Shown here: piece after piece, positions 1-64,000 of the stretch
Numbering within the stretch: the stretch's first letter is position 1
Layout: each line of letters begins with the position of its first letter
NCBI GenBank assembly: GCA_027314515.1
Contig: DAHVAR010000181.1
Location: 1-64,000 of the forward strand
DNA: 64,000 nucleotides
Reading direction: 5' to 3'
Source of the DNA: Actinomycetota bacterium
GTDB lineage: Bacteria > Actinomycetota > Actinomycetes > Streptosporangiales > Streptosporangiaceae
Program-made: the position numbers and the translations under genes
Notes under the pieces: generated by a model
What the model saw: the letters and a program-made list of their open reading frames with translations, nothing else
Told to the model about the DNA's origin: nothing
Database searches by the model: none

Positions 1-255
1 TGGCGGTCCGGGCCGCTCGGCCTTCCCGCGGGCGCGGGCGCGCAGCGCTGGCAGTCCTCCGGCATCGGCGACCTTCTCGACGGCATGAGCCCGATGGAGT
101 TCATGCTGCGCTTCACGCTCAGCCACCCGGCCCTGTCGACCACCATCGTCGGCACCTCCAACGCCGGCCACCTGCGCGGCAACGTCGCGATCGCGGAGAA
201 GGGCCCGCTGCCCGCCGATATGTACCAGCAGGCGCGCGAACTCCTCAAGGCCTAA
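1..255 (+). CDS. aldo/keto reductase, C-terminal part
   Basis: Open reading frame entering from the left edge and ending at a TAA (253-255); 84 residues are visible. The stretch SPMEFMLRFTLSHPALSTTIVGTSN is the C-terminal signature region of the aldo/keto reductase family, in which the nucleotide-binding end of the TIM barrel reads 'tipGtsn'. The final residues (MYQQARELLKA) form the usual terminal helix. The family reduces carbonyl groups with NADPH. The catalytic Asp/Tyr/Lys/His residues lie upstream of the window, so activity and substrate cannot be judged. The next gene lies 146 bases downstream. Confidence 0.8.
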   Translation, partial: WRSGPLGLPAGAGAQRWQSSGIGDLLDGMSPMEFMLRFTLSHPALSTTIVGTSNAGHLRGNVAIAEKGPLPADMYQQARELLKA

Positions 256-401
256 CCGATGGCCGGGATGCGGGAGCCCGCGTCCCGGCGGAATACTCGG
301 TTACCAGACTTTGCCGTGAAGATGCAAATATATGACCCAGACGCGGTCGCGCGCTGGCGTAGGTTGGCGGACCTCAGCGACCGCACTTCGTAACAACGGG
401 G

Positions 402-1412
402 ATGGTAATGACCGGATCTGACTGGACCGATGCGACTCCGCACGAGCCGCCGCCGCTCGCCGACCAGGATCAGCCGACTCACCCTGAGCGCGTGCAACCG
501 CAGCCCGGCGTGAGTCAGCCCGGCATGGTTGCGGGCCTGCACGACACGGTGGAGTTCAGCGGCGGCGGCAACACTGCACCGACTGCGCCGCGACGGACGA
601 GAATGATCGTCGCCGGGGCCGCTGCAGCCGTGGCCGTGGTCGCGATCGCAGCCGTCGCCGTCGCCGCAACCCACGGCTCGGCTGGCCCGCCCCAGCCAAC
701 GCCGGCCCAGGTTCTCGCCTCCGCGGCGCACAAAGCCGCCGGCGTCACCTCGCTCTCCGCCACCTTCAGCGAGAACATCAGCGGCGCCGCCGGCGGCGGC
801 ACGATCAGCGGTTCCGTCCAAGAAGTACGCAAGCCGCTGCAGATGGCCATGAACATCACGGAAACGTTCGGCGGGCAGACGATCCCGATGTCGGCGATCC
901 TCACCAGCAGCGCGATGTACATGAAGTTCGGCTCCATGCCTGGCCTGCCGAAGGCGATGCTCGGGAAGTGGCTCGAGATCCCGCTGACAAGCCTGGGCAG
1001 CGGGTCATTCGCCTCGCTCTTGCAGAGCGTGCAGAATGAGAACCCGGCGTCGCAAGCGCAGTTGCTGCTCGCCTCCAAGTACCTGCACGCCGACGGCAAG
1101 CAACTCATCGACGGCGTGGAAACCACGAAGTACTCAGGTGCCTTCACCCCGGCTGCGGCGCTGAAGGTCCTGTCCCCCAGCCAGCGCGCCGCGCTCGGGC
1201 CGGCGCTGAAGCGGCTGACCGGCGACGTCAGCTTCCACGTCTGGATCGCCGGGAACGGCCAGATACGGCAGTTCGTCGAGGTCGAGACGGTTTCGGCGGA
1301 GACCGTTGTGACGACTTTCAACTTCCAGTCGTATAACGTGCCGGTAACGGTCGCGATCCCGCCGGCCAGCCAGGTGGTGCCCTTCCCCGGCAGCCCGACC
1401 GGCGGCGGCTGA
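402..1412 (+). CDS. membrane-anchored LppX/LprAFG-like extracytoplasmic protein
   Basis: 336 residues. A Pro/Gln-rich cytoplasmic N-terminus (about 1-65) is followed by one membrane segment (about 68-92, Ala/Val/Ile-rich) and a secreted domain of about 235 residues. The domain carries the pattern DGVETTKYSGAF, beta-strand-rich Ser/Thr segments and a 'mamnitetfgg' motif. These resemble the LppX/LprG/LolA fold that carries lipids across the cell wall in mycobacteria, although here there is a membrane anchor and no lipobox. Two starts are possible: ATG 402 or ATG 408. The GGGGA at 398-402 fits 408 slightly better. The lipid-carrier role is inferred from family resemblance only. Confidence 0.6.
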   Translation: MVMTGSDWTDATPHEPPPLADQDQPTHPERVQPQPGVSQPGMVAGLHDTVEFSGGGNTAPTAPRRTRMIVAGAAAAVAVVAIAAVAVAATHGSAGPPQPTPAQVLASAAHKAAGVTSLSATFSENISGAAGGGTISGSVQEVRKPLQMAMNITETFGGQTIPMSAILTSSAMYMKFGSMPGLPKAMLGKWLEIPLTSLGSGSFASLLQSVQNENPASQAQLLLASKYLHADGKQLIDGVETTKYSGAFTPAAALKVLSPSQRAALGPALKRLTGDVSFHVWIAGNGQIRQFVEVETVSAETVVTTFNFQSYNVPVTVAIPPASQVVPFPGSPTGGG

Positions 1413-1461
1413 TCCGCCCGCAGGATCACCGGCGTCGAACTGCTAGCCCATAGCACGGCGA

Positions 1462-1497
1462 TCACCGGGGCCAGGCATGCACGCCTTGCCCCGGTGA
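1462..1497. terminator. bidirectional hairpin terminator between convergent genes
   Basis: A perfect 10-bp stem (TCACCGGGGC / GCCCCGGTGA) encloses a second short stem (AGGC/GCCT). It sits exactly between the end of the 402-1412 gene and the end of the vapC-like gene on the other strand. There is no clear T-run, as is common in GC-rich actinomycetes. Confidence 0.6.
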
Positions 1498-1510
1498 CTC
1501 GCTCGGCGGC

Positions 1511-1888
1511 CTACACCGAGATCAACTCGACGTGGACGCCCGCGGCCATGGCCAGGCTCCGCAAGTCGTCGGGATCGGAGGTGAGGATGTCATCGCCGTC
1601 CCCGGCAAGGCACACCACCGCAGCATCGATCGCATCTGCCAGACCGCTGCGTGCTAGCAGCATGCCCGCCCGCCGCCCAAGGCCTTCATCCAGGGCAGCG
1701 ACATCCACTCCGGCCAGCAGCCGGGCTACCGGCACCTGACGTCCGGCTCCCCCGCGCCACACCTGGGCGACCACCCCGCCGTGGCTCACCGGCACCCGGC
1801 CCGCCAGGCGCTCACGCTTGATCAAAGCGACCACGTCTCGGTCATGACGCTCGACTGCCACAAACGCACCAGCATCCAGCACCAGCAT
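1511..1888 (-). CDS. VapC-type PIN-domain ribonuclease toxin
   Basis: 125 residues from ATG 1888. The PIN fold is recognisable from the N-terminal strand MLVLDAGAFVAVER with the first metal-binding Asp, the central GLADAIDAAVV segment with the acidic pair, and the C-terminal LTSDPDDLRSLA. These are the three acidic clusters that hold Mg/Mn in PIN nucleases. The antitoxin gene lies directly upstream with only one base between its TGA and this ATG, so the two are co-translated as in typical vapBC operons. VapC toxins cut tRNA or rRNA; the target cannot be read from sequence. It converges with the gene ending at 1412. Confidence 0.8.
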   Translation of the reverse strand: MLVLDAGAFVAVERHDRDVVALIKRERLAGRVPVSHGGVVAQVWRGGAGRQVPVARLLAGVDVAALDEGLGRRAGMLLARSGLADAIDAAVVCLAGDGDDILTSDPDDLRSLAMAAGVHVELISV

Positions 1889-1889
1889 C

Positions 1890-2201
1890 TCAGGCGGCTC
1901 CGCACTCCGCCGGGCCGCCGTCGTCAGGCTGGCCCGGCGCGCCCCGCACCACGACAGCGCGACCGCGCGCACGGCGGGTGGCCTCGCGCATCTCAGCCTC
2001 AGTAATCTCGCCGTGCTCGGCCTCGAACGAAGCCACGAACTCATCCAGCGCACGCAGTCGCCGGTCGTGCGCCACCTTCAGGCGAAGCGCTTCATTCACC
2101 CATGCGCTGACGCTCTCCGCCTGTCCCTGAGCCACCGCTTCCTGGGCCACGGCAACGAGGTCGGCATCTACGGAGGCCGACAAACGCTCTTTCACGCTCA
2201 T
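1890..2201 (-). CDS. VapB-type ribbon-helix-helix antitoxin
   Basis: 103 residues. The N-terminal MSVKERLSASVDADLVAV looks like the DNA-binding strand of a ribbon-helix-helix (CopG/ParD-like) antitoxin, followed by the helix SVSAWVNEALRLKV. The charged C-terminal half (ALDEFVASFEAEHGEITEAEM) would wrap the PIN toxin. The last 25 residues are Gly/Arg-rich and probably disordered. It precedes its toxin by one base, the normal antitoxin-first order, and would repress its own promoter upstream of 2201. Confidence 0.75.
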   Translation of the reverse strand: MSVKERLSASVDADLVAVAQEAVAQGQAESVSAWVNEALRLKVAHDRRLRALDEFVASFEAEHGEITEAEMREATRRARGRAVVVRGAPGQPDDGGPAECGAA

Positions 2202-2374
2202 ACTAACATGCTACAACCATGCCACTACTGTAGTCACTCGCCCAGCGCGTTGGACAGCCGCGGCTCAGGACGAAGGTCCGTTCATCCTCAAGGGGCACGG
2301 CCAGCCGAGCGACGGGTCCGCGATGCGATGGCGGGGCAGCCGCCCGCGACGAAGGCGCCCGCCGACATGAGCCC

Positions 2375-3376
2375 TCAGCGACCGCGCGGCGGCGCCGTGC
2401 TGTCCCGGATCACCAGCGAAGTCGCCAGCTCCAGGTGATGCGGCTCGTCCGCCACCGCGGCCAGGTCGCCGCTCAGCATCCGGAACGCGGCTGCTGCCAT
2501 CGCGGCCAGCGGCTGGCGGATCGTGGTCAGCGCCGGCGTGGCCCAGGACGCGACCGGAACGTCGTCGAACCCGACAACGCTGACATCGAGGGGAGCCCGC
2601 AGGCCACGCTCGGCTAGCGCCTGGAGCACGCCGAACGCTTGGCTGTCGTTCCCCGCCACGATCGCCGTCGGCGCATCCCGCAGGGCCAGCAGCCGCCGCG
2701 CCTGCGCCCGCCCGCCAGCGGCGGTCAACCCGTCATGACGCACCATGCGCTCGTCGATGTCGAGCCCGGCCTCGAGCATGGCCGCCCGGTATCCGGCCAG
2801 CCGGGCCCGGCCCGACCAGACCGCTTCCGTGCCGATCACGCCGATCCGCCGGTGCCCGAGTTCGATCAGGTGGCGAGTGGCCTGCATGCCGCCCTGCCAG
2901 TTCGTCGTGCCGACGGACCGGATGGCAGCGCCCGGTTCCTCCGGCGGGTCAATGACCACCAGCGGGATCCGTGCCGCTGCCAGCCGCTGCAGCTCCTGGC
3001 TGCCGGGCAACTGCAGCACGCACAGCGCGCCGCCGGTTCCGCGCCGCGACGCCCGGTCAAGCCAGCGAGCGAACCCGGCAGGCGAGCTCACCGTCGTCAC
3101 GATCACGCTCACCTCGGCCTCGGCCGCGGCCTCGACCGCCCCGCGGATCAGCTCCTCCGACCACGGGCTGTCAAGGCAGCCGATCAGCAGGTCGGCGACC
3201 GCGAAGCCGGTCTGCGACGCGACCTGGTAACCATGCTGGCGTAGTAGCCGCGCGATCCGCGCGCGCGTGTCCGCCGCCACGTCCGTGCCGCCGTTGCGCA
3301 CCTTGGACACCGCGGACACCGAGACGCCAGCCTCGCCGGCAATGGCGGACAGCGTCGGCGCGCGAGAACCCGCCAC
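2375..3376 (-). CDS. LacI-family transcriptional repressor
   Basis: 333 residues from GTG 3376, with a strong AGGAGG just upstream. The N-terminal helix-turn-helix reads LSAIAGEAGVSVSAVSKVRNG, followed by the hinge helix, and then by a periplasmic-binding-protein-like sugar-sensing domain (from about residue 60: VADLLIGCLDSPWSEELIRG; later VGFDDVPVASWATPALTTIRQP). These are standard for LacI/GalR repressors. It is divergent from the operon starting at 3543 and very probably controls it. TTCGAA palindromes lie in front of both genes. The inducer is unknown but should be the substrate of the neighbouring dehydrogenases and isomerases. Confidence 0.9.
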   Translation of the reverse strand: MAGSRAPTLSAIAGEAGVSVSAVSKVRNGGTDVAADTRARIARLLRQHGYQVASQTGFAVADLLIGCLDSPWSEELIRGAVEAAAEAEVSVIVTTVSSPAGFARWLDRASRRGTGGALCVLQLPGSQELQRLAAARIPLVVIDPPEEPGAAIRSVGTTNWQGGMQATRHLIELGHRRIGVIGTEAVWSGRARLAGYRAAMLEAGLDIDERMVRHDGLTAAGGRAQARRLLALRDAPTAIVAGNDSQAFGVLQALAERGLRAPLDVSVVGFDDVPVASWATPALTTIRQPLAAMAAAAFRMLSGDLAAVADEPHHLELATSLVIRDSTAPPRGR

Positions 3377-3388
3377 GATCGTTCCTCC

Positions 3389-3398
3389 TTTTCGAAAA
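3389..3398. promoter_or_regulatory. candidate LacI-type operator, repressor side
   Basis: Perfect palindrome TTTTCGAAAA just upstream of the Shine-Dalgarno of the LacI-family gene. It shares the TTTTCGAAA core with the second palindrome about 90 bp away, which suggests autoregulation. AT-rich palindromes with a central CG are typical for LacI-family binding sites. Confidence 0.5.
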
Positions 3399-3480
3399 TC
3401 CTACCAGGACCGGCCGCCTCGCCTCGCGCACAAGCGGAACGCATTGACCGCGCCGTGCTGGTCAAACTAGCGTGGTGAGA

Positions 3481-3497
3481 TTCGAATAATTTTCGAA
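3481..3497. promoter_or_regulatory. candidate LacI-type operator, operon side
   Basis: Inverted repeat TTCGAA-TAATT-TTCGAA located 46 bp before the GTG of the first operon gene. It stands out as AT-rich in an otherwise GC-rich region and repeats the core of the palindrome at 3389-3398. It is the likely site where the divergent repressor blocks the operon. Confidence 0.55.
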
Positions 3498-3542
3498 ACG
3501 GGCTCGTCCGGCAGGCGGCGCCCTGCCGGGAAATGAGGAGAT

Positions 3543-4316
3543 GTGCCGACCAGCAACCCGCCAGCAGTGCAGCTCTACTCCGTCCGCGAGCAGCTTCCGG
3601 GCGACCGCAAGGGCGTTCTGCGCCGGATCGCGGCGGCCGGTTACGGCGCCGTCGAAGCAGTCAGCGTGCTGTCCGACCCCGACGGCATGCGCGCCGACCT
3701 GGACGCGGCCGGGCTCACGGTGTGCAGCGTGCACGCGATCCCGTCGGGTGAGCAGGCCGGCGGCCTGCTGGCCGCCGCGAAGACGCTCGGCGCCGGCACT
3801 GTCATCGTGCCCTACCAGCCGCCAGCCAGGTTCGCCACCGCGGAGTCCATCGCCGGCCTGGCAGGCGAGCTGAACCAGATGGCGGCCAGCGCCGCCGATG
3901 CCGGCCTGCGCTTCGGCTATCACAACCACGACTTCGAGCTGTCGTCGATCGTGGCCGGCCGGCCGGCGCTGGAGGTGCTGGCCAGCTTGCTGGACGACGA
4001 CGTGCTGCTCGAGATCGACACCTACTGGGCGGCCGTCGGCGGCCAGGATGTGCCTGCGCTGCTTGGCCGGCTCGGCGACCGCGTCCGCTTCCTGCACGTC
4101 AAGGACGGCCCGATCACCAGGGAAGATCCGATGACCGCGGTCGGCGCGGGCCGCATGCCGGTCGCCGAGATCCTGGCCGCGGCGCCGTCCGCGGAGTGGC
4201 ACATCGTCGAGCTCGACAGGTGCGCCACCGACATGCTGATCGCTGTCGAGCAGAGCCTGCAGTGGCTGGCCAGCCACGGCCTGGCGACCCCGGTCCACGG
4301 CAGCGCGGCGCGATGA
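3543..4316 (+). CDS. sugar phosphate isomerase/epimerase (xylose-isomerase-like TIM barrel)
   Basis: 257 residues from GTG 3543 (AGGAG five bases upstream). AP-endonuclease-2/xylose-isomerase-type barrel: VQLYSVREQL at the start, YHNHDFEL in the middle, LLEIDTYWA and FLHVKDG later, and HIVELD near the end. The His, Glu, Asp and Glu in these strands form the usual metal site. Such proteins act as epimerases, isomerases or dehydratases on sugars, inosose or keto-sugars. First gene of a four-gene operon; its stop overlaps the next start (ATGA). Regulation is probably by the divergent LacI protein. Confidence 0.85.
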   Translation: MPTSNPPAVQLYSVREQLPGDRKGVLRRIAAAGYGAVEAVSVLSDPDGMRADLDAAGLTVCSVHAIPSGEQAGGLLAAAKTLGAGTVIVPYQPPARFATAESIAGLAGELNQMAASAADAGLRFGYHNHDFELSSIVAGRPALEVLASLLDDDVLLEIDTYWAAVGGQDVPALLGRLGDRVRFLHVKDGPITREDPMTAVGAGRMPVAEILAAAPSAEWHIVELDRCATDMLIAVEQSLQWLASHGLATPVHGSAAR

Positions 4317-5422
4317 GCGCGGCGAGTCCCGTCGGCGTCGCGGTCGTGGGCTGCGGCACCATCAGCACCGCTTACTTGCGTAACCTGACATCCTTCCCTG
4401 ACCTGCGCGTGCTGTTCTGCGCAGACCTCGATATCGAGCGGGCGAAGGCGCAGGCCGCGGCTTTCAACGTGCCGGGCGCGGGCAGCACGGCCGAGGCGCT
4501 GGCGGAGCCGGACGTCGAGATCGTCGTCAACCTCACCGTGCCGGCCGCGCATGCCGCCGTCAGCGGCGCGGCCATCGCCGCGGGCAAGAATGTCTGGGTG
4601 GAGAAGCCGCTGACGCTCGACTCGGCGTCGGCGCGCGCGCTGATGGCGGCCGCGGCGCAGGCCGGCCTGCGGATCGGCTGCGCGCCGGACACGGTGCTCG
4701 GGGGCGGACTGCAGGCCGCCCGGCGGCTCATCGAGTCCGGCGTCATCGGGCCGCCGCAGACCGGGCTCGCGCTGATGCAGGGTCCGGGACCGGAAAGCTG
4801 GCACCCCGACCCGGAGTTTCTCTTCCGGCGCGGCGGCGGGCCGTTGTTCGACATCGGGCCTTACTACCTGACCACACTGGCCACGGTATTCGGTCCGGCG
4901 ACGCGCGTCGCCGCGGTTTGCCGTCGCGGCAAGCCGACGCGCGTGATCGGCAGCGGCCCGCGCGCGGGCACCGAATTCGGGGTCGAGGTACCCACCCACG
5001 TGTCGGCGCTGATCGAGTACGACAGCGGCCAGGCCGCGACGATCGTGCTGAGCTTCGACTCGCCACTGTCCCGGCACGGTTTCGTGGAGATCTCCGGCAG
5101 CACCGCGACGCTGGCGATGCCCGACCCGAACCGGTTCGACGGCGAGACCAGGCTGCACGATCTCGGTGGCAACGACTGGACGGCCGGGCCGGCGTGCGGG
5201 CCTGCCGACGGCCGCGGGCTCGGCGTCCTTGACCTGGCTCGCGGCCTGCGCAGCGGCGCACCGCACCGGGCGAGCGGCGAGATCGCGCTGCACGTGCTAG
5301 AAATCATGGAGGCCATCGACTCCTCGGCCGCGACCGGCGCGTTCGAGCCGGTGCGCAGTAGCTTTACCAAGCCCGCAGTGCTGCCGGAGGACTGGGATCC
5401 GCATGCCAGCACGCTTGCCTGA
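4313..5422 (+). CDS. Gfo/Idh/MocA-family NAD(P)-dependent oxidoreductase
   Basis: 369 residues; the ATG at 4313 overlaps the previous stop by 4 bp. The Rossmann fold begins VGVAVVGCGTISTAYLRNL (GxGxxxxxxL-type), and the conserved catalytic-lysine motif appears as VWVEKPLTL near residue 100. The C-terminal alpha/beta domain includes GGPLFDIGPYYLTTL, typical of this family. Members oxidise or reduce hydroxyl groups on inositols and sugars. The second Gfo enzyme downstream and the two TIM-barrel enzymes suggest an oxidise-isomerise-reduce pathway, as in inositol-type catabolism. The substrate is not identifiable. Confidence 0.88.
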   Translation: MSAASPVGVAVVGCGTISTAYLRNLTSFPDLRVLFCADLDIERAKAQAAAFNVPGAGSTAEALAEPDVEIVVNLTVPAAHAAVSGAAIAAGKNVWVEKPLTLDSASARALMAAAAQAGLRIGCAPDTVLGGGLQAARRLIESGVIGPPQTGLALMQGPGPESWHPDPEFLFRRGGGPLFDIGPYYLTTLATVFGPATRVAAVCRRGKPTRVIGSGPRAGTEFGVEVPTHVSALIEYDSGQAATIVLSFDSPLSRHGFVEISGSTATLAMPDPNRFDGETRLHDLGGNDWTAGPACGPADGRGLGVLDLARGLRSGAPHRASGEIALHVLEIMEAIDSSAATGAFEPVRSSFTKPAVLPEDWDPHASTLA

Positions 5423-5440
5423 CCCGCAGCAGGACCTTGG

Positions 5441-6622
5441 ATGACCGGCGCCGGAGTACGGCCGTCGATTGGTGTCGGCGTGGTCGGATACGCGTTTATG
5501 GGCGCCGCGCACGCGCACGCCTGGCGAACGGCGCCGCGCATGTTCGACCTGCCGCTCACCCCGGTCATGGCGGCGCTGTGCGGCCGGGATGCCGCCGCCG
5601 TCCGGGCCGCCGCGGAGCGGCAGGGCTGGGCATGCGCCGAGACCGACTGGCGGACCCTGATCGCCCGCGATGACGTTCAGCTCGTCGACGTGTGCACGCC
5701 AGGCGACCTGCACGCCGAGATCGCCATTGCCGCGCTGGCCGCCGGAAAGCACGTGCTGTGCGAGAAGCCGCTTGCCAATACGCCGGCCGAGGCCGAAGCG
5801 ATGACGGCAGCGGCACAGCGCGCCGCCGCGAACGGCATCCGCTCGATGGTGGGGTTCAACTACCGGCGGGTCCCGGCCCTCGCCATGGCGCGCAGGCTGG
5901 TAGCCGACGGACGGCTCGGCGAGATCCGCCATGTCCGCGCGGCCTACTTGCAAGACTGGCTCACTGATTCCGCGTTCCCGCTGACCTGGCGGTTGCGGCG
6001 CGACCGGGCCGGCTCGGGCGCGCTCGGTGACCTCGGCGCACACCTCGTCGATCTCGCGCAGTACCTCTCCGGTGAGCTGATTACCGCCGTTTCTGGCAGC
6101 ACGACGACGTTCGTCGGGCAGCGCCCGGTCACCGGCCGGGCGGCTGGCGAGCCGGAGACCGGGCCGGTGACGGTTGATGACGCGGCAGTCTTCACCGCGC
6201 GGCTCGGCGCGGGCCGCGCGGTCGGCTCGTTCGAGGTCACGCGGTTCGCGGCGGGCCGGAAGAACGCGCTGCGGCTCGAGGTCAACGGCTCGCTGGGCAG
6301 CATCGCCTTCGACCTCGAGCGGCTCAGCGAACTGGAGTTCCACGATCACTCCGGCGACCCGCTGACCGCCGGGTTCACCCGGATCCTGGTGACCGAGCCC
6401 GGTCATCCGTACCTGTCCGGATGGTGGCCGCCCGGCCACGTGCTGGGCTGGGATGTCACCTTCAGCCACCAGGCCGCCGACCTCGTCATCGCGATCGCCG
6501 CGGGCGCCGACCCGCTGCCGTCCTTCGCCGACGGCCTGCAGGTGCAGCGCGTGCTGGCTGCCGTGCAGGAAAGCGCCGCCAGCGGCAGCAGCTGGATCAC
6601 CGTTCCGACAGCAGCCAACTGA
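5441..6622 (+). CDS. Gfo/Idh/MocA-family NAD(P)-dependent oxidoreductase
   Basis: 393 residues, starting 18 bp after the previous stop. N-terminal Rossmann motif [18 protein letters not shown], catalytic motif [11 protein letters not shown], then [18 protein letters not shown] and [15 protein letters not shown], a layout typical of inositol-dehydrogenase-like enzymes. It is only distantly similar to the preceding gene, so the two probably act at different steps rather than being a recent duplication. It is cotranscribed with the flanking genes. Confidence 0.88.
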
Positions 6623-6638
6623 ACTCTCCGGAGCCGAC

Positions 6639-7643
6639 ATGTCCCGACCCTTCACCCTGTTCACCGGCCAGTGGGCCGACCTGCCGCTGACGCGGGTCTG
6701 CGAACTGGCCAGCGGCTGGGGCTACGACGGCCTTGAGCTTGCCTGCTGGGGCGACCACTTCGAGGTGGATCGCGCGCTGGCCGAGCCCGGCTACCTCGCC
6801 GGGCGGCACACGCTGCTGGCCAAGTACGGCCTGCGGTGCTGGGCGATCTCCAACCACCTGGTCGGCCAGGCAGTCTGCGACCACCCGATCGACGAGCGTC
6901 ACCGCGGCATCCTGCCGGCCCGCATCTGGGGCGATGGCGAGCCAGAGGGGGTACGCCGGCGGGCGGCCGCGCAGATGTGCGATACCGCGCGCGCTGCGGC
7001 CGCCTTCGGGGTGACCACCGTGGTCGGGTTCACCGGCTCGTCGATCTGGCACACGGTCGCGATGTTCCCGCCAGCGCCGCAGGCCATGATCGAGGCCGGC
7101 TACGCCGACTTCGCCGACCGGTGGAACCCGATCCTGGACGTTTTCGACGCGGAGGGCGTCCGCTTCGCGCACGAGGTGCACCCCAGCGAGATCGCCTACG
7201 ATTTCTGGACGACGCAGCGGGCGCTCGATGCGGTGGACCGCCGGCCGGCCTTCGGGCTGAACTTCGACCCGAGCCATTTCGTCTGGCAGGATCTCGACCC
7301 GGTCGCCTTCCTGGCCGCCTACCCCGATCGCATCTACCACGTGGACTGCAAGGAGGCGCGCAAGCGCCTCGACGGCCGCAACGGGCGGCTGGGGTCGCAC
7401 CTGCCGTGGGGCGACCCGCGACGAGGCTGGGACTTCGTCTCCGCCGGGCGGGGCGATATCCGCTGGGAAGACGTCTTCCGGATGCTCAATTCGATCGGCT
7501 ACGCCGGCCCGATCTCCGTCGAGTGGGAGGACGCCGGCATGGACCGGCTGCGCGGCGCCGCCGAGGCGATCACCTACCTGCGCCAGTTCGACTTCGAGCC
7601 GCCGCAGGCGTCCTTCGACTCCGCCTTCAGCAGCGACCGCTAG
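6639..7643 (+). CDS. sugar phosphate isomerase/epimerase (TIM barrel)
   Basis: 334 residues from ATG 6639, preceded by CCGGAG. Barrel strands with probable metal ligands: [15 protein letters not shown] (Glu), [10 protein letters not shown] (Asp/His), YHVDCKEA (His/Glu) and ISVEWEDAG (Glu). This matches the xylose-isomerase-like family, in the longer subgroup often found with Gfo dehydrogenases in sugar or inositol operons. Last gene of the LacI-controlled operon. Its TAG abuts the stop codon of the opposite-strand vapC-like gene with no bases between. Confidence 0.85.
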
Positions 7644-8087
7644 TCAGGCTTCGCCGGTAACGGGCGCGATGATGCTGACGGTCGGGAAGTAACTCCGGTA
7701 CCGGCTAGCGTCGCGGGTGAGCAGGCGGTATCCGCATACTGCGGCGTGGGCGCCGATATAGAAGTCCGGCATCGGCGACCGCTTGTCACCGCCGCTGCGG
7801 CGGTACCGCAGGAATGCTTTCCCGGCAGCGAAACCGGCCACGTACGGCAACGGCTCGCGATCGTAGTCGCTGGCCGGGAGCCGCTCCTCGAGTTCCTCGA
7901 TAGTCTCGTAGCCGACCGAGACCTCGGCATAGACCAGCGGGTTGATGACGACCCTGCCGCTGTCCATCGCGACCGCGATCTGTCCGGCCGACCAGTCGGC
8001 CCACTCCTTGTCGCCGGTGATGACATCGAGGAGCACGCAGGAATCAACGAGCGTTACCGGCCGCATCGGGCCAGGGTCAGTCGCCAC
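7644..8087 (-). CDS. VapC-type PIN-domain toxin
   Basis: 147 residues. PIN-domain hallmarks: LVDSCVLLDVI with the first Asp, NPLVYAEVSVGYE with the conserved Glu, and DFYIGAHAAVCGYRLLTRDASRYRSYFP with the later acidic residues and the 'TRD..ry..yFP' ending found in many VapC toxins. The GTG at 8087 overlaps the antitoxin gene by 11 bp; an ATG at 8066 is an alternative start. Predicted endoribonuclease neutralised by the AbrB-type partner upstream. Confidence 0.85.
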   Translation of the reverse strand: MATDPGPMRPVTLVDSCVLLDVITGDKEWADWSAGQIAVAMDSGRVVINPLVYAEVSVGYETIEELEERLPASDYDREPLPYVAGFAAGKAFLRYRRSGGDKRSPMPDFYIGAHAAVCGYRLLTRDASRYRSYFPTVSIIAPVTGEA

Positions 8088-8316
8088 GCAGCAGCGCCAT
8101 GATCTGATCGGTGCTCAAGCCCGCCACTTCTGCCGCGGTAGCCGTGTTGCGCAGCCGGCGAACCAGCCGCCGGCCCCTGCTCTCTGATCCTTCGCGGCGC
8201 ACTATCTGCAGCGCGCCACGCACCTCGACAACCTCAACCTCATCACCGGCATGCAGGCCGTACTTCGCCCTCAGGCGCGCCGGGATAGTCACCTGCCCCT
8301 TGCTATTCAGCACCAT
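8077..8316 (-). CDS. AbrB/MazE-type antitoxin (VapB)
   Basis: 79 residues. The N-terminal swapped-hairpin domain reads MVLNSKGQVTIPARLRAKYGLHAGDEVEVV, the classic SpoVT/AbrB antitoxin signature. The C-terminal tail (TAAEVAGLSTDQIMALLRGD) would bind the toxin. It overlaps the PIN gene by 11 bp. This family differs from the ribbon-helix-helix antitoxin at 1890-2201, so the two toxin-antitoxin pairs are not copies of each other. Confidence 0.85.
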   Translation of the reverse strand: MVLNSKGQVTIPARLRAKYGLHAGDEVEVVEVRGALQIVRREGSESRGRRLVRRLRNTATAAEVAGLSTDQIMALLRGD

Positions 8317-8500
8317 GCCACCCGCACCTACCTCGTCACCCGTAGAAGTTGTCGCCCGTATTACTCCTACTACGTAATAGCCTACCGGCTCCTCAGTCGT
8401 CCGCTGGCAGGACTGTTCGGCGGTGCGCTGCTCGGGGAAGGACTCCGGAATGCGCGGCAGGCGATCGCGAGTCTTGGCTGCACTAGCGCTGCGCTAAGCC

Positions 8501-10189
8501 ATGATCTCGAAGGATATTGCACCGTTTCGGGCTAAAGAATTTACGCGTTCCGGCGGCCGGCACATACTCCGGCTGCTGCTTGCGCTGGCCTGCCTGGCAG
8601 CGGCCCTGGCCGGGTGCGCCGACCCGGTCAGCACGGCTCCAGGGAAGCACCCTCCGCGCCACCACGCGTCCGCATCCGCGCCGGCCTCCGGCGGGTCCGC
8701 CCCCAACCGGTCCGGCACCGCGATCTCGCCGGCCGCCCGGTGCACTGTGTCCTACTTGCGGGCCGGCCTGCGCCACAGCAAGGCGACCGTCGATTCTGCC
8801 GTCATGAATACCAGCGGCACGGTGACGCCCACGCTCCCCCAGCCGCTGACCGGGCCGCTGACCGGGCTGCCAGCCTTCTGCGACGTCACGATTACCCAGG
8901 CCGACTCGGCCGGGAATCCGATCCACACCGACGTCTGGCTGCCTGCCTCGTGGAACGGGCGATTCCAGGGAACCGGCGGGGCGATCTACTCCTGCGGCCC
9001 GTACTACTACGAGATGGCGCCTGCCATCCAGGAGGGATATGCCACGGCTGGCACCGATTGCGGCGTCTCGCTGGCCGACCGGGATACCGCTGGCTGGGCG
9101 CTGACGGACGGGCGGCTCAACTGGCCGCTGATCGATGACTTCGCCTATTCCGGCATCCACGTCATGACCGTGACCGGCAAGGCGGTGACCAGGGCCTATT
9201 ATTCGTCGGCACCGCGGTTCTCCTACTTCAACGGGTGCTCTACCGGCGGGCGCGAAGGGCTCGTCGAAGCCCAGCGGTACCCGGCCGACTACAACGGCAT
9301 CGTCTCCGGCTCCCCGGCCATCAACTGGACGCAGTTCATCCCTGCCGAGATCTGGCCTCAGCTGGTGATGAACGAGACGGGTGACTTCCTGCCAAGCTGC
9401 AAGGAAGCCGCGTTCGTGACCGCCGCCGTCAAGGCGTGCGGCAACTCCAGCGGAGTCATCGTCAACCCCTCGGCGTGTCACTGGAACCCGTACGCCCTGG
9501 TGGGCGAAGTGACACCCTGCGGCGTCATCACGCGGCAGGACGCCGCGGTGATGACGAAGATCTGGCAAGGGCCGCAGAGCTCGAGTGGCAAGCGGTTGTG
9601 GTACGGGCTCGAGCGCGGCGCCAGCCTGGCCGGCCTGGCCGCCACCGCCACCAGCGCCAGCGCCAGCGGGGTGACAACCGGCCATCCGTTCCCCATCCCG
9701 GTCAGCTGGCTGGGGACGTGGCTACTGCGGAACCCGTCGTGGAACTGGCGCACGCTGACGTACGCGCAGTTCGACCACCTCTTCCAGCAGTCCGTGAGCG
9801 AGTTCGCCAGCACCTTCGCCGCGAACGACCCGGACCTCGCCGCGTTCAAGCGCGACGGCGGGAAGATCATCATCTGGCACGGCCTGGCTGACCAGCTCAT
9901 CTTCCCGCAGGGCACGGTGCGGTACTACCGGCAGGTGCAGCGCACGATGGGCGGCCCGAGCCAGACCGACTCCTTTGCCAGGCTGTTCCTCGCGCCGGGC
10001 GCCCAGCATTGCGCTAGCGGTGCCGGCCCGGCCCCGGCCGGGCCGGCGCAGCCGCTGGCATCACTGGTCAACTGGGTCGAGAGAGGCAAAGCGCCCAGCA
10101 GCATTCCCGGCTCACTGACCAACCCCGTCACGGGCGCCGCGACCCCGGCACGGCCGCTCTGCCTTTACGGCGAGCGTCACGGCTGCTAG
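8501..10189 (+). CDS. tannase/feruloyl esterase family lipoprotein
   Basis: 562 residues. A lipoprotein signal peptide (LACLAAALAGC lipobox, Cys near residue 39) anchors it outside the membrane. The alpha/beta-hydrolase core has the nucleophile elbow GCSTGGREG, acidic residues in the GLADQLIFPQGT segment and the catalytic His in LAPGAQHCASG. This is the arrangement of the tannase/feruloyl esterase family, whose nucleophile Ser and catalytic His are bridged by neighbouring cysteines. Members release gallate, ferulate or similar aromatic acids from plant esters. No partner genes indicate the substrate. The N-terminal extension before the hydrophobic stretch may mean a slightly later true start. 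Confidence 0.85.
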   Translation: MISKDIAPFRAKEFTRSGGRHILRLLLALACLAAALAGCADPVSTAPGKHPPRHHASASAPASGGSAPNRSGTAISPAARCTVSYLRAGLRHSKATVDSAVMNTSGTVTPTLPQPLTGPLTGLPAFCDVTITQADSAGNPIHTDVWLPASWNGRFQGTGGAIYSCGPYYYEMAPAIQEGYATAGTDCGVSLADRDTAGWALTDGRLNWPLIDDFAYSGIHVMTVTGKAVTRAYYSSAPRFSYFNGCSTGGREGLVEAQRYPADYNGIVSGSPAINWTQFIPAEIWPQLVMNETGDFLPSCKEAAFVTAAVKACGNSSGVIVNPSACHWNPYALVGEVTPCGVITRQDAAVMTKIWQGPQSSSGKRLWYGLERGASLAGLAATATSASASGVTTGHPFPIPVSWLGTWLLRNPSWNWRTLTYAQFDHLFQQSVSEFASTFAANDPDLAAFKRDGGKIIIWHGLADQLIFPQGTVRYYRQVQRTMGGPSQTDSFARLFLAPGAQHCASGAGPAPAGPAQPLASLVNWVERGKAPSSIPGSLTNPVTGAATPARPLCLYGERHGC

Positions 10190-10536
10190 CGCACGCCGCC
10201 CGCGCCTGGCCCGCGCCTGTCGTGACGGCGGGCCATCGTTGCGGACGCGAACTGGCCCGTCGCCAGGCGCGTCTCACGCACCCGCGAATCCGGGAACGGC
10301 GCCGCCAAACAAAATATGGCATCCTCAGCACACGTCGCGCCCATTACCGGCATTCGTTTCCCCCTCATCCGCGGCCGGCTTGCCGTCACTGCATAGCGGG
10401 CAATAAGTGCCATGCCTAAACAATGTCATTGCCAGCTTTTTTCCTGGCCTGAGGTACGCTCCCATCGACGGACCGGATCGGGCGGCAACGTTTCGCCAGC
10501 GATTGTTCGATTTATGTAGTAAGGGGCTTCTGCCTG
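10190..10536 (+). other. intergenic region before the biosynthetic cluster
   Basis: About 350 bases without a credible gene. The second half (10310-10530) is clearly less GC-rich than its surroundings and probably holds the promoter of the radical SAM gene. An AAGGGG Shine-Dalgarno-like stretch lies a few bases before ATG 10537. I see no convincing terminator, repeat or RNA gene. Confidence 0.5.
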
Positions 10537-12288
10537 ATGAATCAGGACATAACGTCTCGGCTCGGGGCTGACCTCTTTCTGCTGCACGCGCCTAGCGTCT
10601 ACGACTTCCGCGAGCGCGACGACATGCTATTCGCTTACCTGAGCGACAGCGACAGCGTCAATGTCACCTCGATATACGAGATGTACCCCATCGGCTGGTT
10701 CTCGATCAAGCAGCACCTGGCTGACCACGGTTTCGACACGAAGATCGTGAACGTCGCCTCGCTGATGCTCATGCATCCTGACCTGGATGTCAGAAAGCTG
10801 CTGGGCCGCCTGGAGGCGCCTATCTTCGGGTTCGACCTGCACTGGATGACGCAATGTCATGGCGCCATTGAGCTGGCGGCTGTCCTGAAAGAAGTGCACC
10901 CGGACGCGCTGACCATTTTCGGCGGCATCTCGGCGACGTATTACGCCAGCCAGCTCATCCGCTACCCGAGCGTCGACGTCGTGGTTCAGGGTTACGACAC
11001 CCTGGAGCCGGTGACCGAGCTGGTCAGGCGGGTCCGGCAGGGCCGCCGGGACCTGAGCGCCATCCCGAATCTGCTCTATAAGGCCGGCGGTGAGGTCCAG
11101 GCCACCGGATTCACCCACAAGCCGGCCACCCGGTACAACGACGTGCGCAACGACTGGTCGTTTTACCGCGATACGCCCGGCGCCGGGCCGTCGGCGTCCA
11201 AGCTGATCATGACCCTGCCCAATACCGGGTGCGCGCATGACTGCGGCTGGTGCGGCGGATCGCGCTTCTCTTACCGCAACATCATGGGCGTCCGCAAGAC
11301 CCTGGTCCAGAAGGATAACGAGCTCATCGTGAAAGAGCTCCGGACCATGGGCGAAGCGGCGAAGCACACCTCGATATATGCGCTTCAGTGTTATTCAGAA
11401 AACAAGGTGCGCATGCACCAGTATCTGGACGCGGTGAAAGAGGTTGGCTACAACAGCGTCTTCTTCGAGCAGTTCAACCTGACTCCGCCCGATACGCTCA
11501 AGAAGATGGGCGAGTCGACCACCGCCTACATCATGCTCTCGCCGGAATCCCACGACCCCAAGATAAGCGCCGCAGCCGGCCGCGGTACCTACACGATGGC
11601 CGAGATGGAGGCCTGGATTCCGCGCGCCCTGGACGCCGGGGTGAAGGGAGTCATGATCTGGTTCTTCATCGGCATGCCGTACCAGGACCGGCAGTCGGTG
11701 CTGGACACGGTGGCGTACTCCGAGCGCCTGATACGCACGTTCGGCGGATGGGACGCGCTACCGCTGATCTGCCCGATGGTGCCGTTCCTGGACCCCGGAT
11801 GCCGGTTCTTCGAGGAGCCGGACCAGCATGGTTACCGCATCTTCCACCGCACGCTTGAGGAACACCGGCGCGCGATGGTCGAGCCGCTGTGGTACCGGCG
11901 GCTGAACTACCAGACACGCTGGCTGGACAGGCGCCAGCTGCAGGACGTCTCCTACGAGGCAATTGCCCGCCTGGTCGAGATCAAGGGCGAGTACGGGGTA
12001 CTGCCGTCCTGGTTCTGCCAGGCCATACTGAAGACCATCGAGGAGACACGGCAGCTGCTCGGGGAAATGGAGCGGGCTCTGGTACTCGACAGCAAGCTGC
12101 CGGCCGCGCTACGGGACGAGATACGTTCGTACAACCGCAAGATCCTGGCCTATTCAAGCGATCAGATCGTCCCGGTACGACGTCCGTTCGGCGGGCGGTG
12201 GTTCGACGACATGACGGTCCCGGAGGAGATGATCGAGGACATCCTGCGGCCTCGGGCGGCGGTCCGGTGCGCCGGCGCGGCAATCTGA
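10537..12288 (+). CDS. B12-binding-type radical SAM protein
   Basis: 583 residues. N-terminal cobalamin-binding-like Rossmann domain (about 10-170: IGWFSIKQHLADHGFDTKIVN, then FGGISATYY), though the classical DxHxxG histidine loop is not clear (DLHWMT instead). The radical SAM domain follows, with the CxxxCxxC cluster motif in GCAHDCGWC (Cys 232, 236, 239). Further conserved parts are AYIMLSPESHDP and MIWFFIGMPYQD. The C-terminal 150 residues are helical. Cobalamin-dependent radical SAM enzymes usually methylate unactivated carbon or phosphorus, or rearrange rings. The protein belongs by position to the gene cluster that follows. The specific reaction is not recognisable. Confidence 0.75.
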   Translation: MNQDITSRLGADLFLLHAPSVYDFRERDDMLFAYLSDSDSVNVTSIYEMYPIGWFSIKQHLADHGFDTKIVNVASLMLMHPDLDVRKLLGRLEAPIFGFDLHWMTQCHGAIELAAVLKEVHPDALTIFGGISATYYASQLIRYPSVDVVVQGYDTLEPVTELVRRVRQGRRDLSAIPNLLYKAGGEVQATGFTHKPATRYNDVRNDWSFYRDTPGAGPSASKLIMTLPNTGCAHDCGWCGGSRFSYRNIMGVRKTLVQKDNELIVKELRTMGEAAKHTSIYALQCYSENKVRMHQYLDAVKEVGYNSVFFEQFNLTPPDTLKKMGESTTAYIMLSPESHDPKISAAAGRGTYTMAEMEAWIPRALDAGVKGVMIWFFIGMPYQDRQSVLDTVAYSERLIRTFGGWDALPLICPMVPFLDPGCRFFEEPDQHGYRIFHRTLEEHRRAMVEPLWYRRLNYQTRWLDRRQLQDVSYEAIARLVEIKGEYGVLPSWFCQAILKTIEETRQLLGEMERALVLDSKLPAALRDEIRSYNRKILAYSSDQIVPVRRPFGGRWFDDMTVPEEMIEDILRPRAAVRCAGAAI

Positions 12289-12324
12289 TCCTCGTCGTCC
12301 GCTAAGGCGCGGGCGCCGTGCGCG

Positions 12325-13611
12325 TCAGGTCCGCCGTGCGCGTCCGATCCGCAGGGCGAGCGCGCGCGGCCCGCGGACCTGACCGGTCGACCACCTCACC
12401 GCCGGCGGATCAGCCAGGCTGAAGCTCGGAATTCGCTGCAGCCAGACCTCAAGCGCCACCTGCAATTCCATCCGGGCCAGCCGCGCACCGAGGCAGTGAT
12501 GGATGCCAAGGCCGAACGCCGCGTGCCGGTTGACCGCACGGTCGATGACCACCTCGGCCGGCCGGTCGAACTGCGCCGGGTCGCGGTTCGCCGCCGGGAA
12601 CGACAGCAGGACCCAGTCGTCGGCCTTCATGTCGGCCCCGCGAAAGTGCAGGTCCTGCTTCACCAGCCGGGCCATGGTGACCGGGGCATAAGCCCGCAGG
12701 AACTCCTCGATCGCGACTGGCAGCAGTCCGGGCTCGGCGACCAGCCGCTCGCGGTCCCGCGGGAAGCTGGCCAGATGCCACAGCGAGGCGCCGATCGCGC
12801 TCCAGGTCGTGTCGATGCCGGCGATGAGCAACAGCGTCATCGTGCCGACGACGTGCGAGACGTCTAGCTTGCGGCCGTTCAGCTCGGCGTTGATCAGGAA
12901 TGTGGTCAGGTCGTCCCGCGGGTTCTCCAGATGGTCGTGTACCTGCGCGAGCAGGTAGTAGAACAGCGCCGACTTGCGGGTGACGCGCTCTTGCGGCGGC
13001 AGGTTGATGCCTTCGAGTGTGTTCTTGGCGAACTCACGGAACTGCGCTCCGTCGCCTGCCGGGAAGCCGAGCATGTCGGCGATGACCCGGATCGGGATGT
13101 ATTGCGCGTACTCGGCAGCGGCATCAACGACATCGCTCCCGTCGAACGCATCGATGAGCGAGTGGCACAGCGCCCTGGCCGCCGGCTCCTGCTTGCTGAC
13201 TGCTGCCTTGGTGAACGCCGGGAGCAGCAGCTTGCGTGCCGCGCGGTGAAACGGCGGGTCGGAGGTTATCGGCGGGGAGCCGCCGATCGGCGCCAGTTCA
13301 CGCGGCGGCCGGAAGTTTCCCATGATGACCGACCGGGAGGAGAAGTGCTCAGTGTCGTAGGCGATCGCCGCCACGTCCTCGTAGCGGGTCGCCAGCCAGG
13401 CGCCGCCGAACCTGCCGGTGTGCGCGATCGGGCAGCGCTGCCGCAGATCGTCCTGGATCGCAAACGGGTCTTGCGCCCACTCGGGCTCGGTGTGCGAGAA
13501 GTCCGTCGCCCAGTCGGCGACCGGGCCGGTGACTATCTCGCTGCGGATCCCGGGGGACTCACCGTCGCGCTTCTCCCACTGATGCCCGGCGAAGCGGTTA
13601 TCGACAGTCAC
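12325..13611 (-). CDS. cytochrome P450
   Basis: 428 residues from GTG 13611, one base after the stop of the ferredoxin gene. Oxygen-binding I-helix AGIDTTWSAIG, EEFLRAY (ExxR-type salt bridge) and the heme loop FGLGIHHCLGARLAR with the thiolate Cys are all present. Length and motifs fit soluble bacterial class I P450s such as the CYP105/107-like groups. Electrons probably come from the ferredoxin encoded immediately upstream. A hydroxylation or oxidative tailoring step in the adjacent biosynthetic cluster is likely. The gene converges with the radical SAM gene. Confidence 0.92.
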   Translation of the reverse strand: MTVDNRFAGHQWEKRDGESPGIRSEIVTGPVADWATDFSHTEPEWAQDPFAIQDDLRQRCPIAHTGRFGGAWLATRYEDVAAIAYDTEHFSSRSVIMGNFRPPRELAPIGGSPPITSDPPFHRAARKLLLPAFTKAAVSKQEPAARALCHSLIDAFDGSDVVDAAAEYAQYIPIRVIADMLGFPAGDGAQFREFAKNTLEGINLPPQERVTRKSALFYYLLAQVHDHLENPRDDLTTFLINAELNGRKLDVSHVVGTMTLLLIAGIDTTWSAIGASLWHLASFPRDRERLVAEPGLLPVAIEEFLRAYAPVTMARLVKQDLHFRGADMKADDWVLLSFPAANRDPAQFDRPAEVVIDRAVNRHAAFGLGIHHCLGARLARMELQVALEVWLQRIPSFSLADPPAVRWSTGQVRGPRALALRIGRARRT

Positions 13612-13612
13612 C

Positions 13613-13813
13613 TCATGTCCCTTCGACAAGCGCGATCGCGTGCTCCGGGCAGTTGAGCGCCGCGCGCCGGGCGTCGTCCTGCTGCTCCGGTGGCACGACA
13701 CCGTCGCCAAGCACCGTCCCGTAGCCCTCCTCGTCATCGCCGAAAAGGCCGGGCGCGAGGTCGTAGCAGCGTCCGTGCCCCTGGCACAGGCCGGCCTCGA
13801 TCTGCAGTTTCAC
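13613..13813 (-). CDS. [3Fe-4S]-type ferredoxin for the P450
   Basis: 66 residues from GTG 13813, with GAGAGGA upstream. Cysteines in LCQGHGRCYDLAP and NCPEHAI give the three-Cys pattern of the small [3Fe-4S] ferredoxins that partner actinomycete P450s. The acidic middle (FGDDEEGYG) is usual for partner docking. It is co-translated with the P450 (TGA and the next GTG one base apart), so it is very probably its dedicated redox partner. Confidence 0.9.
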   Translation of the reverse strand: MKLQIEAGLCQGHGRCYDLAPGLFGDDEEGYGTVLGDGVVPPEQQDDARRAALNCPEHAIALVEGT

Positions 13814-13965
13814 CAGAACAGTCCTCTCAGCTGAGAACGACAGCGCCCCGATCAGCTCCGGCGGCCCGAACAGGCGAAGGGTCGCTGCCGGCCCGCCGCG
13901 TCGCAGCGCGCCGCCCGCTGCTGATGACGAGCAGCGGGCGACCTGCGAGCGCACCGGGCAAGCCC

Positions 13966-14034
13966 TGACGCCTCCAGGCAAATTGACGCCTCCAGGCAAA
14001 CTCACCCCGACAGCAAACTCACCCCGACAGCAGT
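13966..14034 (+). repeat. two back-to-back short tandem duplications upstream of the decarboxylase
   Basis: The 17-mer TGACGCCTCCAGGCAAA occurs at 13966-13982 and 13984-14000. It is followed at once by CTCACCCCGACAGCAAA at 14001-14017 and a near-identical copy at 14018-14034. Both pairs lie in the roughly 390-bp divergent region (13814-14202) between the ferredoxin and decarboxylase genes. The rest of that region (14035-14190) is AT-richer and probably contains promoters. The repeats could be a regulator-binding array or replication slippage. Confidence 0.7.
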
Positions 14035-14202
14035 ATGAAACCACATCGCCATGCCGCCGGGCGCTGGGTTGGGTTGTTCGTTACGCGTATTTTCTTAACT
14101 CATTAATTGTCACGCTGTTTACCCGCGCAGGCCACGGGAATGGCCCCTGCGCCGAAACATTGTTGCTGAGATTTGCATTTCCCCGAGAGGAGTTCGGAGT
14201 CC

Positions 14203-15795
14203 ATGGGGCTCACAATCCCCGTCATCGACGGCGAGGACCAGGGCGGGCTCGCATGCGCCCAGCAGCCGAATGCCGGGGCGCAGGCTGCCACCAGCACTGA
14301 CTACGGCCGGGCGCCCTCGCCGTTCGCAATGGACGGAAAGGACTTCCGGCTTCTCGGTAACCGGCTAGTAGAGACGCTTGCCGCCTATCTAGACAAGCTT
14401 CCGCAGGAGCCCGTTTACCGCCCATTGCCGGCCGAAGTAAGGCAAGAACTAGAGGAAATGGAGCTACCCGCCGAGGGAGAATCTCCGGAGGAGGTCATCG
14501 ACAGCTTTCTCCGGCTGGTGCTGCCATACGGCCGCGGCCAGAATCATCCGTGTTTCGCTGCGTTTGTTGACCCGGCCGCGTCGAAGCTGAGCATGCTGGC
14601 GGCATTTGCCGCGGCGGTCACCAATACGAGCGGAGCTGGTGGTAATTACGCCGCTATATACGTGGAGCGCGCGGTTATCCGGTGGCTTGCCGAGATCGTC
14701 GGCTTCCCGCCGGGCTCCAGCGACGGGGTCCTCCTCGGCGGCGGCTCGGATGCGAACCGGCACTGCCTGGAAGTCGCGCGGTACGCCGGCGCGCGGGCGG
14801 GCGGCTGGGACGTCCGCGAGGAAGGCCTGTCCGGACACCCGAAGCTCACCATGTACATGTCGGCTGAGGGGCATTCCTGCCTGGAAAAGGCAGCATTCAC
14901 CCTCGGTCTCGGCGCCCCGCGGAAGGTGGCCGTCGGGGCGGACTTCCGGATGTCCCTGGCCCGCCTGCGGGCCGCGGTCGCGGCTGACCGCGCGGCCGGC
15001 TGCCTGCCCGTCCTGGTAGCCGCCAACGCGGGAAGCGTGAAGACCGGTGCCATCGACCCGCTCGATGATCTCGCTGACTTCTGCCGCAAGGAGGACCTCT
15101 GGCTGCACGTCGACGGCGCCTACGGCGGCTTCGGGGTACTCGACCCTCGGCTCGCGCACTGGTACTCCGGGCTCGATCGGGCCGACTCGGTCGCCCTCGA
15201 TCCGCACAAATGGCTGGCGGTGGCCATCGGCTGCAGTTGCGCGATAGTGCGGCAGGGCGCGCTGCTACAGGACACCTACAAGCTCGTCCCCTCCTATCTC
15301 AGCCTGCCGCCGGGACAGGGATTCGCCGGGGGTACCTGGTACTCGCATCGCAGCGCCGAGCAGACCAGGGACTCCGGCCGGGCGCTCAAGACCTTCTGGA
15401 ACATCCAGCAGGCCGGGAAGACCGGCCTGGTCGATCACGTCCAGCGGCACGTCGACCTGGCGCGCCACCTGGAGAAGGTCATCGAAGCCAGCCCTGAGCT
15501 GGAACTGCTGGCAACCGGGCCGCTGACCGCGGTGTGCTTCCGGTACGTGCCGGCCGTGCGCGCCGACGAGGCGAGCCTGGACCTGCTGAACCAGGCGATC
15601 ATGGCCGACCTTCAAGTCGGCGGGCAGGCGTTCCTGGCCGGCACGGACATCCGCGGCCGCTTCGCGTTGCGGTCCTGCGCCCTGCACTACGCCCTTGACG
15701 AAGGCCACGTGCAAACCATCGTCGACGCTGTCACAGGCGCCGGGAGGCGCCGCGTCCTGGCCGAAGCGGCTGGCAGCAGACCGGGGCCCCGATGA
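14203..15795 (+). CDS. PLP-dependent group II amino-acid decarboxylase
   Basis: 530 residues from ATG 14203 (GAGAGGAG upstream). Group II PLP fold: the cofactor region TNTSGAGGNYAAIYVERAVIRW, GGGSDANRHCLEVAR, HVDGAYGGFG with the PLP-binding Asp, and the Schiff-base lysine in ALDPHKWLAV. These match aromatic-L-amino-acid, glutamate and diaminobutyrate decarboxylases. In this cluster it could make an amine building block or, as some members do, an aldehyde by oxidative deamination. Its TGA overlaps the start of the MurT-like gene (ATGA), so the two are coupled. The substrate cannot be assigned by eye. Confidence 0.88.
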   Translation: MGLTIPVIDGEDQGGLACAQQPNAGAQAATSTDYGRAPSPFAMDGKDFRLLGNRLVETLAAYLDKLPQEPVYRPLPAEVRQELEEMELPAEGESPEEVIDSFLRLVLPYGRGQNHPCFAAFVDPAASKLSMLAAFAAAVTNTSGAGGNYAAIYVERAVIRWLAEIVGFPPGSSDGVLLGGGSDANRHCLEVARYAGARAGGWDVREEGLSGHPKLTMYMSAEGHSCLEKAAFTLGLGAPRKVAVGADFRMSLARLRAAVAADRAAGCLPVLVAANAGSVKTGAIDPLDDLADFCRKEDLWLHVDGAYGGFGVLDPRLAHWYSGLDRADSVALDPHKWLAVAIGCSCAIVRQGALLQDTYKLVPSYLSLPPGQGFAGGTWYSHRSAEQTRDSGRALKTFWNIQQAGKTGLVDHVQRHVDLARHLEKVIEASPELELLATGPLTAVCFRYVPAVRADEASLDLLNQAIMADLQVGGQAFLAGTDIRGRFALRSCALHYALDEGHVQTIVDAVTGAGRRRVLAEAAGSRPGPR

Positions 15796-17306
15796 CTGCC
15801 CGGACGCCACGGCACGCAACCGTCCGGGGAGAGCGTCAGGTGCGCGTCGTGGCCAGCCCGACCGCTGCCGCCTCCGGTGAGGGCAGCGCGCCGCTGCCGC
15901 CGTCAGCGCAAGCGCGCCTGGCGCTCGCGCTAGCGGCCGGCAAGGCGGCTGAGACCGCCTCCAGGTTCCTGCGGGCCGGCGGCGGGACTAGCTTCCCCGG
16001 CACCGTCGCCCGCTGGATCGACCCGCACATCCTGCGGAAGGTCGCGGCCGCGAGCGACGCCGGCAAGGTAGTCGTCACCGGCAGCAACGGCAAGACAACG
16101 ACCTGCCGCATGCTCGCTGCCCTCGCGCAGGCCAGCGGTCTCGCGGTCACCCAGAACCGGTCTGGCTCCAACCTGTTGCAAGGCGTGATCTCAGCCGCCG
16201 TGCGCGGGGCGGACCTGCGCGGCCGGATGGACGCTCAGCTTCTGCTGCTTGAGGTCGACGAGGCGACCGTACGGCAGGTGAATCCGGCGGTGCGGCCCGA
16301 CACGTTCCTGGTCACGAACATCTTCCGGGATCAGCTAGACCGCTTCGGTGAGCTGTACTCGATGGCAAAGGGCATTGAGGACGTCATCGAGGCGCTTCCG
16401 GCGTCAGCCACCGTCGTGCTCAACGGCGACGATCCGCTGGTAGCCAGCCTCGCCCCGGCGGCACGCGCACGCCGGCTGTACTTCGGAGTCCAGGCTGACA
16501 GCGCCGGCCTGCCCGAGCCAGAGCACGCCGCAGACACCATCCGCTGCGTCCGCTGCCAGCACCCGCTGAGCTACCGCGCGGTGTACCTCTCCCACCTGGG
16601 CGATTACTGGTGCCCGGAGTGCCACAGCGCCCGCCCGGCCCTGGACGTCGCGGTGACCGAAGTGCGGTCGTCACCCGAAGCCGGGTCGACGATCACGGTG
16701 CAGACACCGCAGGGAGCATTCCCGCTCGACGTGCCGCTGGCCGGCCTGCACAACGTGTACAACGCGGCGGCGGCGCTCAGCTGCGCGATCGCGCTGGCCC
16801 TGCCGCGGCCGCTGGAGCCGGCCGGCGCGCGCGCTGCCCTGGCGCGGCTGCGCCCGGCGTTCGGCCGCCTGGAGGAGATCCAGGCAGGCGACCGGCGGGT
16901 GGTACTCGCGTTCGTCAAGAACCCGACGTCCTACAACGCCACCATGCGGGAGGTGCTGCAGCGGCCCGGCCGAAAGCACGTCCTGGCCGCGCACAGCAAC
17001 ACCGTGGTCGACGGGGAAGACTTCGCCTGGCTGTGGGACGTGGACCTCGAGCAGCTCGTACCGCAGCTAGCGAGCCTTACCGTCAGCGGGACCAGGGCGG
17101 AGGAAGTCATGCTGCGGTTCAAGTACGCGGGTGCTGAACCCGGCAGCACCCTGGTCATCCATGATCGCGCGGCTGCCCTGCGCGCCGCGCTGACCCGCAC
17201 GCCGCCAGGCGAATCGCTGTACATCTTCGCTGGCTACACCCCGATGCGAGAGCTGCGGAGCATCATGCAGCGGCACGCGTGGGTGCCGCCGTTCTGGGAG
17301 GAGTGA
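15792..17306 (+). CDS. MurT-like Mur ligase family protein
   Basis: 504 residues. After about 60 variable residues comes the MurT N-terminal region (TASRFLRAGGGTSFPGTVARWIDP), the ATP P-loop VVTGSNGKTTTCRML, a Cys4 zinc ribbon (CVRCQ...WCPECH) inserted in the central domain as in MurT, and a DUF1727-like C-terminal domain (FAGYTPMRELRSIM). MurT with GatD normally amidates D-glutamate of lipid II using glutamine. Here the gene is sandwiched between a decarboxylase and a carrier-protein pathway and overlaps the decarboxylase gene, which argues for a paralogue recruited to amidate or ligate a small molecule. It could instead be the only housekeeping copy; a genome search would tell. Confidence 0.82.
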   Translation: MTARTPRHATVRGERQVRVVASPTAAASGEGSAPLPPSAQARLALALAAGKAAETASRFLRAGGGTSFPGTVARWIDPHILRKVAAASDAGKVVVTGSNGKTTTCRMLAALAQASGLAVTQNRSGSNLLQGVISAAVRGADLRGRMDAQLLLLEVDEATVRQVNPAVRPDTFLVTNIFRDQLDRFGELYSMAKGIEDVIEALPASATVVLNGDDPLVASLAPAARARRLYFGVQADSAGLPEPEHAADTIRCVRCQHPLSYRAVYLSHLGDYWCPECHSARPALDVAVTEVRSSPEAGSTITVQTPQGAFPLDVPLAGLHNVYNAAAALSCAIALALPRPLEPAGARAALARLRPAFGRLEEIQAGDRRVVLAFVKNPTSYNATMREVLQRPGRKHVLAAHSNTVVDGEDFAWLWDVDLEQLVPQLASLTVSGTRAEEVMLRFKYAGAEPGSTLVIHDRAAALRAALTRTPPGESLYIFAGYTPMRELRSIMQRHAWVPPFWEE

Positions 17307-17310
17307 GGAC

Positions 17311-18186
17311 ATGACAGCGGCGCCGATGACGGTCCGCATCTGCTACCTGTACCCGAGACTGCTGAGCGTCGCGGGTGACAGGGGCAACCTGTTCGCCCTC
17401 ATGCAGCGCTGCGCCTGGCGAGGGATCCGCTACAGCGTGACCGAGGCCGATGCCGGGGTCGTCCCTGACTTCGCGGAGGCCGACCTGATCCTGTTGCACG
17501 GCGGCCAGGATCGCGAGATGACGGCCGCCGCGCAGGACCTCGCGGCGAAGTCCGGCCCGCTGCGAGAAGCGATCGAGTCCGATGCCGTCGTCCTGGCCGT
17601 CTGCGCCGGTTACCAGCTCCTGGGCCGGTACTACGCCCCGCCGGAAGGACCGCCCATCCACGGCCTCGGAGTGCTGGACGTGGTGACCGAGGGCGGCCCG
17701 AAACGATTCATCGGCCACGTGGCGGTGCATTGCGATCTTTCTCCCGGCAGGCAGCATCAGCTGGCCGGGTTCGAGAATCACAGCGGGCGCACCTATCTGG
17801 GCGGCAACGTCAGGCCGCTGGGAAGGGTGCTGGCCGGCTCCGGCAACAACGGCGAAGACGGCACCGAAGGCGCCCGCTACCGCGAGGTGTACGCCACCTA
17901 CCTGCACGGCCCGGTGCTGCCGAAGAACCCGTGGCTGGCCGATCACCTGCTGTCCAGGGCGCTAGCGCATCGCTATCAGGACGTCAGCCCGCTTGCCCCG
18001 CTCACCGACCGGGCGGAGGTGCAGGCGCACGGGGCCGCGCTCCGGCTTGCCCGGCGGCCGGCCGGGCGGTGGCGGGCAGCCGCGGCCGCCGTATCCCGGA
18101 TCGGGCCGCCAGCGCGGATGCCAGCGACGCGGCCGGACAGAGGCGCCAGCACTACAGACAAGGCGACAGGGTGGACTTCTCGCTGA
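17311..18186 (+). CDS. GatD-like glutamine amidotransferase, partner of the MurT-like protein
   Basis: 291 residues. Class I (triad) glutaminase resembling GatD/CobQ: nucleophile in VLAVCAGYQLLG (Cys 98), GFENHSGRTYLGG, and catalytic His in YATYLHGPVLPKNP. It begins 4 bases after the MurT-like gene, in the usual murT-gatD order. GatD releases ammonia from glutamine and passes it to the ligase partner. About 60 residues at the C-terminus are Ala/Arg-rich low complexity and exceed the normal GatD length of roughly 240. This tail overlaps the next gene start by 16 bp. Confidence 0.82.
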   Translation: MTAAPMTVRICYLYPRLLSVAGDRGNLFALMQRCAWRGIRYSVTEADAGVVPDFAEADLILLHGGQDREMTAAAQDLAAKSGPLREAIESDAVVLAVCAGYQLLGRYYAPPEGPPIHGLGVLDVVTEGGPKRFIGHVAVHCDLSPGRQHQLAGFENHSGRTYLGGNVRPLGRVLAGSGNNGEDGTEGARYREVYATYLHGPVLPKNPWLADHLLSRALAHRYQDVSPLAPLTDRAEVQAHGAALRLARRPAGRWRAAAAAVSRIGPPARMPATRPDRGASTTDKATGWTSR

Positions 18187-19316
18187 GCGCGCAGCAGCGC
18201 GAACTGACGGAGGCGGCGACCGCATTCGCCCGGAAGGAACTCAACCAGGATCTGGCCAAGCGAGACGAGGCCGGAGAGTTCCCGCGGGACGCCTGGCGGG
18301 CATGTGCCAAGTTCGGTGTCCAGGGCCTGCCCGTACCTGCCGAGCTGGGCGGCGCCGGCTGCGACGTCCTCACCACGGCGCTTGTCATGGAAGCCCTCGG
18401 CTACGGCTGCCAGGACAACGGGCTGCTTTTCTCGCTCAACGCGCAGATGTGGAGCGTCGAACTGCCGCTGGTCATCTTCGGCACCGCAGCCCAGCGGCAG
18501 GCCTACCTGCCCGGCCTGGTGTCCGGTGACATCATCGGCGGGCACGCGATGACGGAGCCCGGCACCGGTTCCGATGCCCTGCACCTGCGATCACGGGCCG
18601 AGCGCCGCGGCGATCACTACCTGCTGACCGGGGCCAAGCAGTACATCACGAACGCTCCGGTCGCCGATGTGCTGCTGTTCTACGCCCAGCTGGCGGACCG
18701 TCCCGGATTGACCGGGCTATCCGCGTTCCTGGTCGACGCCCGGGCACCCGGCGTCGAGATAACCGGCGGCTCCGACAAGATGGGCCTGCGGACCTCGCCG
18801 ATGGGCGAGATAGCGCTGACCGACTGCCTCGTTCCGGCCGAGAACCGGCTGGGACCTGAAGGCGCGGGGATGGCCATCTTCAACTCCTCCATGGAGTGGG
18901 AGCGAAGCTGCCTGTTCGCCAGCGCTGTCGGCGCCATGCGCCGGCAACTCGACGCGTGCGTGGAGTACGCGAACTCCAGGGAGCAGTTCGGCCAGCCCAT
19001 CGGGAAGTTCCAGGCCGTGGCCGGAATGCTGGCCGACATGTACGTGCGCCTGGAGGCGGCGAAGCTGCTGATCTACCGGGTCGCCTGGCTCAAGCAGCAG
19101 GGCAAGTCCGCTCCGGCCGAGGCGGCCGCCGCCAAGCTCTTCACCAGCGAAGCATGGGTGGCCTCCAGCCGCGATGCGATCCAGGCTCACGGCGCCTGGG
19201 GCTACCTGAAGGAGGCCGGGGTTGAGCGCGATCTCCGGGACGCGATCGCCAGCACCATCTACTCGGGAACCTCGGAGATCCAGCGGGTGATACTCGCCCG
19301 GATGCTCGGCCTATGA
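18171..19316 (+). CDS. acyl-CoA dehydrogenase family flavoprotein, probable prolyl-carrier-protein dehydrogenase
   Basis: 381 residues from GTG 18171. Full acyl-CoA dehydrogenase layout: helical N-terminus, FAD-binding MTEPGTGSD and ITNAPVADV segments, and C-terminal QIHG-like IQAHGAWGY. The features SSMEWER, REQFGQPIGKFQAV and the ending IYSGTSEIQRVILARMLGL closely resemble the flavoenzymes that oxidise prolyl-S-PCP to pyrrolyl-S-PCP (PltE, RedW and CloN3 types). An adenylation enzyme and a carrier protein follow directly, the same trio as in pyoluteorin, prodigiosin and clorobiocin pathways. Assignment to proline is inference; other carrier-bound amino acids are possible. Confidence 0.75.
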   Translation: MDFSLSAQQRELTEAATAFARKELNQDLAKRDEAGEFPRDAWRACAKFGVQGLPVPAELGGAGCDVLTTALVMEALGYGCQDNGLLFSLNAQMWSVELPLVIFGTAAQRQAYLPGLVSGDIIGGHAMTEPGTGSDALHLRSRAERRGDHYLLTGAKQYITNAPVADVLLFYAQLADRPGLTGLSAFLVDARAPGVEITGGSDKMGLRTSPMGEIALTDCLVPAENRLGPEGAGMAIFNSSMEWERSCLFASAVGAMRRQLDACVEYANSREQFGQPIGKFQAVAGMLADMYVRLEAAKLLIYRVAWLKQQGKSAPAEAAAAKLFTSEAWVASSRDAIQAHGAWGYLKEAGVERDLRDAIASTIYSGTSEIQRVILARMLGL

Positions 19317-19377
19317 GCCGCCAGGACAGCCGGCGCAGCGCCACGGCGCATTCAGCGCATTCGGAAAGGGAACAGCG

Positions 19378-20970
19378 ATGGCATATCTGCTTCACCGCCT
19401 GCTGACTGATGCGGCGGCCCGGCAGCCGCGACGGCCGGCGATAGCGGCCAGCGGCTGCGTGCTCACCTACCAGGAGCTGGACCAGCTGAGCAACAAGGTG
19501 GCCCGCGCGCTGCTCCGGCTGGGCGTGTCACCCGGCGACCGGGTGGGAGTGCTCGCCCCCAAGTCGGCTGCGTCGGTCATCGGGATATACGGCGCACTGA
19601 AGGCCGGCGCGTGCTACGTGCCGCTCGACCCGAAGGCACCCGACCAGCGGCTCAGCTATGTCGCGGCGGACAGCGGCATGACCGTCATCATCGCGGACGA
19701 GGCGCGGGCACCGCACGCTGCGGCCCTGGCCAGCCGCGTTCGCCAGGCGCGCGGCGTCCTGGTGGCCGGCGTTCCCGGCAGCCAGGACGGCGCGCAGGCC
19801 GGGCCGTCCACGGACCAGGGCGCGGCCGTTCTGCCGTGGAGCGCGGTGGCCGCGGAATCAGCCGCGCCGTTGCCGGACCACGCGATCGAGACCGACCTCG
19901 CCTACATCCTGTACACCTCGGGGTCGACCGGGATGCCGAAGGGCGTGATGATCTCCCACCGCAACTCGCTCTCCTTCGTCGAGTGGTCAGCCGCCGCTGC
20001 CGGGCTCAGCGACCGGGACCGCGTCTGCAGTCCAGCCCCGCTCCACTTCGATCTGTCGGTATTCGACCTGTTCGCCAGCTGTCAGGCCGCAGCCTGCCTG
20101 TGCGTGCTGCCCGAGGGGGCGGCAACCTTCCCGGTGTCGATCGCGCGATGGCTCGAAACCGAGCGCATCTCGGTCTGGTACTCGGTGCCATCGGTGCTCA
20201 CGCTGCTCGCCTGCTATGGCGGCCTGCAGCAGTTTGACCTTGCCCACGTGCGGACGGTGATCTTCGCCGGAGAGGTGTTCCCGCCCAGGTACCTGGCAAA
20301 GCTGATGACCGGGCTCCCGCACCCTCGCTACCTGAACTGGTACGGGCCTACCGAGACCAACGTGTGCACGGCGTTCGAGGTGCCGCCGGGCAGTGCCGGC
20401 GCCGGGCCCGTCCCCATCGGCAAGGCCTGCGCCAACACCGAGGTGTTCGGGATCACCGGCGAAGGCCGCCAGGTGTCGCTGCCCGGCGAGATCGGCGAGC
20501 TGTACGTGCGCGGGCCCTCGCTGATGCGCGGGTACTGGGGCCAGCCAGCCAAGACAAGGGAGGTGCTGGTCGCCAGCCCGTTCCGGGCCGAATACGAAGA
20601 GCCCGTGTACCGGACAGGCGACCTGGTCACCCTGGACCAGGCCGGAAACTACCTCTACCTCGGCCGCCGGGACACCATGGTGAAGATTCGCGGCTACCGC
20701 GTCGAACTGGGCGAGGTGGAAGCCGCGCTGTACCGGCATCCGGCCATCAGGGAGGCGGCGGTGGTGCCGGTACCGGACGAACTACTCGGCAACCGCCTGC
20801 GGGCGGTCGTCACCGCCGACGAGCCGGGCAGCCTGGGCCGCCAGAGCGTGCTGGATCACTGCCGGCAATGGCTGCCGAGCTACATGGTCCCCGACCTCGT
20901 CGAGATCCGGCAGGCGCTGCCGAGGACGTCGACCGGCAAGGTCGACCGCGCCGGCCTCGCCAGCGAGTAG
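19378..20970 (+). CDS. stand-alone amino-acid adenylation enzyme, probably proline-activating
   Basis: 530 residues from ATG 19378 with AAAGGGAA upstream. NRPS-type A-domain core motifs are in order: LTYQELD (A1), YILYTSGSTGMPKG (A3), YGPTETNVCT (A5), ELYVRGPSLMRGYW, VYRTGDLV (A7), KIRGYRVELGEVE (A8) and TSTGKVDR with the catalytic Lys (A10). The stretches APLHFDLSVFDLF and LPHPRYLNWYGPTETNVCT are characteristic of free-standing prolyl-AMP ligases such as PltF/RedM. It would load an amino acid, likely L-proline, onto the carrier protein encoded next. No thiolation domain is fused. Confidence 0.8.
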   Translation: MAYLLHRLLTDAAARQPRRPAIAASGCVLTYQELDQLSNKVARALLRLGVSPGDRVGVLAPKSAASVIGIYGALKAGACYVPLDPKAPDQRLSYVAADSGMTVIIADEARAPHAAALASRVRQARGVLVAGVPGSQDGAQAGPSTDQGAAVLPWSAVAAESAAPLPDHAIETDLAYILYTSGSTGMPKGVMISHRNSLSFVEWSAAAAGLSDRDRVCSPAPLHFDLSVFDLFASCQAAACLCVLPEGAATFPVSIARWLETERISVWYSVPSVLTLLACYGGLQQFDLAHVRTVIFAGEVFPPRYLAKLMTGLPHPRYLNWYGPTETNVCTAFEVPPGSAGAGPVPIGKACANTEVFGITGEGRQVSLPGEIGELYVRGPSLMRGYWGQPAKTREVLVASPFRAEYEEPVYRTGDLVTLDQAGNYLYLGRRDTMVKIRGYRVELGEVEAALYRHPAIREAAVVPVPDELLGNRLRAVVTADEPGSLGRQSVLDHCRQWLPSYMVPDLVEIRQALPRTSTGKVDRAGLASE

Positions 20971-21034
20971 CCCCGGCGGCGCGTGCTCGCCGGAACTGAC
21001 GTTCATCACTAAACCAAGGAAGAAAGGCGTCCAC

Positions 21035-21295
21035 GTGGAGACGATCATCAAGGATTACATCAGCCAGGAACTGGTCCGCGACCCCGAGTTGCTGCCCCTG
21101 GCCGACGAGGCATCACTGCTGGACAGTGGCATCCTCGACTCGCTGAGCCTGCTGCAATTGGTGGTCTTCCTGGAGGAGCGCTTCGCGATCACGGTGGGTG
21201 ACGCGGATCTGCTCCCGGAGAATTTCGCCAGCGTCAACACCATCTGCGCGTACCTGCGCGCCAGGGAGCCCGCGAAGCAGGCGGCACATGGGTGA
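21035..21295 (+). CDS. acyl/peptidyl carrier protein
   Basis: 86 residues from GTG 21035, with GGAAGAAAGG upstream. Four-helix carrier protein with the phosphopantetheine site in LLDSGILDSLSLLQLVVFLEE (Ser in the DSL motif). Free-standing carriers of this size with an acidic first half work with stand-alone adenylation enzymes and acyl-CoA-dehydrogenase-type oxidases. It follows the adenylation gene and overlaps the next gene by 8 bp. It probably carries the prolyl/pyrrolyl intermediate. Confidence 0.85.
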   Translation: METIIKDYISQELVRDPELLPLADEASLLDSGILDSLSLLQLVVFLEERFAITVGDADLLPENFASVNTICAYLRAREPAKQAAHG

Positions 21296-22295
21296 CAGCC
21301 GGGAAGGGCGGGTGCTCCGCAAGATAGGCGGCGTGGCCTACTGGGCTGGTGGCGCACCCGTCATGGCCCGGCTGCCGGCTGCCATCGGCTACCGCCTGGC
21401 ATGCTGGCGAGGCGACTGGCTATTCCGGCGGCACGCCGCCGAGCGGACCGAACTGGCAGCCAACCTGCGGCAGGTGCTCGGAAGTCAGCTCAGCCCGGCG
21501 GCAGCGCAGGACGTGACCCGGGAGTGGTTCCGGCTCGCGTCCTGCGAGGCCGTCGACGTGAAACGGCTACGGCACAGCGCGCTACCGCTGCGGCGGCTGG
21601 TCGAGATTCGCGGCCGGGAGCACCTGGAGACGGCACTTGCCGGAGGCAAGGGAGCCATCCTCTGCTCGGCGCACTTCGGATCCTTCGACAGCGCCTTCTC
21701 CCTGCTGAACCCCAGCGGCTATCCGGTCACCACCATCGGGCGCTGGCAGCACAAGTACACGGCGGGCCTGTCCGCCGCGGAGCGGCGGTTCTGGGCCCTG
21801 GTCTACGCCAAGCCGCTGCAACGCCTCCGGCAACGGCCGAACATCGAGCCATGGCCGGGCCACCTCGACGTAGCGGCACGGGCAGCCGCGGTGCTGCGCG
21901 CCAATGAAGTTGTGACGATCTGCATCGACGCACCGCCGCTCGACAGCGACCAGGCACGCGCCGTCGCGGTTCCCTTCCTCGGGGGCCAGGCCAGTCTGTT
22001 GCCAGGGATCGTGACCCTCGCCCAGGTGACGGGAGCGCCGGTGCTGATGACATTCCTGCACCGCTGCGCGGACTACCGGCACCAGGTGCTGGAAATCTCA
22101 GCCCCGTTGCCCACCGGAGGAGACACCGCGACGGCCTTCGCGCGCTGCGCGGCCGAAGTGAGCGCGACTATCACCAGGAGTCCGGCACATTGGCGCTACT
22201 GGGCGAGTACGACGGATCTCGTCACGCTTGGGCTTGTCCCGCCGCTGCGGGACAGATCGGCGGCGGTGGCCAGGTCCGTTGCCGTGGCCAGCTGA
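21288..22295 (+). CDS. LpxL/HtrB-like acyltransferase
   Basis: 335 residues; the ATG at 21288 overlaps the carrier-protein gene. The lysophospholipid/lipid A acyltransferase fold shows an HX4D/E-like active site (SAHFGSFDSAF: His and Asp), with TIGRWQHKY, EVVTICIDAPPLDSD and the substrate strand ITRSPAHWRYW. In actinobacteria the family includes PatA-type mannoside acyltransferases. Here it directly follows a carrier protein, so it may transfer the carrier-bound acyl group (for example pyrrolyl) onto a hydroxyl or amine acceptor, ending the assembly line. That role is inferred from gene order only. Confidence 0.72.
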   Translation: MGDSREGRVLRKIGGVAYWAGGAPVMARLPAAIGYRLACWRGDWLFRRHAAERTELAANLRQVLGSQLSPAAAQDVTREWFRLASCEAVDVKRLRHSALPLRRLVEIRGREHLETALAGGKGAILCSAHFGSFDSAFSLLNPSGYPVTTIGRWQHKYTAGLSAAERRFWALVYAKPLQRLRQRPNIEPWPGHLDVAARAAAVLRANEVVTICIDAPPLDSDQARAVAVPFLGGQASLLPGIVTLAQVTGAPVLMTFLHRCADYRHQVLEISAPLPTGGDTATAFARCAAEVSATITRSPAHWRYWASTTDLVTLGLVPPLRDRSAAVARSVAVAS

Positions 22296-22405
22296 CGGTT
22301 CCGGCGCCGTCCGCGGCCTCCACACCATCGCCCATGGCAGCTACACCGGTACCGCAGCACGGCCGGGTGAACTATCGGCGGACAACGGTAGCCAGGAAGG
22401 GCTCG

Positions 22406-22870
22406 ATGAACGGCAGCGATCTGATCGTAGAGATCCCGTGGCTGTTCTTCGTCGTGTCGCTGGCCGCGATCTTCGTGCGGATCCGCAGGTCACGCGGCCC
22501 GCATCGCCGGCCGCCGCGTGATAGCCAGGCGGTGCAGCCGGCCCCGGATGCGCCGGCTCAGACTCCGCGCCGCTCGCGGACCGGGCCCCGAACGATCAGC
22601 ACGCGGGCGGCGAGCCGTGATCGCCGCCGGCAGCATCCACACGACCTCCACAGCCGTTGCGCTGAGGTGCCACAGCTACCGGCTGAACTGATCCGGGCTG
22701 GCCGCTGTCGCCCCCTCGAGGGCGGCCAGCACAGACAGGCAGGTCAGGCACCGGCCGGGCCCGCGACGATGAAAAGAGGATCACACGATGCCATCAGCGC
22801 TCGCCACGACGTCGCTGTGCGACGGCGGCGCCACCCGGCGAGGCTGGCTGCCCGCCCGGCCGCCCGCTAG
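22406..22870 (+). CDS. possible small membrane protein, unknown function
   Basis: An open frame from ATG 22406 with AGGAAGG about 8 bases upstream would give one membrane helix (IPWLFFVVSLAAIFVRIRR) followed by a long Arg/Pro/His-rich tail that overlaps the next gene in another frame. The first 35 residues look like a genuine short membrane protein. The rest has poor composition and may not be translated as such; a frameshifted or much shorter product is possible. No family is recognised. The roughly 490 bp between 22296 and 22787 contain nothing else that I can support. Confidence 0.3.
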   Translation: MNGSDLIVEIPWLFFVVSLAAIFVRIRRSRGPHRRPPRDSQAVQPAPDAPAQTPRRSRTGPRTISTRAASRDRRRQHPHDLHSRCAEVPQLPAELIRAGRCRPLEGGQHRQAGQAPAGPATMKRGSHDAISARHDVAVRRRRHPARLAARPAAR

Positions 22871-23588
22871 CGGACCAGGAGCCGGCGCCGCCCGGCTGGC
22901 GGGCCGCGGTCCCGCCGCGCCAGGCACCGGCGGCTTGCCTGGCGCCCGCACGGTCCTGGCCGTCACGGCCCGGCCGGGTCCGGAATCGGCGAGCCTCGGC
23001 AGGCTGCTCTACGCCTTCCGCGAAGCGGGCGCCGATCTCGCGCTGCTCTGCCTGACCAGGGGCGAGGCCTCACCGCTCAACTCGACGTGCCGGCCACTCG
23101 AGGCCGTCCGGCCGTGGGAGCTGCAACTGGCTGCCGGGCTGCTGGGCGTCCGGTCGGTCGCGGTGGCCGACTACCCCGACGGCGGGCTCAGCCACTGCCC
23201 CCTGCTGGCCCTCGCCCAGCGGGTACAGCGGGCGATTGACGAGCATGGCCCGGACCTGATCCTGGTGGCGGACCCGGTAGCGGGCGACGCCGATGACGCC
23301 AGGGCTGCCCGCGCGGTGTGCCTGGCGGCCGGCCGGGCCGGGGTAACTGTCGCTGCCCGCACCAGGCCCGGCGCCCGCGGCAGCTGGCCAGTCGACCTCG
23401 GATCGGGGGCCGAAGCCGCCAGGACGGTCCAGCGGTGCGCCGCAACGGCGCATGCCAGCCAGTCCGAGGCCCTGCCCGAGGTGCTCTGCGCTCTGGCTGA
23501 CCTCAGCTCTCGCGAGCACCTTCGCTGGCTGCCGCCCGCCGCGGCCAGGGTGCCGCGCCCGCGGGGGGCACAGAGGTGCCTCAGCTGA
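22788..23588 (+). CDS. LmbE/PIG-L-like protein with degenerate metal site
   Basis: 266 residues from ATG 22788 (AAGAGGA upstream). The fold is recognisable as GlcNAc-PI de-N-acetylase/LmbE: VLAVTA at the first strand, LRYAF-like helix, ADLALLCLTRGEAS, and GPDLILVADPVAGDADDARAARAV. In active members the first strand ends in AHPDDE and the later motif contains HPDH; here these read ARPGPES (about 61-67) and DADDAR. All expected zinc ligands therefore appear lost. The first 50 residues are Gly/Ala/Pro-rich. It is the last gene of the cluster strand and overlaps the GH76 gene end by 8 bp. A non-hydrolytic or structural role is likely. Confidence 0.65.
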   Translation: MPSALATTSLCDGGATRRGWLPARPPASGPGAGAARLAGRGPAAPGTGGLPGARTVLAVTARPGPESASLGRLLYAFREAGADLALLCLTRGEASPLNSTCRPLEAVRPWELQLAAGLLGVRSVAVADYPDGGLSHCPLLALAQRVQRAIDEHGPDLILVADPVAGDADDARAARAVCLAAGRAGVTVAARTRPGARGSWPVDLGSGAEAARTVQRCAATAHASQSEALPEVLCALADLSSREHLRWLPPAAARVPRPRGAQRCLS

Positions 23589-24678
23589 GAGCGGCGATCA
23601 GGGCATCCTCGGCACTTGCCTGACTGTAGGAGGTCCGGCCCGTCAGCGGGCCGGACCAGACCATGCCGAGCTGATGCTGGCAGTCCATGTCGTACGCCTC
23701 GATCGACCGGGCCTGCCTGCGGAAGAAGCCGGCGAACTGGCTCGTCCGCGCAGTGACCGCAAGGACCTTGAGGTCCTGTACGAAAATCCCCTTGAACGAC
23801 TGGCCGTCGCCGCCGGCGCTGCTGCCGCATTCCGCTCCGGTGCAGGGCTCCTGCAGCACGCCATCGAAGGTAAGCCGGCGGATCGCAGCTTTCCCGATGG
23901 CTTCCGCGGTGCGCAGCAGCTCACGCTTCTTCGTCGCGTTGTAAAGCTGGGCCAGGCCGGCCAGCAGCACCCCCTGGTTGTAGCTCCAGGTCGGTTCGTG
24001 ATTGTTCGCGCATTGCGCGGTCAGCCCGTCGTTGATAACGCCAGCGCGGTTGATCATCCCGCTGTGCCTGAACCAGTCCCACTCGGCGGTCGCCCAGCTC
24101 AGGTACTTGGTGTCACCACGGATGCTGTTGTGCAGCCAGGCAGTCAGCTCAAGAAAGAGCTCGTTGGTGATGGCATTCTTGTACGTCCGCGCGGTTGACC
24201 ACCACACCCCGCCCCCGCAGGTGCCAGTCCACGACCGGTGGATGTAGCCGGCGTCGGTTTCCGCCATCGCAAGGTAGGCCCTGTCCCCGGTCATGGTGTA
24301 TGCCTGCAGCCAGGCAAGTCCCCACCAGCCGGTGTCGTCGTTATAGGCGTCTTCGAAGTGGCCGGCCTTGTGGTGGGCGAAGGCCGCCGAGATGACGCGG
24401 CGATACCGGGTGTCGCCGGTAGCCTGCTGGTAGGTCTCCACGGTGGAGAGCGCAACCGCGGCTTGCCACCAGGATTTGCCGATCAGTCCGGTGGCCGGGT
24501 TATACGACCTCATCAGCTCGGCGATGCCCGCTTTCTGCGGGGTCATGGCCGCGCCGCGCGCGCCAGCGGCGGGCCGGTTCACCGAGGTAGCCGGGCCCAT
24601 GGGCGCTAGGGTCACGATAACGATCGCCAGGATGAGTAAACCCGGCCGGCGAGTGAACATACCGACGCGGCCGAGCAT
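23581..24678 (-). CDS. glycoside hydrolase family 76 (alpha-1,6-mannanase-like), exported
   Basis: About 365 residues. A signal anchor (LLILAIVIVTLAPM) follows a short basic N-terminus, so the enzyme is exported or membrane-tethered. The catalytic Asp pair of GH76 appears in AYNDDTGWWGLAW, with further family parts GGGVWWSTARTYKNAITNELF, TWSYNQGVLLAGL and FKGIFVQDL. GH76 enzymes cut alpha-1,6-mannan such as the backbone of fungal mannan or actinobacterial lipomannan. The start is uncertain: ATG 24678, GTG 24687 and ATG 24660 all fit, and the frame stays open to 24792. The AT-rich stretch 24790-24830 is probably the promoter. Confidence 0.82.
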   Translation of the reverse strand: MLGRVGMFTRRPGLLILAIVIVTLAPMGPATSVNRPAAGARGAAMTPQKAGIAELMRSYNPATGLIGKSWWQAAVALSTVETYQQATGDTRYRRVISAAFAHHKAGHFEDAYNDDTGWWGLAWLQAYTMTGDRAYLAMAETDAGYIHRSWTGTCGGGVWWSTARTYKNAITNELFLELTAWLHNSIRGDTKYLSWATAEWDWFRHSGMINRAGVINDGLTAQCANNHEPTWSYNQGVLLAGLAQLYNATKKRELLRTAEAIGKAAIRRLTFDGVLQEPCTGAECGSSAGGDGQSFKGIFVQDLKVLAVTARTSQFAGFFRRQARSIEAYDMDCQHQLGMVWSGPLTGRTSYSQASAEDALIAALS

Positions 24679-24839
24679 CTTCCGCACATCCTCACCTGCT
24701 TCCCGGCGTTCCTTGCGGTTGGGGTGTTCCCGGCGCTTTGTTCGCATAGCAGAGAACGATGCACCATACCCGCAGGCGAGGATCGTTACCAAACTAGTAT
24801 AACTAAATCCGGCAAATCATGATCTGTCTAAATCGGGGT

Positions 24840-26411
24840 CTACCGGCCAGCCCGGTTCAGGATCGCCGCGACCTGCGCGAGCGTTCCGTCATCGCCGACG
24901 TTGCCGGGAAAAACGACATAGGGCATGCCGATCACGCCGGCCGGGGCGTCGAGTGGCCGGAACACCGAGATCATGCCGGGAAACAACTGGCCGGCCACCT
25001 CGGCGCGGCGGATGCGCAAGCCGTGCAGTGCGACGTCGTGCGAGGTGACGCCGCCCTTCGCCACTATCCAGGCAGGCCTCGCGCCGTGGCCGCCCGCAGC
25101 CGGCGGGCTGACAGCCTGCCGGACGACGCTCGCCAGCGCCAGCGAGATTGCGCGGCCGGCCGCGAGGTTGTCCTCAGCGCCGCCAGCGGCCGTGACGGTG
25201 CGGCTGGTGGACAGCAGGACGTCTGATCGGCTCAGCGCGTCCGCCACCCGACGTGCCGCGACAGTTACTACCTCAGCTGCGCGCGGCAAGCCGCCCCGCG
25301 CCCCGCCTGCGCGCGGCAAGCCGCCCCGCGCCCCGCCGAGAATGGCGGGAACGCTGAGTTCGACGTCGATCACTGGGCAACGCGCGCGGAGTACGGCGAG
25401 CTGACGGCTGGTCTGCGCGACATGGGAGCCGGCCACGATCAGGCCGTGCCCGGCCTCATCCGGACGCCACGTCCGCAGTTCCGCGGCGCCAAGCGGCGGC
25501 CTCGGCTCCAGGCCGGCCAGGGCACGCACGAAGGACGGTCCGCTCCGGAAGCCGAACGACTTGCCCGCGGCCTCGGCCGCCAGCACCCCGCAGGCGATCG
25601 TCTCCAGGTCAGAGTATTCGGTGGCGTCGGCGACGACCCACGCCCCGCCTGTCACGCTCGCCAGCAGGCCGGCTACCCGGTCCGGCCCGCCGCGCCTGAT
25701 GTCGGCCAGGCTGATGCCGTGCACCTCGCCGGGCGAGATGGCACCGCCGGACTTCTCGCTGATGAAGGCCGCCAGGTCGGACGCGCGGTAGCCGAAGGCG
25801 GTGTCACGGGCGAACTCGGTCTCGCCGACCGGCACCAAGCCGGCCTCGGTGCGAGCCCAGTGGATCCCGGCCGCTGTCAGCCGTCCCGCCTCGATGAAAG
25901 CCGGGACCAGGAGCACGGCATCGAAGCCCGCTCCGCTCACCTCGCGGCGAGCCTCCTGCACCGCCGCGACTTCCGCGAGCAGGTGACCTCGCAGCGTCGA
26001 GTCACTGCGGCTGACGAGCTGAATTCGTCCCCTCCGGCCGGTGACACCGCCGGCGCCGGAGATTCGTCCGGCGGCGGCGACCCGCGCGGCAGCGGCAATC
26101 AGGCCGCGAGCGACCTGCACCGTTAGCTCTGCCGCAGCCGGCTCGGCCAGGCTGCGCGTATTCGTCAGGACAAAACATGTTGCGGCCGGCCCGGCCAGTG
26201 CGGCCCCGTACGCATCGTCGTCGCCGGCCGTCACGACCTGCACGCCATGCACGGCCTGCGAGCCGGTCGGATCATCGTCGAGGACGCCGAGGAGCACGCC
26301 GTCCGCGGCGCGCATCGCGCGGATCCGCTCCCGCAGCCGCGCGCCGTCGCGGCGGGCTCTCGGCAGGGAGCCGAAGACCTCCGAAGCGGTGGGCAAGCGA
26401 TCGGCAGGCAA
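24840..26411 (-). CDS. four-carbon acid sugar kinase family protein (DUF1537)
   Basis: 523 residues. DUF1537 two-domain kinase: N-terminal LLGVLDDDPTGSQAVHGV substrate motif and LVSRSDSTLRGHLLAE; C-terminal ATP domain with VAGSHVAQTSRQLAVL, IVAKGGVTSHDVA and FPGNVGDDGTL. This family phosphorylates threonate, erythronate and related acids (OtnK/DtnK types). It is divergent from a DenD-like dehydrogenase, which fits erythronate-type catabolism. A 10-residue segment (GARGGLPRAG) is duplicated in tandem at about residue 360, in a surface loop by position. No aldolase or PdxA-type partner is in the window. Confidence 0.88.
   Translation of the reverse strand: MPADRLPTASEVFGSLPRARRDGARLRERIRAMRAADGVLLGVLDDDPTGSQAVHGVQVVTAGDDDAYGAALAGPAATCFVLTNTRSLAEPAAAELTVQVARGLIAAAARVAAAGRISGAGGVTGRRGRIQLVSRSDSTLRGHLLAEVAAVQEARREVSGAGFDAVLLVPAFIEAGRLTAAGIHWARTEAGLVPVGETEFARDTAFGYRASDLAAFISEKSGGAISPGEVHGISLADIRRGGPDRVAGLLASVTGGAWVVADATEYSDLETIACGVLAAEAAGKSFGFRSGPSFVRALAGLEPRPPLGAAELRTWRPDEAGHGLIVAGSHVAQTSRQLAVLRARCPVIDVELSVPAILGGARGGLPRAGGARGGLPRAAEVVTVAARRVADALSRSDVLLSTSRTVTAAGGAEDNLAAGRAISLALASVVRQAVSPPAAGGHGARPAWIVAKGGVTSHDVALHGLRIRRAEVAGQLFPGMISVFRPLDAPAGVIGMPYVVFPGNVGDDGTLAQVAAILNRAGR
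25278..25337 (-). repeat. perfect 30-bp tandem duplication inside the DUF1537 kinase gene
   Basis: Two exact 30-base copies, 25278-25307 and 25308-25337, add ten residues in frame (GARGGLPRAG-type repeat). Because the unit is a multiple of three, the reading frame is kept. The lack of any difference between copies suggests a recent slippage event, or a contraction-expansion site that varies between strains. Confidence 0.9.
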
Positions 26412-26499
26412 CCGCGCGTTCCCGGCTAAATCAGGGAGAAGCGACAGGGCATAACATCACTGTATTCGGCGTGCCGATCGCCTGCAGGCTGGAGGCAAC

Positions 26500-27519
26500 G
26501 TGACGAACGTGCTGGTCACCGGTGGCGCCGGCTTCCTTGGTGCGCGCCTGGCCCGGCAGTTGCTGGCCACCGGCGCGCTGGCTGCGGGCGGCGCTCCGGC
26601 GCAACCGCTGACCCGGCTGACCCTGGTGGACCGGGTGCCGCCGCCCGCGGACCTCACCGCCGACCACCGGGTCACCGCGATCGTCGGCGACCTCACCGAC
26701 CTGCTCGAGCCCGGCCGGGCTGGCCCCTCGCTCGCTAGCACAGCCGCACTGGCGCCCGCTGACGTGATCTTTCACCTGGCCGCAGCGGTGAGCGCGGAAT
26801 GCGAAGCCGACTTCGATCTCGGCATGCGGGTGAACCTCGGCGCCACGCAGGCGCTGCTCGAGCGCTGCCGCGCCGCGACGTCAAGCCCGGTCGTGGTGTT
26901 CGCGAGCTCGCTGGCAGTCTTCGGCGCCTCCGCCGAGCACCCGCTCCCCCGCGTCGTCGACGATCACACGATGCCGAATCCGCAGTCCAGCTACGGCATG
27001 CAGAAGCTGATCTGCGAGCAGTTGCTGGCCGATTACACCCGGAAGGGGTTCCTGCGCGGGCGGGCCGTGCGGCTGATGACGGTCAGCGTGCGGCCAGGGC
27101 GACCCAATGCGGCGGCATCCGGCTTCCTGTCCGGCATCATCCGCGAGCCGCTGGCCGGCCGGCCTGCGAGGTGCCCTGTCGGTCCGCTGACCGAGGTCGC
27201 GCTCAGCTCGCCCGCCAGGGCCATCGACGGGCTGCTGTGCGCGGCCGCCGCTTCCGACGCGGCCTGGGGCGACCAGACCCCGGTCAACCTGCCGGCTCTC
27301 ACGGCCACCGTGGCCGGCCTGGTCGCAGCGCTGGAGCGGGTTGCCGGGCCGCAGGTCAGCGCGCTGATCGACTGGCTTCCGGACCCGGCGGTTGCGGCGA
27401 TCGTGGCAGGCTGGCCCGCCCGCTTCCGCACCGACCGGGCAGCGCGCCTGGGCCTGCGCCCCGACCCCGACTTCGAGTCGGTCATCCGCATGTACCTGGC
27501 CGAGACCATGATCACGTAA
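26500..27519 (+). CDS. NAD-dependent epimerase/dehydratase, DenD-like (D-erythronate dehydrogenase type)
   Basis: 339 residues from GTG 26500 (GGAGG upstream). Extended short-chain dehydrogenase: NVLVTGGAGFLGARLAR Rossmann motif, FHLAAAVSAECEADFDLGMRVN, and the active site SSYGMQKLICEQLL (YxxxK). The 'aavS.eaEadfdlgmrvN' region and the later TVSVRPGRPNAAASGF are hallmarks of the DenD group, which oxidises D-erythronate to 2-oxo-tetronate. The divergent DUF1537 kinase would phosphorylate the product. Substrate choice is inferred from this pairing. Confidence 0.8.
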   Translation: MTNVLVTGGAGFLGARLARQLLATGALAAGGAPAQPLTRLTLVDRVPPPADLTADHRVTAIVGDLTDLLEPGRAGPSLASTAALAPADVIFHLAAAVSAECEADFDLGMRVNLGATQALLERCRAATSSPVVVFASSLAVFGASAEHPLPRVVDDHTMPNPQSSYGMQKLICEQLLADYTRKGFLRGRAVRLMTVSVRPGRPNAAASGFLSGIIREPLAGRPARCPVGPLTEVALSSPARAIDGLLCAAAASDAAWGDQTPVNLPALTATVAGLVAALERVAGPQVSALIDWLPDPAVAAIVAGWPARFRTDRAARLGLRPDPDFESVIRMYLAETMIT

Positions 27520-27582
27520 GCATCGCGGCCGCCGGCGGTAGAATTCCCTTCGTGCTCATGACGGTAAGGCTAGTGACGGGGG

Positions 27583-28476
27583 GTGAGGGTGACCGTGGCA
27601 CTGCCCTTTGATTCCGCGGCGAAGTTCCAGGAGTACGCCCGTCCGGAGATGCTCGTCAGCACCGAATGGCTGGCCGGGCACCTGCAGGATCCGGGCCTGG
27701 TGGTGGCCGAGTCCGACGAGGATGTGCTGCTCTACGAGACCGGCCACATCCCCGGCTCGGTCAAGCTGGACTGGCACACCGAGCTGAACGACCCGGTCAC
27801 TCGCGACTACGTCGACGGACCAGGGTTCGCCCGGCTGATGTCCGCCAAGGGCATCAGCCGGGACAGCACGCTGGTCCTGTACGGTGACCGGAACAACTGG
27901 TGGGCCGCGTACGCGCTGTGGGTCTGCACGCTGTTCGGTCACCCCGATGTCCGGCTGCTGGACGGGGGCCGGGCGAAATGGATCGCCGAGGGCCGCGACA
28001 TCACCACCGAGGTGCCGCAGCGGCCGCGCTCGGACTACCCGGTCATCGACCGCGACGACAGCCAGTTCCGTGCCTTCCGCGATGACGTGCTCGCGCACCT
28101 CGGCCAGCCGCTGATCGATGTCCGCTCGCCCGGCGAGTACACCGGCGAGCTTCTGCACATGCCGGACTACCCGCAAGAAGGCGCGCTCCGGGGCGGCCAC
28201 ATCCCTGGCGCCAGGAGCGTGCCCTGGTCGCGGGCGGCTGCCGACGATGCCACGTTCCGCCCGCGCCAGGAGCTTGAGGCGATCTACGCGGGTGAGGCGG
28301 GCCTCCGGCCGGCGGACGAGGTGGTGGTGTACTGCCGGATCGGTGAGCGGTCCAGCCACACCTGGTTCGTTCTGCACCACCTGATGGGCTACCCGCATGT
28401 CCGCAACTACGACGGTTCCTGGACGGAGTGGGGCAACTCGGTGAAGGCGCCAATCCGCCGCGGGGAGAATCCGTGA
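27583..28476 (+). CDS. two-domain rhodanese-type sulfurtransferase
   Basis: 297 residues from GTG 27583, with a G-rich ribosome site upstream. Two rhodanese domains are present: an inactive N-terminal one ([30 protein letters not shown]) and a C-terminal one with the persulfide Cys in [15 protein letters not shown]. The layout fits thiosulfate:cyanide or 3-mercaptopyruvate sulfurtransferases (SseA/CysA group). It overlaps the SufE-like gene by 4 bp, so the persulfide sulfur is probably handed to SufE. Confidence 0.88.
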
Positions 28477-28916
28477 CCGCGGCCGGCACGCTCAATCCCC
28501 GGCTGCAGGAGATCGCCGAGGATTTCACCGCGCTTACCGGCCCTGAGCGGCTGCAGTTGCTGCTGGAGTTCGCGGGCGATCTGCCGCCGCTGCCTGCCCG
28601 CTATGCCGATCACCCGGACCTGCTTGAAGCCGTGCCCGAGTGCCAGTCGCCGCTGTTCCTGGCGGTCGAGACCGACGCCGAAGGCACCGTCCACCTGTTC
28701 TTCGACGCGCCGCCCGAGGCGCCGACCACGCGCGGTTTCGCCGGCATCCTGCACGCCGGGCTGGACGGTCTGGATGCGGAGCAGATTCTGCAGACACCCG
28801 GCGAGTTCTCTGCCCAGCTCGGCCTGCAGGATCTGGTCAGCCCGCTGCGGCTGCGCGGCATGGCGGCAATGCTGGCCAGGATCAAGCGGCAGGTTCGCGA
28901 CCAGCAGCGGCCCTAA
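28473..28916 (+). CDS. SufE-family sulfur-acceptor protein
   Basis: 147 residues from GTG 28473, overlapping the rhodanese stop. SufE fold: [24 protein letters not shown] at the N-terminus, the acceptor Cys in [14 protein letters not shown], and [19 protein letters not shown]. SufE proteins take sulfur from desulfurases for Fe-S cluster assembly. Pairing with a rhodanese rather than a SufS cysteine desulfurase is the usual actinobacterial arrangement and suggests a sulfur relay. Confidence 0.88.
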
Positions 28917-29019
28917 CCCGGGCTTTGCCTGCCGCTGCGGCACGAGTCAGCGTGGCTGGGTATGACGACCTGGGCACGTGCAGCGAGGTGCGCGCCCAGG
29001 GTTACCCAGGGGAGCGATC

Positions 29020-29244
29020 ATGAACTGTCCGCACCAGCCGCCCTGCCCCCCGGCAGCGGCGCCGGACTGCGAGGCCGCGCATGTCGTGGCCGCGCACCCG
29101 GAACAGGGCTGGAGCCTGCTGTGCAACGGCGTCGTCATCTTCGACGACACTGGTGACCTGCTGCCCGACGGACGGATAATCACGCCGCACCGGGCCAGGC
29201 TGGACCTCGAACTCGTGCCGTCCGGCGGTCGCGGCCGCCCATGA
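29020..29244 (+). CDS. small DUF5999-family protein
   Basis: 74 residues from ATG 29020, with GGGGAG eight bases upstream. The pattern MNCPHQPPCP...DCEAAHVV...HPEQGWSLLCNGVVIFDDTGDLLPDG matches the widespread short actinobacterial protein DUF5999, which has conserved cysteines that might bind a metal. The function of the family is not known. The gene stands alone, and its stop codon lies at the start of a repeat block. Confidence 0.85.
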   Translation: MNCPHQPPCPPAAAPDCEAAHVVAAHPEQGWSLLCNGVVIFDDTGDLLPDGRIITPHRARLDLELVPSGGRGRP

Positions 29245-29330
29245 CCGGACCCGCCGTCTCGCGGGCGGACCCGCCGTCTCGTGACCGGACCCGCCGCTCG
29301 CGGGCGCACCCGCCATCTCGCGGGCGGCTG
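29242..29330 (+). repeat. imperfect tandem repeat, unit about 40 bp
   Basis: Two copies of a unit beginning TGACCGGACCCGCCG start at 29242 and 29282, and each contains a shorter internal repeat of the type GACCCGCCGTCTCG-CGGGC. The inverted GCGGG/CCCGC content could form hairpins, so it may also serve as a terminator for the DUF5999 gene. No gene overlaps it. Confidence 0.65.
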
Positions 29331-29448
29331 GCTGGCTCGCCCCCGCTCTATCACCCCCGCGACGCCGCCGGCAGCGGCCGCCGGGCGTAGTATCACGTCG
29401 CCCCATCTCATGCCTTTTCCCCCCGGCCACGAGGAGACGACGTCAGCC

Positions 29449-29895
29449 ATGGCAGCCACGCTTCAGGAGATCCTGCTCGCCCCGGACACCCAGCCGCAGG
29501 TAGTCGCGGACTGTTATAACCTAATTGAGCAGGAAGTGTCTGACAAGTCCGGGATCGCCGGAACGGCAGTGAAGCTCGCCTACAAGACGGCTGTCGCCGT
29601 CGCCCCCGGCTACATCCGCTCCACGATCGAGAACCTGCTGCCGGGCTTCACCGAGAAGCTTCAGCCGTTCTGGGCTGACTTCGTCGCGTCCGGCAGTGCC
29701 GAGTTCGGCGACTACCTCACCAAGCGGCCCGACGAGGTGTCGGAGGCGCTGCTGTCGATTACCGACGCAGCGGCGGAGAAGTCGCAGCGCTCGGCCATCG
29801 TCAAGGCGTACCGGACCGTGCGCGGCAGCGCTGGCAGGCAAATCGAGGCTGCCCTGCCGCGCCTGGGCGACCTGGTGCAAAAATACGCCGGCTGA
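29449..29895 (+). CDS. DUF6918-family protein, unknown function
   Basis: 148 residues from ATG 29449; a GAGGAG lies about 12 bases upstream. Entirely helical: LQEILLAPDTQPQVVADCYNLIEQEVSDKSGIAG, then AVAPGYIRSTIENLLPGF, and GDYLTKRPDEVSEALLSITDAAAEKS. This is a common actinobacterial family without known function (DUF6918 by recall). No signal peptide or membrane segment is seen. It lies 70 bp before the acyl-CoA ligase gene but need not be functionally linked. Confidence 0.75.
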   Translation: MAATLQEILLAPDTQPQVVADCYNLIEQEVSDKSGIAGTAVKLAYKTAVAVAPGYIRSTIENLLPGFTEKLQPFWADFVASGSAEFGDYLTKRPDEVSEALLSITDAAAEKSQRSAIVKAYRTVRGSAGRQIEAALPRLGDLVQKYAG

Positions 29896-29965
29896 CTCTC
29901 GCCGCTTCCGGGGCGCGCGCCGGTAATCTCGGCTGCAATGTGGTCACCTCGCCTGGAGGGTGCCG

Positions 29966-31519
29966 ATGTTCGCACGGCAGCATGCTCTGGATCACCCCGG
30001 CAAGCCCGCCATCATCATGGCCACCTCCGGCGAGACGGTCAGCTACGCCGAGTTCGAGGCCCGTGCCAACCAGGCGGCGCATCTGCTCCGGGACGCTGGC
30101 CTGCGGCGCGGGGACCACATCTCGGTCCTCATGGAGAACAGCATCCGCATGCTCGAGATCGAAGCGGGCGCGGAACGGGCCGGCCTGTATTACACGCTGA
30201 TCAACAGCTACCTCACCGCAGCCGAGGTTGCTTACATCGTGACCAACTCCAGGTCCCGGTTGCTGTTCAGCTCGGCGGCCACGCACGCAGTGGCCGCAGC
30301 GGCGGCGGCACAGTGCCCGCAGCTTGAGCGCCTGCTGCTGGCGGGCATGAGGGCCGGCAGCGCTACCGCCTCCGAATCGTACGAGGCCGTCGTCGCCGGC
30401 TATCCGGCTGACCCGGTCGCCGGCGAGTCCCTTGGCGCCGCCATGCTCTACTCGTCGGGCACTACCGGGCAGCCTAAGGGCGTGCTGCGGGACTTGCCGG
30501 AAGTCCCGCCGGGCGAGGCGCTGCCGGTGATGGACTTCGTCCGGGGCATGTTCGGCTTCCGGGACGGCATGACCTACCTCAACCCGGCACCTCTCTACCA
30601 CTCGGCACCGCAGGCGAGCGTGGCGGCAGCACTCCGGCTCGGTGCCACGGTCGTGGTAATGGAGCACTTCGATGCAGAGCAGTGGCTCGCGCTGGTCGAG
30701 CGGTACCGGGTAACTCACTGCCAGATGGTCCCGGTTATGTTCAGCCGGCTGCTCCGGCTGCCAGAGCGAACCCGGACGAGGTATGACACCTCGTCGCTGG
30801 AGTGCATCGTGCATGCCGCCGCGCCCTGCCCGGTGCACGTCAAGAAGGCGATGATCGACTGGCTCGGCCCGATCATCACCGAGTACTACGGCGCGACCGA
30901 GGGCAACGGGTTCACCTTCTGCGACAGCGCGGACTGGCTTACCCATCCGGGTACCGTCGGCCGGCCCATACTCGGCGAACTGCTGATACTCGATGACGAC
31001 GGAAATGACTGCCCGACCGGCGATGACGGGACTATCTGGTTCCGCGGCGCGACCGCGTTCCAGTATTTCGGGGATCCGGCCAAGACCGCGGACAGCCGCC
31101 GGGACAGCGGCAGCACCAGCACCGTCGGCGATGTCGGCCACGTTGACGCGGACGGATACCTGTACCTCACCGACCGTAAGAGCTACATGATCATCTCTGG
31201 CGGGGTGAACATCTACCCGCAAGAGACGGAGAACTTGCTCTCCGGGCATCCCGCGGTCCTGGATGTGGCAGTAATAGGCGTCCCGAACGACGACCTCGGC
31301 GAGGAGGTGAAGGCAGTGGTGCAGCTCACCGATCCGGCTGCGGCAGGCCCTGAACTCGCGGCCGAGCTCATCGCCTACTGCCGGGACCGGCTGGCCCATT
31401 TCAAGTGCCCGCGCACGATCGACTTCGTGCCCGATCTCCCCCGCTCCCCCACCGGCAAGCTGTACAAGCGGTTCCTGCGGGACGCCTACTGGGCGGGGCA
31501 CGAAACATCGATCGTGTAG
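29966..31519 (+). CDS. acyl-CoA synthetase (FadD-type AMP ligase)
   Basis: 517 residues from ATG 29966 (GGAGG six bases upstream). ANL-superfamily ligase: AMLYSSGTTGQPKGV (A3 P-loop), ITEYYGATEGNGFTF (A5), GDVGHVDADGYLYLTDRKSYMIISGGVNIYPQE (A7-A8 hinge) and the catalytic Lys in PRSPTGKLYKRFLRD. Such enzymes activate fatty or aromatic acids as AMP esters and form CoA thioesters. It is followed within 11 bp by an MDR reductase and then an F420-type enzyme, suggesting a small catabolic operon, perhaps for a hydrophobic acid. The substrate is unknown. Confidence 0.88.
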   Translation: MFARQHALDHPGKPAIIMATSGETVSYAEFEARANQAAHLLRDAGLRRGDHISVLMENSIRMLEIEAGAERAGLYYTLINSYLTAAEVAYIVTNSRSRLLFSSAATHAVAAAAAAQCPQLERLLLAGMRAGSATASESYEAVVAGYPADPVAGESLGAAMLYSSGTTGQPKGVLRDLPEVPPGEALPVMDFVRGMFGFRDGMTYLNPAPLYHSAPQASVAAALRLGATVVVMEHFDAEQWLALVERYRVTHCQMVPVMFSRLLRLPERTRTRYDTSSLECIVHAAAPCPVHVKKAMIDWLGPIITEYYGATEGNGFTFCDSADWLTHPGTVGRPILGELLILDDDGNDCPTGDDGTIWFRGATAFQYFGDPAKTADSRRDSGSTSTVGDVGHVDADGYLYLTDRKSYMIISGGVNIYPQETENLLSGHPAVLDVAVIGVPNDDLGEEVKAVVQLTDPAAAGPELAAELIAYCRDRLAHFKCPRTIDFVPDLPRSPTGKLYKRFLRDAYWAGHETSIV

Positions 31520-31530
31520 GGGGTTAGCCG

Positions 31531-32679
31531 ATGGCGGCACAGATTCCGGTCGAGGGCCTGCAACTGCGCTCGCTGGTCCGCTCCGATCGGGTACTTGAGG
31601 TCTGCCTGACGTCCGTGACCGTGCCCGCGCCGGGCCCCGCGGAGGTGATCGTACGGGTCGAGGCTGCCCCGGTTAACCCGTCCGACCTGGGCCTGCTCTT
31701 CGCCGGCGCGGACCTGACCAGCGCGGTGCTGACCGGTTCACCGCACCGGCCGCTGCTCACGGCCAGGATCCCCGATGCCGCCATGCCCGCGCTGGCAGGG
31801 CGGGTCGGCGTGCCGCTGCCGGTCGGCAACGAGGGCGCGGGCACGGTGATCGCAGCGGGGTCGTCGGCGGAGGCGCAGGCGCTGCTCGGCACGACCGTGG
31901 CGGTGGCGGGCGGCGGCATGTACGCGCAGTACCGGACCGTCAGCGCGGCGGCCTGCCTGCAACTGCCCCCCGGCACCCCGGCCATCGAGGGCGCATCGTC
32001 GTTCGTCAACCCGATGACGGTGCTCGGCATGGTGGAGACCATGCGGCTGGAAGGTCACGCCGCCCTGGTGCACACCGCGGCCGCATCCAACCTCGGCCAG
32101 ATGCTCAACCGGCTCTGCATCGCCGAGCAGATCCCGCTCGTCGCCATCGTGCGCAAGCCGGCCGAGGCAGCGCTGCTGCATGCCGCCGGGGCCAGGTACG
32201 TGTGCAACTCTGCGGCGCCGGACTTTGCCAGCGACCTGACGGCGGCCGTGCGCGAGACCGGAGCCACGCTGGCCTTCGACGCTGTCGGCGGCGGCAGGCT
32301 CGCCAGCCAGATCCTGACCAGCATGGAGGCCGCGGCCAGCAGCGCAGCAGAGTCCTACAGCCGATACGGGTCGGCGGTGCACAAGCAGGTCTACATCTAC
32401 GGCTCACTGGACCGCGGGCCTACCGAACTGACTCGCGGCTACGGCATGGCCTGGGGTGTCGGCGGCTGGCTGCTCACCCCGTTCCTGCAGAAAGTCGGCC
32501 CGGCCGAGGTAGCCAGGCTGCGCCGCAGGGTCGCGGCCGAGCTCGCGACCACGTTCGCGAGCAGCTACGCCGGTCAACTGCCGCTCGCCGGTGCGCTCGC
32601 GCCCAGCGCGGTCGCTGAGTACTCGCGGATGGCGACCGGTTCTAAGTACCTGATCGTCCCGACGCAAGACCAGACGTAG
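31531..32679 (+). CDS. MDR-superfamily (zinc-independent) alcohol dehydrogenase/quinone reductase-like protein
   Basis: 382 residues. GroES-like N-terminal domain (VEAAPVNPSDLGLLFAG, VGNEGAGTVIAAG) and a Rossmann domain (ALVHTAAASNLGQMLNRLC, YVCNSAAPDF, FDAVGGGRLASQIL). No structural or catalytic zinc cysteines are apparent, as in quinone-reductase-like members. Close spacing to the preceding ligase gene points to cotranscription. It would use NAD(P)H on an enone or quinone type substrate, which I cannot identify. Confidence 0.8.
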   Translation: MAAQIPVEGLQLRSLVRSDRVLEVCLTSVTVPAPGPAEVIVRVEAAPVNPSDLGLLFAGADLTSAVLTGSPHRPLLTARIPDAAMPALAGRVGVPLPVGNEGAGTVIAAGSSAEAQALLGTTVAVAGGGMYAQYRTVSAAACLQLPPGTPAIEGASSFVNPMTVLGMVETMRLEGHAALVHTAAASNLGQMLNRLCIAEQIPLVAIVRKPAEAALLHAAGARYVCNSAAPDFASDLTAAVRETGATLAFDAVGGGRLASQILTSMEAAASSAAESYSRYGSAVHKQVYIYGSLDRGPTELTRGYGMAWGVGGWLLTPFLQKVGPAEVARLRRRVAAELATTFASSYAGQLPLAGALAPSAVAEYSRMATGSKYLIVPTQDQT

Positions 32680-32750
32680 CGACGGCGGCTCATCGCCGGC
32701 AGCCGCGCTGCTCATACTCCCCCGACGCATCCGGAGAGGCGGGACCGAAC

Positions 32751-33758
32751 ATGCTCATCGACGCGGGCGCAGAGATCGCCGCCACTCCGCAGCGCATCGA
32801 GTCCGCGGCTGTCGCGGCCGAGGCCGACGGCTATGACGGGTTCAGCGTTCCGGAGACGCGGCATGATCCGTTCGTCTGCGCCGCGCTGGCCGCCCGTGCC
32901 ACCGGGCGCATCAGCCTGCGGTCCTCGATCGCGGTGGCGTTCGCCCGCAACCCGATGAACGTGGCCGTGCTAGCCAACGACATCCAGCTGATCTCCGGCG
33001 GCCGGTTCCAGCTCGGTCTCGGCTCGCAGGTGCGGCAGCACATCGAGCGGCGCTACTCGATGCCGTGGTCTCAGCCGGCCGCCCGGATGGAGGAGTTCAT
33101 CGCCGCCGTCCGGGCGATCTGGCACACCTGGGCCACCGGCGAGCGGCTCGCCTTCCGCGGCTCCTTCTACCGGCACACCCTGATGACCGACTTCTTCAAC
33201 CCTGGGCCGAATGCTTCCGGCAATCCGCCGGTGCTGCTGGCGGCGGTCGGCGAGCGGATGACTGCCGTGGCTGGCCGCGGCGCCGACGGGTTGCTCTGCC
33301 ATAGCTTCACGACCGAGGCATACCTGCGGGAACGCACGATGCCCGCGCTGCGCGCCGCTCGCGGCACCCTGGACGGATTCGAGGTCTGCCTGCCGGTGTT
33401 CGTCGTGACCGGGAGCGACGGCCAAGCCAGGGCGGCAGCCGAGGCCGGCGTGCGCGAGCAGATCGCTTTCTACGGCTCGACGCCTGCCTACCGGCCAGTC
33501 CTCGACCTGCACGGCTGGGGTGCGCTGCACGAGCAGCTCAACCTGCTGTCCAGGCGGCAGGAATGGGCGGCCATGGGCCGGCTGATCTCTGACGATGTGC
33601 TGGCCGCTTTCGCGGTCGCCGGCGATCCCGGTCAGGTGGCCGCCGAGGTGGCAGCCCGGTTCGGCGACATTGCCACCCGGATCTCGGTCTACACGCCCTA
33701 TGCCGTCGATGCCGGGGCGCTGAGCGCAGTCACGGCGGCGTTGCGCGCTGCCCGGTGA
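32751..33758 (+). CDS. LLM-class, probably F420-dependent oxidoreductase
   Basis: 335 residues. Luciferase-like monooxygenase fold: GYDGFSVPETRHDPFVCAALAARATGRISL, IAVAFARNPMNVAVLANDIQLISGGRFQLGLGSQV and PVLLAAVGERMTAVAGRGADGLL. This is the pattern of the F420-dependent subfamily common in mycobacteria and other actinomycetes (TIGR03617-like by recall). It would transfer hydride from F420H2 to, or oxidise, a substrate linked to the preceding ligase and reductase. It is the last gene before the dormancy island. Confidence 0.82.
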   Translation: MLIDAGAEIAATPQRIESAAVAAEADGYDGFSVPETRHDPFVCAALAARATGRISLRSSIAVAFARNPMNVAVLANDIQLISGGRFQLGLGSQVRQHIERRYSMPWSQPAARMEEFIAAVRAIWHTWATGERLAFRGSFYRHTLMTDFFNPGPNASGNPPVLLAAVGERMTAVAGRGADGLLCHSFTTEAYLRERTMPALRAARGTLDGFEVCLPVFVVTGSDGQARAAAEAGVREQIAFYGSTPAYRPVLDLHGWGALHEQLNLLSRRQEWAAMGRLISDDVLAAFAVAGDPGQVAAEVAARFGDIATRISVYTPYAVDAGALSAVTAALRAAR

Positions 33759-33779
33759 GCCGAAAGCGCAGCCAGGCAC

Positions 33780-33793
33780 GGGACTTAAGACCC
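33780..33793 (+). promoter_or_regulatory. DosR-like box before a universal stress protein gene
   Basis: GGGACTTAAGACCC agrees at 13 of 14 positions with the core of the mycobacterial DosR consensus (GGGACTWWAGTCCC). It lies 98 bp before ATG 33892. Best-matching member of the site series that continues through the rest of the window. Confidence 0.7.
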
Positions 33794-33891
33794 GGTGGCT
33801 GATAGCCGTTGGCCCTGCCGTTGTCCCTTCCCGGCCGGCATGCTCACACCAGTGGGCTGCCGTGCTGACAGCTCCGGGAAGAGGGATGAAG

Positions 33892-34329
33892 ATGTCAGGC
33901 ATAGTCGTGGGCATCGACGGATCGCAGAATGCCAGTCACGCCCTTGACTGGGCGATGGCGGAGGCCGCCTTGCGCAAGACGCAGCTCACCGCGGTCGCGG
34001 TCGTCGCGGTGCCGGCGAGTGCCGGAACCGGCCTTCCGGCCCCCGTGCTCGGTGACGACGAGCGAGTGGCAGCAACCCGCAAGTCGGCGGAGGCAGCGGT
34101 CGAAGCCGCCGCAGCCAAGCTCGGATCGGCTAAGCCGGAGTCGGTCACCGTGGCGACGGTGCCGGGGTTTCCGGCGGAGGCGCTCATTGACGCAGCCGAA
34201 GACAGCGACCTTCTCGTCGTAGGCGCCCGCGGTGCCGGCGGATTCGCCTCGCTCCTCCTCGGCTCGGTCAGCAACCAGGTAGTGCACCACGTCAGCTGCC
34301 CGGTCGTGGTCGTGCCCGCGGCAAGATAG
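33892..34329 (+). CDS. universal stress protein (UspA family)
   Basis: 145 residues from ATG 33892 (GAGGGA at good spacing; ATG 33886 is the alternative). Single Usp domain: IVVGIDGSQNASHALDWAM at the start, and the ATP-binding GARGAGGFASLLLGSVSNQVVHHVSCPVVVV near the end, with the G-2x-G-9x-GS pattern. ATP-binding Usp proteins are prominent DosR-regulon members in mycobacteria and slow growth under hypoxia. A strong DosR-like box upstream supports the same control here. Confidence 0.9.
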   Translation: MSGIVVGIDGSQNASHALDWAMAEAALRKTQLTAVAVVAVPASAGTGLPAPVLGDDERVAATRKSAEAAVEAAAAKLGSAKPESVTVATVPGFPAEALIDAAEDSDLLVVGARGAGGFASLLLGSVSNQVVHHVSCPVVVVPAAR

Positions 34330-34435
34330 GCACCACGGCGCGGCGGACCGCGCGTGCTCGTGCACACGACCTAGCACGCGGCCAGCACGCGGACAGCGGG
34401 ATCGAGGTGTCGGTTCCGAGCGGCCACGATGCGGT

Positions 34436-34537
34436 CTAGATGCCGTATACCTCGCGGAGCCGGCGGATATCCTCCCGGCCCGCCAGCAGCGCAATGCAGA
34501 TCGCGGCGATGGCCGCCACCAGCAGCAGTCGCTTCAC
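34436..34537 (-). CDS. 33-residue small membrane protein (DUF6893-like)
   Basis: A GTG at 34537 preceded by GGAGG with 7-base spacing opens a 33-codon frame ending in TAG. The product has a basic start (VKRLLL), one hydrophobic helix (VAAIAAICIALLAG) and a charged tail (REDIRRLREVYGI). This layout matches the very short actinobacterial proteins grouped as DUF6893. It is too short for standard gene finding but has a good ribosome site and a protein-like charge pattern. It runs opposite to the two flanking Usp genes. The function is unknown. Confidence 0.6.
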   Translation of the reverse strand: MKRLLLVAAIAAICIALLAGREDIRRLREVYGI

Positions 34538-34609
34538 CGGCTAGCCTCCGCTTCGTCCGGACGGGCAGTTCGTTCCTGTCAGGCTGCCTGCGGCGGCCAG
34601 GCCCGTGCA

Positions 34610-34623
34610 GGGCCCAAAGTCCG
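34610..34623 (+). promoter_or_regulatory. weak DosR-like box
   Basis: GGGCCCAAAGTCCG matches 11 of 14 consensus positions by my count. It sits 83 bp upstream of the stronger box at 34706 and may be a secondary site, as DosR boxes often come in pairs. It could also serve the small minus-strand gene at 34436-34537. Confidence 0.35.
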
Positions 34624-34705
34624 GACCCGAAGGGCGCTCGGTCCTTCCTCCGGAGCCGCTGCCCGATAAGTGATCTTGCGATCTGGGAAGTCAGGAGCTA
34701 TGGCC

Positions 34706-34719
34706 GGGACTATGGACCC
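34706..34719 (+). promoter_or_regulatory. DosR-like box before the usp-phosphoketolase-acetate kinase operon
   Basis: GGGACTATGGACCC (12 of 14) lies 103 bp before ATG 34823, the same distance as the box before the previous Usp gene. No other gene in between would use it on this strand. Confidence 0.65.
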
Positions 34720-34822
34720 TGGCCCGGCTCGCCGATGGACCGTTGGATGAAGATCGGCCGGCTGGCTCATGTCACGCGCCCGCGAGAAAAGCCCGGGCCG
34801 GCAAGATTGCGAGGCAGACTCG

Positions 34823-35281
34823 ATGTCCACTGAAGGCAGTCAAGCAGCACCACGTGTCGTGGTCGGCGTCGACGGCTCAGCCGAGTCGGTCAGCGCCCTG
34901 AGGTGGGCAGCCGGTTATGCCAAGGCAACCGGGGCCGCCCTCACCGCGGTGCTGTCCTGGCATTACCCGGCACCGGTCGGACTCGCCCCAGTCGGCGTCG
35001 CGCCCAGAGCAGTCTCCGACGAGGTGCGCTCGAACCTGCAGGAGGCGCTGGACAAGACGCTGGCCGAGGCCTTCGGCACCTCAGCGCCAGCAAACGTGCA
35101 GGCCAAGCTCGCCTATGGCCACCCGGCCGCGGTGCTGGTCGAGGAGTCCCGGCAGGCAGACCTGCTGGTGGTCGGCCATCGCGGGCACGGGGCGTTCACC
35201 GGCATGCTCGTCGGCTCGGTCAGCATCCATTGCGTGAGCAACGCGGCGTGCCCGGTCGTCGTGGTCCGCGGCCGGGCATGA
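34823..35281 (+). CDS. universal stress protein (UspA family)
   Basis: 152 residues from ATG 34823. Usp domain with [23 protein letters not shown] and the ATP loop [31 protein letters not shown]. Its TGA overlaps the start of phosphoketolase (ATGA), so stress protein and metabolic enzyme are translated together, an unusual and informative link. It is probably induced with the rest of the island through the box at 34706-34719. Confidence 0.9.
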
Positions 35282-37677
35282 GAACCGTAGCGGCCGCCGC
35301 GGCCGCGCCGACGGCGGATACCCAGACGCTCGACAGGTACTGGCGGGCCGCCAATTACCTCGCCGTCGGCCAGATCTACCTGATGGCTAACCCCCTGCTC
35401 TCGCAGCCGCTGCAGGCCGAGCACGTCAAGCCGCGGCTGCTCGGGCACTGGGGCACCACGCCCGGCCTCAACTTCATCTGGGCGCACCTGGACCGCGCGA
35501 TCAAGACGCACGATGCCGAGATGATGATCGTGATCGGGCCCGGCCACGGGGGCCCGGCGGCACTCGCCAACACCTGGCTGGAAGGCAGCTATACCGATAC
35601 TTATCCGAGCGTGCGGCGTGACGCCGCCGGGATGCTGCAGTTGTTCCGCCAGTTCTCGTTTCCCGGCGGAGTGCCGAGCCATGTCGCGCCGGAGGTTCCC
35701 GGCTCCATCCACGAGGGTGGCGAGCTTGGCTACTCGCTGTCGCACGCACACGGCGCGGCATTCGACAACCCGGACCTGATCGTCGCGTGCGTGGTAGGTG
35801 ACGGCGAGGCCGAGACCGGCCCGCTGGCGACAAGCTGGCACAGCCACCGGTTCCTCAACCCGGTCGGCGACGGCGCTGTCCTCCCGATCCTGCACCTCAA
35901 CGGCTGGAAGATCGCCAACCCGGCGGTGCTAGCCCGGCTGCCCGATGACGAACTCGACGCCCTGCTTCGAGGCTACGGCTACGAGCCTGCGTACGTGACC
36001 GGCAGCCACGACCACGTTCCCCACCAGGAGATGGCCGCCACCCTAGATGCCGTGATCGCACGGATCCGGACGATTCTCGGGGACGCCAGGGCTGGCGGGC
36101 GCCGCGACAGCATCCGGTGGCCGATGATCGTGATGCGGACCCCGAAGGGCTGGACCGGCCCCGCCGAGGTGGACGGCCTGCCGGTGGAGGGCACCTGGCG
36201 TGCGCACCAGGTGCCGCTGCCCGAGGTGCGGACTAACCCAGCGCATCTGCGACAGCTCGATGAGTGGATGCGGTCCTACCGGCCGGAGGAGCTGTTCGCG
36301 CCGGATGGCAGCCCGCGGGCTGACCTGCTCGGGTACGTGCCGGCCGGAAACCGCCGGCTCGGCTCGACTCAGCACGCGAACGGCGGCATCCTGCTGCGCG
36401 ACCTCGCCCTGCCGGACTTCCGCGACTACGGGGTGCCCGTGCAGGCTCCCGGCGCGCGCGAGTCGGAGCCGACCAGGGTACTCGGCGCGATGCTGCGCGA
36501 CGTGCTGCGGCGCAACGCCGGGCAGCGGAACTTCCGCATTGTCGGGCCGGACGAGACCGAGTCCAACCGGCTGACCGCGGTGCTCGAGGTGACCGGCAAG
36601 ACCTGGGAAGAGCAGAACCTGCCGGTGGACAGGAACCTCGCAGCTGACGGGCGGGTGATGGAGATCCTGTCCGAGCACACCTGCCAGGGCTGGCTCGAGG
36701 GCTATCTGCTGACCGGCAGGCATGGCTTGTTCTCCTGCTACGAGGCTTTCATCCACATTGTGGACTCGATGTTCAACCAGCACGCCAAGTGGCTGAAAGT
36801 GGCCGGGCAGCTGCCCTGGCGGCGGCCGATCGCCTCCCTGAACATCCTGCTGACCTCGCACGTCTGGCGCCAGGACCACAACGGCTTCAGCCACCAGGAC
36901 CCTGGCTTCATCGATCACGTCGTCAACAAGAAGGCCGAGGTCATCCGGGTCTACCTGCCGCCGGACGCGAACACCCTGCTGTCGGTAGCCGACCACTGCC
37001 TGCGCAGCCGCGACTACGTCAACGTGATCGTGGCAGGCAAGCAGCCGAGCCCAGACTGGCTCGACATGGACTCCGCGATCCTGCACTGCGCTCGCGGCGC
37101 GGGAATCTGGGAGTGGGCCAGCAGCGACACCGACGGCATCGAGCCGGACATCGTGCTCGGCTGCGCCGGTGACGTGCCGACGCTGGAGGTGCTGGCAGCG
37201 ACCAGCATCCTCCGCCGCGAACTGCCTGACCTGCGAGTGCGGGTGGTCAACGTGGTCGACCTGATGCGACTGCAGCCGGACACCGAACATCCGCACGGGA
37301 TGAACGACGCCGAGTTCAACGCGCTGTTCCCGCCGGACCGGCCGGTGGTCTTCGCCTATCACGGCTACCCGTGGCTGATCCACCGGCTGACTTACCGGCG
37401 GGACGGGCATAACAACTTCCACGTCCGCGGATACAAGGAGGAGGGCACCACCACGACCCCGTTCGACATGGTGGTTATGAACGACATGGACCGGTTCCAC
37501 CTGGTCATGGACGTTATCGACCGGGTGCCGGGACTTGCTTCGCGGGCTGGGCAGCTGCGGCAGAAGATGGTGGACACCAGGTCCAGGCACCGCGCCTGGA
37601 CCAGGGAGTATGGCGAGGACCTGCCGGAAGTGCGGGACTGGACCTGGTCGCCCCGGTCGCCCGGGTCGCCCCGATGA
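35278..37677 (+). CDS. xfp: xylulose-5-phosphate/fructose-6-phosphate phosphoketolase
   Basis: 799 residues, the full family length. Thiamine-diphosphate enzyme: [57 protein letters not shown] and [11 protein letters not shown] (ThDP/Mg motif), later [10 protein letters not shown], and [19 protein letters not shown] and [11 protein letters not shown] of the C-terminal domains. It splits pentulose- or hexulose-phosphate with phosphate into acetyl-phosphate and a smaller sugar phosphate without NAD reduction. Acetate kinase follows with a 4-bp overlap, giving an ATP-yielding route to acetate that needs no respiration, in line with the hypoxia context. Confidence 0.97.
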
Positions 37678-38837
37678 CACTGGCCGACCCGGGCTCCGCT
37701 ACGGCTGCGCCGACTCCGGCGGGAACGCCCGCTGGCGTCCTCATCATGAACGCCGGCTCGAGCAGTCTGAAGGCCAGTGTGCTCGGCCCCGGCGACACGG
37801 TGGATGACGCACTGGAGCTGGCGGACTGGGATGGCAGCCCGGACCACGGCGAGCTGACCGGATTCCTGGCAGCGGCCGCATCCCGCACCGCCGTCGTGGC
37901 GCACCGCGTGGTCCACGGCGGCAGCGTGTTCAGCCACGCCGTGCTGATCGACGACACCGTGATCGAGGCCATCCGCGGCCTGGCGGACCTGGCTCCGCTG
38001 CACCAGCCACGGGCGCTGGCGGGCATTGCAGCGGCCGCACGGCTGCTGCCGGGGCTGCCCGCAGTGGCCTGCTTTGACACCGCATTTCACGCCCGGATGC
38101 CCGACGCCGCTGCCAGGTACGCGCTGCCCGCAGGCTGGACCGCCCGGTTCGGCCTGCGGAGGTTCGGATTCCACGGATTGTCGCATGCGTACGCTTCCCG
38201 GCGCGCGGCGCAGCTAGTCGGGCGCCAGCTCGCCGACCTGCGCATCGTCACCTGCCATCTCGGGGCCGGCGCGTCGCTCGCAGCGGTGTTTCGGGGCCGG
38301 AGCGTGGACACGACGATGGGCTTCACGCCGCTGGAAGGACTCGTCATGGCAACCAGGAGCGGCAGCGTCGACCCCGGCCTGCTCGTCTGGCTATTGCAGC
38401 ACGGCCAGCTGAGTATCGCCGAGCTGTCGGCCGGCCTGGAGAAAGAGTCGGGCCTGGCGGGATTGTCCGGAGTGCCGTCCGGCGACATGCGTGCGGTGCT
38501 GCGCGCGGCAGACGCCGGCCTGCCCGCCGCATTGCTGGCGGTCGAGGTGTACCTGCACCGGCTGCGCCGCGAGATAGCTGCCATGGCTGCCGCCATGAAC
38601 GGCTTCGACGCGCTGGTCTTCACCGGCGGCGTCGGCGAGCACAGCAGCGCTGTCCGCGCTGCCGCCACGGCCGGTCTTGCGTTCCTTGGCGTCACGCTCG
38701 ACCCTGACCGGAATCGGGCAGCGACTGCGGACGCCGTCATCAGCAGCGCGGACTCGACCGCAGCCGCGCTCGTGGTCACCGCCAGGGAGGACGTCGAGAT
38801 GGCCCGGCAGGCTCGCGGCGCGCTCGCAGCCGCCTAG
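37674..38837 (+). CDS. ackA: acetate kinase
   Basis: 387 residues, with ATG overlapping the phosphoketolase stop. ASKHA-fold signatures: [83 protein letters not shown] and [16 protein letters not shown]. It converts acetyl-phosphate plus ADP to acetate plus ATP. The first 17 residues are a Pro/Ala extension not usual in the family. It forms a complete phosphoketolase-acetate kinase module with the preceding gene, inside the island of DosR-like sites. Confidence 0.97.
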
Positions 38838-38855
38838 CACGCCGCCTGGCCTGCC

Positions 38856-38869
38856 GGGACTGAGGTCAC
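38856..38869 (+). promoter_or_regulatory. DosR-like box before the hsp20-usp-CBS operon
   Basis: GGGACTGAGGTCAC (11 of 14) lies 81 bp before GTG 38951, just after the ackA stop. Spacing to the gene agrees with the other sites. Confidence 0.5.
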
Positions 38870-38950
38870 TGGCAGTCCCTGCCTTTGACCCTAACTGCCA
38901 GGTCAGCGCGCCAGCACAGTGGGAGATAACGGAACAAGGAGGGCTGAGAC

Positions 38951-39373
38951 GTGACAGCACGGCGGGTCACCGACAGCAGCATTTCCGATTGGGCCGGGTC
39001 ACCGCTGTCGACGGTGCACCGGTCGGCAACGCGGCCGCTACTGATTCCGGTGGAGCAATACTCAGACGGGCCAAGTTACCTCATCCGGCTGGAGGTTCCC
39101 GGCGTTGACCCGGCCACCGGCCTCGCTGTCTGCGTGCAGGCCGGTACTCTGGTCGTGCAGGCTCAGCGTACGGACTCCGCACCGCACTGGCATCAGAGTG
39201 AGTTCCGGTACGGCCGGTTTGAACGGCATGTTGTGCTGCCGCCCAGTGCTGACGTTCACGACATGTCAGCGATTTACCGCAACGGGATCCTCACCGTCCG
39301 CATCGGGATAAAGCCGGAACAACAGCTGGCGGCCGGACCAGTCGAGGCCGTCGATGTCGAGATCCAGCGATGA
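38951..39373 (+). CDS. Hsp20/alpha-crystallin small heat-shock protein
   Basis: 140 residues from GTG 38951 (AAGGAGGG at seven bases). Alpha-crystallin domain: YLIRLEVPGVDPATGLAVCVQAGTLVVQAQRT, FRYGRFERHVVLPPSAD and AIYRNGILTVRIGI, the last containing the conserved G-[IV]-L-x-[IV] strand. The short C-terminal tail lacks a clear IxI motif, so oligomers may be small. It resembles mycobacterial HspX (Acr), the best-known DosR target. Followed 45 bp later by a Usp gene. Confidence 0.88.
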   Translation: MTARRVTDSSISDWAGSPLSTVHRSATRPLLIPVEQYSDGPSYLIRLEVPGVDPATGLAVCVQAGTLVVQAQRTDSAPHWHQSEFRYGRFERHVVLPPSADVHDMSAIYRNGILTVRIGIKPEQQLAAGPVEAVDVEIQR

Positions 39374-39418
39374 GATCGCAGCAAGGCGGGTCAGCCGGTC
39401 AGGGACGGGAGGGCCATC

Positions 39419-39973
39419 ATGGACAAGGCGGCCATTAATCCGGTTATCGTCGCCGGGGTCAGCGGTTCGCCTGCTTCGGCACGCGCGCTGCGATGGGCAG
39501 CCGACGAAGTGCAGCGGCGTCACGGCCAGCTGAAGGTCGTACTGGCCTGGCATGCCGAGCAGCGAGCTTACTACGCGCCGTCGATGACTCCGCAGGACCT
39601 GGCCGCACGCCAGCAGCATGCCAGGGACAGGCTTGCCGCGACACTGCGGGCCGTCCTGGGCCCGGAGCTGGCTGCGGGGGTAACGACAGAGGTGACAGAG
39701 GGCGAACCTGAGCGCGCACTGGTCGACTTCTCGGCGGGTGCCGACCTGCTCGTCCTTGGCGCAGCATCGGGCCAGCTAGCCGGGCGTTCGATCGGCCCGG
39801 TGGTGCGGACATGCCTGAGCCGCGCCCATTGCCCTGTCGTGGTAGTCGGGCCAGAAGGCCAGGACCTGTCCGGCAGTGATTCCGGCGACCTGGCAGGTGT
39901 CGCCGGTGATTCGCGCGATGACTGGAAACTCGTGGTGGCCGGAGTGGTGCCGGCCCCGCGAGCGGGCGATTAG
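39419..39973 (+). CDS. universal stress protein (UspA family)
   Basis: 184 residues from ATG 39419. N-terminal PVIVAGVSGSPASARALRWAADE and C-terminal LLVLGAASGQLAGRSIGPVVRTCLSRAHCPVVVV give a single Usp domain, but the ATP loop (GAASGQLAGRSIGPV) departs from the usual GxxGxxxxxxxxxGS pattern, so nucleotide binding is doubtful. A 40-residue Asp/Gly-rich tail follows the domain. It lies in a run with Hsp20 and the CBS-BON gene, probably one operon. Confidence 0.85.
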   Translation: MDKAAINPVIVAGVSGSPASARALRWAADEVQRRHGQLKVVLAWHAEQRAYYAPSMTPQDLAARQQHARDRLAATLRAVLGPELAAGVTTEVTEGEPERALVDFSAGADLLVLGAASGQLAGRSIGPVVRTCLSRAHCPVVVVGPEGQDLSGSDSGDLAGVAGDSRDDWKLVVAGVVPAPRAGD

Positions 39974-39988
39974 CGAGGCGGAGGCGAA

Positions 39989-40900
39989 ATGAGCCGTAAA
40001 GATGTGCACCTGGACGCCATGCTTCGGCACCTTGGCGCCGCTTACTACGATTCGCTGCATGGCCGGGCGACGCCGCCGGATGTCACCAGGGCCGTCAATC
40101 AGGTTGCCCGCGAACTGGGCGAGACGGCTGTCGTCCGGCAGACCCCGCCGCGTCCTCGCAAGGCCGAGGCGCACCGGGCCGGCGAGCATGACCACCCGCC
40201 CGCCAAGCACCACGGCCGATGGCATAGCCGGGTACAGGACGTCATGACCACCGACATCGTCGCCGTGGACCGCATCACCCCGTTCAAGCAGATCGCCTGG
40301 CTGCTGGTCCAGCATCAGATCAACGGCGTGCCGGTACTGAGCCTCGGCCGCCACGTCGCCGGGGTCATCACCGAAGGTGACCTCATCGCCGCCAGGGACA
40401 AGCACGCGGGCCAGCGGAAACGCTGGACCGGATCCCCGCGGTACGGCACCGACCGTAGCCGGTACAACCGGCTGACGGCGGAGCACCTCATGACTGCCCC
40501 GGCCATTACGATCCATCCGGATACCGCCATAGCGGGCGCTGCCAGGCTGATGCGAGACCATCACATCAAGCTGCTGCCGGTCGTCGACCAGAACGGCAAG
40601 GCCATCGGCGTGGTCAGCCGGCGCGACCTGCTCAGCGTCTTCCTCGTCGCCGATGCCGAGATAGCCCGCCAGGTTAGGGAGCTAATCGAGGAAATGGCAG
40701 GTGGCGAACCGACCGGGATCAAGGTGGAGGTACACGGCGGCATCGTGACGCTGTCCGGCCAGCCCGAGGCTGCGCTGCATAGCGAGATGGCCACGGCAAT
40801 CGACCTGGCCTGGGACATCGACGGCGTCGTCGACATCATCGATCACGTCGCGAGCCCGCAGCCGGCGTTACCGCAGGCACCCGGCAATAGCGAGCCGTGA
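39989..40900 (+). CDS. CBS-pair and BON domain protein
   Basis: 303 residues. An N-terminal helical region (1-80) is followed by two CBS domains (VQDVMTTDIVAVDRITPFKQIAWLL; LTAEHLMTAPAITIHPDTAIAGAARLMRDHHIKLLPVVD) and a C-terminal BON domain (VEVHGGIVTLSGQPEAALHSE). CBS pairs bind adenosine nucleotides and BON domains bind membranes or ligands. The mycobacterial DosR regulon includes a two-CBS protein (HRP1), which this resembles in its core. It starts 15 bp after the Usp gene. A paralogue lies at 44824-45600. Confidence 0.88.
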   Translation: MSRKDVHLDAMLRHLGAAYYDSLHGRATPPDVTRAVNQVARELGETAVVRQTPPRPRKAEAHRAGEHDHPPAKHHGRWHSRVQDVMTTDIVAVDRITPFKQIAWLLVQHQINGVPVLSLGRHVAGVITEGDLIAARDKHAGQRKRWTGSPRYGTDRSRYNRLTAEHLMTAPAITIHPDTAIAGAARLMRDHHIKLLPVVDQNGKAIGVVSRRDLLSVFLVADAEIARQVRELIEEMAGGEPTGIKVEVHGGIVTLSGQPEAALHSEMATAIDLAWDIDGVVDIIDHVASPQPALPQAPGNSEP

Positions 40901-40904
40901 TTGC

Positions 40905-41903
40905 TCAGTTGTGCAGGACGGCTGCGCCGCTGAACCGGCCGCGCGCCAGGTCAAGGAGCGCCTCCGGCGCGCTGGCCATCGGGTAGGGCACGGTAGTCGG
41001 CTTGATGCCCAGGCGCGCGGCCAGCGCGAGGAACTCCTCGCCATCGCCACGCGTGTTGGCGGTAACGCTGCGCACCTGCCGCTCTTCGAACAGTTCGCTG
41101 GCATAGGTAAGCGGCGGGATGTCCGACAGCCAGATCCCGGCAATGGCGAGCGTGCCGCCGCGATCCAGCGCGCGCAGCGCGACCGGGACAAGCTCGCCAG
41201 CCGGAGCGAACAAGATCGCCCCGTCCAGCGGCTCGGGCGGAGCGTCGGCCGCGTCGCCAACTGAGTCGGCGCCAAGCTTTGCGGCTAGGCTGCGGTTGCC
41301 CTCTCCCCGGGTCAGCACGTGCACCCGCAGGCCCTGGTGCAGCGCGATCTGCGCGGTAATGTGCGCGCTGCCGCCGAAGCCGTAGATTCCCAGCCGGCCC
41401 GCCGCCGGAACCGCGGCTCTCTTCAGCGCCCGGTAGCCGATGATGCCCGCGCACAGCAACGGAGCAGCATGCTCGTCGTCGAGTTGGCCGGGCAGCCGGT
41501 AGGCGTAGGCCTCGTCGGCGAGGCACGCGTCGGCGTAGCCACCGTCGACGTCCCAGCCGGTGAAGACCGGCTGCAGGCAGAGATTCTCCGCTCCGCGGCG
41601 GCAGAACTTGCAGCTTCCGTCGGTGCCGCCGAGCCACGGCACGCCAATCCGGTCGCCGAGCGCGAACCTGGTCGCGCCTGGCCCGAGAGCGTCGATGACG
41701 CCCACGATCTCGTGGCCGACCGCGACCTCCGGTCGCTTCGGCGGCAAGTCGCCCTCGGCCAGGTGCAGATCCGTACGGCAGACACCGCAGCAGGTAACCC
41801 GTACCCGGACCTGCCCGGCGCCCGGCACGGGCTCGTCACGCTCTACCCGGCGCAGCGGCTGCTCATCGATCGGCGCGGGTGTCTGGACTACCCATGAATG
41901 CAC
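40905..41903 (-). CDS. zinc-dependent alcohol dehydrogenase (MDR family)
   Basis: 332 residues from GTG 41903, chosen because GGAGG stands six bases before it; the frame stays open to 41969. Catalytic zinc ligands in CCGVCRTDLH and GHEIVG, structural zinc cysteines in CKFCRRGAENLC, and Rossmann YGFGGSAHITAQIA. Close to the NAD(P)-dependent alcohol dehydrogenases with the 'vyGFGgsahla' motif. In this setting it could reduce acetaldehyde or another aldehyde to dispose of electrons. It converges with the CBS-BON gene (4 bp apart). I see no DosR-like box upstream. Confidence 0.9.
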   Translation of the reverse strand: MHSWVVQTPAPIDEQPLRRVERDEPVPGAGQVRVRVTCCGVCRTDLHLAEGDLPPKRPEVAVGHEIVGVIDALGPGATRFALGDRIGVPWLGGTDGSCKFCRRGAENLCLQPVFTGWDVDGGYADACLADEAYAYRLPGQLDDEHAAPLLCAGIIGYRALKRAAVPAAGRLGIYGFGGSAHITAQIALHQGLRVHVLTRGEGNRSLAAKLGADSVGDAADAPPEPLDGAILFAPAGELVPVALRALDRGGTLAIAGIWLSDIPPLTYASELFEERQVRSVTANTRGDGEEFLALAARLGIKPTTVPYPMASAPEALLDLARGRFSGAAVLHN

Positions 41904-42024
41904 CCAGTCCTCCGTAAAAACCCGTACTCCGGAACTGCCGACGATGGCATCGTCGCCAGCGGCTATCACGGTAGCCGTGCCTGCGCACCGCCGGTTTACG
42001 CACCACCGGTTGCCGAAGCGACGG

Positions 42025-42615
42025 CTATCGGAGCGACGACCACCGCGGACCGGTCACCGCCCAGTCCCTCGTCCAGCCCGCCATCCGGCGGCGATTAGCC
42101 AGTACCCGGACGACGCCTCCGGCAACCGTGAGCAGCACTGCCAGGCCGATCGGGGCCGTAACGCCGCCCATGACCTCCCATTGGAAGACCTGGGCCCTGG
42201 TCAGCGGCGGGTGCATGAGCTGGCCAGACGGCGTCACCCAGATGGTAGTCCGCTGGCCGCGCCGGGCCCTCAGGCTGACAGCGACCAGCCCGGTCCGGCG
42301 CGCGCCATCGGGAGCCGTCCAGTGCGCGGTCACCCAGGATGCCTCGGCTGTCCCGTCCTGAGCGATCTGCCCGGCAGCGGCGCTCTGCGCCAGGACGGCA
42401 GTGACCCGATGCCAGCCGACCTCAGACCGCCGTTGCTGCGCGGCCGCTGCGCCGGTCGCCTGCACCGCACCGATGGACAACAACGGCGCGGCAACCAGGA
42501 ACGCGACAACCAGGCCCGTCATGATCGCCCGCTCGACCCGGTCGACATGGCGCCGCAGGGGGTTGCCGATGCCCGTGATCGTGCGGGCCAGTCGCCGCCA
42601 CAGCTGCCGCAGCAT
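42025..42615 (-). CDS. Rv1733c-like membrane protein
   Basis: 196 residues from ATG 42615 (GGAGG nine bases upstream). Two membrane helices (about 31-52, TGLVVAFLVAAPLLSIGAV; and about 146-166, GLAVLLTVAGGVVRVLA) flank an outside domain with WHRVTAVL and GQRTTIWVTPSGQL. The topology and the motifs NPLRRHVDRVERA, TTIWV.P.G and PPLTR fit the Rv1733c family, a DosR-controlled conserved membrane antigen of mycobacteria. Function unknown. A weak DosR-like site 92 bp upstream lies inside the end of the nitroreductase gene. Confidence 0.8.
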   Translation of the reverse strand: MLRQLWRRLARTITGIGNPLRRHVDRVERAIMTGLVVAFLVAAPLLSIGAVQATGAAAAQQRRSEVGWHRVTAVLAQSAAAGQIAQDGTAEASWVTAHWTAPDGARRTGLVAVSLRARRGQRTTIWVTPSGQLMHPPLTRAQVFQWEVMGGVTAPIGLAVLLTVAGGVVRVLANRRRMAGWTRDWAVTGPRWSSLR

Positions 42616-42683
42616 CGAAGGCCACCTCCGTCCAGCCTGTTCCGTCCACACTGCGCGCCGACTGGCCACCGCGGCAGGGCCGA

Positions 42684-43967
42684 TCAGCCCGCGTGAGCGC
42701 AGACTAAGGGCCTAAGCCCGCCATCCCCGGTCCTCAGCTCGAGCTGTGGCCGCCGTGGCGTGGCCGGAGCGGTGTTAGAGCGGCCGAACTGGAGCAGCAG
42801 CTGCGGATGCCCGGAAAGGCCGAGCAGGTCGCGGACATCCTGGCGGTACCGCGGCGACTCCGTCGGCTGCGACTGCAGGCTCGCGAATACCCAGCGGGCT
42901 GCCGCCCGGAGCGACAGCCGGTGCAGGGCCTGGCCGGACCGCAGCCAGTCGGCAGGAGCATCGTTGGCCGTGCTGAGCACCGCGGTTGCCGACGGTGCCA
43001 CGCCGCCAGGTCCGTCGCCGCCAGGTCCGCCAGGTGCATCGCCGCCCCGCTGGCCGAAATCGCGTTGCGGCAACCAGAGCGGCCGGCCGGCCGAACCGGG
43101 CACTGGCTCGCCCGGTGGCTGACCGATAGCCCAGGCCGGAACGCCGTCCCTGGCCCTGCTGCCCGGCGGGCGCACCCAGCGGCGCAGTTCGGCAACGATA
43201 TCCGGATCGGACCGCTGTTCGGCCGCAGCCGCGTCAACCAGCCCGACCAGTTGATCAGCCAGCGCAGCCTCGGCGATCCCGGCTTCCGCATCGGCCTGGT
43301 CGACCAGCAAGAGCTCGGCTCCCTCAGCCGCCGCGTCATCAGCCAGCGCAGCCAGCAGCCGCCCGGCGACTTCGCCGGGCGCGAACGGCCCGCGATGCGT
43401 GTGCCGGTGCGGTACCGCGGCCACTAGCTCGGCCTCGGCCTTATTCATCGCCGCACGGCCGCCCGGCCATACCCGGCCGACGAGCCACGGCTCCGCCGGG
43501 TCTGGCAGCAGTTCGGTCACCGGCAGCAGGCCGAGGCTGCGATAGCCCAGCCGCAACCCGAACAGCGCGGCTCCGCAACTGATCATCAGCTCGCGGCCAT
43601 GTTTGTCCAGGTGGCGAAGCATCCGGTCCGGGTCGGCGCGCAATTCGATGACGTCCCCGCTAACCCGGAACTGCCACGGCTGGGTGTTGTGCAACGACGG
43701 CGCCCGTGCCGCCATCGCGATGACGGTTGCCGTCTCGGCCTGCGTCAGCGTGGGCATCCCGGACCCGTATCCCGGTTCCCGGCTAGCCGGGCGCGCGTCC
43801 GCTGGCCGCGAGACGGCGGTTAGCAGCAAGCCGCCCCGGTCAGCAATAGCGCCAGCCCAGGGGGACGACCCCGCAGAGCCCCCCGGCGTGCCGGCCGGCC
43901 CCGTCCCGGCCGGTCTCGTCCCGGCCGGTCTCGCGTGAGCAGCTTCCGATTGCATTGCCGAGGTCAT
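42684..43967 (-). CDS. Acg-type nitroreductase-fold FMN-binding protein
   Basis: 427 residues if ATG 43967 is used; an ATG at 43757 would remove a low-complexity Pro/Ala/Gly N-terminus with PAGT repeats. The conserved part begins LTQAETATVIAMAARAPSLHNTQPWQFRV, then GRELMISCGAALFGLRLGYRSLG and PHRHTHRGPFAP, typical of the Acg (Rv2032) family that sequesters FMN and belongs to the DosR regulon. The C-terminus LSLRAAARWVFASLQSQPTE completes the second half-domain. It is divergent from the HTH-PPOX gene, with a DosR-like box between them. Confidence 0.85.
   Translation of the reverse strand: MTSAMQSEAAHARPAGTRPAGTGPAGTPGGSAGSSPWAGAIADRGGLLLTAVSRPADARPASREPGYGSGMPTLTQAETATVIAMAARAPSLHNTQPWQFRVSGDVIELRADPDRMLRHLDKHGRELMISCGAALFGLRLGYRSLGLLPVTELLPDPAEPWLVGRVWPGGRAAMNKAEAELVAAVPHRHTHRGPFAPGEVAGRLLAALADDAAAEGAELLLVDQADAEAGIAEAALADQLVGLVDAAAAEQRSDPDIVAELRRWVRPPGSRARDGVPAWAIGQPPGEPVPGSAGRPLWLPQRDFGQRGGDAPGGPGGDGPGGVAPSATAVLSTANDAPADWLRSGQALHRLSLRAAARWVFASLQSQPTESPRYRQDVRDLLGLSGHPQLLLQFGRSNTAPATPRRPQLELRTGDGGLRPLVCAHAG
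42707..42720 (-). promoter_or_regulatory. weak DosR-like site inside the nitroreductase 3' end
   Basis: AGGGCCTAAGCCCG holds the inverted repeat GGGC-CTAA-GCCC but matches only about 9 of 14 consensus positions. Its distance of 92 bp from the Rv1733c-like start equals that of the clear sites, which is why it is listed. Confidence 0.25.
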
Positions 43968-44031
43968 CTGGCCCCACCGGTCATGTCACATCACCCTTTA
44001 GCAGGATGAGCGGGCGGCGCCACGGCCAACA

Positions 44032-44045
44032 GGGCCTAACGGCCC
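44032..44045. promoter_or_regulatory. DosR-like box between divergent nitroreductase and HTH-PPOX genes
   Basis: GGGCCTAACGGCCC (11 of 14) lies 64 bp from ATG 43967 on the minus side and 129 bp from ATG 44175 on the plus side. It could serve both genes. Confidence 0.5.
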
Positions 44046-44174
44046 TTCCCGGCTAGACCGATGTCCGTAGAGTTGACGACGGGATGCCGGCCGGGCATTC
44101 CGGCGCCGGCCCGGCCGTCCTGTGCCAGGCTGCCGCATGGCAGCCCAGGCCGGCCCGGGCCTTCTGGAGGGAAG

Positions 44175-44837
44175 ATGGGCAATGATGCCGATTCAGCCGG
44201 AACCGACGTCGGCAGGCGCATCGCCGAGCACCGCAGCCGTGCGGGGCTGACCGTCGCGCAGGCGGCTGAGCGGGCCGGGATGTCACCGGAGTACCTGGCT
44301 TACCTGGAGTCGAGCGCGGCGCCGAATCCCAGTCAGGCAGCCCTGATCCGGCTGGCGGTAGCGCTCGGCACGACCCCGGGCTCGCTGTCCGGTGCCGGGC
44401 TCAACCAGCCGCCGGGCCAGCGCTCGGCGGCGAAAGATGCACTGCTAGACAGCATGACGATCGAGGAGTGCCGGCAGCACCTGGCCGACGGCGGCGTCGG
44501 CCGCTTCCTCTTCCTCGAGCCCGGCCGCGGTCCGGTCGCCATCCCGGTGAACTTCCGGATGGACGGAGCTGACGTCCTGTTCCGCACCAGCGGCAGCGGC
44601 GGCATAGCCGCAGGCGTTCGCGAAGGACGCGTCTCCTTTGACGTCGATCACATCGATGAGGCCCTCGGCGAGGGCTGGAGCGTGCTGATCACCGGCACCG
44701 CGCGAATCATCACTGACCCGGCCGACCTGGCGCGTGCGCAGGCATTGAACATAGAGCCCTGGGCAGGCGGCGACCGGGCTTCCTATGTCCGGCTAACGGC
44801 CAGCCAGATCACCGGCCGCCGGATCAGGGCCCGCTAA
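44175..44837 (+). CDS. XRE-type HTH fused to a pyridoxamine-5'-phosphate-oxidase-like domain
   Basis: 220 residues from ATG 44175 (GGAGGGA upstream). Residues 12-70 form an XRE helix-turn-helix (GRRIAEHRSRAGLTVAQAAERAGMSPEYLAYLESS). Residues about 90-218 form a split-barrel flavin- or F420-binding domain (LADGGVGRFLFLEPGRGPVAIPVNFRMDGADVLFRTSGSG, VSFDVDHIDEALGEGWSVLITGTARI). The fusion suggests a redox-cofactor-responsive regulator. The free PPOX proteins at 50991-51455 and 60021-60465 share the second domain. It converges with the CBS-BON gene, overlapping by 14 bp. Confidence 0.85.
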   Translation: MGNDADSAGTDVGRRIAEHRSRAGLTVAQAAERAGMSPEYLAYLESSAAPNPSQAALIRLAVALGTTPGSLSGAGLNQPPGQRSAAKDALLDSMTIEECRQHLADGGVGRFLFLEPGRGPVAIPVNFRMDGADVLFRTSGSGGIAAGVREGRVSFDVDHIDEALGEGWSVLITGTARIITDPADLARAQALNIEPWAGGDRASYVRLTASQITGRRIRAR

Positions 44838-45600
44838 CGCGGCCAAGCGGCCGTTCCAGCGCCGGGCGAGCGCTCAGCAGGCGGCCAGCCGCGAGGTCAG
44901 CCTCGCCGTCGGTCCCCGGCCGCTGTGCGCGGGCCTGGCCGTCCGACTGAGGCGAATTGCCGGGCTGCCCGATGCTCAGCCGGTCACGGACCGCCACGAC
45001 GCCCTCAACATGCCGAAGCCGCGCCACTAGCTGCAATGCCATGCCCGGCTCCGTTATCGCGCCGTCAATCTTCACGATGCCGGAAGCCACTTCGACGTCG
45101 AAGGCGCCGATGTCCAGGCCGAATTCGCCGACGATAACCGCTGTCAGTATTTCGTGCAGGATGTCCGCGTCCGGGCGCTCATACACGCTCAGCACATCGG
45201 ACCGGGTGACGATACCGATCAGCAGCCCGTCGTCGCTGACCACCGGCAACCGCTTGATCCACCGGTCGTGCATCACCCTGGCGGCGGCGGCGACGGACGT
45301 GTCCGGGTGGATGGTGACCGCAGGCGAGGTCATGAGCCGCCCGGCCGTCACGGCGTTGACCTTCGACTCCTCGCCCAGCTTCCACCGCAGCCTGATGAGG
45401 CCCGCCGGCATCCGGCCGTTCGCCTCCTTGTAGAGCAGATCGGCCTCGGATACCACGCCAACGACCCGGCCAGCGTCGTTGATGACCGGGCAAGCGCTGA
45501 CCCGGTAGCGGCGCAGCACCGACACGATCTGCTTGAAGTCAGCGTCCCTCTTCACCGCGACAACGCTGGTAGTCATTACGTCCTTGACGGTGGCGCTCAT
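44824..45600 (-). CDS. CBS-pair and BON domain protein
   Basis: 258 residues from ATG 45600 (GGAGGGAAG upstream). Two CBS domains (VKDVMTTSVVAVKRDADFKQIVSVLRRYRVSACPVIND; AGRLMTSPAVTIHPDTSVAAAARVMHDRWIKRLPVVSDDG), then a BON domain (FDVEVASGIVKIDGAITEPGMALQLVARLRHVEGVVAVRDRL). A paralogue of the 39989-40900 gene without its N-terminal extension. Resembles mycobacterial HRP1-type hypoxia proteins in the CBS part. A near-perfect DosR-like box lies 106 bp upstream. Confidence 0.88.
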   Translation of the reverse strand: MSATVKDVMTTSVVAVKRDADFKQIVSVLRRYRVSACPVINDAGRVVGVVSEADLLYKEANGRMPAGLIRLRWKLGEESKVNAVTAGRLMTSPAVTIHPDTSVAAAARVMHDRWIKRLPVVSDDGLLIGIVTRSDVLSVYERPDADILHEILTAVIVGEFGLDIGAFDVEVASGIVKIDGAITEPGMALQLVARLRHVEGVVAVRDRLSIGQPGNSPQSDGQARAQRPGTDGEADLAAGRLLSARPALERPLGRVSGP

Positions 45601-45705
45601 CGGACTTCCCTCCCCCGGAATCGTCGTTCCCTTCTCGCCGCGGTCCTGCGGGCAGCGTCGCATGTACGGCCGCCTGCGGGCAGTGGCCTCATACCCAGGG
45701 AACGG

Positions 45706-45719
45706 GGGACGTTAGTCCC
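45706..45719 (-). promoter_or_regulatory. DosR-like box before the CBS-BON gene
   Basis: GGGACGTTAGTCCC, with perfect inverted half-sites GGGAC/GTCCC, matches 13 of 14 consensus positions. It lies 106 bp upstream of ATG 45600 and just past the end of the acyl-CoA synthetase gene, so it can only serve the CBS-BON gene. Confidence 0.72.
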
Positions 45720-45738
45720 GGACGCTAGCGCCGGCAGC

Positions 45739-48480
45739 TCACCGGAGCTGGCGCAGGAACGGATCTCGCGGGGCAGCGGCTGCGAGCCTGATCCTGGTAT
45801 CCACCGCGTGCGCGCCATCGGGCCTGGCGATCACCGGATTGAGATCGAGTTCAGCCACCTCCGGGAGGTCATCTGCCAGCTGGGAGACGCGAAGCAGCAG
45901 ATCCGACAGGGCGGTGACGTCGACGGCTGGCGCGCCGCGGTGGCCGAAGAGCAGCGGGGCCGCACGCACGCCACTGATCATCTGCGCAGCGTCGACATCG
46001 GTGAGAGGGGCAAGCCGCGCAGCGTGATCGCCTAGGACGTCGGTGGCGACGCCGCCGAGGCCGAACACCACGAGCGGGCCGAATACCGGCTCCTGAACGA
46101 CGCCGATCAGCGTCTCCACGCCGCCGGCCAGCATCGGCTGCACCAGCACGCGGCGCAGCCTGGCGCCGAACGCCACAGCCAGTTCGGCATATGCGCCGGC
46201 CACTTCGTCGCTCGTGCGCAGGTCTAGCTTCACGGCACCAGCATCAGACTTGTGCAGCAGACCGGCCACATCCGCTTTGAGCACGACATGGCCGCCGAGC
46301 TTGGCGGCGATCGCGACCGCCGACTCCTGGTCGGTCACCGGCCGGGTCTCCACCATCGGGATCCGGTAGCAGTCGAGCAGCGACACCGCATCCGCGGTCG
46401 CCAGCCAGCCGCCGTCCGGCTTGTCCATCAGGAAGGCTGAGACGAGGGCACGCGCGCCGGCCGAGTCGACATCAGCGAGCACGGGCACCTGACCAAGCTG
46501 AGAATCACGCCACTCCCGGTAGCTGACGGCATGGCTCAGCGCGCGGGCCGCGCTTTCGGGGTAGCTGTAGGCCGGCAGCCGTCGTGCTGTCGCTGGCCCG
46601 GGCCCGCCGCCTGCCTCGCCGTCCGTCCCGGCGCCGGCGCCCAGCAGGCTCACCCCCTCCGGCTGGTCCAGCAGCACGGCCGCCATCGGCTTGTCCACCT
46701 GCGCCGTCAGGATCGCGGCACGCAGGTCCGCGATCGCGGTCGGCACGCCAAGCGCCAGCACCGCGTCGACTGATTCGTCCGCGGCCACCGCCTCCAGGCA
46801 GGCCCGGAATCGGGGGATGCTGACGGTGGCAGTCGTGTCGACCGGCCCTGATACCGTGGCACCGGCCGGGAGCAAGCCGGCCAGGCGCCGCTGCGTGCGC
46901 GGGCCGACCACGGCGACCGTCAGCCCGCTGTCCCCGCAGGCATCGGCCGCGAGCACGCCGGCCCCGCCCGCATTGGAGACGATCGCGATGCGCCGGCCGG
47001 CCGGGAGCGGCTGGCTAGCCAGCAGCGCAGCCGCCTCCACCAGCTCGCCCAGGCTATGCGTTGCGATGATGCCGGCCTGGCCGAACAGGGCCTCCTGGGT
47101 GACCAGCGGGGTAGCGGACGCGGCCGTGTGCGACGCGGCCGCCCGCTGGCCGGCCGCCGACCGGCCGCCGATGACGGTGAGTACCGGCATTTGCCGGCCT
47201 ACCCGCCGGGCTGTCCGGGCGAACCCGCGCGGGCTGCCGAAGGACTCGACGTACAGCACCGCGAGGTTCGTCCGCTCGTCCTGCTCCCACCAGGTCAGCA
47301 TGTCGTTGCTGGAAACGTCGTACTTGTCGCCCACCGACGCGAATGAGGAGATCCCGATCCCGAGCCTGCCGAGGTGCTCGAGAAAGGCGACGCCGACCCC
47401 GCCGGACTGCACGACAAGGCCGGCCGTGCCGGCCGGCGGCATCTCGGTAGCGAATGTCGCGTTCAGCTGCGCTGCGGTCGATACGATGCCGAAGCAGTTC
47501 GGCCCGACCAGCCGCATCCCGTACCTGCGGCAGATAGCGAGCAGGTCCGCGCCGCCGCCGCCCAGGCTCGCGGTAATCACCACCAGTGCGTGCACGCCGC
47601 GCTGGCCGCACTGGGCGGCAACTGCCGGGACCGCACCCGGCGGTACCGCGATGACGGCAACATCTACGCCGGCCGGCAGGGCGGCGGCCGAGGCAAGGCA
47701 GGCGAGGCCTTCCATGGACCGGCCGCGCGGGTTCACCGGGTAGACCGGGCCGGCAAATCCGGCCGCGACAATGTTGTGCAGGATCTCCCTGCCGACCGAG
47801 CCGCGGCGGCGGCTTGCGCCGATGACCGCCACCGACGCCGGCTGCAGCAGGTGCCGCAGGCTGGCCACGTCCGCAGTGCTTGCCCGGCCCGCCACCGCGT
47901 CCAGGTAGTGGTCGAGCCGTCCGCCGTCGTGACCTGGCAACGGCATGGTCAGCTCGATCACTCCGTTGGCAAACTGCCGCTCCACCGGTAGCCCGGCATC
48001 GGCGAACACCCGCTGCATGGCCATGTTCTCGGGCAGCGTCTCCGCTGCGAACGCGGTCAGCCGCCGTTGCCGCGCCAGCGAAACCAGGTGCTCGAGCAGG
48101 AGAGTCGCCACGCCGCGTCCGTGCATCTCATCCGACACCGCGAAGGCGATCTCGGCGACGCCCGGCCGCTGTGTCGGCTCATAGCTGGCGACGCCGATGA
48201 GCTTGCCGTCCAGCCGGGCGAGCAGTGCCGCATGATCGGGTCCCTCCGGCCGGCTCAGGCGCTGTGCCTCGCGCTCTGGTGCCTGAGGGCTGAAGCTGAA
48301 GAACCGGAAATAGGCGTTATCCGGGGACATCTGCTCGTGCATCTGCCTGATGTCGTCGGCGTCCTCCGGCCTGGCCGGACGGATCTCGACCGTGCTGCCG
48401 TCGGACAGCAGCGCATAACTCGCGGGCTCCGGAGGTGTCATCGACATGCTGCCAGGCTCGTCTTGCCCGATCGTGTCCAT
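45739..48480 (-). CDS. GNAT acetyltransferase fused to ADP-forming acyl-CoA synthetase
   Basis: 913 residues from ATG 48480 (GGAAGG nine bases upstream). Order: GNAT acetyltransferase (about 20-175: EIRPARPEDADDIRQM, AVSDEMHGRGVATLLLEHL), CoA-binding domain (ASVAVIGASRRRGSVGREIL), succinyl-CoA-ligase-like domains with a probable phospho-His in AAASHTAASATP, and a C-terminal ATP-grasp (GGHVVLKADVAGLLHKSDAGAVKLDL, ELDLNPVI). In other bacteria such Pat-type fusions acetylate and silence acetyl-CoA synthetase, or make acetyl-CoA from acetate and ATP. The divergent AcuC deacetylase is the expected counterpart. An Ala/Gly-rich loop near residue 625 is unusually long. Confidence 0.9.
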   Translation of the reverse strand: MDTIGQDEPGSMSMTPPEPASYALLSDGSTVEIRPARPEDADDIRQMHEQMSPDNAYFRFFSFSPQAPEREAQRLSRPEGPDHAALLARLDGKLIGVASYEPTQRPGVAEIAFAVSDEMHGRGVATLLLEHLVSLARQRRLTAFAAETLPENMAMQRVFADAGLPVERQFANGVIELTMPLPGHDGGRLDHYLDAVAGRASTADVASLRHLLQPASVAVIGASRRRGSVGREILHNIVAAGFAGPVYPVNPRGRSMEGLACLASAAALPAGVDVAVIAVPPGAVPAVAAQCGQRGVHALVVITASLGGGGADLLAICRRYGMRLVGPNCFGIVSTAAQLNATFATEMPPAGTAGLVVQSGGVGVAFLEHLGRLGIGISSFASVGDKYDVSSNDMLTWWEQDERTNLAVLYVESFGSPRGFARTARRVGRQMPVLTVIGGRSAAGQRAAASHTAASATPLVTQEALFGQAGIIATHSLGELVEAAALLASQPLPAGRRIAIVSNAGGAGVLAADACGDSGLTVAVVGPRTQRRLAGLLPAGATVSGPVDTTATVSIPRFRACLEAVAADESVDAVLALGVPTAIADLRAAILTAQVDKPMAAVLLDQPEGVSLLGAGAGTDGEAGGGPGPATARRLPAYSYPESAARALSHAVSYREWRDSQLGQVPVLADVDSAGARALVSAFLMDKPDGGWLATADAVSLLDCYRIPMVETRPVTDQESAVAIAAKLGGHVVLKADVAGLLHKSDAGAVKLDLRTSDEVAGAYAELAVAFGARLRRVLVQPMLAGGVETLIGVVQEPVFGPLVVFGLGGVATDVLGDHAARLAPLTDVDAAQMISGVRAAPLLFGHRGAPAVDVTALSDLLLRVSQLADDLPEVAELDLNPVIARPDGAHAVDTRIRLAAAAPRDPFLRQLR

Positions 48481-48620
48481 GGCCGGCAGCCTTCCGCGGA
48501 GAGTAGTCCAGGCCAGCATTGCAGCCGGCCGCCCGCCCGGCCACCTGCCTAACGGGATACCCGGCCGGGACGTTCGGCCGAAATTTCGCTGGGTCAAGCG
48601 ACGCATCATGGCAATTGACC

Positions 48621-48634
48621 GGGGTTACAGGCCC
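48621..48634. promoter_or_regulatory. weak DosR-like box between the GNAT-synthetase and acuC genes
   Basis: GGGGTTACAGGCCC matches about 10 of 14 positions. It lies in the divergent region, 52 bp before GTG 48686 and 140 bp before ATG 48480. Listed because of its position; on sequence alone it would not be called. Confidence 0.3.
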
Positions 48635-48685
48635 GTCCGCCGGCATGTGGCAGGCTGGCCATGGCGCGGCGGAAGGAGCCATGAA

Positions 48686-49888
48686 GTGAGCTGCACCCTG
48701 CATGTCTCCTGGGACGACCGGTTGACGGACTACGATTTCGGCCCCCAGCATCCGCTAGGCCCGATCAGGGTGAAGCTCACCATGGAGCTCGCCAGGGCGT
48801 TCGGGGTGCTCAGCCAGGACGAGGTCACGGTGCGGCCGGCGGTCCCGGCCACCGAGGCTGAGCTGCAACTCGCGCACGATCCCGGCTACATCGCGGTGGT
48901 GAAGGCGGCGGGCGCGATGGCCGCCGAGCCCGGCGCGGCGCCGGTTGACGCGGCAACCCTGCTCCGGCATGGGCTTGGCACCGACGATGATCCGGTATTC
49001 GGCCATATGCACGAGGCATCCGCTCTGGTGGCGGGCGCGACACTGGCCGCAGCGCAGGCGACCTGGTCGGGCGCCGCGCAGCATGGTGCCAGTATCGCTG
49101 GCGGCCTGCACCACGCCATGCGCGGCAACGCCAGCGGGTTCTGCATCTACAACGACCCGGCCATCGCGATCGCGTGGCTGCTCCGCCACGGTGCCGAGCG
49201 GGTTGCCTACGTCGACATCGACGTCCACCACGGCGACGGCGTCCAGGCGGCGTTCTGGAACGACCCGAGGGTGCTGACGATCAGCATCCACCAGCACCCG
49301 GCCACGCTGTTCCCTGGCACTGGCCGGCCAGCGGAGACCGGCGGCGCGGGCGCGGAGGGCTCCGCGGTCAACGTCGCGCTGCCGGCTGGCACTAGGGACG
49401 CGGGCTGGCTTCGCGCCCTGCATGCTGTCGTGCCGCCGCTGCTGCGCCAGTTCCGGCCGCAGATCCTGGTCAGCCAGCACGGTTGTGACACGCACTGGAG
49501 CGATCCGCTTGCCAACCTGGAGGTCACCGTCGACGCTCAGCGTGCCGCGCACATGGCCCTGCACCGGCTCGCGCATGAGGTCGCGGACGGCAGATGGCTG
49601 CTGACCGGCGGCGGCGGCTATCAGCTTGTCCAGGTAGTACCCAGAACCTGGACTCACCTGCTGGCAGAGGCCTGCGGCCACCCCATCCCGCCGGGCTCGC
49701 CGACTCCGGCCGCGTGGCGTGAGTACGTCGGCTGGGTGGCCGCCGAGCCGGCCCCCGAACTGATGACCGACGGCGCCGACGGCGCCTACCCGGACTTCGA
49801 GGCCGGCTACGACCCGGCTGACCCGGTCGACCAGGCCATCATCGCGACCAGGGACGCGGTCTTCCCGCTGCGCGGCCTGTTTCCCTAG
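48686..49888 (+). CDS. acuC: acetoin utilization/histone deacetylase family protein (AcuC-like)
   Basis: 400 residues from GTG 48686 (GGAAGGAG eight bases upstream). Class I/II deacetylase fold: QHPLGPIRVKLTMELARAFGVL, GGLHHAMRGNASGFCIYNDPAIAI with the His pair, YVDIDVHHGDGVQAAFW with zinc ligands Asp and His, and LVSQHGCDTHWSDPLANLEVT. AcuC removes acetyl groups from lysine in acetyl-CoA synthetase and related proteins. Its divergent neighbour is a GNAT/acyl-CoA synthetase fusion, so the two probably form an acetylation switch on acetate metabolism, matching the phosphoketolase-acetate kinase genes nearby. Confidence 0.9.
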   Translation: MSCTLHVSWDDRLTDYDFGPQHPLGPIRVKLTMELARAFGVLSQDEVTVRPAVPATEAELQLAHDPGYIAVVKAAGAMAAEPGAAPVDAATLLRHGLGTDDDPVFGHMHEASALVAGATLAAAQATWSGAAQHGASIAGGLHHAMRGNASGFCIYNDPAIAIAWLLRHGAERVAYVDIDVHHGDGVQAAFWNDPRVLTISIHQHPATLFPGTGRPAETGGAGAEGSAVNVALPAGTRDAGWLRALHAVVPPLLRQFRPQILVSQHGCDTHWSDPLANLEVTVDAQRAAHMALHRLAHEVADGRWLLTGGGGYQLVQVVPRTWTHLLAEACGHPIPPGSPTPAAWREYVGWVAAEPAPELMTDGADGAYPDFEAGYDPADPVDQAIIATRDAVFPLRGLFP

Positions 49889-49947
49889 GGCACCGTCTTT
49901 CCCGGGGAACTGCTTCCCGACGGCGCCCTCCATCAGGAAATGGGCCT

Positions 49948-50988
49948 TTACCGGGCCAGCACTACCTTCAGCGCACCGGTGTCGGCGGACCGGCTGAAGA
50001 CGTCGTAAGCCTCATCGAAATCATCGAAACCGAACCGGTGCGTGACAAGCCGGGCAGCGTCAAGCTGGCCGCTTGCCAGCAGCCGCAGCAGCGTCGGCGT
50101 CGAATAGGTATCCACCAGGCCGGTGCTGATCGTGATGTCGCGGATCCACTGATCTTCCAGGTGCAGGGCGGCCGACTTGCCGTGCACGCCGATGTTCGCG
50201 ACCCTGGCACCCGGCCGGGTCAGCCGGACCGCCAGCTCGAAGGTCTCCGGCCGGCCGACCGCCTCGATGGTCACGTCCGCGCCCAGGCCATCGGTCAGCG
50301 ACCGCACCGCCTGCAGCGGGTCGCTGATCTCACTGTTCACCGTCACGTCCGCGCCGAACTCCTTGGCTGCCTCCAGGCGCCGGTCCGCGATGTCGATGGC
50401 GACGATGTGACTCGGGCTGAACAGCCTGGCTGTCATGACGGCGGCCAGCCCGACCGGCCCGGAGCCGACGACTGCGACGACATCTCCGGGACGCACGCCA
50501 GCCTTCAGCACGCCGACCTCGTAGCCGGTCGGCAAGATGTCGGCGAGCATGAGTGCCTGCTCGTCCGGGACGCCGGAGGGCAGCCGGTAGGTAGAGGTAT
50601 CCGCGAAGGGCACCCGGACGAACTCCGCCTGCGCGCCGTCGTAGGTGTGACCGAGCACCCAGCCGCCGCCGCCCAGGCACTGCCCGTACCTGCCCTGGCG
50701 GCAGTACTGGCAGGCGCCGCAGGCAGAGATGCACGACACCAGCACGCGGTCGCCCTCGCCGATGGTGCGAACGGCGGCGCCGGCATCCTCGACGGTGCCG
50801 ACCGCCTCGTGCCCGAGTATCCGGCCGGGCCGGACGGTGGGCACGTCACCGCGGAGGATGTGCAGATCGGTCCCGCAGATCGTGGTCATGTCGACCCGCA
50901 CGATGACATCACCGTCATCGGTGATCTGGGGGTCTGGCACTTCGGTGACGGCCCGCTGCCCCTGGCCCTGATAGACAACCGCACGCAT
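49948..50988 (-). CDS. zinc-dependent alcohol dehydrogenase (MDR family)
   Basis: 346 residues. Zinc MDR enzyme: MTTICGTDLHILRGD and GHEAVGTVEDAG catalytic ligands, structural cysteines in CGACQYCRQGRYGQC, Rossmann VVGSGPVGLAAVMTARLF. The segments GGWVLGHTYDGAQAEFVRVP and LADILPTGYEVGV match the subgroup including isopropanol- and formaldehyde-type dehydrogenases. It starts 2 bp after the PPOX gene and is therefore cotranscribed with it, probably from the DosR-like box at 51510. Likely NAD(H)-recycling under low oxygen. Confidence 0.9.
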   Translation of the reverse strand: MRAVVYQGQGQRAVTEVPDPQITDDGDVIVRVDMTTICGTDLHILRGDVPTVRPGRILGHEAVGTVEDAGAAVRTIGEGDRVLVSCISACGACQYCRQGRYGQCLGGGGWVLGHTYDGAQAEFVRVPFADTSTYRLPSGVPDEQALMLADILPTGYEVGVLKAGVRPGDVVAVVGSGPVGLAAVMTARLFSPSHIVAIDIADRRLEAAKEFGADVTVNSEISDPLQAVRSLTDGLGADVTIEAVGRPETFELAVRLTRPGARVANIGVHGKSAALHLEDQWIRDITISTGLVDTYSTPTLLRLLASGQLDAARLVTHRFGFDDFDEAYDVFSRSADTGALKVVLAR

Positions 50989-50990
50989 CG

Positions 50991-51455
50991 CTAGCCGTCC
51001 TCTCCCCTGTGGTCAGCTGATCCGCCTGACGCCGGCTCGTGCCGGATTCGCCGGCCGGTAATCCTGGCCGGGGTGATCCTGATGAAGTGCTCGCGCTCCC
51101 CCTCCGGCCACGGCACAACGCCAGCCGCCCGGGCGTCAGCCTGTTCGTCCGGGTCATCCAGATGGTGCGCGGGCCCCTGGATCAGGACACTCCAGCCCTC
51201 GCGGGCTTGGGCGTCGAACTTGTCGATCTCGAATGCCACGCGGTACTCGGCGTGCTCGATGCCGGTGCGCAGATCCTCATCCGTCGAGCCGGCCGCAGTC
51301 GTCCGGAACAAGATCGCGCCGTCATGCAGCACGTAGTTCACCGGGAGCACGGTGAGGTCGAAGCGTCCGGGGAACGCGAGCCTGCCGATGCCCCCCGGCG
51401 CGATCAGCGCGAGGCACTGCGCCTCGTCGAGCATCTCGAGCTTCGCACCGGGCAC
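50991..51455 (-). CDS. pyridoxamine-5'-phosphate-oxidase-like flavin/F420-binding protein
   Basis: 154 residues from GTG 51455 (GAGGAG six bases upstream; GTG 51482 is the alternative). Split-barrel fold: LIAPGGIGRLAFPGRFDLTVLPVNYVLHDGAILFRT, YRVAFEIDKFDAQAREGWSVLIQGPAHHL and FIRITPARITGRRI. This family in actinobacteria binds FMN, F420 or heme and includes several DosR-regulated members. It is close in sequence to the PPOX half of the 44175-44837 protein. First gene of an operon with the alcohol dehydrogenase. Confidence 0.85.
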   Translation of the reverse strand: MPGAKLEMLDEAQCLALIAPGGIGRLAFPGRFDLTVLPVNYVLHDGAILFRTTAAGSTDEDLRTGIEHAEYRVAFEIDKFDAQAREGWSVLIQGPAHHLDDPDEQADARAAGVVPWPEGEREHFIRITPARITGRRIRHEPASGGSADHRGEDG

Positions 51456-51509
51456 CGTGCTCTCCTCTCGCCCCGAGATCACGCTGCCAGCGCGGTTCGT
51501 GGCTCAATA

Positions 51510-51523
51510 GGGGCGAAAGACCC
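51510..51523 (-). promoter_or_regulatory. DosR-like box before the PPOX-alcohol dehydrogenase operon
   Basis: GGGGCGAAAGACCC matches 11 of 14 positions and lies 55 bp upstream of GTG 51455. A further partial site, GGGACTCACGAC, begins at 51532. Confidence 0.5.
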
Positions 51524-51688
51524 GCTGGCCAGGGACTCACGACAGGCAGCTAGCGGGAGGGACCATACCCGCTTCTCGCGGATCCAGATTCCGCGGTGTG
51601 CCGGCATTGCTGCCGGTAACCCCGCGGCTTCCGATGGCTGGTCCCTCCCGCCACCTTCGATCACACCGTCCTCGCCGCTGGGTATCTA

Positions 51689-51702
51689 GGGTCCTAGGTC
51701 CG
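51689..51702 (+). promoter_or_regulatory. DosR-like box before the hydrogenase operon
   Basis: GGGTCCTAGGTCCG (about 10 of 14) sits 112 bp before ATG 51814, followed ten bases later by another GGGAC half-site. Published work on Mycobacterium smegmatis reports DosR control of its group 3b hydrogenase, which makes this position meaningful. Confidence 0.45.
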
Positions 51703-51813
51703 CTCCCGACCGGGACCTATCGCCTGGCACGCGGGAGCGGGGATTACCGACGTGCGGCCCTACTGAGCCGCGGCCTGGGCGGCGATGCTGTTGCGTTGGG
51801 GGATGGAGCAGTC

Positions 51814-53037
51814 ATGACAGTTGTAACTGGGAACGGGGGCGCGGCCGGGAACGGGGGCGCGGCCGGGCAGCGGCGCCGCTTCGAGCTGCCGGCCGCGGGC
51901 CTGGAGGACCTGCACCGGGCCCTTGTGTCGGCGGGTTACCAGGTAATCGGGCCGCGGGTGACCGGCGACGCGATCACCCTTGGCGAGCTGACGTCGGCCA
52001 GCGAGCTGCCGTTCGGCTGGGGCGTGTCGCTGTCGCCGGGCGGTTACCGCCTGCGCAAGCGCGACGACGCCGCGGCCTTCGGCCATTCGGCCGGCCCTGG
52101 CTCCTGGAAGCAGTTCCTGCACCCGCCGCGCGAGCAGCTCTGGTCCGCTACCCGCGGCACGGACGGGCTCGCTGTCGGCCCCGGCGCAGTGCAGGAGCCG
52201 CGCAAGCTCGCCTTCCTCGGCGTCCGCCCGTGCGACCTGCGTGCGATCCAGGTCCTGGATCGCGTCCTTCGCGGTGCATCAGGCCGCGACTGCGCCTACT
52301 CCCGGCGCAGGGCAGCGGTCTTCATCGTCGTGGTCAACTGCACCGAACCTGGCGAAACGTGCTTTTGCGCCTCGATGGCTACCGGACCTGAATCCGGACC
52401 GGGATATGACCTGCTGATGACCGAACTCACCGCCGAGTCGGACCACAGGTTCGTGATCGAGGCCGGATCGCCCGGCGGGCAGGAGATCCTGACTGGCCTG
52501 CCGGTCCGGCCGGCTGACCCCGGCGCCACGCAGCGCGCCGACGCTGCCGTGACCGGGGCGGCCGACCGGATGGGCCGGTCCATGCAGACGGACGGGCTGC
52601 CGGGGATGCTGGCCGCAAGTCTTCATGCGCAGCGCTGGGAGGACGTCGCGTCCCGGTGCCTGACCTGCGGTAACTGCACGATGGCTTGCCCCACCTGCTT
52701 CTGTACCACGGTCGAGGACGTGACCGATCTGAGCGGGGAGCATGCGGACCGGCAGCAGAGCTGGTCGTCCTGCTTCGAGCTCGATTTCTCGTACCTGCAC
52801 GGCGGGCCGGTGCGCTCGTCGGGGGTCAGCCGGTACCGCCAGTGGCTGACCCACAAGCTGGGTACCTGGCACGACCAGTTTGGCTCCTCCGGCTGCGTGG
52901 GCTGCGGCCGGTGCATCGTGTGGTGCCCGGTCGGCATCGACCTGACTGAAGAGGTGGCAGCGCTGTGGGCGGAGCGCGACGCGGCCGGCGAGCCGGCGGC
53001 CGGGCCTGAGGGACCGGAGCGCGGGGAGCAGGGATGA
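51814..53037 (+). CDS. group 3b-type hydrogenase iron-sulfur subunit (HyhB / sulfhydrogenase beta-like)
   Basis: 407 residues from ATG 51814. Typical beta-subunit parts: KLAFLGVRPCDLRAIQVLDRV, CTEPGETCFCASM, and two 4Fe-4S motifs near the end (CLTCGNCTMACPTCFC and CVGCGRCIVWCPVGID). It carries electrons between the NiFe module and the flavin subunit. The N-terminus has a Gly/Asn/Ala mini-repeat (GNGGAAG twice, an 18-bp tandem duplication). First of four coupled genes; its stop overlaps the next start (ATGA). Confidence 0.92.
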   Translation: MTVVTGNGGAAGNGGAAGQRRRFELPAAGLEDLHRALVSAGYQVIGPRVTGDAITLGELTSASELPFGWGVSLSPGGYRLRKRDDAAAFGHSAGPGSWKQFLHPPREQLWSATRGTDGLAVGPGAVQEPRKLAFLGVRPCDLRAIQVLDRVLRGASGRDCAYSRRRAAVFIVVVNCTEPGETCFCASMATGPESGPGYDLLMTELTAESDHRFVIEAGSPGGQEILTGLPVRPADPGATQRADAAVTGAADRMGRSMQTDGLPGMLAASLHAQRWEDVASRCLTCGNCTMACPTCFCTTVEDVTDLSGEHADRQQSWSSCFELDFSYLHGGPVRSSGVSRYRQWLTHKLGTWHDQFGSSGCVGCGRCIVWCPVGIDLTEEVAALWAERDAAGEPAAGPEGPERGEQG

Positions 53038-53558
53038 GCGTCACCAGCACGGAACTGGCCAGCCATCGGTTCGCGGCCGGCCTGACGGCGCCTCAGCTTG
53101 ACCGGCTTGCCGCGATTGCCGCCAGCGTGGAACTGGCGGCTGGCACCCGGCTGTTCGACGAGGGCGGCCAGGCCGCCTCGCTGTGGCTGATCAGGTCTGG
53201 CCGGATCGCGCTTGACCTGCACGTGCCCGGACGCGACAGGCTGATCGTCGAGACGCTCGGGCCCGGCGACGAGCTGGGCCTGTCCTGGCTGGTCTCCCCG
53301 CCGCGATGGCAATTCGGGGCCATGGTCCAGCTCGCCGCGTCCGCGTTCGAGCTGACGGCCGCCGCGGTGACCAGCTTGTGCGAGAGCGATCACGAACTCG
53401 GTTACCAGGTGACCAGGCGGCTGCTCGACACTGCTATCGGCAGGCTGCAAGCCGCCCGGATCCGGATACTTGACCTGTATGCGGCGCCCCCGCGCGCGAC
53501 GCAGTCAAGCGGCGGTCCGCGGAGCGGCGGGCCTGCCCTGCCCGGCGGTTCGCGGTGA
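53034..53558 (+). CDS. cyclic-nucleotide-binding-domain protein within the hydrogenase operon
   Basis: 174 residues. One CRP-like cNMP-binding domain (AAGTRLFDEGGQAASLWLIRSGRIALDLHVPGRDRLIVETLGPGDELGLSWLV), then a helix (VTRRLLDTAIGRLQAARIRILDLYA), with no DNA-binding domain. It overlaps both neighbours by 4 bp, so it is made in fixed ratio with the hydrogenase subunits. It may be a regulatory subunit sensing a nucleotide or a structural accessory. Similar single-domain proteins occur in other actinobacterial group 3b operons, to my recollection. Confidence 0.85.
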   Translation: MSVTSTELASHRFAAGLTAPQLDRLAAIAASVELAAGTRLFDEGGQAASLWLIRSGRIALDLHVPGRDRLIVETLGPGDELGLSWLVSPPRWQFGAMVQLAASAFELTAAAVTSLCESDHELGYQVTRRLLDTAIGRLQAARIRILDLYAAPPRATQSSGGPRSGGPALPGGSR

Positions 53559-54376
53559 ACGGCTTCCGGTACCCCGTCAGCTACCGGGTCAGCTCGCGCC
53601 AGGAGGAGACGCACGACACCGTCACCATCACGCTGGAACCGGCCGGGGAACCGATTGCCGCATTCCGTCCGGGGCAGTTCACGATGCTGTACTCGTTCGG
53701 CGTCGGTGAGATCCCGATCTCGGTCAGCGGCGCGCCCGGTGAGCCGACGCTCACCCACACGATCCGCGCGGTCGGTGCGGTGAGCGCCGCGCTCTGCGCG
53801 GCGCAGCCTGGCCAGGTCATCGGGGTACGCGGCCCGTTCGGCACGAGCTGGGATCACGCGGAGGCTGCGGCGAATCCCGACTTGCTCCTGGTCGCGGGCG
53901 GGATCGGGCTGGCGCCGCTGCGTCCCGCCCTGCTGGCGGCACTGGCACAGCCTGGCCGCTACCGGCGGATCATCGTGCTGGCTGGCGCGCGCTCTCCGGC
54001 TGAACTGGTCTTCGCCGCCGAGTACGGCCGGTGGCGGGAGCGCGGCGCCGAGGTGGACATCACCGTGGACAAGGCCGACGCCAGCTGGCCCGGACAGGTG
54101 GGCGTGGTCACCCAGCTGATCGGGCGGGCGCACCTCGACCCGGCCCGGACGACGGCGCTGATCTGCGGCCCCGAAGTCATGATGCGCATCACTGCCCGCG
54201 CGCTGACGGCGGCCGGCCTGGCGCCGGCGAGCGTCTGGATCTCGCTGGAGCGGAACATGCAGTGCGGCACCGCCGAGTGCGGCCACTGCCAGCTCGGCCC
54301 GCTGCTGCTGTGCCGGGACGGCCCGGTCGTGCACCTCGGGATAGCTGAGCCACTTCTCACCGTGAGGGAGCTGTAA
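53555..54376 (+). CDS. group 3b-type hydrogenase FAD/NAD(P)-binding subunit (HyhG / sulfhydrogenase gamma-like)
   Basis: 273 residues from GTG 53555. Ferredoxin-reductase fold: FRPGQFTMLYSFGVGEIPISVSG (FAD), VRGPFGTSWD, LLLVAGGIGLAPLRPALL (NAD(P)), CGPEVMMRITA, and a C-terminal 2Fe-2S motif MQCGTAECGHCQLGPLLLC. It exchanges electrons with NAD(P)H. The gene ends exactly where the small-subunit gene begins, with no gap. Confidence 0.93.
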   Translation: MNGFRYPVSYRVSSRQEETHDTVTITLEPAGEPIAAFRPGQFTMLYSFGVGEIPISVSGAPGEPTLTHTIRAVGAVSAALCAAQPGQVIGVRGPFGTSWDHAEAAANPDLLLVAGGIGLAPLRPALLAALAQPGRYRRIIVLAGARSPAELVFAAEYGRWRERGAEVDITVDKADASWPGQVGVVTQLIGRAHLDPARTTALICGPEVMMRITARALTAAGLAPASVWISLERNMQCGTAECGHCQLGPLLLCRDGPVVHLGIAEPLLTVREL

Positions 54377-55207
54377 ATGCAAGCGGACTCTGCGCGCCCC
54401 CGGCTAGCGGTGTGGAAGCTGGCGTCGTGCGACGGCTGCCAGCTGACCGTGCTCGACTGCCAGGATGAGCTCCTCACGCTGGCGGGCGAGGTGGATATCG
54501 CTCACTTCACCGAGGCGACCAGTGCCGAGCTGCCAGGGCCGGGACCATTCGACGTCTCGCTGGTCGAGGGCTCGGTCAGCACGCCCGCGGACGCCGCCCG
54601 GATCCAGCAGATCAGGGCGGATTCCCGGACGCTGGTAACGATCGGAGCGTGCGCGACAGCCGGCGGCATCCAGGCGCTGCGGAACTTCGGCGACGTCACG
54701 GAGTTCGCCTCGGCCGTGTATGCCCGGCCGGATTACATCGCCACGCTGGCGACATCCACCCCGGTCTCCAGCCATGTCCCAGTCGATTTCGAGCTGCCCG
54801 GCTGCCCGATCGACAAGCGCCAGCTGATCGGCTTGCTGTCAGCGCTGCTGGCCGGCCGCGAGCCGCGCATTCCCGGCCACAGCGTGTGCGAGCAATGCAA
54901 GCTGCGCGGCACGGCCTGCGTCATGGTGGCACGGGGCACGCCGTGCCTGGGCCCGGTCACGCAAGCTGGCTGCGGGGCGATCTGCCCGGCGTTCGGGCGC
55001 GGCTGCTATGGCTGCTTTGGCCCGATGACCGCGCCCAACGTCGGCGCGCTTGTCCCGTGGCTGCGCCGGCTGGGGATGCCAGATTCCGACATCCGCCGGG
55101 TATTCGCCACCTTCAACGTCGCCGCCTTCGACAGTGTCGCTGGCGGGTTCCCCGGGCCAGCGACTCAGGCCGAACCCGGTCAGCCGGACGCCGGGTCAGG
55201 TAGCTGA
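54377..55207 (+). CDS. group 3b-type NiFe hydrogenase small subunit (HyhS / delta-like)
   Basis: 276 residues. Cluster ligands: [14 protein letters not shown] (Cys 18 and 21), [24 protein letters not shown], then additional cysteines in [11 protein letters not shown] and [14 protein letters not shown]. No Tat signal is present, so the enzyme is cytoplasmic, as expected for group 3. The gene ends 12 bp inside the convergent maturation protease gene. The matching large subunit is encoded on the opposite strand, not directly downstream as is usual. Confidence 0.92.
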
Positions 55208-55750
55208 CAAGCTGAGCACGTCGGCCCGTACCCGCGCGGTCAGGTCGTCGATGGCAGCCGCGACAGCCGGGCTGAAGGCCTGCCCGTAGCCGAATGCCTC
55301 GCCCTGCACCGCGTGCACGATCAGCAGCGCCGGCAGCCGCGAGAGCGTGCGGCTCAGTTCGATAGCCGCGCCCAGGCCCAGGCCATGCGAACTCGCCGGA
55401 GCCCGCACCGAGCCCGGCACCATCCTGACGCCCTCATCCGGTGCCGTCCCGAGGTCCTCAGCCAATGCTGTCCTGACAGCCTCCCCCGGTGCCGCGCCGG
55501 GAACGACGACCCGGTGCAACGTCCCTGGCGCGGCATCGCCACCGCGCACCGCGTCCACCACGATCGCCGCGGCAGCGCCGGTCCACGCCTCCATCAGCCG
55601 GGTCGGCTCTCCGTCGCTGCACAGCAACTCGACACCCGGCGGCACAGCCCCGCGCAGCCGGCTGATGACCGCCGGGCCGGCGCCGTCGTCACAGCGGAAC
55701 TCGGCGCCTATGGCGATGACCATGACCGGCCGGCGGCCTGCGCCGGTCAT
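55196..55750 (-). CDS. hydrogenase maturation protease
   Basis: 184 residues from ATG 55750, overlapping the large-subunit stop by 4 bp. HyaD/HycI-type endopeptidase: [22 protein letters not shown] (normally GNxxxxDDG; the first nickel ligand is Glu), [11 protein letters not shown] with the Asp ligand, and [13 protein letters not shown] with the His ligand. It removes the C-terminal peptide of the large subunit after nickel insertion. Its position right after the large subunit fits. The C-terminal 30 residues extend past the usual family end. Confidence 0.9.
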
Positions 55751-57066
55751 GTCCGGTCGACTTGCAGGTCGAGGAAATGCGTGGCGCAGGAAATGCACGG
55801 ATCATAATTGCGGATCGCCTGCTCGCACTGGCCGGCCAGCTGCTCGTCGGCCAATTCCAGGCGTGCCTGCACGAACTGGCGCAGATCGCGTTCGATCGCA
55901 GCCTGGTTCTGCGACGTCGGCGGGATGATGCGAGCGCTGACGATGGCCCCGGCTGAGTCGAGCTCGTACCGGTGGTACAGCACGCCCCTGGGCGCCTCCG
56001 ACACCCCGTGACCGGTGGCCGCTCGCGCCGCTACCTCGACGCTCGGCTGTGACGGCGGCCGGTACGCCTCGATGATGCGGATCGCTTCCTCGATCGCGCA
56101 GACCACCTCGACCGCGCGGACGACGATGCTGCGGAACGGATTGCGGCAGCTGTCACCAAGACCTGCTGCGGCCGCGGCAGCCGCAGCCCCGGGCGGGAGC
56201 CATCGGGAGTTGAGCGTGTAGCGTGCGAGCGGGCCGGTGAGATAGGTGCCCTCGCGGCCGGCCAGCCGCGCATGCAGCGCGGTGGAATGCGGCACCTGCA
56301 TCTCGATGACCTGCTGCTCGAACTCGGCGGCGGCGAAATCCCGGCCGCCGGAGGTGACCACGCTGCCGCTCTCGATCGGATAGCTGCCGGGCTGGCGGAG
56401 CGCGAGCATCTCGTGCTCCACGGTCAGCTCGGGGAAGTCAAATCCCGCCACCCACGCCACGGTTTCCAGCGCCTCATCCAGCGCCGCGCGCAACTGATCA
56501 GCGAGGCCGCTCAGATCTGCCCGGGCGGGCACCGAGTAAAACCCGCCGACCCGGAAGTTGACCGGATGCACTGCCCGGCCGCCGATCGTCTCCATGATCG
56601 CGTTACCGGCGCGCCGCAACTTCAGCCCGCGCTCCACGATCGCGCGCTGGTCGCGGGCAAGCTCGATCGCGCCGGGGTAGCCAAGGAAGTCCGGCGCGTG
56701 CAGGAAGTAGATATGCAGGGCATGGCTGGCGATCCATTCCCCGCAGTACAGCAGCCTGCGCAGATCGGCCAGCGGGCCGTCGATCCGGACACCGCAGGCG
56801 GCCTCGATGGCCAGTGCGGCGCTGGTCTGATAGGCCACCGGGCAGATGCCGCAGATGCGCGCGGTGATGTCCGGCGGCTCGCGGTAAGAGCGCCCGCGCA
56901 GGAATGCCTCGAAGAACCGCGGTGGCTCGTAGATATCGAGCCTGACTTCGTCGACCTGGTCGCCTGACACCCGCAGATAGAGCGACCCCTCGCCCTCCAC
57001 CCGCGCAATGCCCCCGGTGACCAATGTCCGCTCACGCTTGTGGGTCATGCCGTCACATTCTGTCAT
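55747..57066 (-). CDS. group 3b-type NiFe hydrogenase large subunit (HyhL / alpha-like)
   Basis: 439 residues (an ATG at 57048 is an alternative start; neither has a clear ribosome site). The first nickel motif RICGICP (Cys 72, 75) and the second DPCISCATH (Cys 424, 427) provide all four NiFe ligands. The nine residues after His 430 would be the peptide removed by the protease encoded next. Middle segments GGRAVHPVNFRVGGFY and RYTLNSRWLPPG are family-typical. Unusually, this gene and its protease run against the other subunit genes, so the complex is made from two convergent transcripts. Confidence 0.93.
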   Translation of the reverse strand: MTECDGMTHKRERTLVTGGIARVEGEGSLYLRVSGDQVDEVRLDIYEPPRFFEAFLRGRSYREPPDITARICGICPVAYQTSAALAIEAACGVRIDGPLADLRRLLYCGEWIASHALHIYFLHAPDFLGYPGAIELARDQRAIVERGLKLRRAGNAIMETIGGRAVHPVNFRVGGFYSVPARADLSGLADQLRAALDEALETVAWVAGFDFPELTVEHEMLALRQPGSYPIESGSVVTSGGRDFAAAEFEQQVIEMQVPHSTALHARLAGREGTYLTGPLARYTLNSRWLPPGAAAAAAAAGLGDSCRNPFRSIVVRAVEVVCAIEEAIRIIEAYRPPSQPSVEVAARAATGHGVSEAPRGVLYHRYELDSAGAIVSARIIPPTSQNQAAIERDLRQFVQARLELADEQLAGQCEQAIRNYDPCISCATHFLDLQVDRT

Positions 57067-57103
57067 GGGTCGATTACGACGAGTCCCGACCGGCCGCGAG
57101 CCG

Positions 57104-57117
57104 GTGACCGAGGTCCC
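57104..57117. promoter_or_regulatory. DosR-like box between the large-subunit gene and the two-helix membrane gene
   Basis: GTGACCGAGGTCCC (about 10 of 14) lies 38 bp from the large-subunit start and 118 bp from ATG 57235. A further GTCCC half-site occurs at 57083. It would let the large subunit be induced together with the convergent half of the hydrogenase. Confidence 0.4.
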
Positions 57118-57234
57118 GCGAACCTCGGGCCGGACGGCCCTGCGCCCGGTTCGCGCGCGGGGAGATGCTCCTTACGACAACAAAGGAGAAATGGCCGGGT
57201 GCCGAAACCCGGGACACCAAGGAGGAATGCACAC

Positions 57235-57828
57235 ATGCGCAGGAGGACATTCGATGCGCTGGCCATATCGGCCGGCCTGCTGCTGGCGGCCATTCTCGTC
57301 GTCGCCGGCGTGCTGCTGACCTGGGGGCAGTCATACGCAAGCAACCAGGTGACCAGCCAGCTGTCCGCTCAGAAGATCACCTTCCCGACGACGAGCAACC
57401 CCGAGTTCAAGGCACTGCCCAAGGCCGACCAGGCCGCGATGGCCCCGTACGCCGGGCAGCTGATGACCAGCGGCGCGCAGGCCCACGTGTACGCGGACAA
57501 CTTCATCGCCTACCACCTGTCGCTGATCGGCGGTGGCAAGACCTACTCGCAACTGTCCGCGCTGTCCCGCGCCAACCCGAAGAGCGCCGCGCTGGCTGGT
57601 GAGGTTCAGACCGTGTTCCAGGGCACCACGCTGCGCAGCATGCTCCTTGAGGCCTACGGCTTCTGGACCTTCGGTGAGATCGCGCTAATCGCGGCTATCG
57701 CCGCCTACATCGGGGCCGGCCTCATGCTGCTCCTGTCCATCCTCGGGTTCGTGCACCTGCGGCGCACCGCACCGGAGACCGAGATCCTGCCGAAGCTCGC
57801 TACCCGTATCGAGGTGACCGCTAGCTGA
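57235..57828 (+). CDS. two-helix membrane protein, unknown function
   Basis: 197 residues from ATG 57235 (AAGGAGGA nine bases upstream). Membrane segments about 10-32 (LAISAGLLLAAILVVAGVLL) and about 147-172 (EIALIAAIAAYIGAGLMLLLSILGF) flank an outside domain with YAGQLMTSGAQAHVYADNFIAYHLS and FQGTTLRSMLLEAYGFW. I know similar proteins from many actinomycetes but no function. It lies between the hydrogenase large-subunit gene and a cytochrome b gene and carries a DosR-like site upstream, so a role in anaerobic membrane redox is plausible. A strong terminator follows. Confidence 0.72.
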   Translation: MRRRTFDALAISAGLLLAAILVVAGVLLTWGQSYASNQVTSQLSAQKITFPTTSNPEFKALPKADQAAMAPYAGQLMTSGAQAHVYADNFIAYHLSLIGGGKTYSQLSALSRANPKSAALAGEVQTVFQGTTLRSMLLEAYGFWTFGEIALIAAIAAYIGAGLMLLLSILGFVHLRRTAPETEILPKLATRIEVTAS

Positions 57829-57864
57829 CCAGACGGCGGTCCCGGTACTGCGAGCCCGCAAACC

Positions 57865-57908
57865 AGCTTCCCGCCCCGCGGCCACTGCGGGCGGGAAGCT
57901 ATTTTGTT
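57865..57908 (+). terminator. Rho-independent terminator
   Basis: The arms AGCTTCCCGCC and GGCGGGAAGCT pair perfectly, with a further short GC stem inside, and are followed directly by ATTTTGTT. It ends the transcript of the two-helix membrane protein gene before the cytochrome b promoter. Confidence 0.85.
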
Positions 57909-57923
57909 CGTCACTAGCCGTTC

Positions 57924-57937
57924 AGGACCAACGTCCC
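57924..57937 (+). promoter_or_regulatory. DosR-like box before the cytochrome b gene
   Basis: AGGACCAACGTCCC (11 of 14) lies 101 bp before ATG 58039 and just after the preceding terminator. Confidence 0.5.
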
Positions 57938-58038
57938 GCCGCCTGGTGACGGTCTTCACTGCTGCGACCAGCCAAGCCGGGACAAACTTCAAGTTGCTCT
58001 TTCGCCATACTAGGTTTAGGTCTCTAGGAGCCAAAAAG

Positions 58039-59940
58039 ATGAACCCATATGTGGTGGCTGATCCTGCCTCGGTCATCAACCTGAACCACCCAGGCACGTT
58101 TCTCACCTGGTCGTTTATCGACATCTCGGTAGCGAACCTGGTCGTCATCGGCGTGATGGTGTTCATCTTCGGCCTCGCCCTGCTGGTCCCGTTTCCCAGC
58201 AAGCACGGTTCGCAGCAGGCGATCCCCGGCACCGGCACGTTGGCCGGCGCCACGGACACCGGGGCGACTGACGACAGGGCGGGGGCTGCGCCAGCCGACC
58301 CCGATGCCGACATGTGGACCGCCAGGGTGCGGCGGCTCGCGCTCCGCCTGCTGCCGCCGGGCAAGCTTCTCCCCGACCGGCAGCCGGCCTACGTCGCGTC
58401 CTGGGTCTACATATTCGGCGTCGCAACGCTGGCCGCGCTGGGGCTGGCGATCGTGTCGGGCTTCGCGCTGGCGCTGGGCGGCCCTGACTGGTGGCATTAC
58501 AACTCGGTCGGCCACTTCTTCAACAGCATTCACTTGTGGAGCGTCGAGCTGTTCATGGCGTTCATGGTCATCCACCTGTGGGGGAAGTTCTGGATGGCCG
58601 CGTGGCGCGGCCGCCGGGCGCTGACCTGGATCACCGGTGTGGTCGCCTTCATGGCGGCGGTCGTGGAGTGCTTCACCGGCTACCTGTCACAGCAGAACTT
58701 CGACTCACAGTGGATCGCCACCAACGGCAAGGATGCCTTCAACGCAGTCGGAGCCGGATCCTTCTGGAACGTCCTGAACTTCGGCCAGATGCTGATGTGG
58801 CACATCGTCCTCCTGCCGATCATCTTGATCGCGATCGTGGGCGCCCATGTGCTGCTGGTGCGCATCCGCGGCGTCAGCCACCCGCTGCCAGCCAACCGCA
58901 TCCCATGGCGCGACCGGGCCGCACGCAAGGCTGCCGCCGACGACGACGCCGCGCCCTGGCGCGGCCCGACCCGCCGTTACGACATCCTGAAGGAGGGCAC
59001 GATCGCCGGCCTGATCGCCACCCTCGTGGTGCTGCTGGCCGCAGGCCTGTTGTCCTCGCCCGATGTGCCGCCGCTGACCATCAAGACCTGGGCGACCGTG
59101 GACCAGATCGGCTTCGTGAACACGGCGGCCGCCGAGCTGGATGGCAGCAGCCTGTCCGCCAACTACGGGCCGCCGTACAACAACGGCACCGGATCGCTGC
59201 AGCAGGTTGGCCCGGTTAGCTGGCAGAAGCTGTTCGGGATCACCCAGCCGGTCGATTCCGCCAAGATATTCGTGCTCGCCCCGCTGGCGGTGGCTGCCAA
59301 GACAGATCCGGCCCTGGCCACGGCCCTGCGCAGCTACACAAGCGCCGCCCCGGCGCAGCAGCTACGCTGGGCAACCGCCTACGACAAGGCGACCGAGCCT
59401 GCGGCTAGGACGGTGCCGTTCCGGGGCGGGGACCTGAGCCTGCCAGCGGCCGGGCCGGTGCCGCTGATGATGGCGTCGGAGCTGACCATGGCCAGGAGCG
59501 GCGCGCTCGACACCGACCTGCTCGCGCAGCGCCAGTTCTATGGCACAGACTTCACCAAGCCACTGCTGTTCATCGCCGACGGCGGGTACTACGCCGCGCT
59601 GGCATCGAAATTGCACCTCACCAGTGATCAGTGGGGTGTCATGAACGAGACCGGCAGCTACCCGGGCCAGCCGTGGCTGTGGCTGTACCAGATGTGGTAC
59701 CACGTGAACCCGTTCGGAGACTCGCACAGCGCTGACATCTGGGCGGTGTACCTCACCGGCATTGCCACGGTCCTGCTGCTGCTCGTCCCGTTCATCCCCG
59801 GCCTGCGCGACATCCCGCGACTGATCCCGGTGCACCGGCTGGTCTGGCGGGGGAGCTGGCAGCAGCCCGCCACGGACGCTGGCGGAGCCCCGGCCCAAGG
59901 CGGCCAGGGCCAGGAGCACGGACAGCGGACCGCCTCGTGA
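58039..59940 (+). CDS. di-heme cytochrome b (b6-like core) with a large extra domain
   Basis: 633 residues from ATG 58039 (TAGGAG eight bases upstream). After one N-terminal helix (29-50) and a loop, a four-helix cytochrome b core carries two His pairs: His 165/179 (x13) and His 255/270 (x14). The x14 spacing in the second pair is that of cytochrome b6-type proteins. A fifth helix (about 313-335) leads to about 250 mostly soluble residues outside, ending in a last helix (IWAVYLTGIATVLLLLVPFI). No Rieske or cytochrome c gene is adjacent. It could pass electrons to or from quinone with an unknown partner. The function of this family is not established to my knowledge. Confidence 0.85.
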   Translation: MNPYVVADPASVINLNHPGTFLTWSFIDISVANLVVIGVMVFIFGLALLVPFPSKHGSQQAIPGTGTLAGATDTGATDDRAGAAPADPDADMWTARVRRLALRLLPPGKLLPDRQPAYVASWVYIFGVATLAALGLAIVSGFALALGGPDWWHYNSVGHFFNSIHLWSVELFMAFMVIHLWGKFWMAAWRGRRALTWITGVVAFMAAVVECFTGYLSQQNFDSQWIATNGKDAFNAVGAGSFWNVLNFGQMLMWHIVLLPIILIAIVGAHVLLVRIRGVSHPLPANRIPWRDRAARKAAADDDAAPWRGPTRRYDILKEGTIAGLIATLVVLLAAGLLSSPDVPPLTIKTWATVDQIGFVNTAAAELDGSSLSANYGPPYNNGTGSLQQVGPVSWQKLFGITQPVDSAKIFVLAPLAVAAKTDPALATALRSYTSAAPAQQLRWATAYDKATEPAARTVPFRGGDLSLPAAGPVPLMMASELTMARSGALDTDLLAQRQFYGTDFTKPLLFIADGGYYAALASKLHLTSDQWGVMNETGSYPGQPWLWLYQMWYHVNPFGDSHSADIWAVYLTGIATVLLLLVPFIPGLRDIPRLIPVHRLVWRGSWQQPATDAGGAPAQGGQGQEHGQRTAS

Positions 59941-60020
59941 CGAGGCTCGCTGGCCGGCTGGCCGGCCCCGGCCAGCCGGCCAGCCCCGGCCAGGACGTCA
60001 GCCAGGGATCGTCCGGACCG

Positions 60021-60465
60021 CTACTGGGCGATCCGGACGATCTCGCTGGCCGGCCGGGCTGGCGTGAGCCGGTAACCGGTCACGATCTCCATGCTGACCG
60101 TGAGTACGTCCGCTGCCGCGCCGCCCAGCCACGGCCGCAGCCGGGAACGGTAGTGCAGCACCGCCTCGGCGTCGGTCTGGAGCTGCGCGAGCCCGACCAC
60201 GATCACGGTCCAGCCGGACCGCTCGGCGAGGTTCAGGCAGTCCGCCTCGTAAGCGACGACGGTACCGCCGCCGCGAGATGACGTGGCGATCGCCGAACCG
60301 GCCGTCAGCCCGATCACGATCCTGTCATCCTCCACCAGGTGGTTCACCCGGCCTGATAGCGGGCAGCGCCTGATGCGTGAACACGAGCCGGCCTACCGGC
60401 AGGCTCGAGAGCAACTCCAGTGCTTCGGCACGGGGCAACTCGCTCAGCGACCGCTCCTCGGTCAC
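60021..60465 (-). pseudogene. PPOX-family flavin/F420-binding protein, frameshifted
   Basis: From GTG 60465 (GGAGGAG six bases upstream) the frame reads ELPRAEALELLSSLPVGRLVFTHQALPAIRP and then ends early in GEPPGGG-stop. The other frame continues with NHLVEDDRIVIGLTAGSAIATSSRGGGTVVAYEADCLN to a stop at 60021. Removing one G in the CCGGG run near 60350 would restore a normal PPOX protein of about 147 residues (AIRPVNHLVEDD). Either a real inactivating insertion, a sequencing error in a G run, or translational frameshifting. It is divergent from the DUF1918 gene across a perfect DosR-like palindrome. Confidence 0.75.
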
Positions 60466-60551
60466 GGTTTCTCCTCCACGCCGGGTAGTGGATGACTTCA
60501 TGCTCAGCAGCAGCGAATCCGCCAGCGCAGTGCCACTAGCCCCAGGCCGCC

Positions 60552-60565
60552 GGGACCAAGGTCCC
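60552..60565. promoter_or_regulatory. DosR-like box between the frameshifted PPOX and DUF1918 genes
   Basis: GGGACCAAGGTCCC is a perfect palindrome (12 of 14 to the consensus), extended to CCGGGACCAAGGTCCCGG. It lies 118 bp before ATG 60683 and 87 bp before GTG 60465. A weaker second site, GTGGCGAACGTCCC, is at 60581-60594. Confidence 0.7.
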
Positions 60566-60682
60566 GGCGGCACGGGGTGTGTGGCGAACGTCCCAGCCAG
60601 TTCGGGCCGAACGCCCGCTGCCTGCAGCCTGCTCGCCGGGCACCCTGGATAACCAGACGATGCGCAGGCAAGGAGAGCCGTC

Positions 60683-60898
60683 ATGTACGCACATGTGGGC
60701 GACCGGCTCATAGCCGAGGGCGACGCCGCCAGGGCCGGGCTTATCATCGGAGTCCCGCACGATGACGGCTCGCCGCCATACATCGTCAAGTGGCTGTCTG
60801 ACGGTCACATCGCCATGGTCTGGCCCGGTGACTTCGCCCGCGTCGTCCCGTCCGGGTCGGCCAGCCCGGACGGCCGGCCGCTAACCGCGGGCGCCTGA
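60683..60898 (+). CDS. DUF1918 small protein
   Basis: 71 residues from ATG 60683 (AAGGAGAG upstream). The pattern MYAHVGDRLIAEG...GLIIGVPHDDGSPPYIVKWLSDGHIAMVWPG is the DUF1918 domain, an SH3-like small fold. The mycobacterial DUF1918 protein Rv0569 belongs to the DosR regulon. Function unknown, possibly nucleic-acid or protein binding. It converges with the PPK2 gene, overlapping by 18 bp. Confidence 0.88.
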   Translation: MYAHVGDRLIAEGDAARAGLIIGVPHDDGSPPYIVKWLSDGHIAMVWPGDFARVVPSGSASPDGRPLTAGA

Positions 60899-61750
60899 CC
60901 GGCTGGCGAGCAGCGCGGCCACATGGTCGGGCACGAATGTCTGCGACTCCCGCGGCGCCCGCAGGTAGCCCGTCGGCTTAGGCCGTGGCGGCAATTCCAG
61001 CGGCGGCCGCTCCACCTCGTAACTCGGAATCGTGCTGAGCAAGTGAGCCATCATGTTGAGCCGGGCCCGCCGCTTGTCCGTGCTCTCCACGACGTACCAC
61101 GGCGCCTCGGGGATGTCGGTATGCACGAACATCTCGTCCTTAGCCCGCGAGTAGTCTTCCCAGCGAGTTATCGAGTACAGGTCCATGGTGGACAGCTTCC
61201 ACCGCCGCATCGGGTCATCGAGCCGGGCCCTGAATCGGCGTTCCTGCTCGTCGTCGCTGACCGAGAACCAGTACTTGCGCAGCAGGACGCCATCTTCCAC
61301 TAGCAACCGCTCGAAGATCGGACACTGGCGGAGGAACCTGCCGTACTCCTCTTTCGTGCAAAAGCCCATGACACGCTCGATGCCTGCCCGGTTGTACCAG
61401 CTGCGATCGAACAGCACGACCTCTCCGCCCGCGGGCAGATGACTGACATACCGCTGGAAGTACCAGCAGCTGCGCTCCCGCTCGCTCGGTGCGGGCAGTG
61501 CGGCGATCTTGACGACCCTCGGGTTGAGGTACTCGGTGACCCGCTTGATGGTGCTGCCCTTGCCCGCCGCGTCCCGCCCCTCGAACACCACGATCAGGCG
61601 CACGCCTTCGGCACGCACCCATTCCTGCAGCTTCACCAGTTCCGCCTGGAGCCGGAGCAGCTCAGCCCGGTACATCTTGCGCGGCATCCGCTCAGCTTCG
61701 CCGGGTGCGCGGTCGGCCGGTTTCTTGTCCTTGCCACGATGTCCGGTCAT
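60881..61750 (-). CDS. ppk2: polyphosphate kinase 2
   Basis: 289 residues from ATG 61750. Single-domain PPK2: Walker A VVFEGRDAAGKGSTIKR, RSCWYFQRYVSHLPAGGEVVLFDRSWYNRAG (Walker B) and the lid region KYWFSVSDDEQERRFRARLDDPMRRWKLSTMDLYSITRWEDYSRAKDEM. It phosphorylates GDP/ADP or AMP from polyphosphate; class I versus others cannot be told with certainty, but the length fits class I. Useful for nucleotide supply when respiration stops. Divergent from hsp20 across a DosR-like site. Confidence 0.95.
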   Translation of the reverse strand: MTGHRGKDKKPADRAPGEAERMPRKMYRAELLRLQAELVKLQEWVRAEGVRLIVVFEGRDAAGKGSTIKRVTEYLNPRVVKIAALPAPSERERSCWYFQRYVSHLPAGGEVVLFDRSWYNRAGIERVMGFCTKEEYGRFLRQCPIFERLLVEDGVLLRKYWFSVSDDEQERRFRARLDDPMRRWKLSTMDLYSITRWEDYSRAKDEMFVHTDIPEAPWYVVESTDKRRARLNMMAHLLSTIPSYEVERPPLELPPRPKPTGYLRAPRESQTFVPDHVAALLASRSGARG

Positions 61751-61806
61751 GGCTCGCCTCCGATCACCTTGGCCGCGCCGCGCGCCGGGACGTCTGCCGG
61801 AAGGAA

Positions 61807-61820
61807 GGCCCTAAGGTCCC
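61807..61820. promoter_or_regulatory. DosR-like box between ppk2 and hsp20
   Basis: GGCCCTAAGGTCCC (11 of 14) lies 57 bp from the ppk2 start and 91 bp from ATG 61911 of hsp20. Confidence 0.5.
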
Positions 61821-61910
61821 GGCAAGCTGGGCACATCCGGCCCTGGCCACCAAGTGCCCGCCGCGCTGGAATTAACACCCGTGCGACTTCAGCGAGAGGA
61901 GGCGCGAGCG

Positions 61911-62351
61911 ATGGGCACGCTGACGCGCAAGGATTACCGCGGCCCGGTCGGCGAGGTGGTCGACTGGCTCGAAGGCCCATGGGCGGTGCTACGGCCGATG
62001 ACCGGTCATCCGCTGCGAGTGGAGGAATACCTTCAGGATGGCAGCTACGTCGTCCGGGTGGAGCTTCCCGGCGTCGACCCGGAGAAGGACCTGACAGTCA
62101 CCGTCGACGGCGGCATCCTGACGATCAAGGCGACACGCCGCGAGGGGGCGGCGGGCAAGCACCACTCCGAGTTCCGCTACGGAACCTTCAGCCGGAGCGT
62201 GACGCTGCCGGCCGCTGCCGACGAGGACCACATCGAGGCCATCTGCAGCCACGGCGTCCTGGAAGTGACGGTCAAGCTGGCCGACAAGGCCGCCGGCGCC
62301 GGCGGCCGCAAGATCGGCGTCCGCGAGGATCAGCACATCAAGCCAACCTGA
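61911..62351 (+). CDS. Hsp20/alpha-crystallin small heat-shock protein
   Basis: 146 residues from ATG 61911 (GAGGAGG eight bases upstream). Alpha-crystallin domain: LRVEEYLQDGSYVVRVELPGVDPEKDLTVTVDGGILTIKATR, HSEFRYGTFSRSVTLPAAADEDHIEAICSHGVLEVTVKL. It shares the SEFRYG.F.R.V.LP pattern with the Hsp20 at 38951-39373 but is otherwise different. HspX-type dormancy chaperone by analogy. Confidence 0.92.
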   Translation: MGTLTRKDYRGPVGEVVDWLEGPWAVLRPMTGHPLRVEEYLQDGSYVVRVELPGVDPEKDLTVTVDGGILTIKATRREGAAGKHHSEFRYGTFSRSVTLPAAADEDHIEAICSHGVLEVTVKLADKAAGAGGRKIGVREDQHIKPT

Positions 62352-62399
62352 GGTGCCATGGACGCGCCCGTGGTGCCGGAGCTGGCAGTGATTCCGAGC

Positions 62400-62413
62400 G
62401 GGCCGTTAGTCCC
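62400..62413 (+). promoter_or_regulatory. DosR-like box before the pyruvate:ferredoxin oxidoreductase gene
   Basis: GGGCCGTTAGTCCC (12 of 14) lies 124 bp before ATG 62538. Inferred to place the 2-oxoacid oxidoreductase in the same regulon. Confidence 0.62.
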
Positions 62414-62537
62414 CCGATCGCAGGTCAGACGCCTCCGCCGGAGGGCACGCCGGGCGGGCAGTCTCGAACCGGAGGCCAGCGTGCGGCGGCACGCCCGGCC
62501 CGGCCGCCGGGAGATGACGAGGAAGGCTCCGCAGCTA

Positions 62538-64000
62538 TGTTTGAGATCCGCATCCATGGCCGAGGCGGCCAGGGCGTGGTGACCGCGGCCGAGTTGCTGG
62601 CGGCCGCTGCCTTCGCCGAGGGCAAGTACGCGCAGGCGTTCCCGAGCTTCGGCTCGGAGCGCACCGGCGCTCCGGTCGTGTCCTTCTGCCGGCTCGATGA
62701 CAAGCCGATCAGGGTCCGCGAGCCCGTCATGCACCCGGACGTGCTGATCATCCAGGACCCGACGCTGCTGCACCAGGTCAACGTCTTCGAGGGAGCCGGC
62801 CAGGACGCCCTGCTGCTGATCAACTCCGCCCGCCCGGTGGCCGAACTCGGCATCGGCGAGTTCACCGGGAAACTCCGTCCGGGTGCGGTGCTGACGGTGC
62901 CCGCCACCGAGCTTGCTCAGCAGCACGTCGGCCGTCCGGTGCCCAACGCCGCGCTGCTGGGCGGATTCGCGGCGCTGAGCGGCGCGGTGTCCATCGAGTC
63001 GGTCGTGGCGGCGATCAGCGACCGGTTCGGCGGCCAGATCGGCGCGGGTAACGTTGCCGCAGCCAGTGCCGCGTATGCCAGCGTGGTCAGCCAGCGCGGC
63101 CAACCGGCTCCGTCCCGCGCCGGCGATCGCCGGACGGGCACGCGGCACGGAGCCATCCGGCTCTCCTCAGGCGGGCGAATCGGCCAGATCGAGGGCTCAC
63201 GCGGGGTCGCCGACGCGGTCGCGCTCTGCCGCCCCGAGGTGATCTGCGCCTACCCCATCTCGCCGCAGACCCACATCGTCGAGGCGCTCGCCGCCAAGGT
63301 GAAGTCCGGCGAACTCGCGCCGTGTGAGTTCATCAACGTCGAATCGGAGTTCGCGGCCATGTCGGTAGCCATCGGCGCATCGGCGGCAGGCGCCCGTGCC
63401 TACACCGCGACGGCCAGTCAGGGCCTGCTGTACATGGCGGAGGCGCTGTACAACGCTTCCGGCCTCGGCTTGCCGATCGTCATGACCGTCGCCAACCGCG
63501 CTATCGGCGCGCCGATCAACATCTGGAATGACCATAGCGACGCCATGTCCCAGCGGGACTGCGGCTGGATCCAGCTCTACGCCGAGACCAACCAGGAAGC
63601 CCTCGACCTGCACATCCAGGCATTCAGGCTGGCCGAGGAAGTGTCGTTGCCGGTCATGGTGTGCATGGACGGATTCGTGCTGACACATGCGCACGAGCGG
63701 CTGGAAGTACCCAGTCAGGAGCAGGTCGACAGGTTCCTGCCCGGATACGAGCCGCGCCAGGTGCTCGATCCTGACGATCCGGTGTCCATCGGCGCCATGG
63801 TCGGCCCCGAGGCGTTCACCGAGGTGCGCTATCTCGCGCATGCCAGGCAGGGCCAGGCGCTGGAACTTATCCCCGCGGTGGCGGCGGCGTTCGCGGGCGA
63901 GTTCGGCCGTGACTCCGGCGGCCTGGTGCGCCATTACCGCACCCAGGACGCCGACACCATCGTGGTCGCGCTCGGCTCGGTGCTCGGCACCATCAAGGAC
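62538..64000 (+). CDS. pyruvate:ferredoxin oxidoreductase, fused gamma-alpha subunit (partial)
   Basis: 487 codons are visible; the gene runs off the right edge. Residues 1-185 are the gamma domain (MFEIRIHGRGGQGVVTAAELLA, FPSFGSERTGAPVVSFCRL, VPNAALLGGFAAL). From about 215 the alpha domain begins (EGSRGVADAVALCRPEVICAYPISPQTHIVE, NVESEFAAMSVAIGASAAGARAYTATASQGLLYMAEALYNA, GAPINIWNDHSDAM). The IGAPINIW.DHSDAM segment and the length fit pyruvate rather than 2-oxoglutarate enzymes. It makes acetyl-CoA and reduced ferredoxin from pyruvate, an oxygen-sparing route. A beta subunit should follow outside the window. Confidence 0.88.

Follow-up and report, generated by a model that had tools for sequence, protein, structure and literature searches.

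In the window, our term for the whole 64,000-nucleotide stretch of a contig from a soil actinobacterium of the Streptosporangiaceae analysed here, genes for a MurT/GatD pair lie among others predicted to load and oxidize an amino acid on a carrier protein. MurT/GatD is known as a peptidoglycan enzyme and a drug target.

Gene content and organization of the locus

Ten genes span positions 10537-22295, and each of them matches its Pfam family above the cut-off, which bears out the gene assignments of a preliminary description of this DNA. Seven form an operon on the + strand, in the order decarboxylase, MurT, GatD, dehydrogenase, adenylation enzyme, carrier and acyltransferase. It opens with a PLP-dependent decarboxylase (Pyridoxal_deC; DDC fold, group II; 14203..15795), whose ATG at 14203 follows a purine-rich ribosome site. 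The MurT gene (Mur ligase, zinc ribbon and MurT C-terminal domains; 15792..17306) starts within the 3' end of the decarboxylase gene, with an overlap of 4 bp, and is separated by 4 bp from the GatD gene (class I glutaminase with Cys98 and His199; 17311..18186); both have Pfam matches and are assigned to what we call the type-2 clade. GatD in turn overlaps by 16 bp the gene for an acyl-CoA-dehydrogenase-family prolyl-carrier dehydrogenase (Pfam; 18171..19316). Gaps of 61 bp and 64 bp precede the genes for a stand-alone adenylation enzyme, predicted to be specific for L-proline (Pfam; 19378..20970), and for a peptidyl carrier protein (PP-binding; 21035..21295), the latter overlapping by 8 bp an LpxL/PatA-family acyltransferase gene (Lip_A_acyltrans; about 21288..22295) with which the operon ends at 22295.

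Upstream, on the same strand, lies a gene for a B12-binding radical SAM protein (10537..12288) and, between it and the operon on the - strand, those for a cytochrome P450 (12325..13611), which probably starts near 13611 rather than at 13737, and a 4Fe-4S ferredoxin (13613..13813), its presumed electron donor. The divergent intergenic region (13814..14202) carries two pairs of 17-18 bp tandem direct repeats and is presumed, from its position alone, to be the control region; a scan for sigma-70 promoters and terminators gave no signal above chance. A degenerate PIG-L/LmbE-like gene with a Pfam match (22788..23588, + strand) had been counted in the cluster by the preliminary description. We judged it to lie outside, because, of the relatives, only the closest (G024) has it next to the cluster, and there it is 78% identical as against 91-98% for the core genes. 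No transporter or regulator was conserved together with the gene set.

The decarboxylase has the PLP Lys in DPHKW, the stacking His in EGHSCLEK and the loop Tyr in (V/I)PSY in all eight sequences, including that of the decayed locus G177 described below. It matches tryptophan, aromatic and acidic amino-acid decarboxylases at similar strength, and its sequence predicts no single substrate. The radical SAM protein combines a B12-binding with a radical SAM domain (CX3CX2C at residues 232-239) and resembles TIGR04190 (Ta0216), scoring 384 bits under a cut-off of 500 for that equivalog model, on which a literature search retrieved nothing.

Recurrence in other genomes

The MurT protein was scanned against one genome per species from 84,980 species, and the same operon came up in no genomes other than metagenome-assembled ones of actinobacteria, most of them labelled Streptosporangiaceae. 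Within the family of the window, 8 of 297 genomes hold a MurT at least 69% identical, and the operon recurs in six further genomes from four genera, with different flanks. The cluster loci all come from draft or metagenome assemblies: the complete set is found on a single contig in G024, G154 and G181 and across two contigs in G171, the locus in G041 is cut at both contig ends, and the operon of G036 lies in two parts on separate contigs. In every genome with the carrier module, the order of the seven genes is kept. The preliminary description had proposed that these genes act together and had named their separation in relatives as a reason to give the idea up; what relatives hold is the conserved operon, and this recurrence indicates that the arrangement is not due to chance.

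The outlying genes follow the operon to different degrees. The radical SAM protein, 84-96% identical in G024, G154, G181, G171 and G036, is present in seven of the eight cluster genomes (intact in six, decayed in one), and a search of 296 other genomes from the class found no copy; in G036 its gene stands alone on another contig. Membership of the P450 and ferredoxin is only partly upheld, as the two are kept side by side next to the cluster in five genomes (G024, G154, G181, G171 and G041) and are missing from that of G036, whose only such genes stand apart as a pair and resemble paired paralogues in the genome of the window (P450 paralogue 79% identical, G000:C169). Transfer of the whole cluster from Chloroflexota was considered and found no support: the six Chloroflexota genomes searched hold only dehydrogenases at most 41% identical.

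The carrier module is predicted to load proline

Pocket positions of the adenylation enzyme were assigned after the Stachelhaus scheme, by alignment to solved proline ligases. The resulting signature, D-L-F-S-I-A-W-V-C, equals that of PigI (7thn) at all nine aligned positions; PltF has six of the nine in common with the cluster enzyme and differs at three. L-proline is thus the predicted substrate. The dehydrogenase finds its closest solved relative in AnaB (4irn; 468 bits, with the next chain at 348 and the L-prolyl-PCP dehydrogenase at 345), and its SMEWER motif aligns with SMEWER in AnaB and SMIWEK in 5zw0. The catalytic residue, Glu244, is invariant in all seven copies and is the one changed from Glu to Ala in the 6af6 mutant. 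Likewise, the carrier motif GILDSLSL, with the phosphopantetheine Ser (in DSLSL), is invariant in seven sequences. Proline, which the preliminary description had put forward as the carrier-bound amino acid, is accordingly what the PigI-identical pocket and the AnaB-like dehydrogenase with its Glu244 predict. As to the ring formed, AnaB yields pyrroline-5-carboxyl on its carrier (PMC3252866), and by analogy pyrroline is at least as likely a product here as pyrrole.

Other bacteria carry related sets of dehydrogenase, adenylation enzyme and carrier, there followed by different enzymes; no MurT, GatD or LpxL-like gene lay beside any of those examined. As proline loading of the carrier can be predicted with confidence, the operon is a clear target in the search for a new metabolite.

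MurT and GatD belong to a second paralogue clade

The preliminary description had allowed that MurT and GatD might be the sole housekeeping copies of their host, fortuitously placed. This is dismissed by an ordinary MurT on another contig (G000:C8), 35% identical to the cluster MurT, and by the ordinary copy present in most cluster genomes. Nor are the Chloroflexota relatives, at 50-63% identity to the cluster MurT, plain housekeeping copies: two MurT genes were present in each of the six Chloroflexota genomes checked, and the cluster copies fall with the second. In the tree, the cluster copies and that of G177 join a single copy from each Chloroflexota genome in the type-2 clade (100/100), apart from type 1, from a group of Clostridia with Streptococcus pneumoniae (on a long branch) and from the actinobacterial copies, so that the cluster pair does not group with the verified lipid II enzymes. 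Type 2 coexists with type 1 in each of the six Chloroflexota genomes, where the type-1 MurT, too, is accompanied by an adjacent or nearby GatD. Type-2 MurT/GatD is apparently an undescribed second paralogue clade, which Chloroflexota keep beside the ordinary type. Further MurT copies (36-44%) in G036, G105, G181 and G167 were discarded as sister clusters, no other core gene being found beside them at high identity; contamination of these assemblies is possible.

The catalytic apparatus of the pair is intact (GSNGKT, LEVDE, the CxxC...CxxC zinc ribbon, DGEDFAWLWD, CAGYQ and HGP), the exact GatD pattern HGPVL being unmatched in G041. The split catalytic triad of Staphylococcus aureus, C94/H189/D349 (PMC6113224), has its equivalents in the Cys and His of the cluster GatD and the Asp of MurT, and the residues of the ATP site correspond as well. 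Of 81 MurT columns conserved in a reference set of type-1, clostridial, S. pneumoniae and four additional actinobacterial copies, type 2 retains 56, and the cluster MurT reaches 222 bits against a cut-off of 800 for the NCBIfam equivalog. At nine conserved MurT positions, 90% or more of the type-2 sequences carry a replacement, and in GatD three positions are replaced. Seven of the nine (374, 380, 401-403, 412 and 414) lie beside the KNP motif and in the catalytic-Asp loop, next to which the DNADD motif of the S. aureus enzyme has been suggested to engage the stem-peptide lysine (PMC6113224). Replacements in this region suggest that the whole type-2 clade may use a different acceptor. The cluster MurT is almost unchanged with respect to its Chloroflexota relatives (0 of 114 Chloroflexota-invariant columns altered), which indicates that recruitment left the substrate without visible alteration.

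A decayed copy in G177

In G177 the carrier module has been lost: there is no adenylation orthologue (best match 37%), the P450 has no match at 1e-60, the radical SAM gene is broken by deletion of its catalytic core, and only a 41% remnant of the end of the acyltransferase is left. The decarboxylase, MurT and GatD retain open reading frames and their catalytic residues, with dN/dS values (0.21-0.52) close to those among intact clusters (0.19-0.37), and are under purifying selection. As one contig ends with the decarboxylase gene and a second begins with MurT/GatD, we infer the adjacency of these genes from their terminal positions. That these three genes outlasted the carrier module suggests that they act together, and is the strongest indication of it.

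These observations bear on two ways of reading the pair. Tentatively, at rather less than an even chance, we propose that the substrate amidated by type-2 MurT/GatD is not lipid II, and that the pair was recruited by the actinobacterial pathway to place a carboxamide on a proline-derived metabolite. Alternatively, though we think it unlikely, the pair might be a cell-wall enzyme for self-protection or envelope maintenance, amidating D-Glu in lipid II or in some related precursor of the wall, with the remaining genes making the metabolite. The catalytic and ATP-binding residues shared with lipid II isoglutaminyl synthases, together with the type-1 columns that are kept, are consistent with such a function, as are the scant change from the Chloroflexota copies and the want of another resistance gene or transporter in the conserved set; that G177 kept MurT/GatD once the biosynthetic module was gone would also fit a resistance gene. 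However, the host already has an ordinary pair, the pair retained is type 2, with the region around the catalytic Asp changed, and G177 keeps the decarboxylase too, which a resistance gene would not need.

The LpxL-like acyltransferase

In lipid A glycylation, AlmE, AlmF and AlmG are, respectively, an adenylation enzyme, a carrier and an LpxL-family aminoacyl transferase. The cluster acyltransferase scores 67.7 bits against PF03279 (cut-off 22.3) and has its HX4D motif at residue 129, as HFGSFD or HFGSYD in six of seven sequences and HFGSYN in G036. A search for its relatives on plasmids found none. Gene order, along with the precedent of AlmG, leads us to infer that this enzyme would transfer the acyl group off the carrier.

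The destination of that group could in principle be the cell envelope, a prolyl or pyrroline-carboxyl unit being esterified to a membrane lipid or glycolipid in the AlmE-AlmF-AlmG manner, with MurT/GatD acting on lipid-linked precursors. We consider this improbable. The family is membrane associated, the only solved relatives found are PatA enzymes (remote, 22 bits), and the LpxL-family glycyltransferase AlmG, as cited in PMC11631085, offers a precedent for aminoacyl transfer; but the enzyme falls far under the PatA equivalog cut-off (58 vs 209 bits), related prolyl-carrier dehydrogenase genes otherwise belong to apparent small-molecule clusters, and the decarboxylase, P450 and radical SAM genes would be left unexplained. 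That unrelated genes are neighbours by mere chance is very hard to credit: the dispersed radical SAM and P450/ferredoxin genes of G036 would agree with it, but recurrence contradicts it, given a seven-gene order that is constant wherever the carrier module is present and a radical SAM gene that, intact or decayed, is confined to cluster genomes among the genomes of its class searched.

Proposed pathway

The best explanation as a whole, to which we give slightly better than even credence, is that these Streptosporangiaceae genes constitute a secondary-metabolite cluster, whose pathway would join a prolyl module, LpxL-like transfer, type-2 MurT/GatD amidation and tailoring. The model draws on the predicted proline specificity, the intact active sites and the conservation of the operon as a unit, whereas product, acceptor and order of steps are conjectural. 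The adenylation enzyme would activate L-proline and load it onto the carrier, and the dehydrogenase would oxidize the prolyl-S-PCP to 1-pyrroline-5-carboxyl- or pyrrole-2-carboxyl-S-PCP. The acyl group may then pass, by means of the LpxL-like enzyme, from the carrier onto a hydroxyl or onto an amine, the latter plausibly made by the decarboxylase. Type-2 MurT would activate a carboxylate of the acceptor or of the product as an acyl phosphate, to which GatD would deliver glutamine-derived ammonia, giving a primary carboxamide, and the radical SAM protein and P450/ferredoxin would tailor the product. The MurT/GatD genes would have been recruited from the second, non-standard paralogue pair of Chloroflexota and not from the lipid II amidating pair of the host.

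If true, a diverged MurT/GatD in a conserved biosynthetic operon would widen the substrate range of this amidating machine, place a Mur-ligase amidotransferase outside peptidoglycan, offer a new way of making primary amides in natural products and delimit a second MurT/GatD clade, so far uncharacterised, in Chloroflexota.

Comparison with known systems

In agreement with the preliminary description, which knew of no characterised pathway with this combination of genes, none was found in searchable papers; nor did these yield a description of MurT/GatD in a biosynthetic cluster. The prodigiosin (PigI/PigA/PigG), pyoluteorin (PltF and partners) and anatoxin-a (AnaC/AnaB/AnaD) pathways likewise use a stand-alone proline adenylation enzyme, a prolyl oxidase and a free carrier, but the present cluster has an LpxL-like acyltransferase in place of a polyketide synthase or oxoamine synthase, and adds the decarboxylase and MurT/GatD. 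Clorobiocin biosynthesis (CloN genes) also unites a proline-derived acyl group and a B12 radical SAM enzyme in one cluster, CloN6 methylating the pyrrole (PMC8992657); here the radical SAM protein is of the TIGR04190 type, which does not imply likeness to CloN6, and sugar and coumarin genes are absent. With AlmE-AlmF-AlmG (PMC11631085), the cluster has in common an adenylation enzyme, a carrier and an LpxL-family transferase in one system, but it uses proline and a dehydrogenase in an actinobacterium without lipid A, and the likeness of the transferases is at family level. The phosphatidylinositol mannoside acyltransferase PatA shares its family and HX4D motif with the cluster acyltransferase, which is very distant from it and under the cut-off of its model. 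Finally, the lipid II isoglutaminyl synthase of S. aureus, S. pneumoniae and M. tuberculosis is, like the cluster pair, a two-subunit Mur ligase and class I glutaminase with a zinc ribbon, a split catalytic triad and adjacent genes. In contrast to that enzyme, the cluster pair belongs to a separate paralogue clade marked by nine replaced MurT positions, resides in a biosynthetic operon, and is additional to the ordinary copy of its host.

MurT/GatD pairs and a decayed form of the cluster

Ktedonobacteria-type Chloroflexota carry two murT-gatD pairs (loci L177-L182 and L009-L036), and in the second, termed type 2, the clade to which the cluster copies belong, residues around the catalytic Asp are replaced. 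A described function for the type 2 pair of these bacteria was sought, and none was found. A decayed version of the cluster was seen in genome G177 (L144:13476-16343 and L118:1-2413), where the acyltransferase is reduced to a remnant, the radical SAM gene is devoid of its catalytic core, and the decarboxylase, MurT and GatD are all intact.

Sequence surroundings and paralogues

In the window, two pairs of 17-18 bp tandem direct repeats lie at 13966-14029, inside the divergent region between the ferredoxin and decarboxylase genes. Directly upstream of the radical SAM gene is a tannase/feruloyl-esterase gene (8501-10189), whose matches in the nearest relative (G024) are broken pieces only. Farther along, we noted a gene resembling phosphoketolase with an acetate-kinase-like one after it (35278-38837) and a set resembling an NAD(P)-linked [NiFe]-hydrogenase (51814-57048), all of them putative assignments made by reading the sequence.

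The window's own genome harbors a second P450-ferredoxin pair (L171:7908-9381, G000:C169), which shares 79% and 65% identity with its counterparts in the cluster, adjoining a predicted regulator gene and genes that resemble those of ergothioneine biosynthesis. The cluster radical SAM protein has a 31-33% identical paralogue in G154, another cluster-bearing genome (L146:5879-7762, G154:C510), where the gene context is another one and includes universal-stress and pyridoxamine-oxidase-like genes.

Streptomyces clavuligerus plasmid pCLA1 (L173) also has genes for a proline-type adenylation enzyme, a dehydrogenase and a carrier, next to putative SbnA/SbnB-like genes and an oxoamine-synthase-like gene; judging from its sequence, this set is apparently another cluster, unannotated in that record.

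Follow-up and report, generated by a model that had tools for sequence, protein, structure and literature searches.

A MurT/GatD-type amidotransferase pair of probable Ktedonobacterial origin within a proline-carrier operon of Streptosporangiaceae

MurT and GatD normally amidate lipid II, the bacterial cell-wall precursor; together they form an enzyme of cell-wall synthesis that is essential in Gram-positive bacteria and serves as a drug target. To our knowledge, no role beyond the amidation of peptidoglycan (and an association with pseudomurein) has been described for it. What does such a pair do when its genes are embedded among those of secondary metabolism? The question is raised by the window, i.e., the whole 64,000-nucleotide stretch of Streptosporangiaceae DNA analysed here, in which a MurT/GatD-like pair had been predicted at positions 15792–18186. 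A complete pair was indeed found there, with Pfam domain matches all above cut-off. MurT2 (15792–17306, + strand; 504 aa) combines the Mur ligase central domain (Mur_ligase_M, 69 bits) with MurT_C (79.7 bits), and its partner in the same operon, GatD2 (17311–18186, + strand; 291 aa), is a CobB/CobQ-like glutaminase subunit (GATase_3, 123.9 bits).

Alignment of MurT2 to 6fqb and relatives, using the catalytic and zinc-ribbon residues of MurT as listed in PMC6085368, revealed the P-loop GSNGK (residues 97–101), the acceptor Asn127, E154/D156/E157, and the zinc-ribbon cysteine tetrad C252/C255/C274/C277, as well as the hinge GR (358–359) and the motifs KNP (376–378) and DGED (407–410). GatD2 contains the catalytic residues Cys98 and His199 and the substrate (glutamine-binding) Arg132. 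Every tested catalytic residue of the two proteins, including these three of GatD2, is retained in all eight cluster-type pairs. The dN/dS ratio of MurT2/GatD2 is 0.17–0.25, and the pair is under purifying selection. The conserved machinery suggests that the two proteins form a functional amidotransferase of the MurT/GatD type that depends on glutamine. The original prediction of about 60 extra N-terminal residues in MurT2 was too high; the excess over the genome's own MurT amounts to about 40 residues. An additional domain was ruled out, since residues 1–32 are predicted to be disordered (pLDDT of about 30 in a monomer model). Residues 1–16 are peculiar to the window and its 95% relative; the other clusters start at the codon that matches residue 17. 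The low-complexity tail that had been proposed for GatD2 is present, with a length of about 40 instead of 60 residues, because matches to solved GatDs stop at residues 225–249; it is poorly conserved, except for the end that overlaps the next gene.

The pair is additional to a housekeeping murT-gatD pair, which a search of the same genome located on another contig (C8); six of the seven other genomes carrying a cluster-type pair likewise contain at least one further housekeeping-like pair. Identities between the window pair and the genome's housekeeping pair are 35% (MurT) and 47% (GatD). In the tree, the cluster-type pairs form a clade (support 100/100) that is remote from the actinobacterial housekeeping pairs, separated from them with 100/100, and nested with Ktedonobacteria (Chloroflexota) at 100/99. 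Placement outside the housekeeping clade of its own phylum and the presence of a second genomic pair, the test proposed beforehand, support the recruitment of MurT2/GatD2. The assumption that the pair is a duplicate did not hold; duplication of the genome's own pair is ruled out by the tree and by the identity values. Since the clade is nested within sequences from Ktedonobacteria, the pair was most likely acquired horizontally, the donor being a member of the Ktedonobacteria or a close relative of them. An origin of the whole cluster from Chloroflexota was also considered and ruled out, as Ktedonobacteria hold only decarboxylase relatives of 38–48% identity and no such neighbouring genes.

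The nearest relatives are the second (alpha) pairs of Thermogemmatispora, Thermosporothrix, Tengunoibacter and Ktedonobacterales MAGs, with identities of 50–63% for MurT and 53–63% for GatD. We searched the comparison with these relatives for a residue-level sign of a new substrate and found none: six differences are fixed in MurT2 and three in GatD2, none of them at a known catalytic residue, and because the active site barely differs, nothing at this level suggests a new substrate. The DFAW motif, which replaces the usual form DTSW, was rejected as a mark of a new substrate, being a Chloroflexota trait. Scored against the NCBIfam equivalog models of lipid II isoglutaminyl synthase, the window pair, the one of the genome's two pairs that was scored, remained far below both cut-offs (MurT2, 222 of 800 bits; GatD2, 171 of 400 bits).

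The order decarboxylase-MurT2-GatD2-dehydrogenase is found in seven genomes of the family Streptosporangiaceae, representing four genera, and the cluster-type pair persists solely in the small number of genomes with the operon or its remnant. As predicted, MurT2 overlaps the decarboxylase gene (14173–15795) by 4 bp and GatD2 overlaps the acyl-CoA-dehydrogenase-family gene (18171–19316) by 16 bp, and both junctions overlap in the relatives as well. The 16-bp overlap and the gap of +4 bp between MurT2 and GatD2 occur in 7/7 clusters, while the decarboxylase-MurT2 overlap is 4 bp in two clusters and 13 bp in five. Recurrence of these junctions indicates that the overlaps are due neither to chance nor to annotation slips. 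The exact coupling persists across about 30% protein divergence.

The upstream gene, a constant companion of the pair, codes for a group II PLP-dependent decarboxylase (14173–15795, + strand; start uncertain), its nearest models being tryptophan/aromatic, diaminobutyrate and aspartate decarboxylases with moderate scores. Downstream, a prolyl-carrier-protein dehydrogenase of the acyl-CoA dehydrogenase family (18171–19316, + strand), a stand-alone adenylation domain that probably activates L-proline (19378–20970, + strand) and a PP-binding carrier protein (21035–21295, + strand) lie side by side. Along its entire length, the adenylation domain matches the L-proline ligase 6o6e. As to whether proline would be oxidized to a pyrrole or a pyrroline, the best solved match of the dehydrogenase is the prolyl-ACP dehydrogenase 4irn (414 bits), and the NCBIfam models PigA (424 of 500 bits) and RedW (415 of 650 bits) also match strongly, both under their equivalog cut-offs. 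The cassette is completed by an LpxL/HtrB-like acyltransferase (21198–22295, + strand), whose start is uncertain, the listed form overlapping the carrier gene by 98 bp; it presumably transfers the carrier-bound pyrrolyl group to an acceptor.

Two genomes separate the modules. G362 contains the dehydrogenase-adenylation domain-carrier-acyltransferase cassette without the decarboxylase and the pair, on a contig that ends inside the acyltransferase gene, and G361 contains decarboxylase-MurT2-GatD2 without the cassette. From this split it follows that MurT2/GatD2 travels with the decarboxylase. Signs of partial decay in the G361 cluster make this argument from modules less strong. Among the further genes, that for a B12-binding radical SAM protein (10537–12288, + strand; nearest NCBIfam model TIGR04190, 384 bits at a cut-off of 500) adjoins the core in most clusters and stands alone in G267, G275 and G100, which excludes it as an obligatory member. 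An accessory cytochrome P450 gene (12325–13737, – strand) probably has its true start downstream, because the open reading frame overlaps that of a likewise accessory ferredoxin (13613–14044, – strand; 4Fe-4S type by Pfam).

Given the fixed operon and the link to the decarboxylase, amidation of a small molecule by the pair is plausible. GatD2 would free ammonia from glutamine, and MurT2 would phosphorylate a carboxylate from which ammonia displaces the phosphate to give a primary carboxamide, as the conserved machinery implies; the substrate may be an amino acid or an amine made with the neighbouring decarboxylase. Decarboxylase and MurT2/GatD2 would in this way provide an amine bearing a carboxamide, while adenylation domain, carrier and dehydrogenase would convert proline to a pyrrole- or pyrroline-2-carboxyl thioester. 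The LpxL-like acyltransferase would link the two halves, and the P450 and B12-radical-SAM enzymes may tailor the product in some lineages. We give about even credence to this reading as a whole, in which a pair of Ktedonobacterial origin, placed in a biosynthetic operon, contributes to a carboxamide-bearing amine that is acylated by the cassette.

The chief alternative, possible but unlikely, is self-resistance: the product would inhibit MurT/GatD or some other step dependent on reading lipid II amidation, whereas MurT2/GatD2 would be a foreign, insensitive copy which keeps lipid II amidated during production. The cluster does contain a second, foreign and catalytically intact copy of an essential enzyme besides the native housekeeping pair, its active site is preserved, which a stand-in enzyme would require, and the rest of the cluster yielded no recognisable resistance gene. 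However, the pair tracks the decarboxylase and not the pyrrole cassette, it lies in the middle of the operon, translationally coupled in a conserved manner to a biosynthetic gene on either side, and a search of titles and abstracts did not reveal a natural MurT/GatD inhibitor. That the cluster makes such an inhibitor, the Ktedonobacterial pair being its maker's resistant copy, is a rather doubtful proposition. An unchanged role in lipid II amidation, with the pair adding peptidoglycan amidation capacity and its location being a matter of regulatory convenience, appears quite improbable: the isoglutaminyl synthase machinery is complete, but it would be redundant with the housekeeping pair, and neither its confinement to a few genomes with the operon or its remnant nor the exact coupling to secondary-metabolism genes would be expected. 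Very improbable is a MurT2 that ligates a carboxylate to the decarboxylase-derived amine instead of ammonia, GatD2 having a structural part; Mur ligases natively couple amines to acyl phosphates, and in six divergent MurT/GatD pairs of the same bacterial family GatD has lost both catalytic residues, so that MurT-type proteins may act without a glutaminase, whereas the invariant Cys98, His199 and Arg132 of GatD2 favour glutamine as nitrogen source.

Judged from sequence comparison, the pair is kept by selection within a small-molecule operon. If small-molecule amidation is its role, MurT2/GatD2 would be the first Mur-ligase-type amidotransferase in secondary metabolism and could help to predict pyrrole products that bear a carboxamide. 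Resistance would instead mean that the genes of the pair point to a compound inhibiting the housekeeping enzyme, and a cluster producing a MurT/GatD inhibitor would offer the first natural product lead against this essential target.

A literature search for MurT/GatD inside biosynthetic clusters retrieved nothing relevant, and the combination of cassette, LpxL-like acyltransferase, decarboxylase and MurT/GatD was not found in the literature searched. The pair resembles the lipid II isoglutaminyl synthases of S. aureus (6gs2/6h5e), S. pneumoniae (6fqb) and S. pyogenes (9sq9) in both subunits, domain make-up, murT-gatD order, P-loop, acceptor Asn, zinc-ribbon cysteines and the GatD Cys/His/Arg residues, but differs in being fixed in a proline-carrier/decarboxylase operon, additional to the housekeeping pair and outside its clade. 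It shares its catalytic motifs, including the DFAW variant, with the alpha pair of Ktedonobacteria, likewise a second MurT/GatD copy; the latter, however, is a stand-alone two-gene unit without adjoining decarboxylase or carrier genes. Stand-alone adenylation domain, carrier and prolyl-carrier dehydrogenase are also found in the PltF-PltE-PltL, RedM-RedW and AnaC-AnaB-AnaD pathways, whereas here an LpxL-like acyltransferase follows and, in most clusters, decarboxylase and MurT/GatD genes precede. In pseudomurein archaea, MurT/GatD has moved between phyla and a second MurT copy (MurT-like) occurs (PMC11915815), in parallel to the situation described here; there, however, it accompanies a wall polymer, whereas the window pair accompanies a small-molecule operon.

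The MurT-like (MurT2; 15792–17306, 504 residues) and GatD-like (GatD2; 17311–18186, 291 residues) proteins of the window are encoded between the genes of a group II PLP decarboxylase (14173–15795), which overlaps the MurT2 gene by 4 bp, and of an acyl-CoA-dehydrogenase-family protein (18171–19316), which overlaps the GatD2 gene by 16 bp. Genes coding for an adenylation domain (19378–20970), a carrier protein (21035–21295) and an LpxL/HtrB-like acyltransferase (21198–22295) follow; on the far side of the decarboxylase gene lie a B12-binding radical SAM gene (10537–12288) and, encoded on the minus strand, a ferredoxin and a P450. The closest named relatives of the host genome (5.86 Mb, 280 contigs, the window being contig C258) are Streptosporangiaceae metagenome genomes. 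Whole-genome searches with PF08353 and PF07685 located another murT-gatD pair, encoded by contig C8 (MurT, 412 residues; GatD, 255 residues), as the suggested recruitment would require. Its proteins share only 35% (MurT) and 47% (GatD) sequence identity with the window pair, which speaks against a duplication of the genome's own pair.

Pairs of the window type were found in eight genomes, including the host genome. The gene order decarboxylase–MurT2–GatD2–dehydrogenase is conserved in seven genomes of four genera, the adenylation domain, carrier and acyltransferase genes coming next wherever the contig extends. All seven clusters retain the MurT2–GatD2 spacing of +4 bp and the 16-bp overlap of GatD2 and dehydrogenase genes; the overlap of decarboxylase and MurT2 genes is 4 bp in two clusters and 13 bp in five. 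Both MurT2 and GatD2 are under constraint (pairwise dN/dS 0.17–0.25), with similar values for the remaining cluster genes. Because nearly all cluster-bearing genomes are fragmented metagenome assemblies, some of them 73–82% complete, copy counts are lower bounds, and absence from one genome is weak evidence.

Two genomes separate the modules of the cluster. In G361, the decarboxylase gene is located at the end of one contig (L144) and the MurT2-GatD2 pair at the start of another (L048), which very probably adjoin; they are accompanied by a radical SAM gene that is shortened and by what remains of an acyltransferase gene, while the dehydrogenase, adenylation domain and carrier genes are all absent from this locus. 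Genome G362 contains the dehydrogenase–adenylation–carrier–acyltransferase cassette (73, 63, 58 and 55% identity, respectively) without decarboxylase or pair, its only GatD/MurT fragments being of the housekeeping type. It is thus the decarboxylase that the pair accompanies. The radical SAM gene is not bound to the cluster and occurs alone in three genomes (81–86% identity). It is 81–96% identical across several genera, and its nearest model is TIGR04190.

The pair is of foreign origin. A homologue scan of 84,980 species genomes ranked the Streptosporangiaceae clusters first, followed by Chloroflexota (48–63%) and then Lachnospiraceae and Oscillospiraceae. In a maximum-likelihood tree of concatenated MurT and GatD, all eight cluster-type pairs form a single clade (support 100/100), remote from the actinobacterial housekeeping pairs, consistent with the predicted recruitment. 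This clade groups with Ktedonobacteria (100/99) within a larger Chloroflexota clade (100/100), but its exact sister is not firm (SH-aLRT 85 in one tree, open in the other). Transfer from Ktedonobacteria to the cluster-bearing actinobacteria is the simplest reading of the tree; the nested position of the cluster clade makes the reverse direction less likely. In Ktedonobacteria, the window-type pair is a second pair next to another one, a stand-alone unit with no neighbours in common with the cluster. Ktedonobacterial genomes G364–G371 each contain two distinct pairs, alpha and beta (e.g. loci L061 and L147); most other Chloroflexota genomes sampled contain a single pair.

The window pair retains the residues that have been reported to be essential or conserved in the S. 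pneumoniae enzyme (PMC6085368): in MurT2, P-loop Lys101, acceptor Asn127, E154/D156/E157, the RDQLDRFGE loop, the hinge GR358-359, KNP376-378 and the zinc-ribbon cysteines; in GatD2, Cys98, His199 and Arg132. The sole exception seen is locus L047, where Glu replaces the first of two adenine-contact asparagines. The predicted MurT2 model (mean pLDDT 85.8, first 32 residues disordered) has solved MurT structures as best matches. Only six positions of MurT2 and three of GatD2 are fixed differences between clusters and Ktedonobacterial relatives, none of them a known catalytic residue. Since the machinery is intact, the chemistry is very probably glutamine-dependent amidation, of a substrate not readable from sequence.

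A separate, divergent MurT/GatD family occurs at six loci in five genomes of the same bacterial family (L015, L044, L051–L054; two in G100), as solitary pairs in scattered contexts. In its GatD, the nucleophile Cys98 has given way to Gly, and the catalytic His199 to Arg or Cys; P-loop and zinc ribbon are intact in all three complete MurTs, whose KNP and hinge motifs are altered. This family appears to combine MurT with a dead glutaminase. At L053:7801-8661 (G100:C97), homology of the MurT gene beside the dead GatD is split (residues 37–106 and 297–503); as this gene is truncated or frame-broken, the pair looks like a decaying copy. Kin of this family with intact GatD occur at L049 and L050:1919-7004, and the penicillin-binding-protein transpeptidase gene adjoining the L050 pair suggests that the intact form has a role in the cell wall.

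An additional copy of an essential enzyme within a gene cluster, foreign and intact, classically points to self-protection. MurT2/GatD2 matches this description and, as the main alternative to a biosynthetic role, may be a resistant target copy, which the almost unaltered active site suits no less than a new substrate; however, the tie to the decarboxylase and the coupling in mid-operon favour biosynthesis. In the proposed biosynthetic pathway, decarboxylase and MurT2/GatD2 would provide a carboxamide-bearing amine, to which the acyltransferase would couple an acyl donor, either pyrrole or pyrroline, supplied by the proline cassette. The dehydrogenase best matches the prolyl-ACP dehydrogenase 4irn (414 bits; next entries, 297–317 bits), and scores 424 bits against PigA and 415 bits against RedW. 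The adenylation domain aligns along its full length to the L-proline ligase 6o6e, with a pocket read from the LgrA alignment as D-L-F-Y-I-A-W-V-C. The pocket of PltF-type proline domains is DLLYLALVC(K), a string for which a literature search gave no match. Enzymes of the LpxL type draw acyl groups from carrier proteins, in keeping with a transfer of the heteroaryl group onto an amine.
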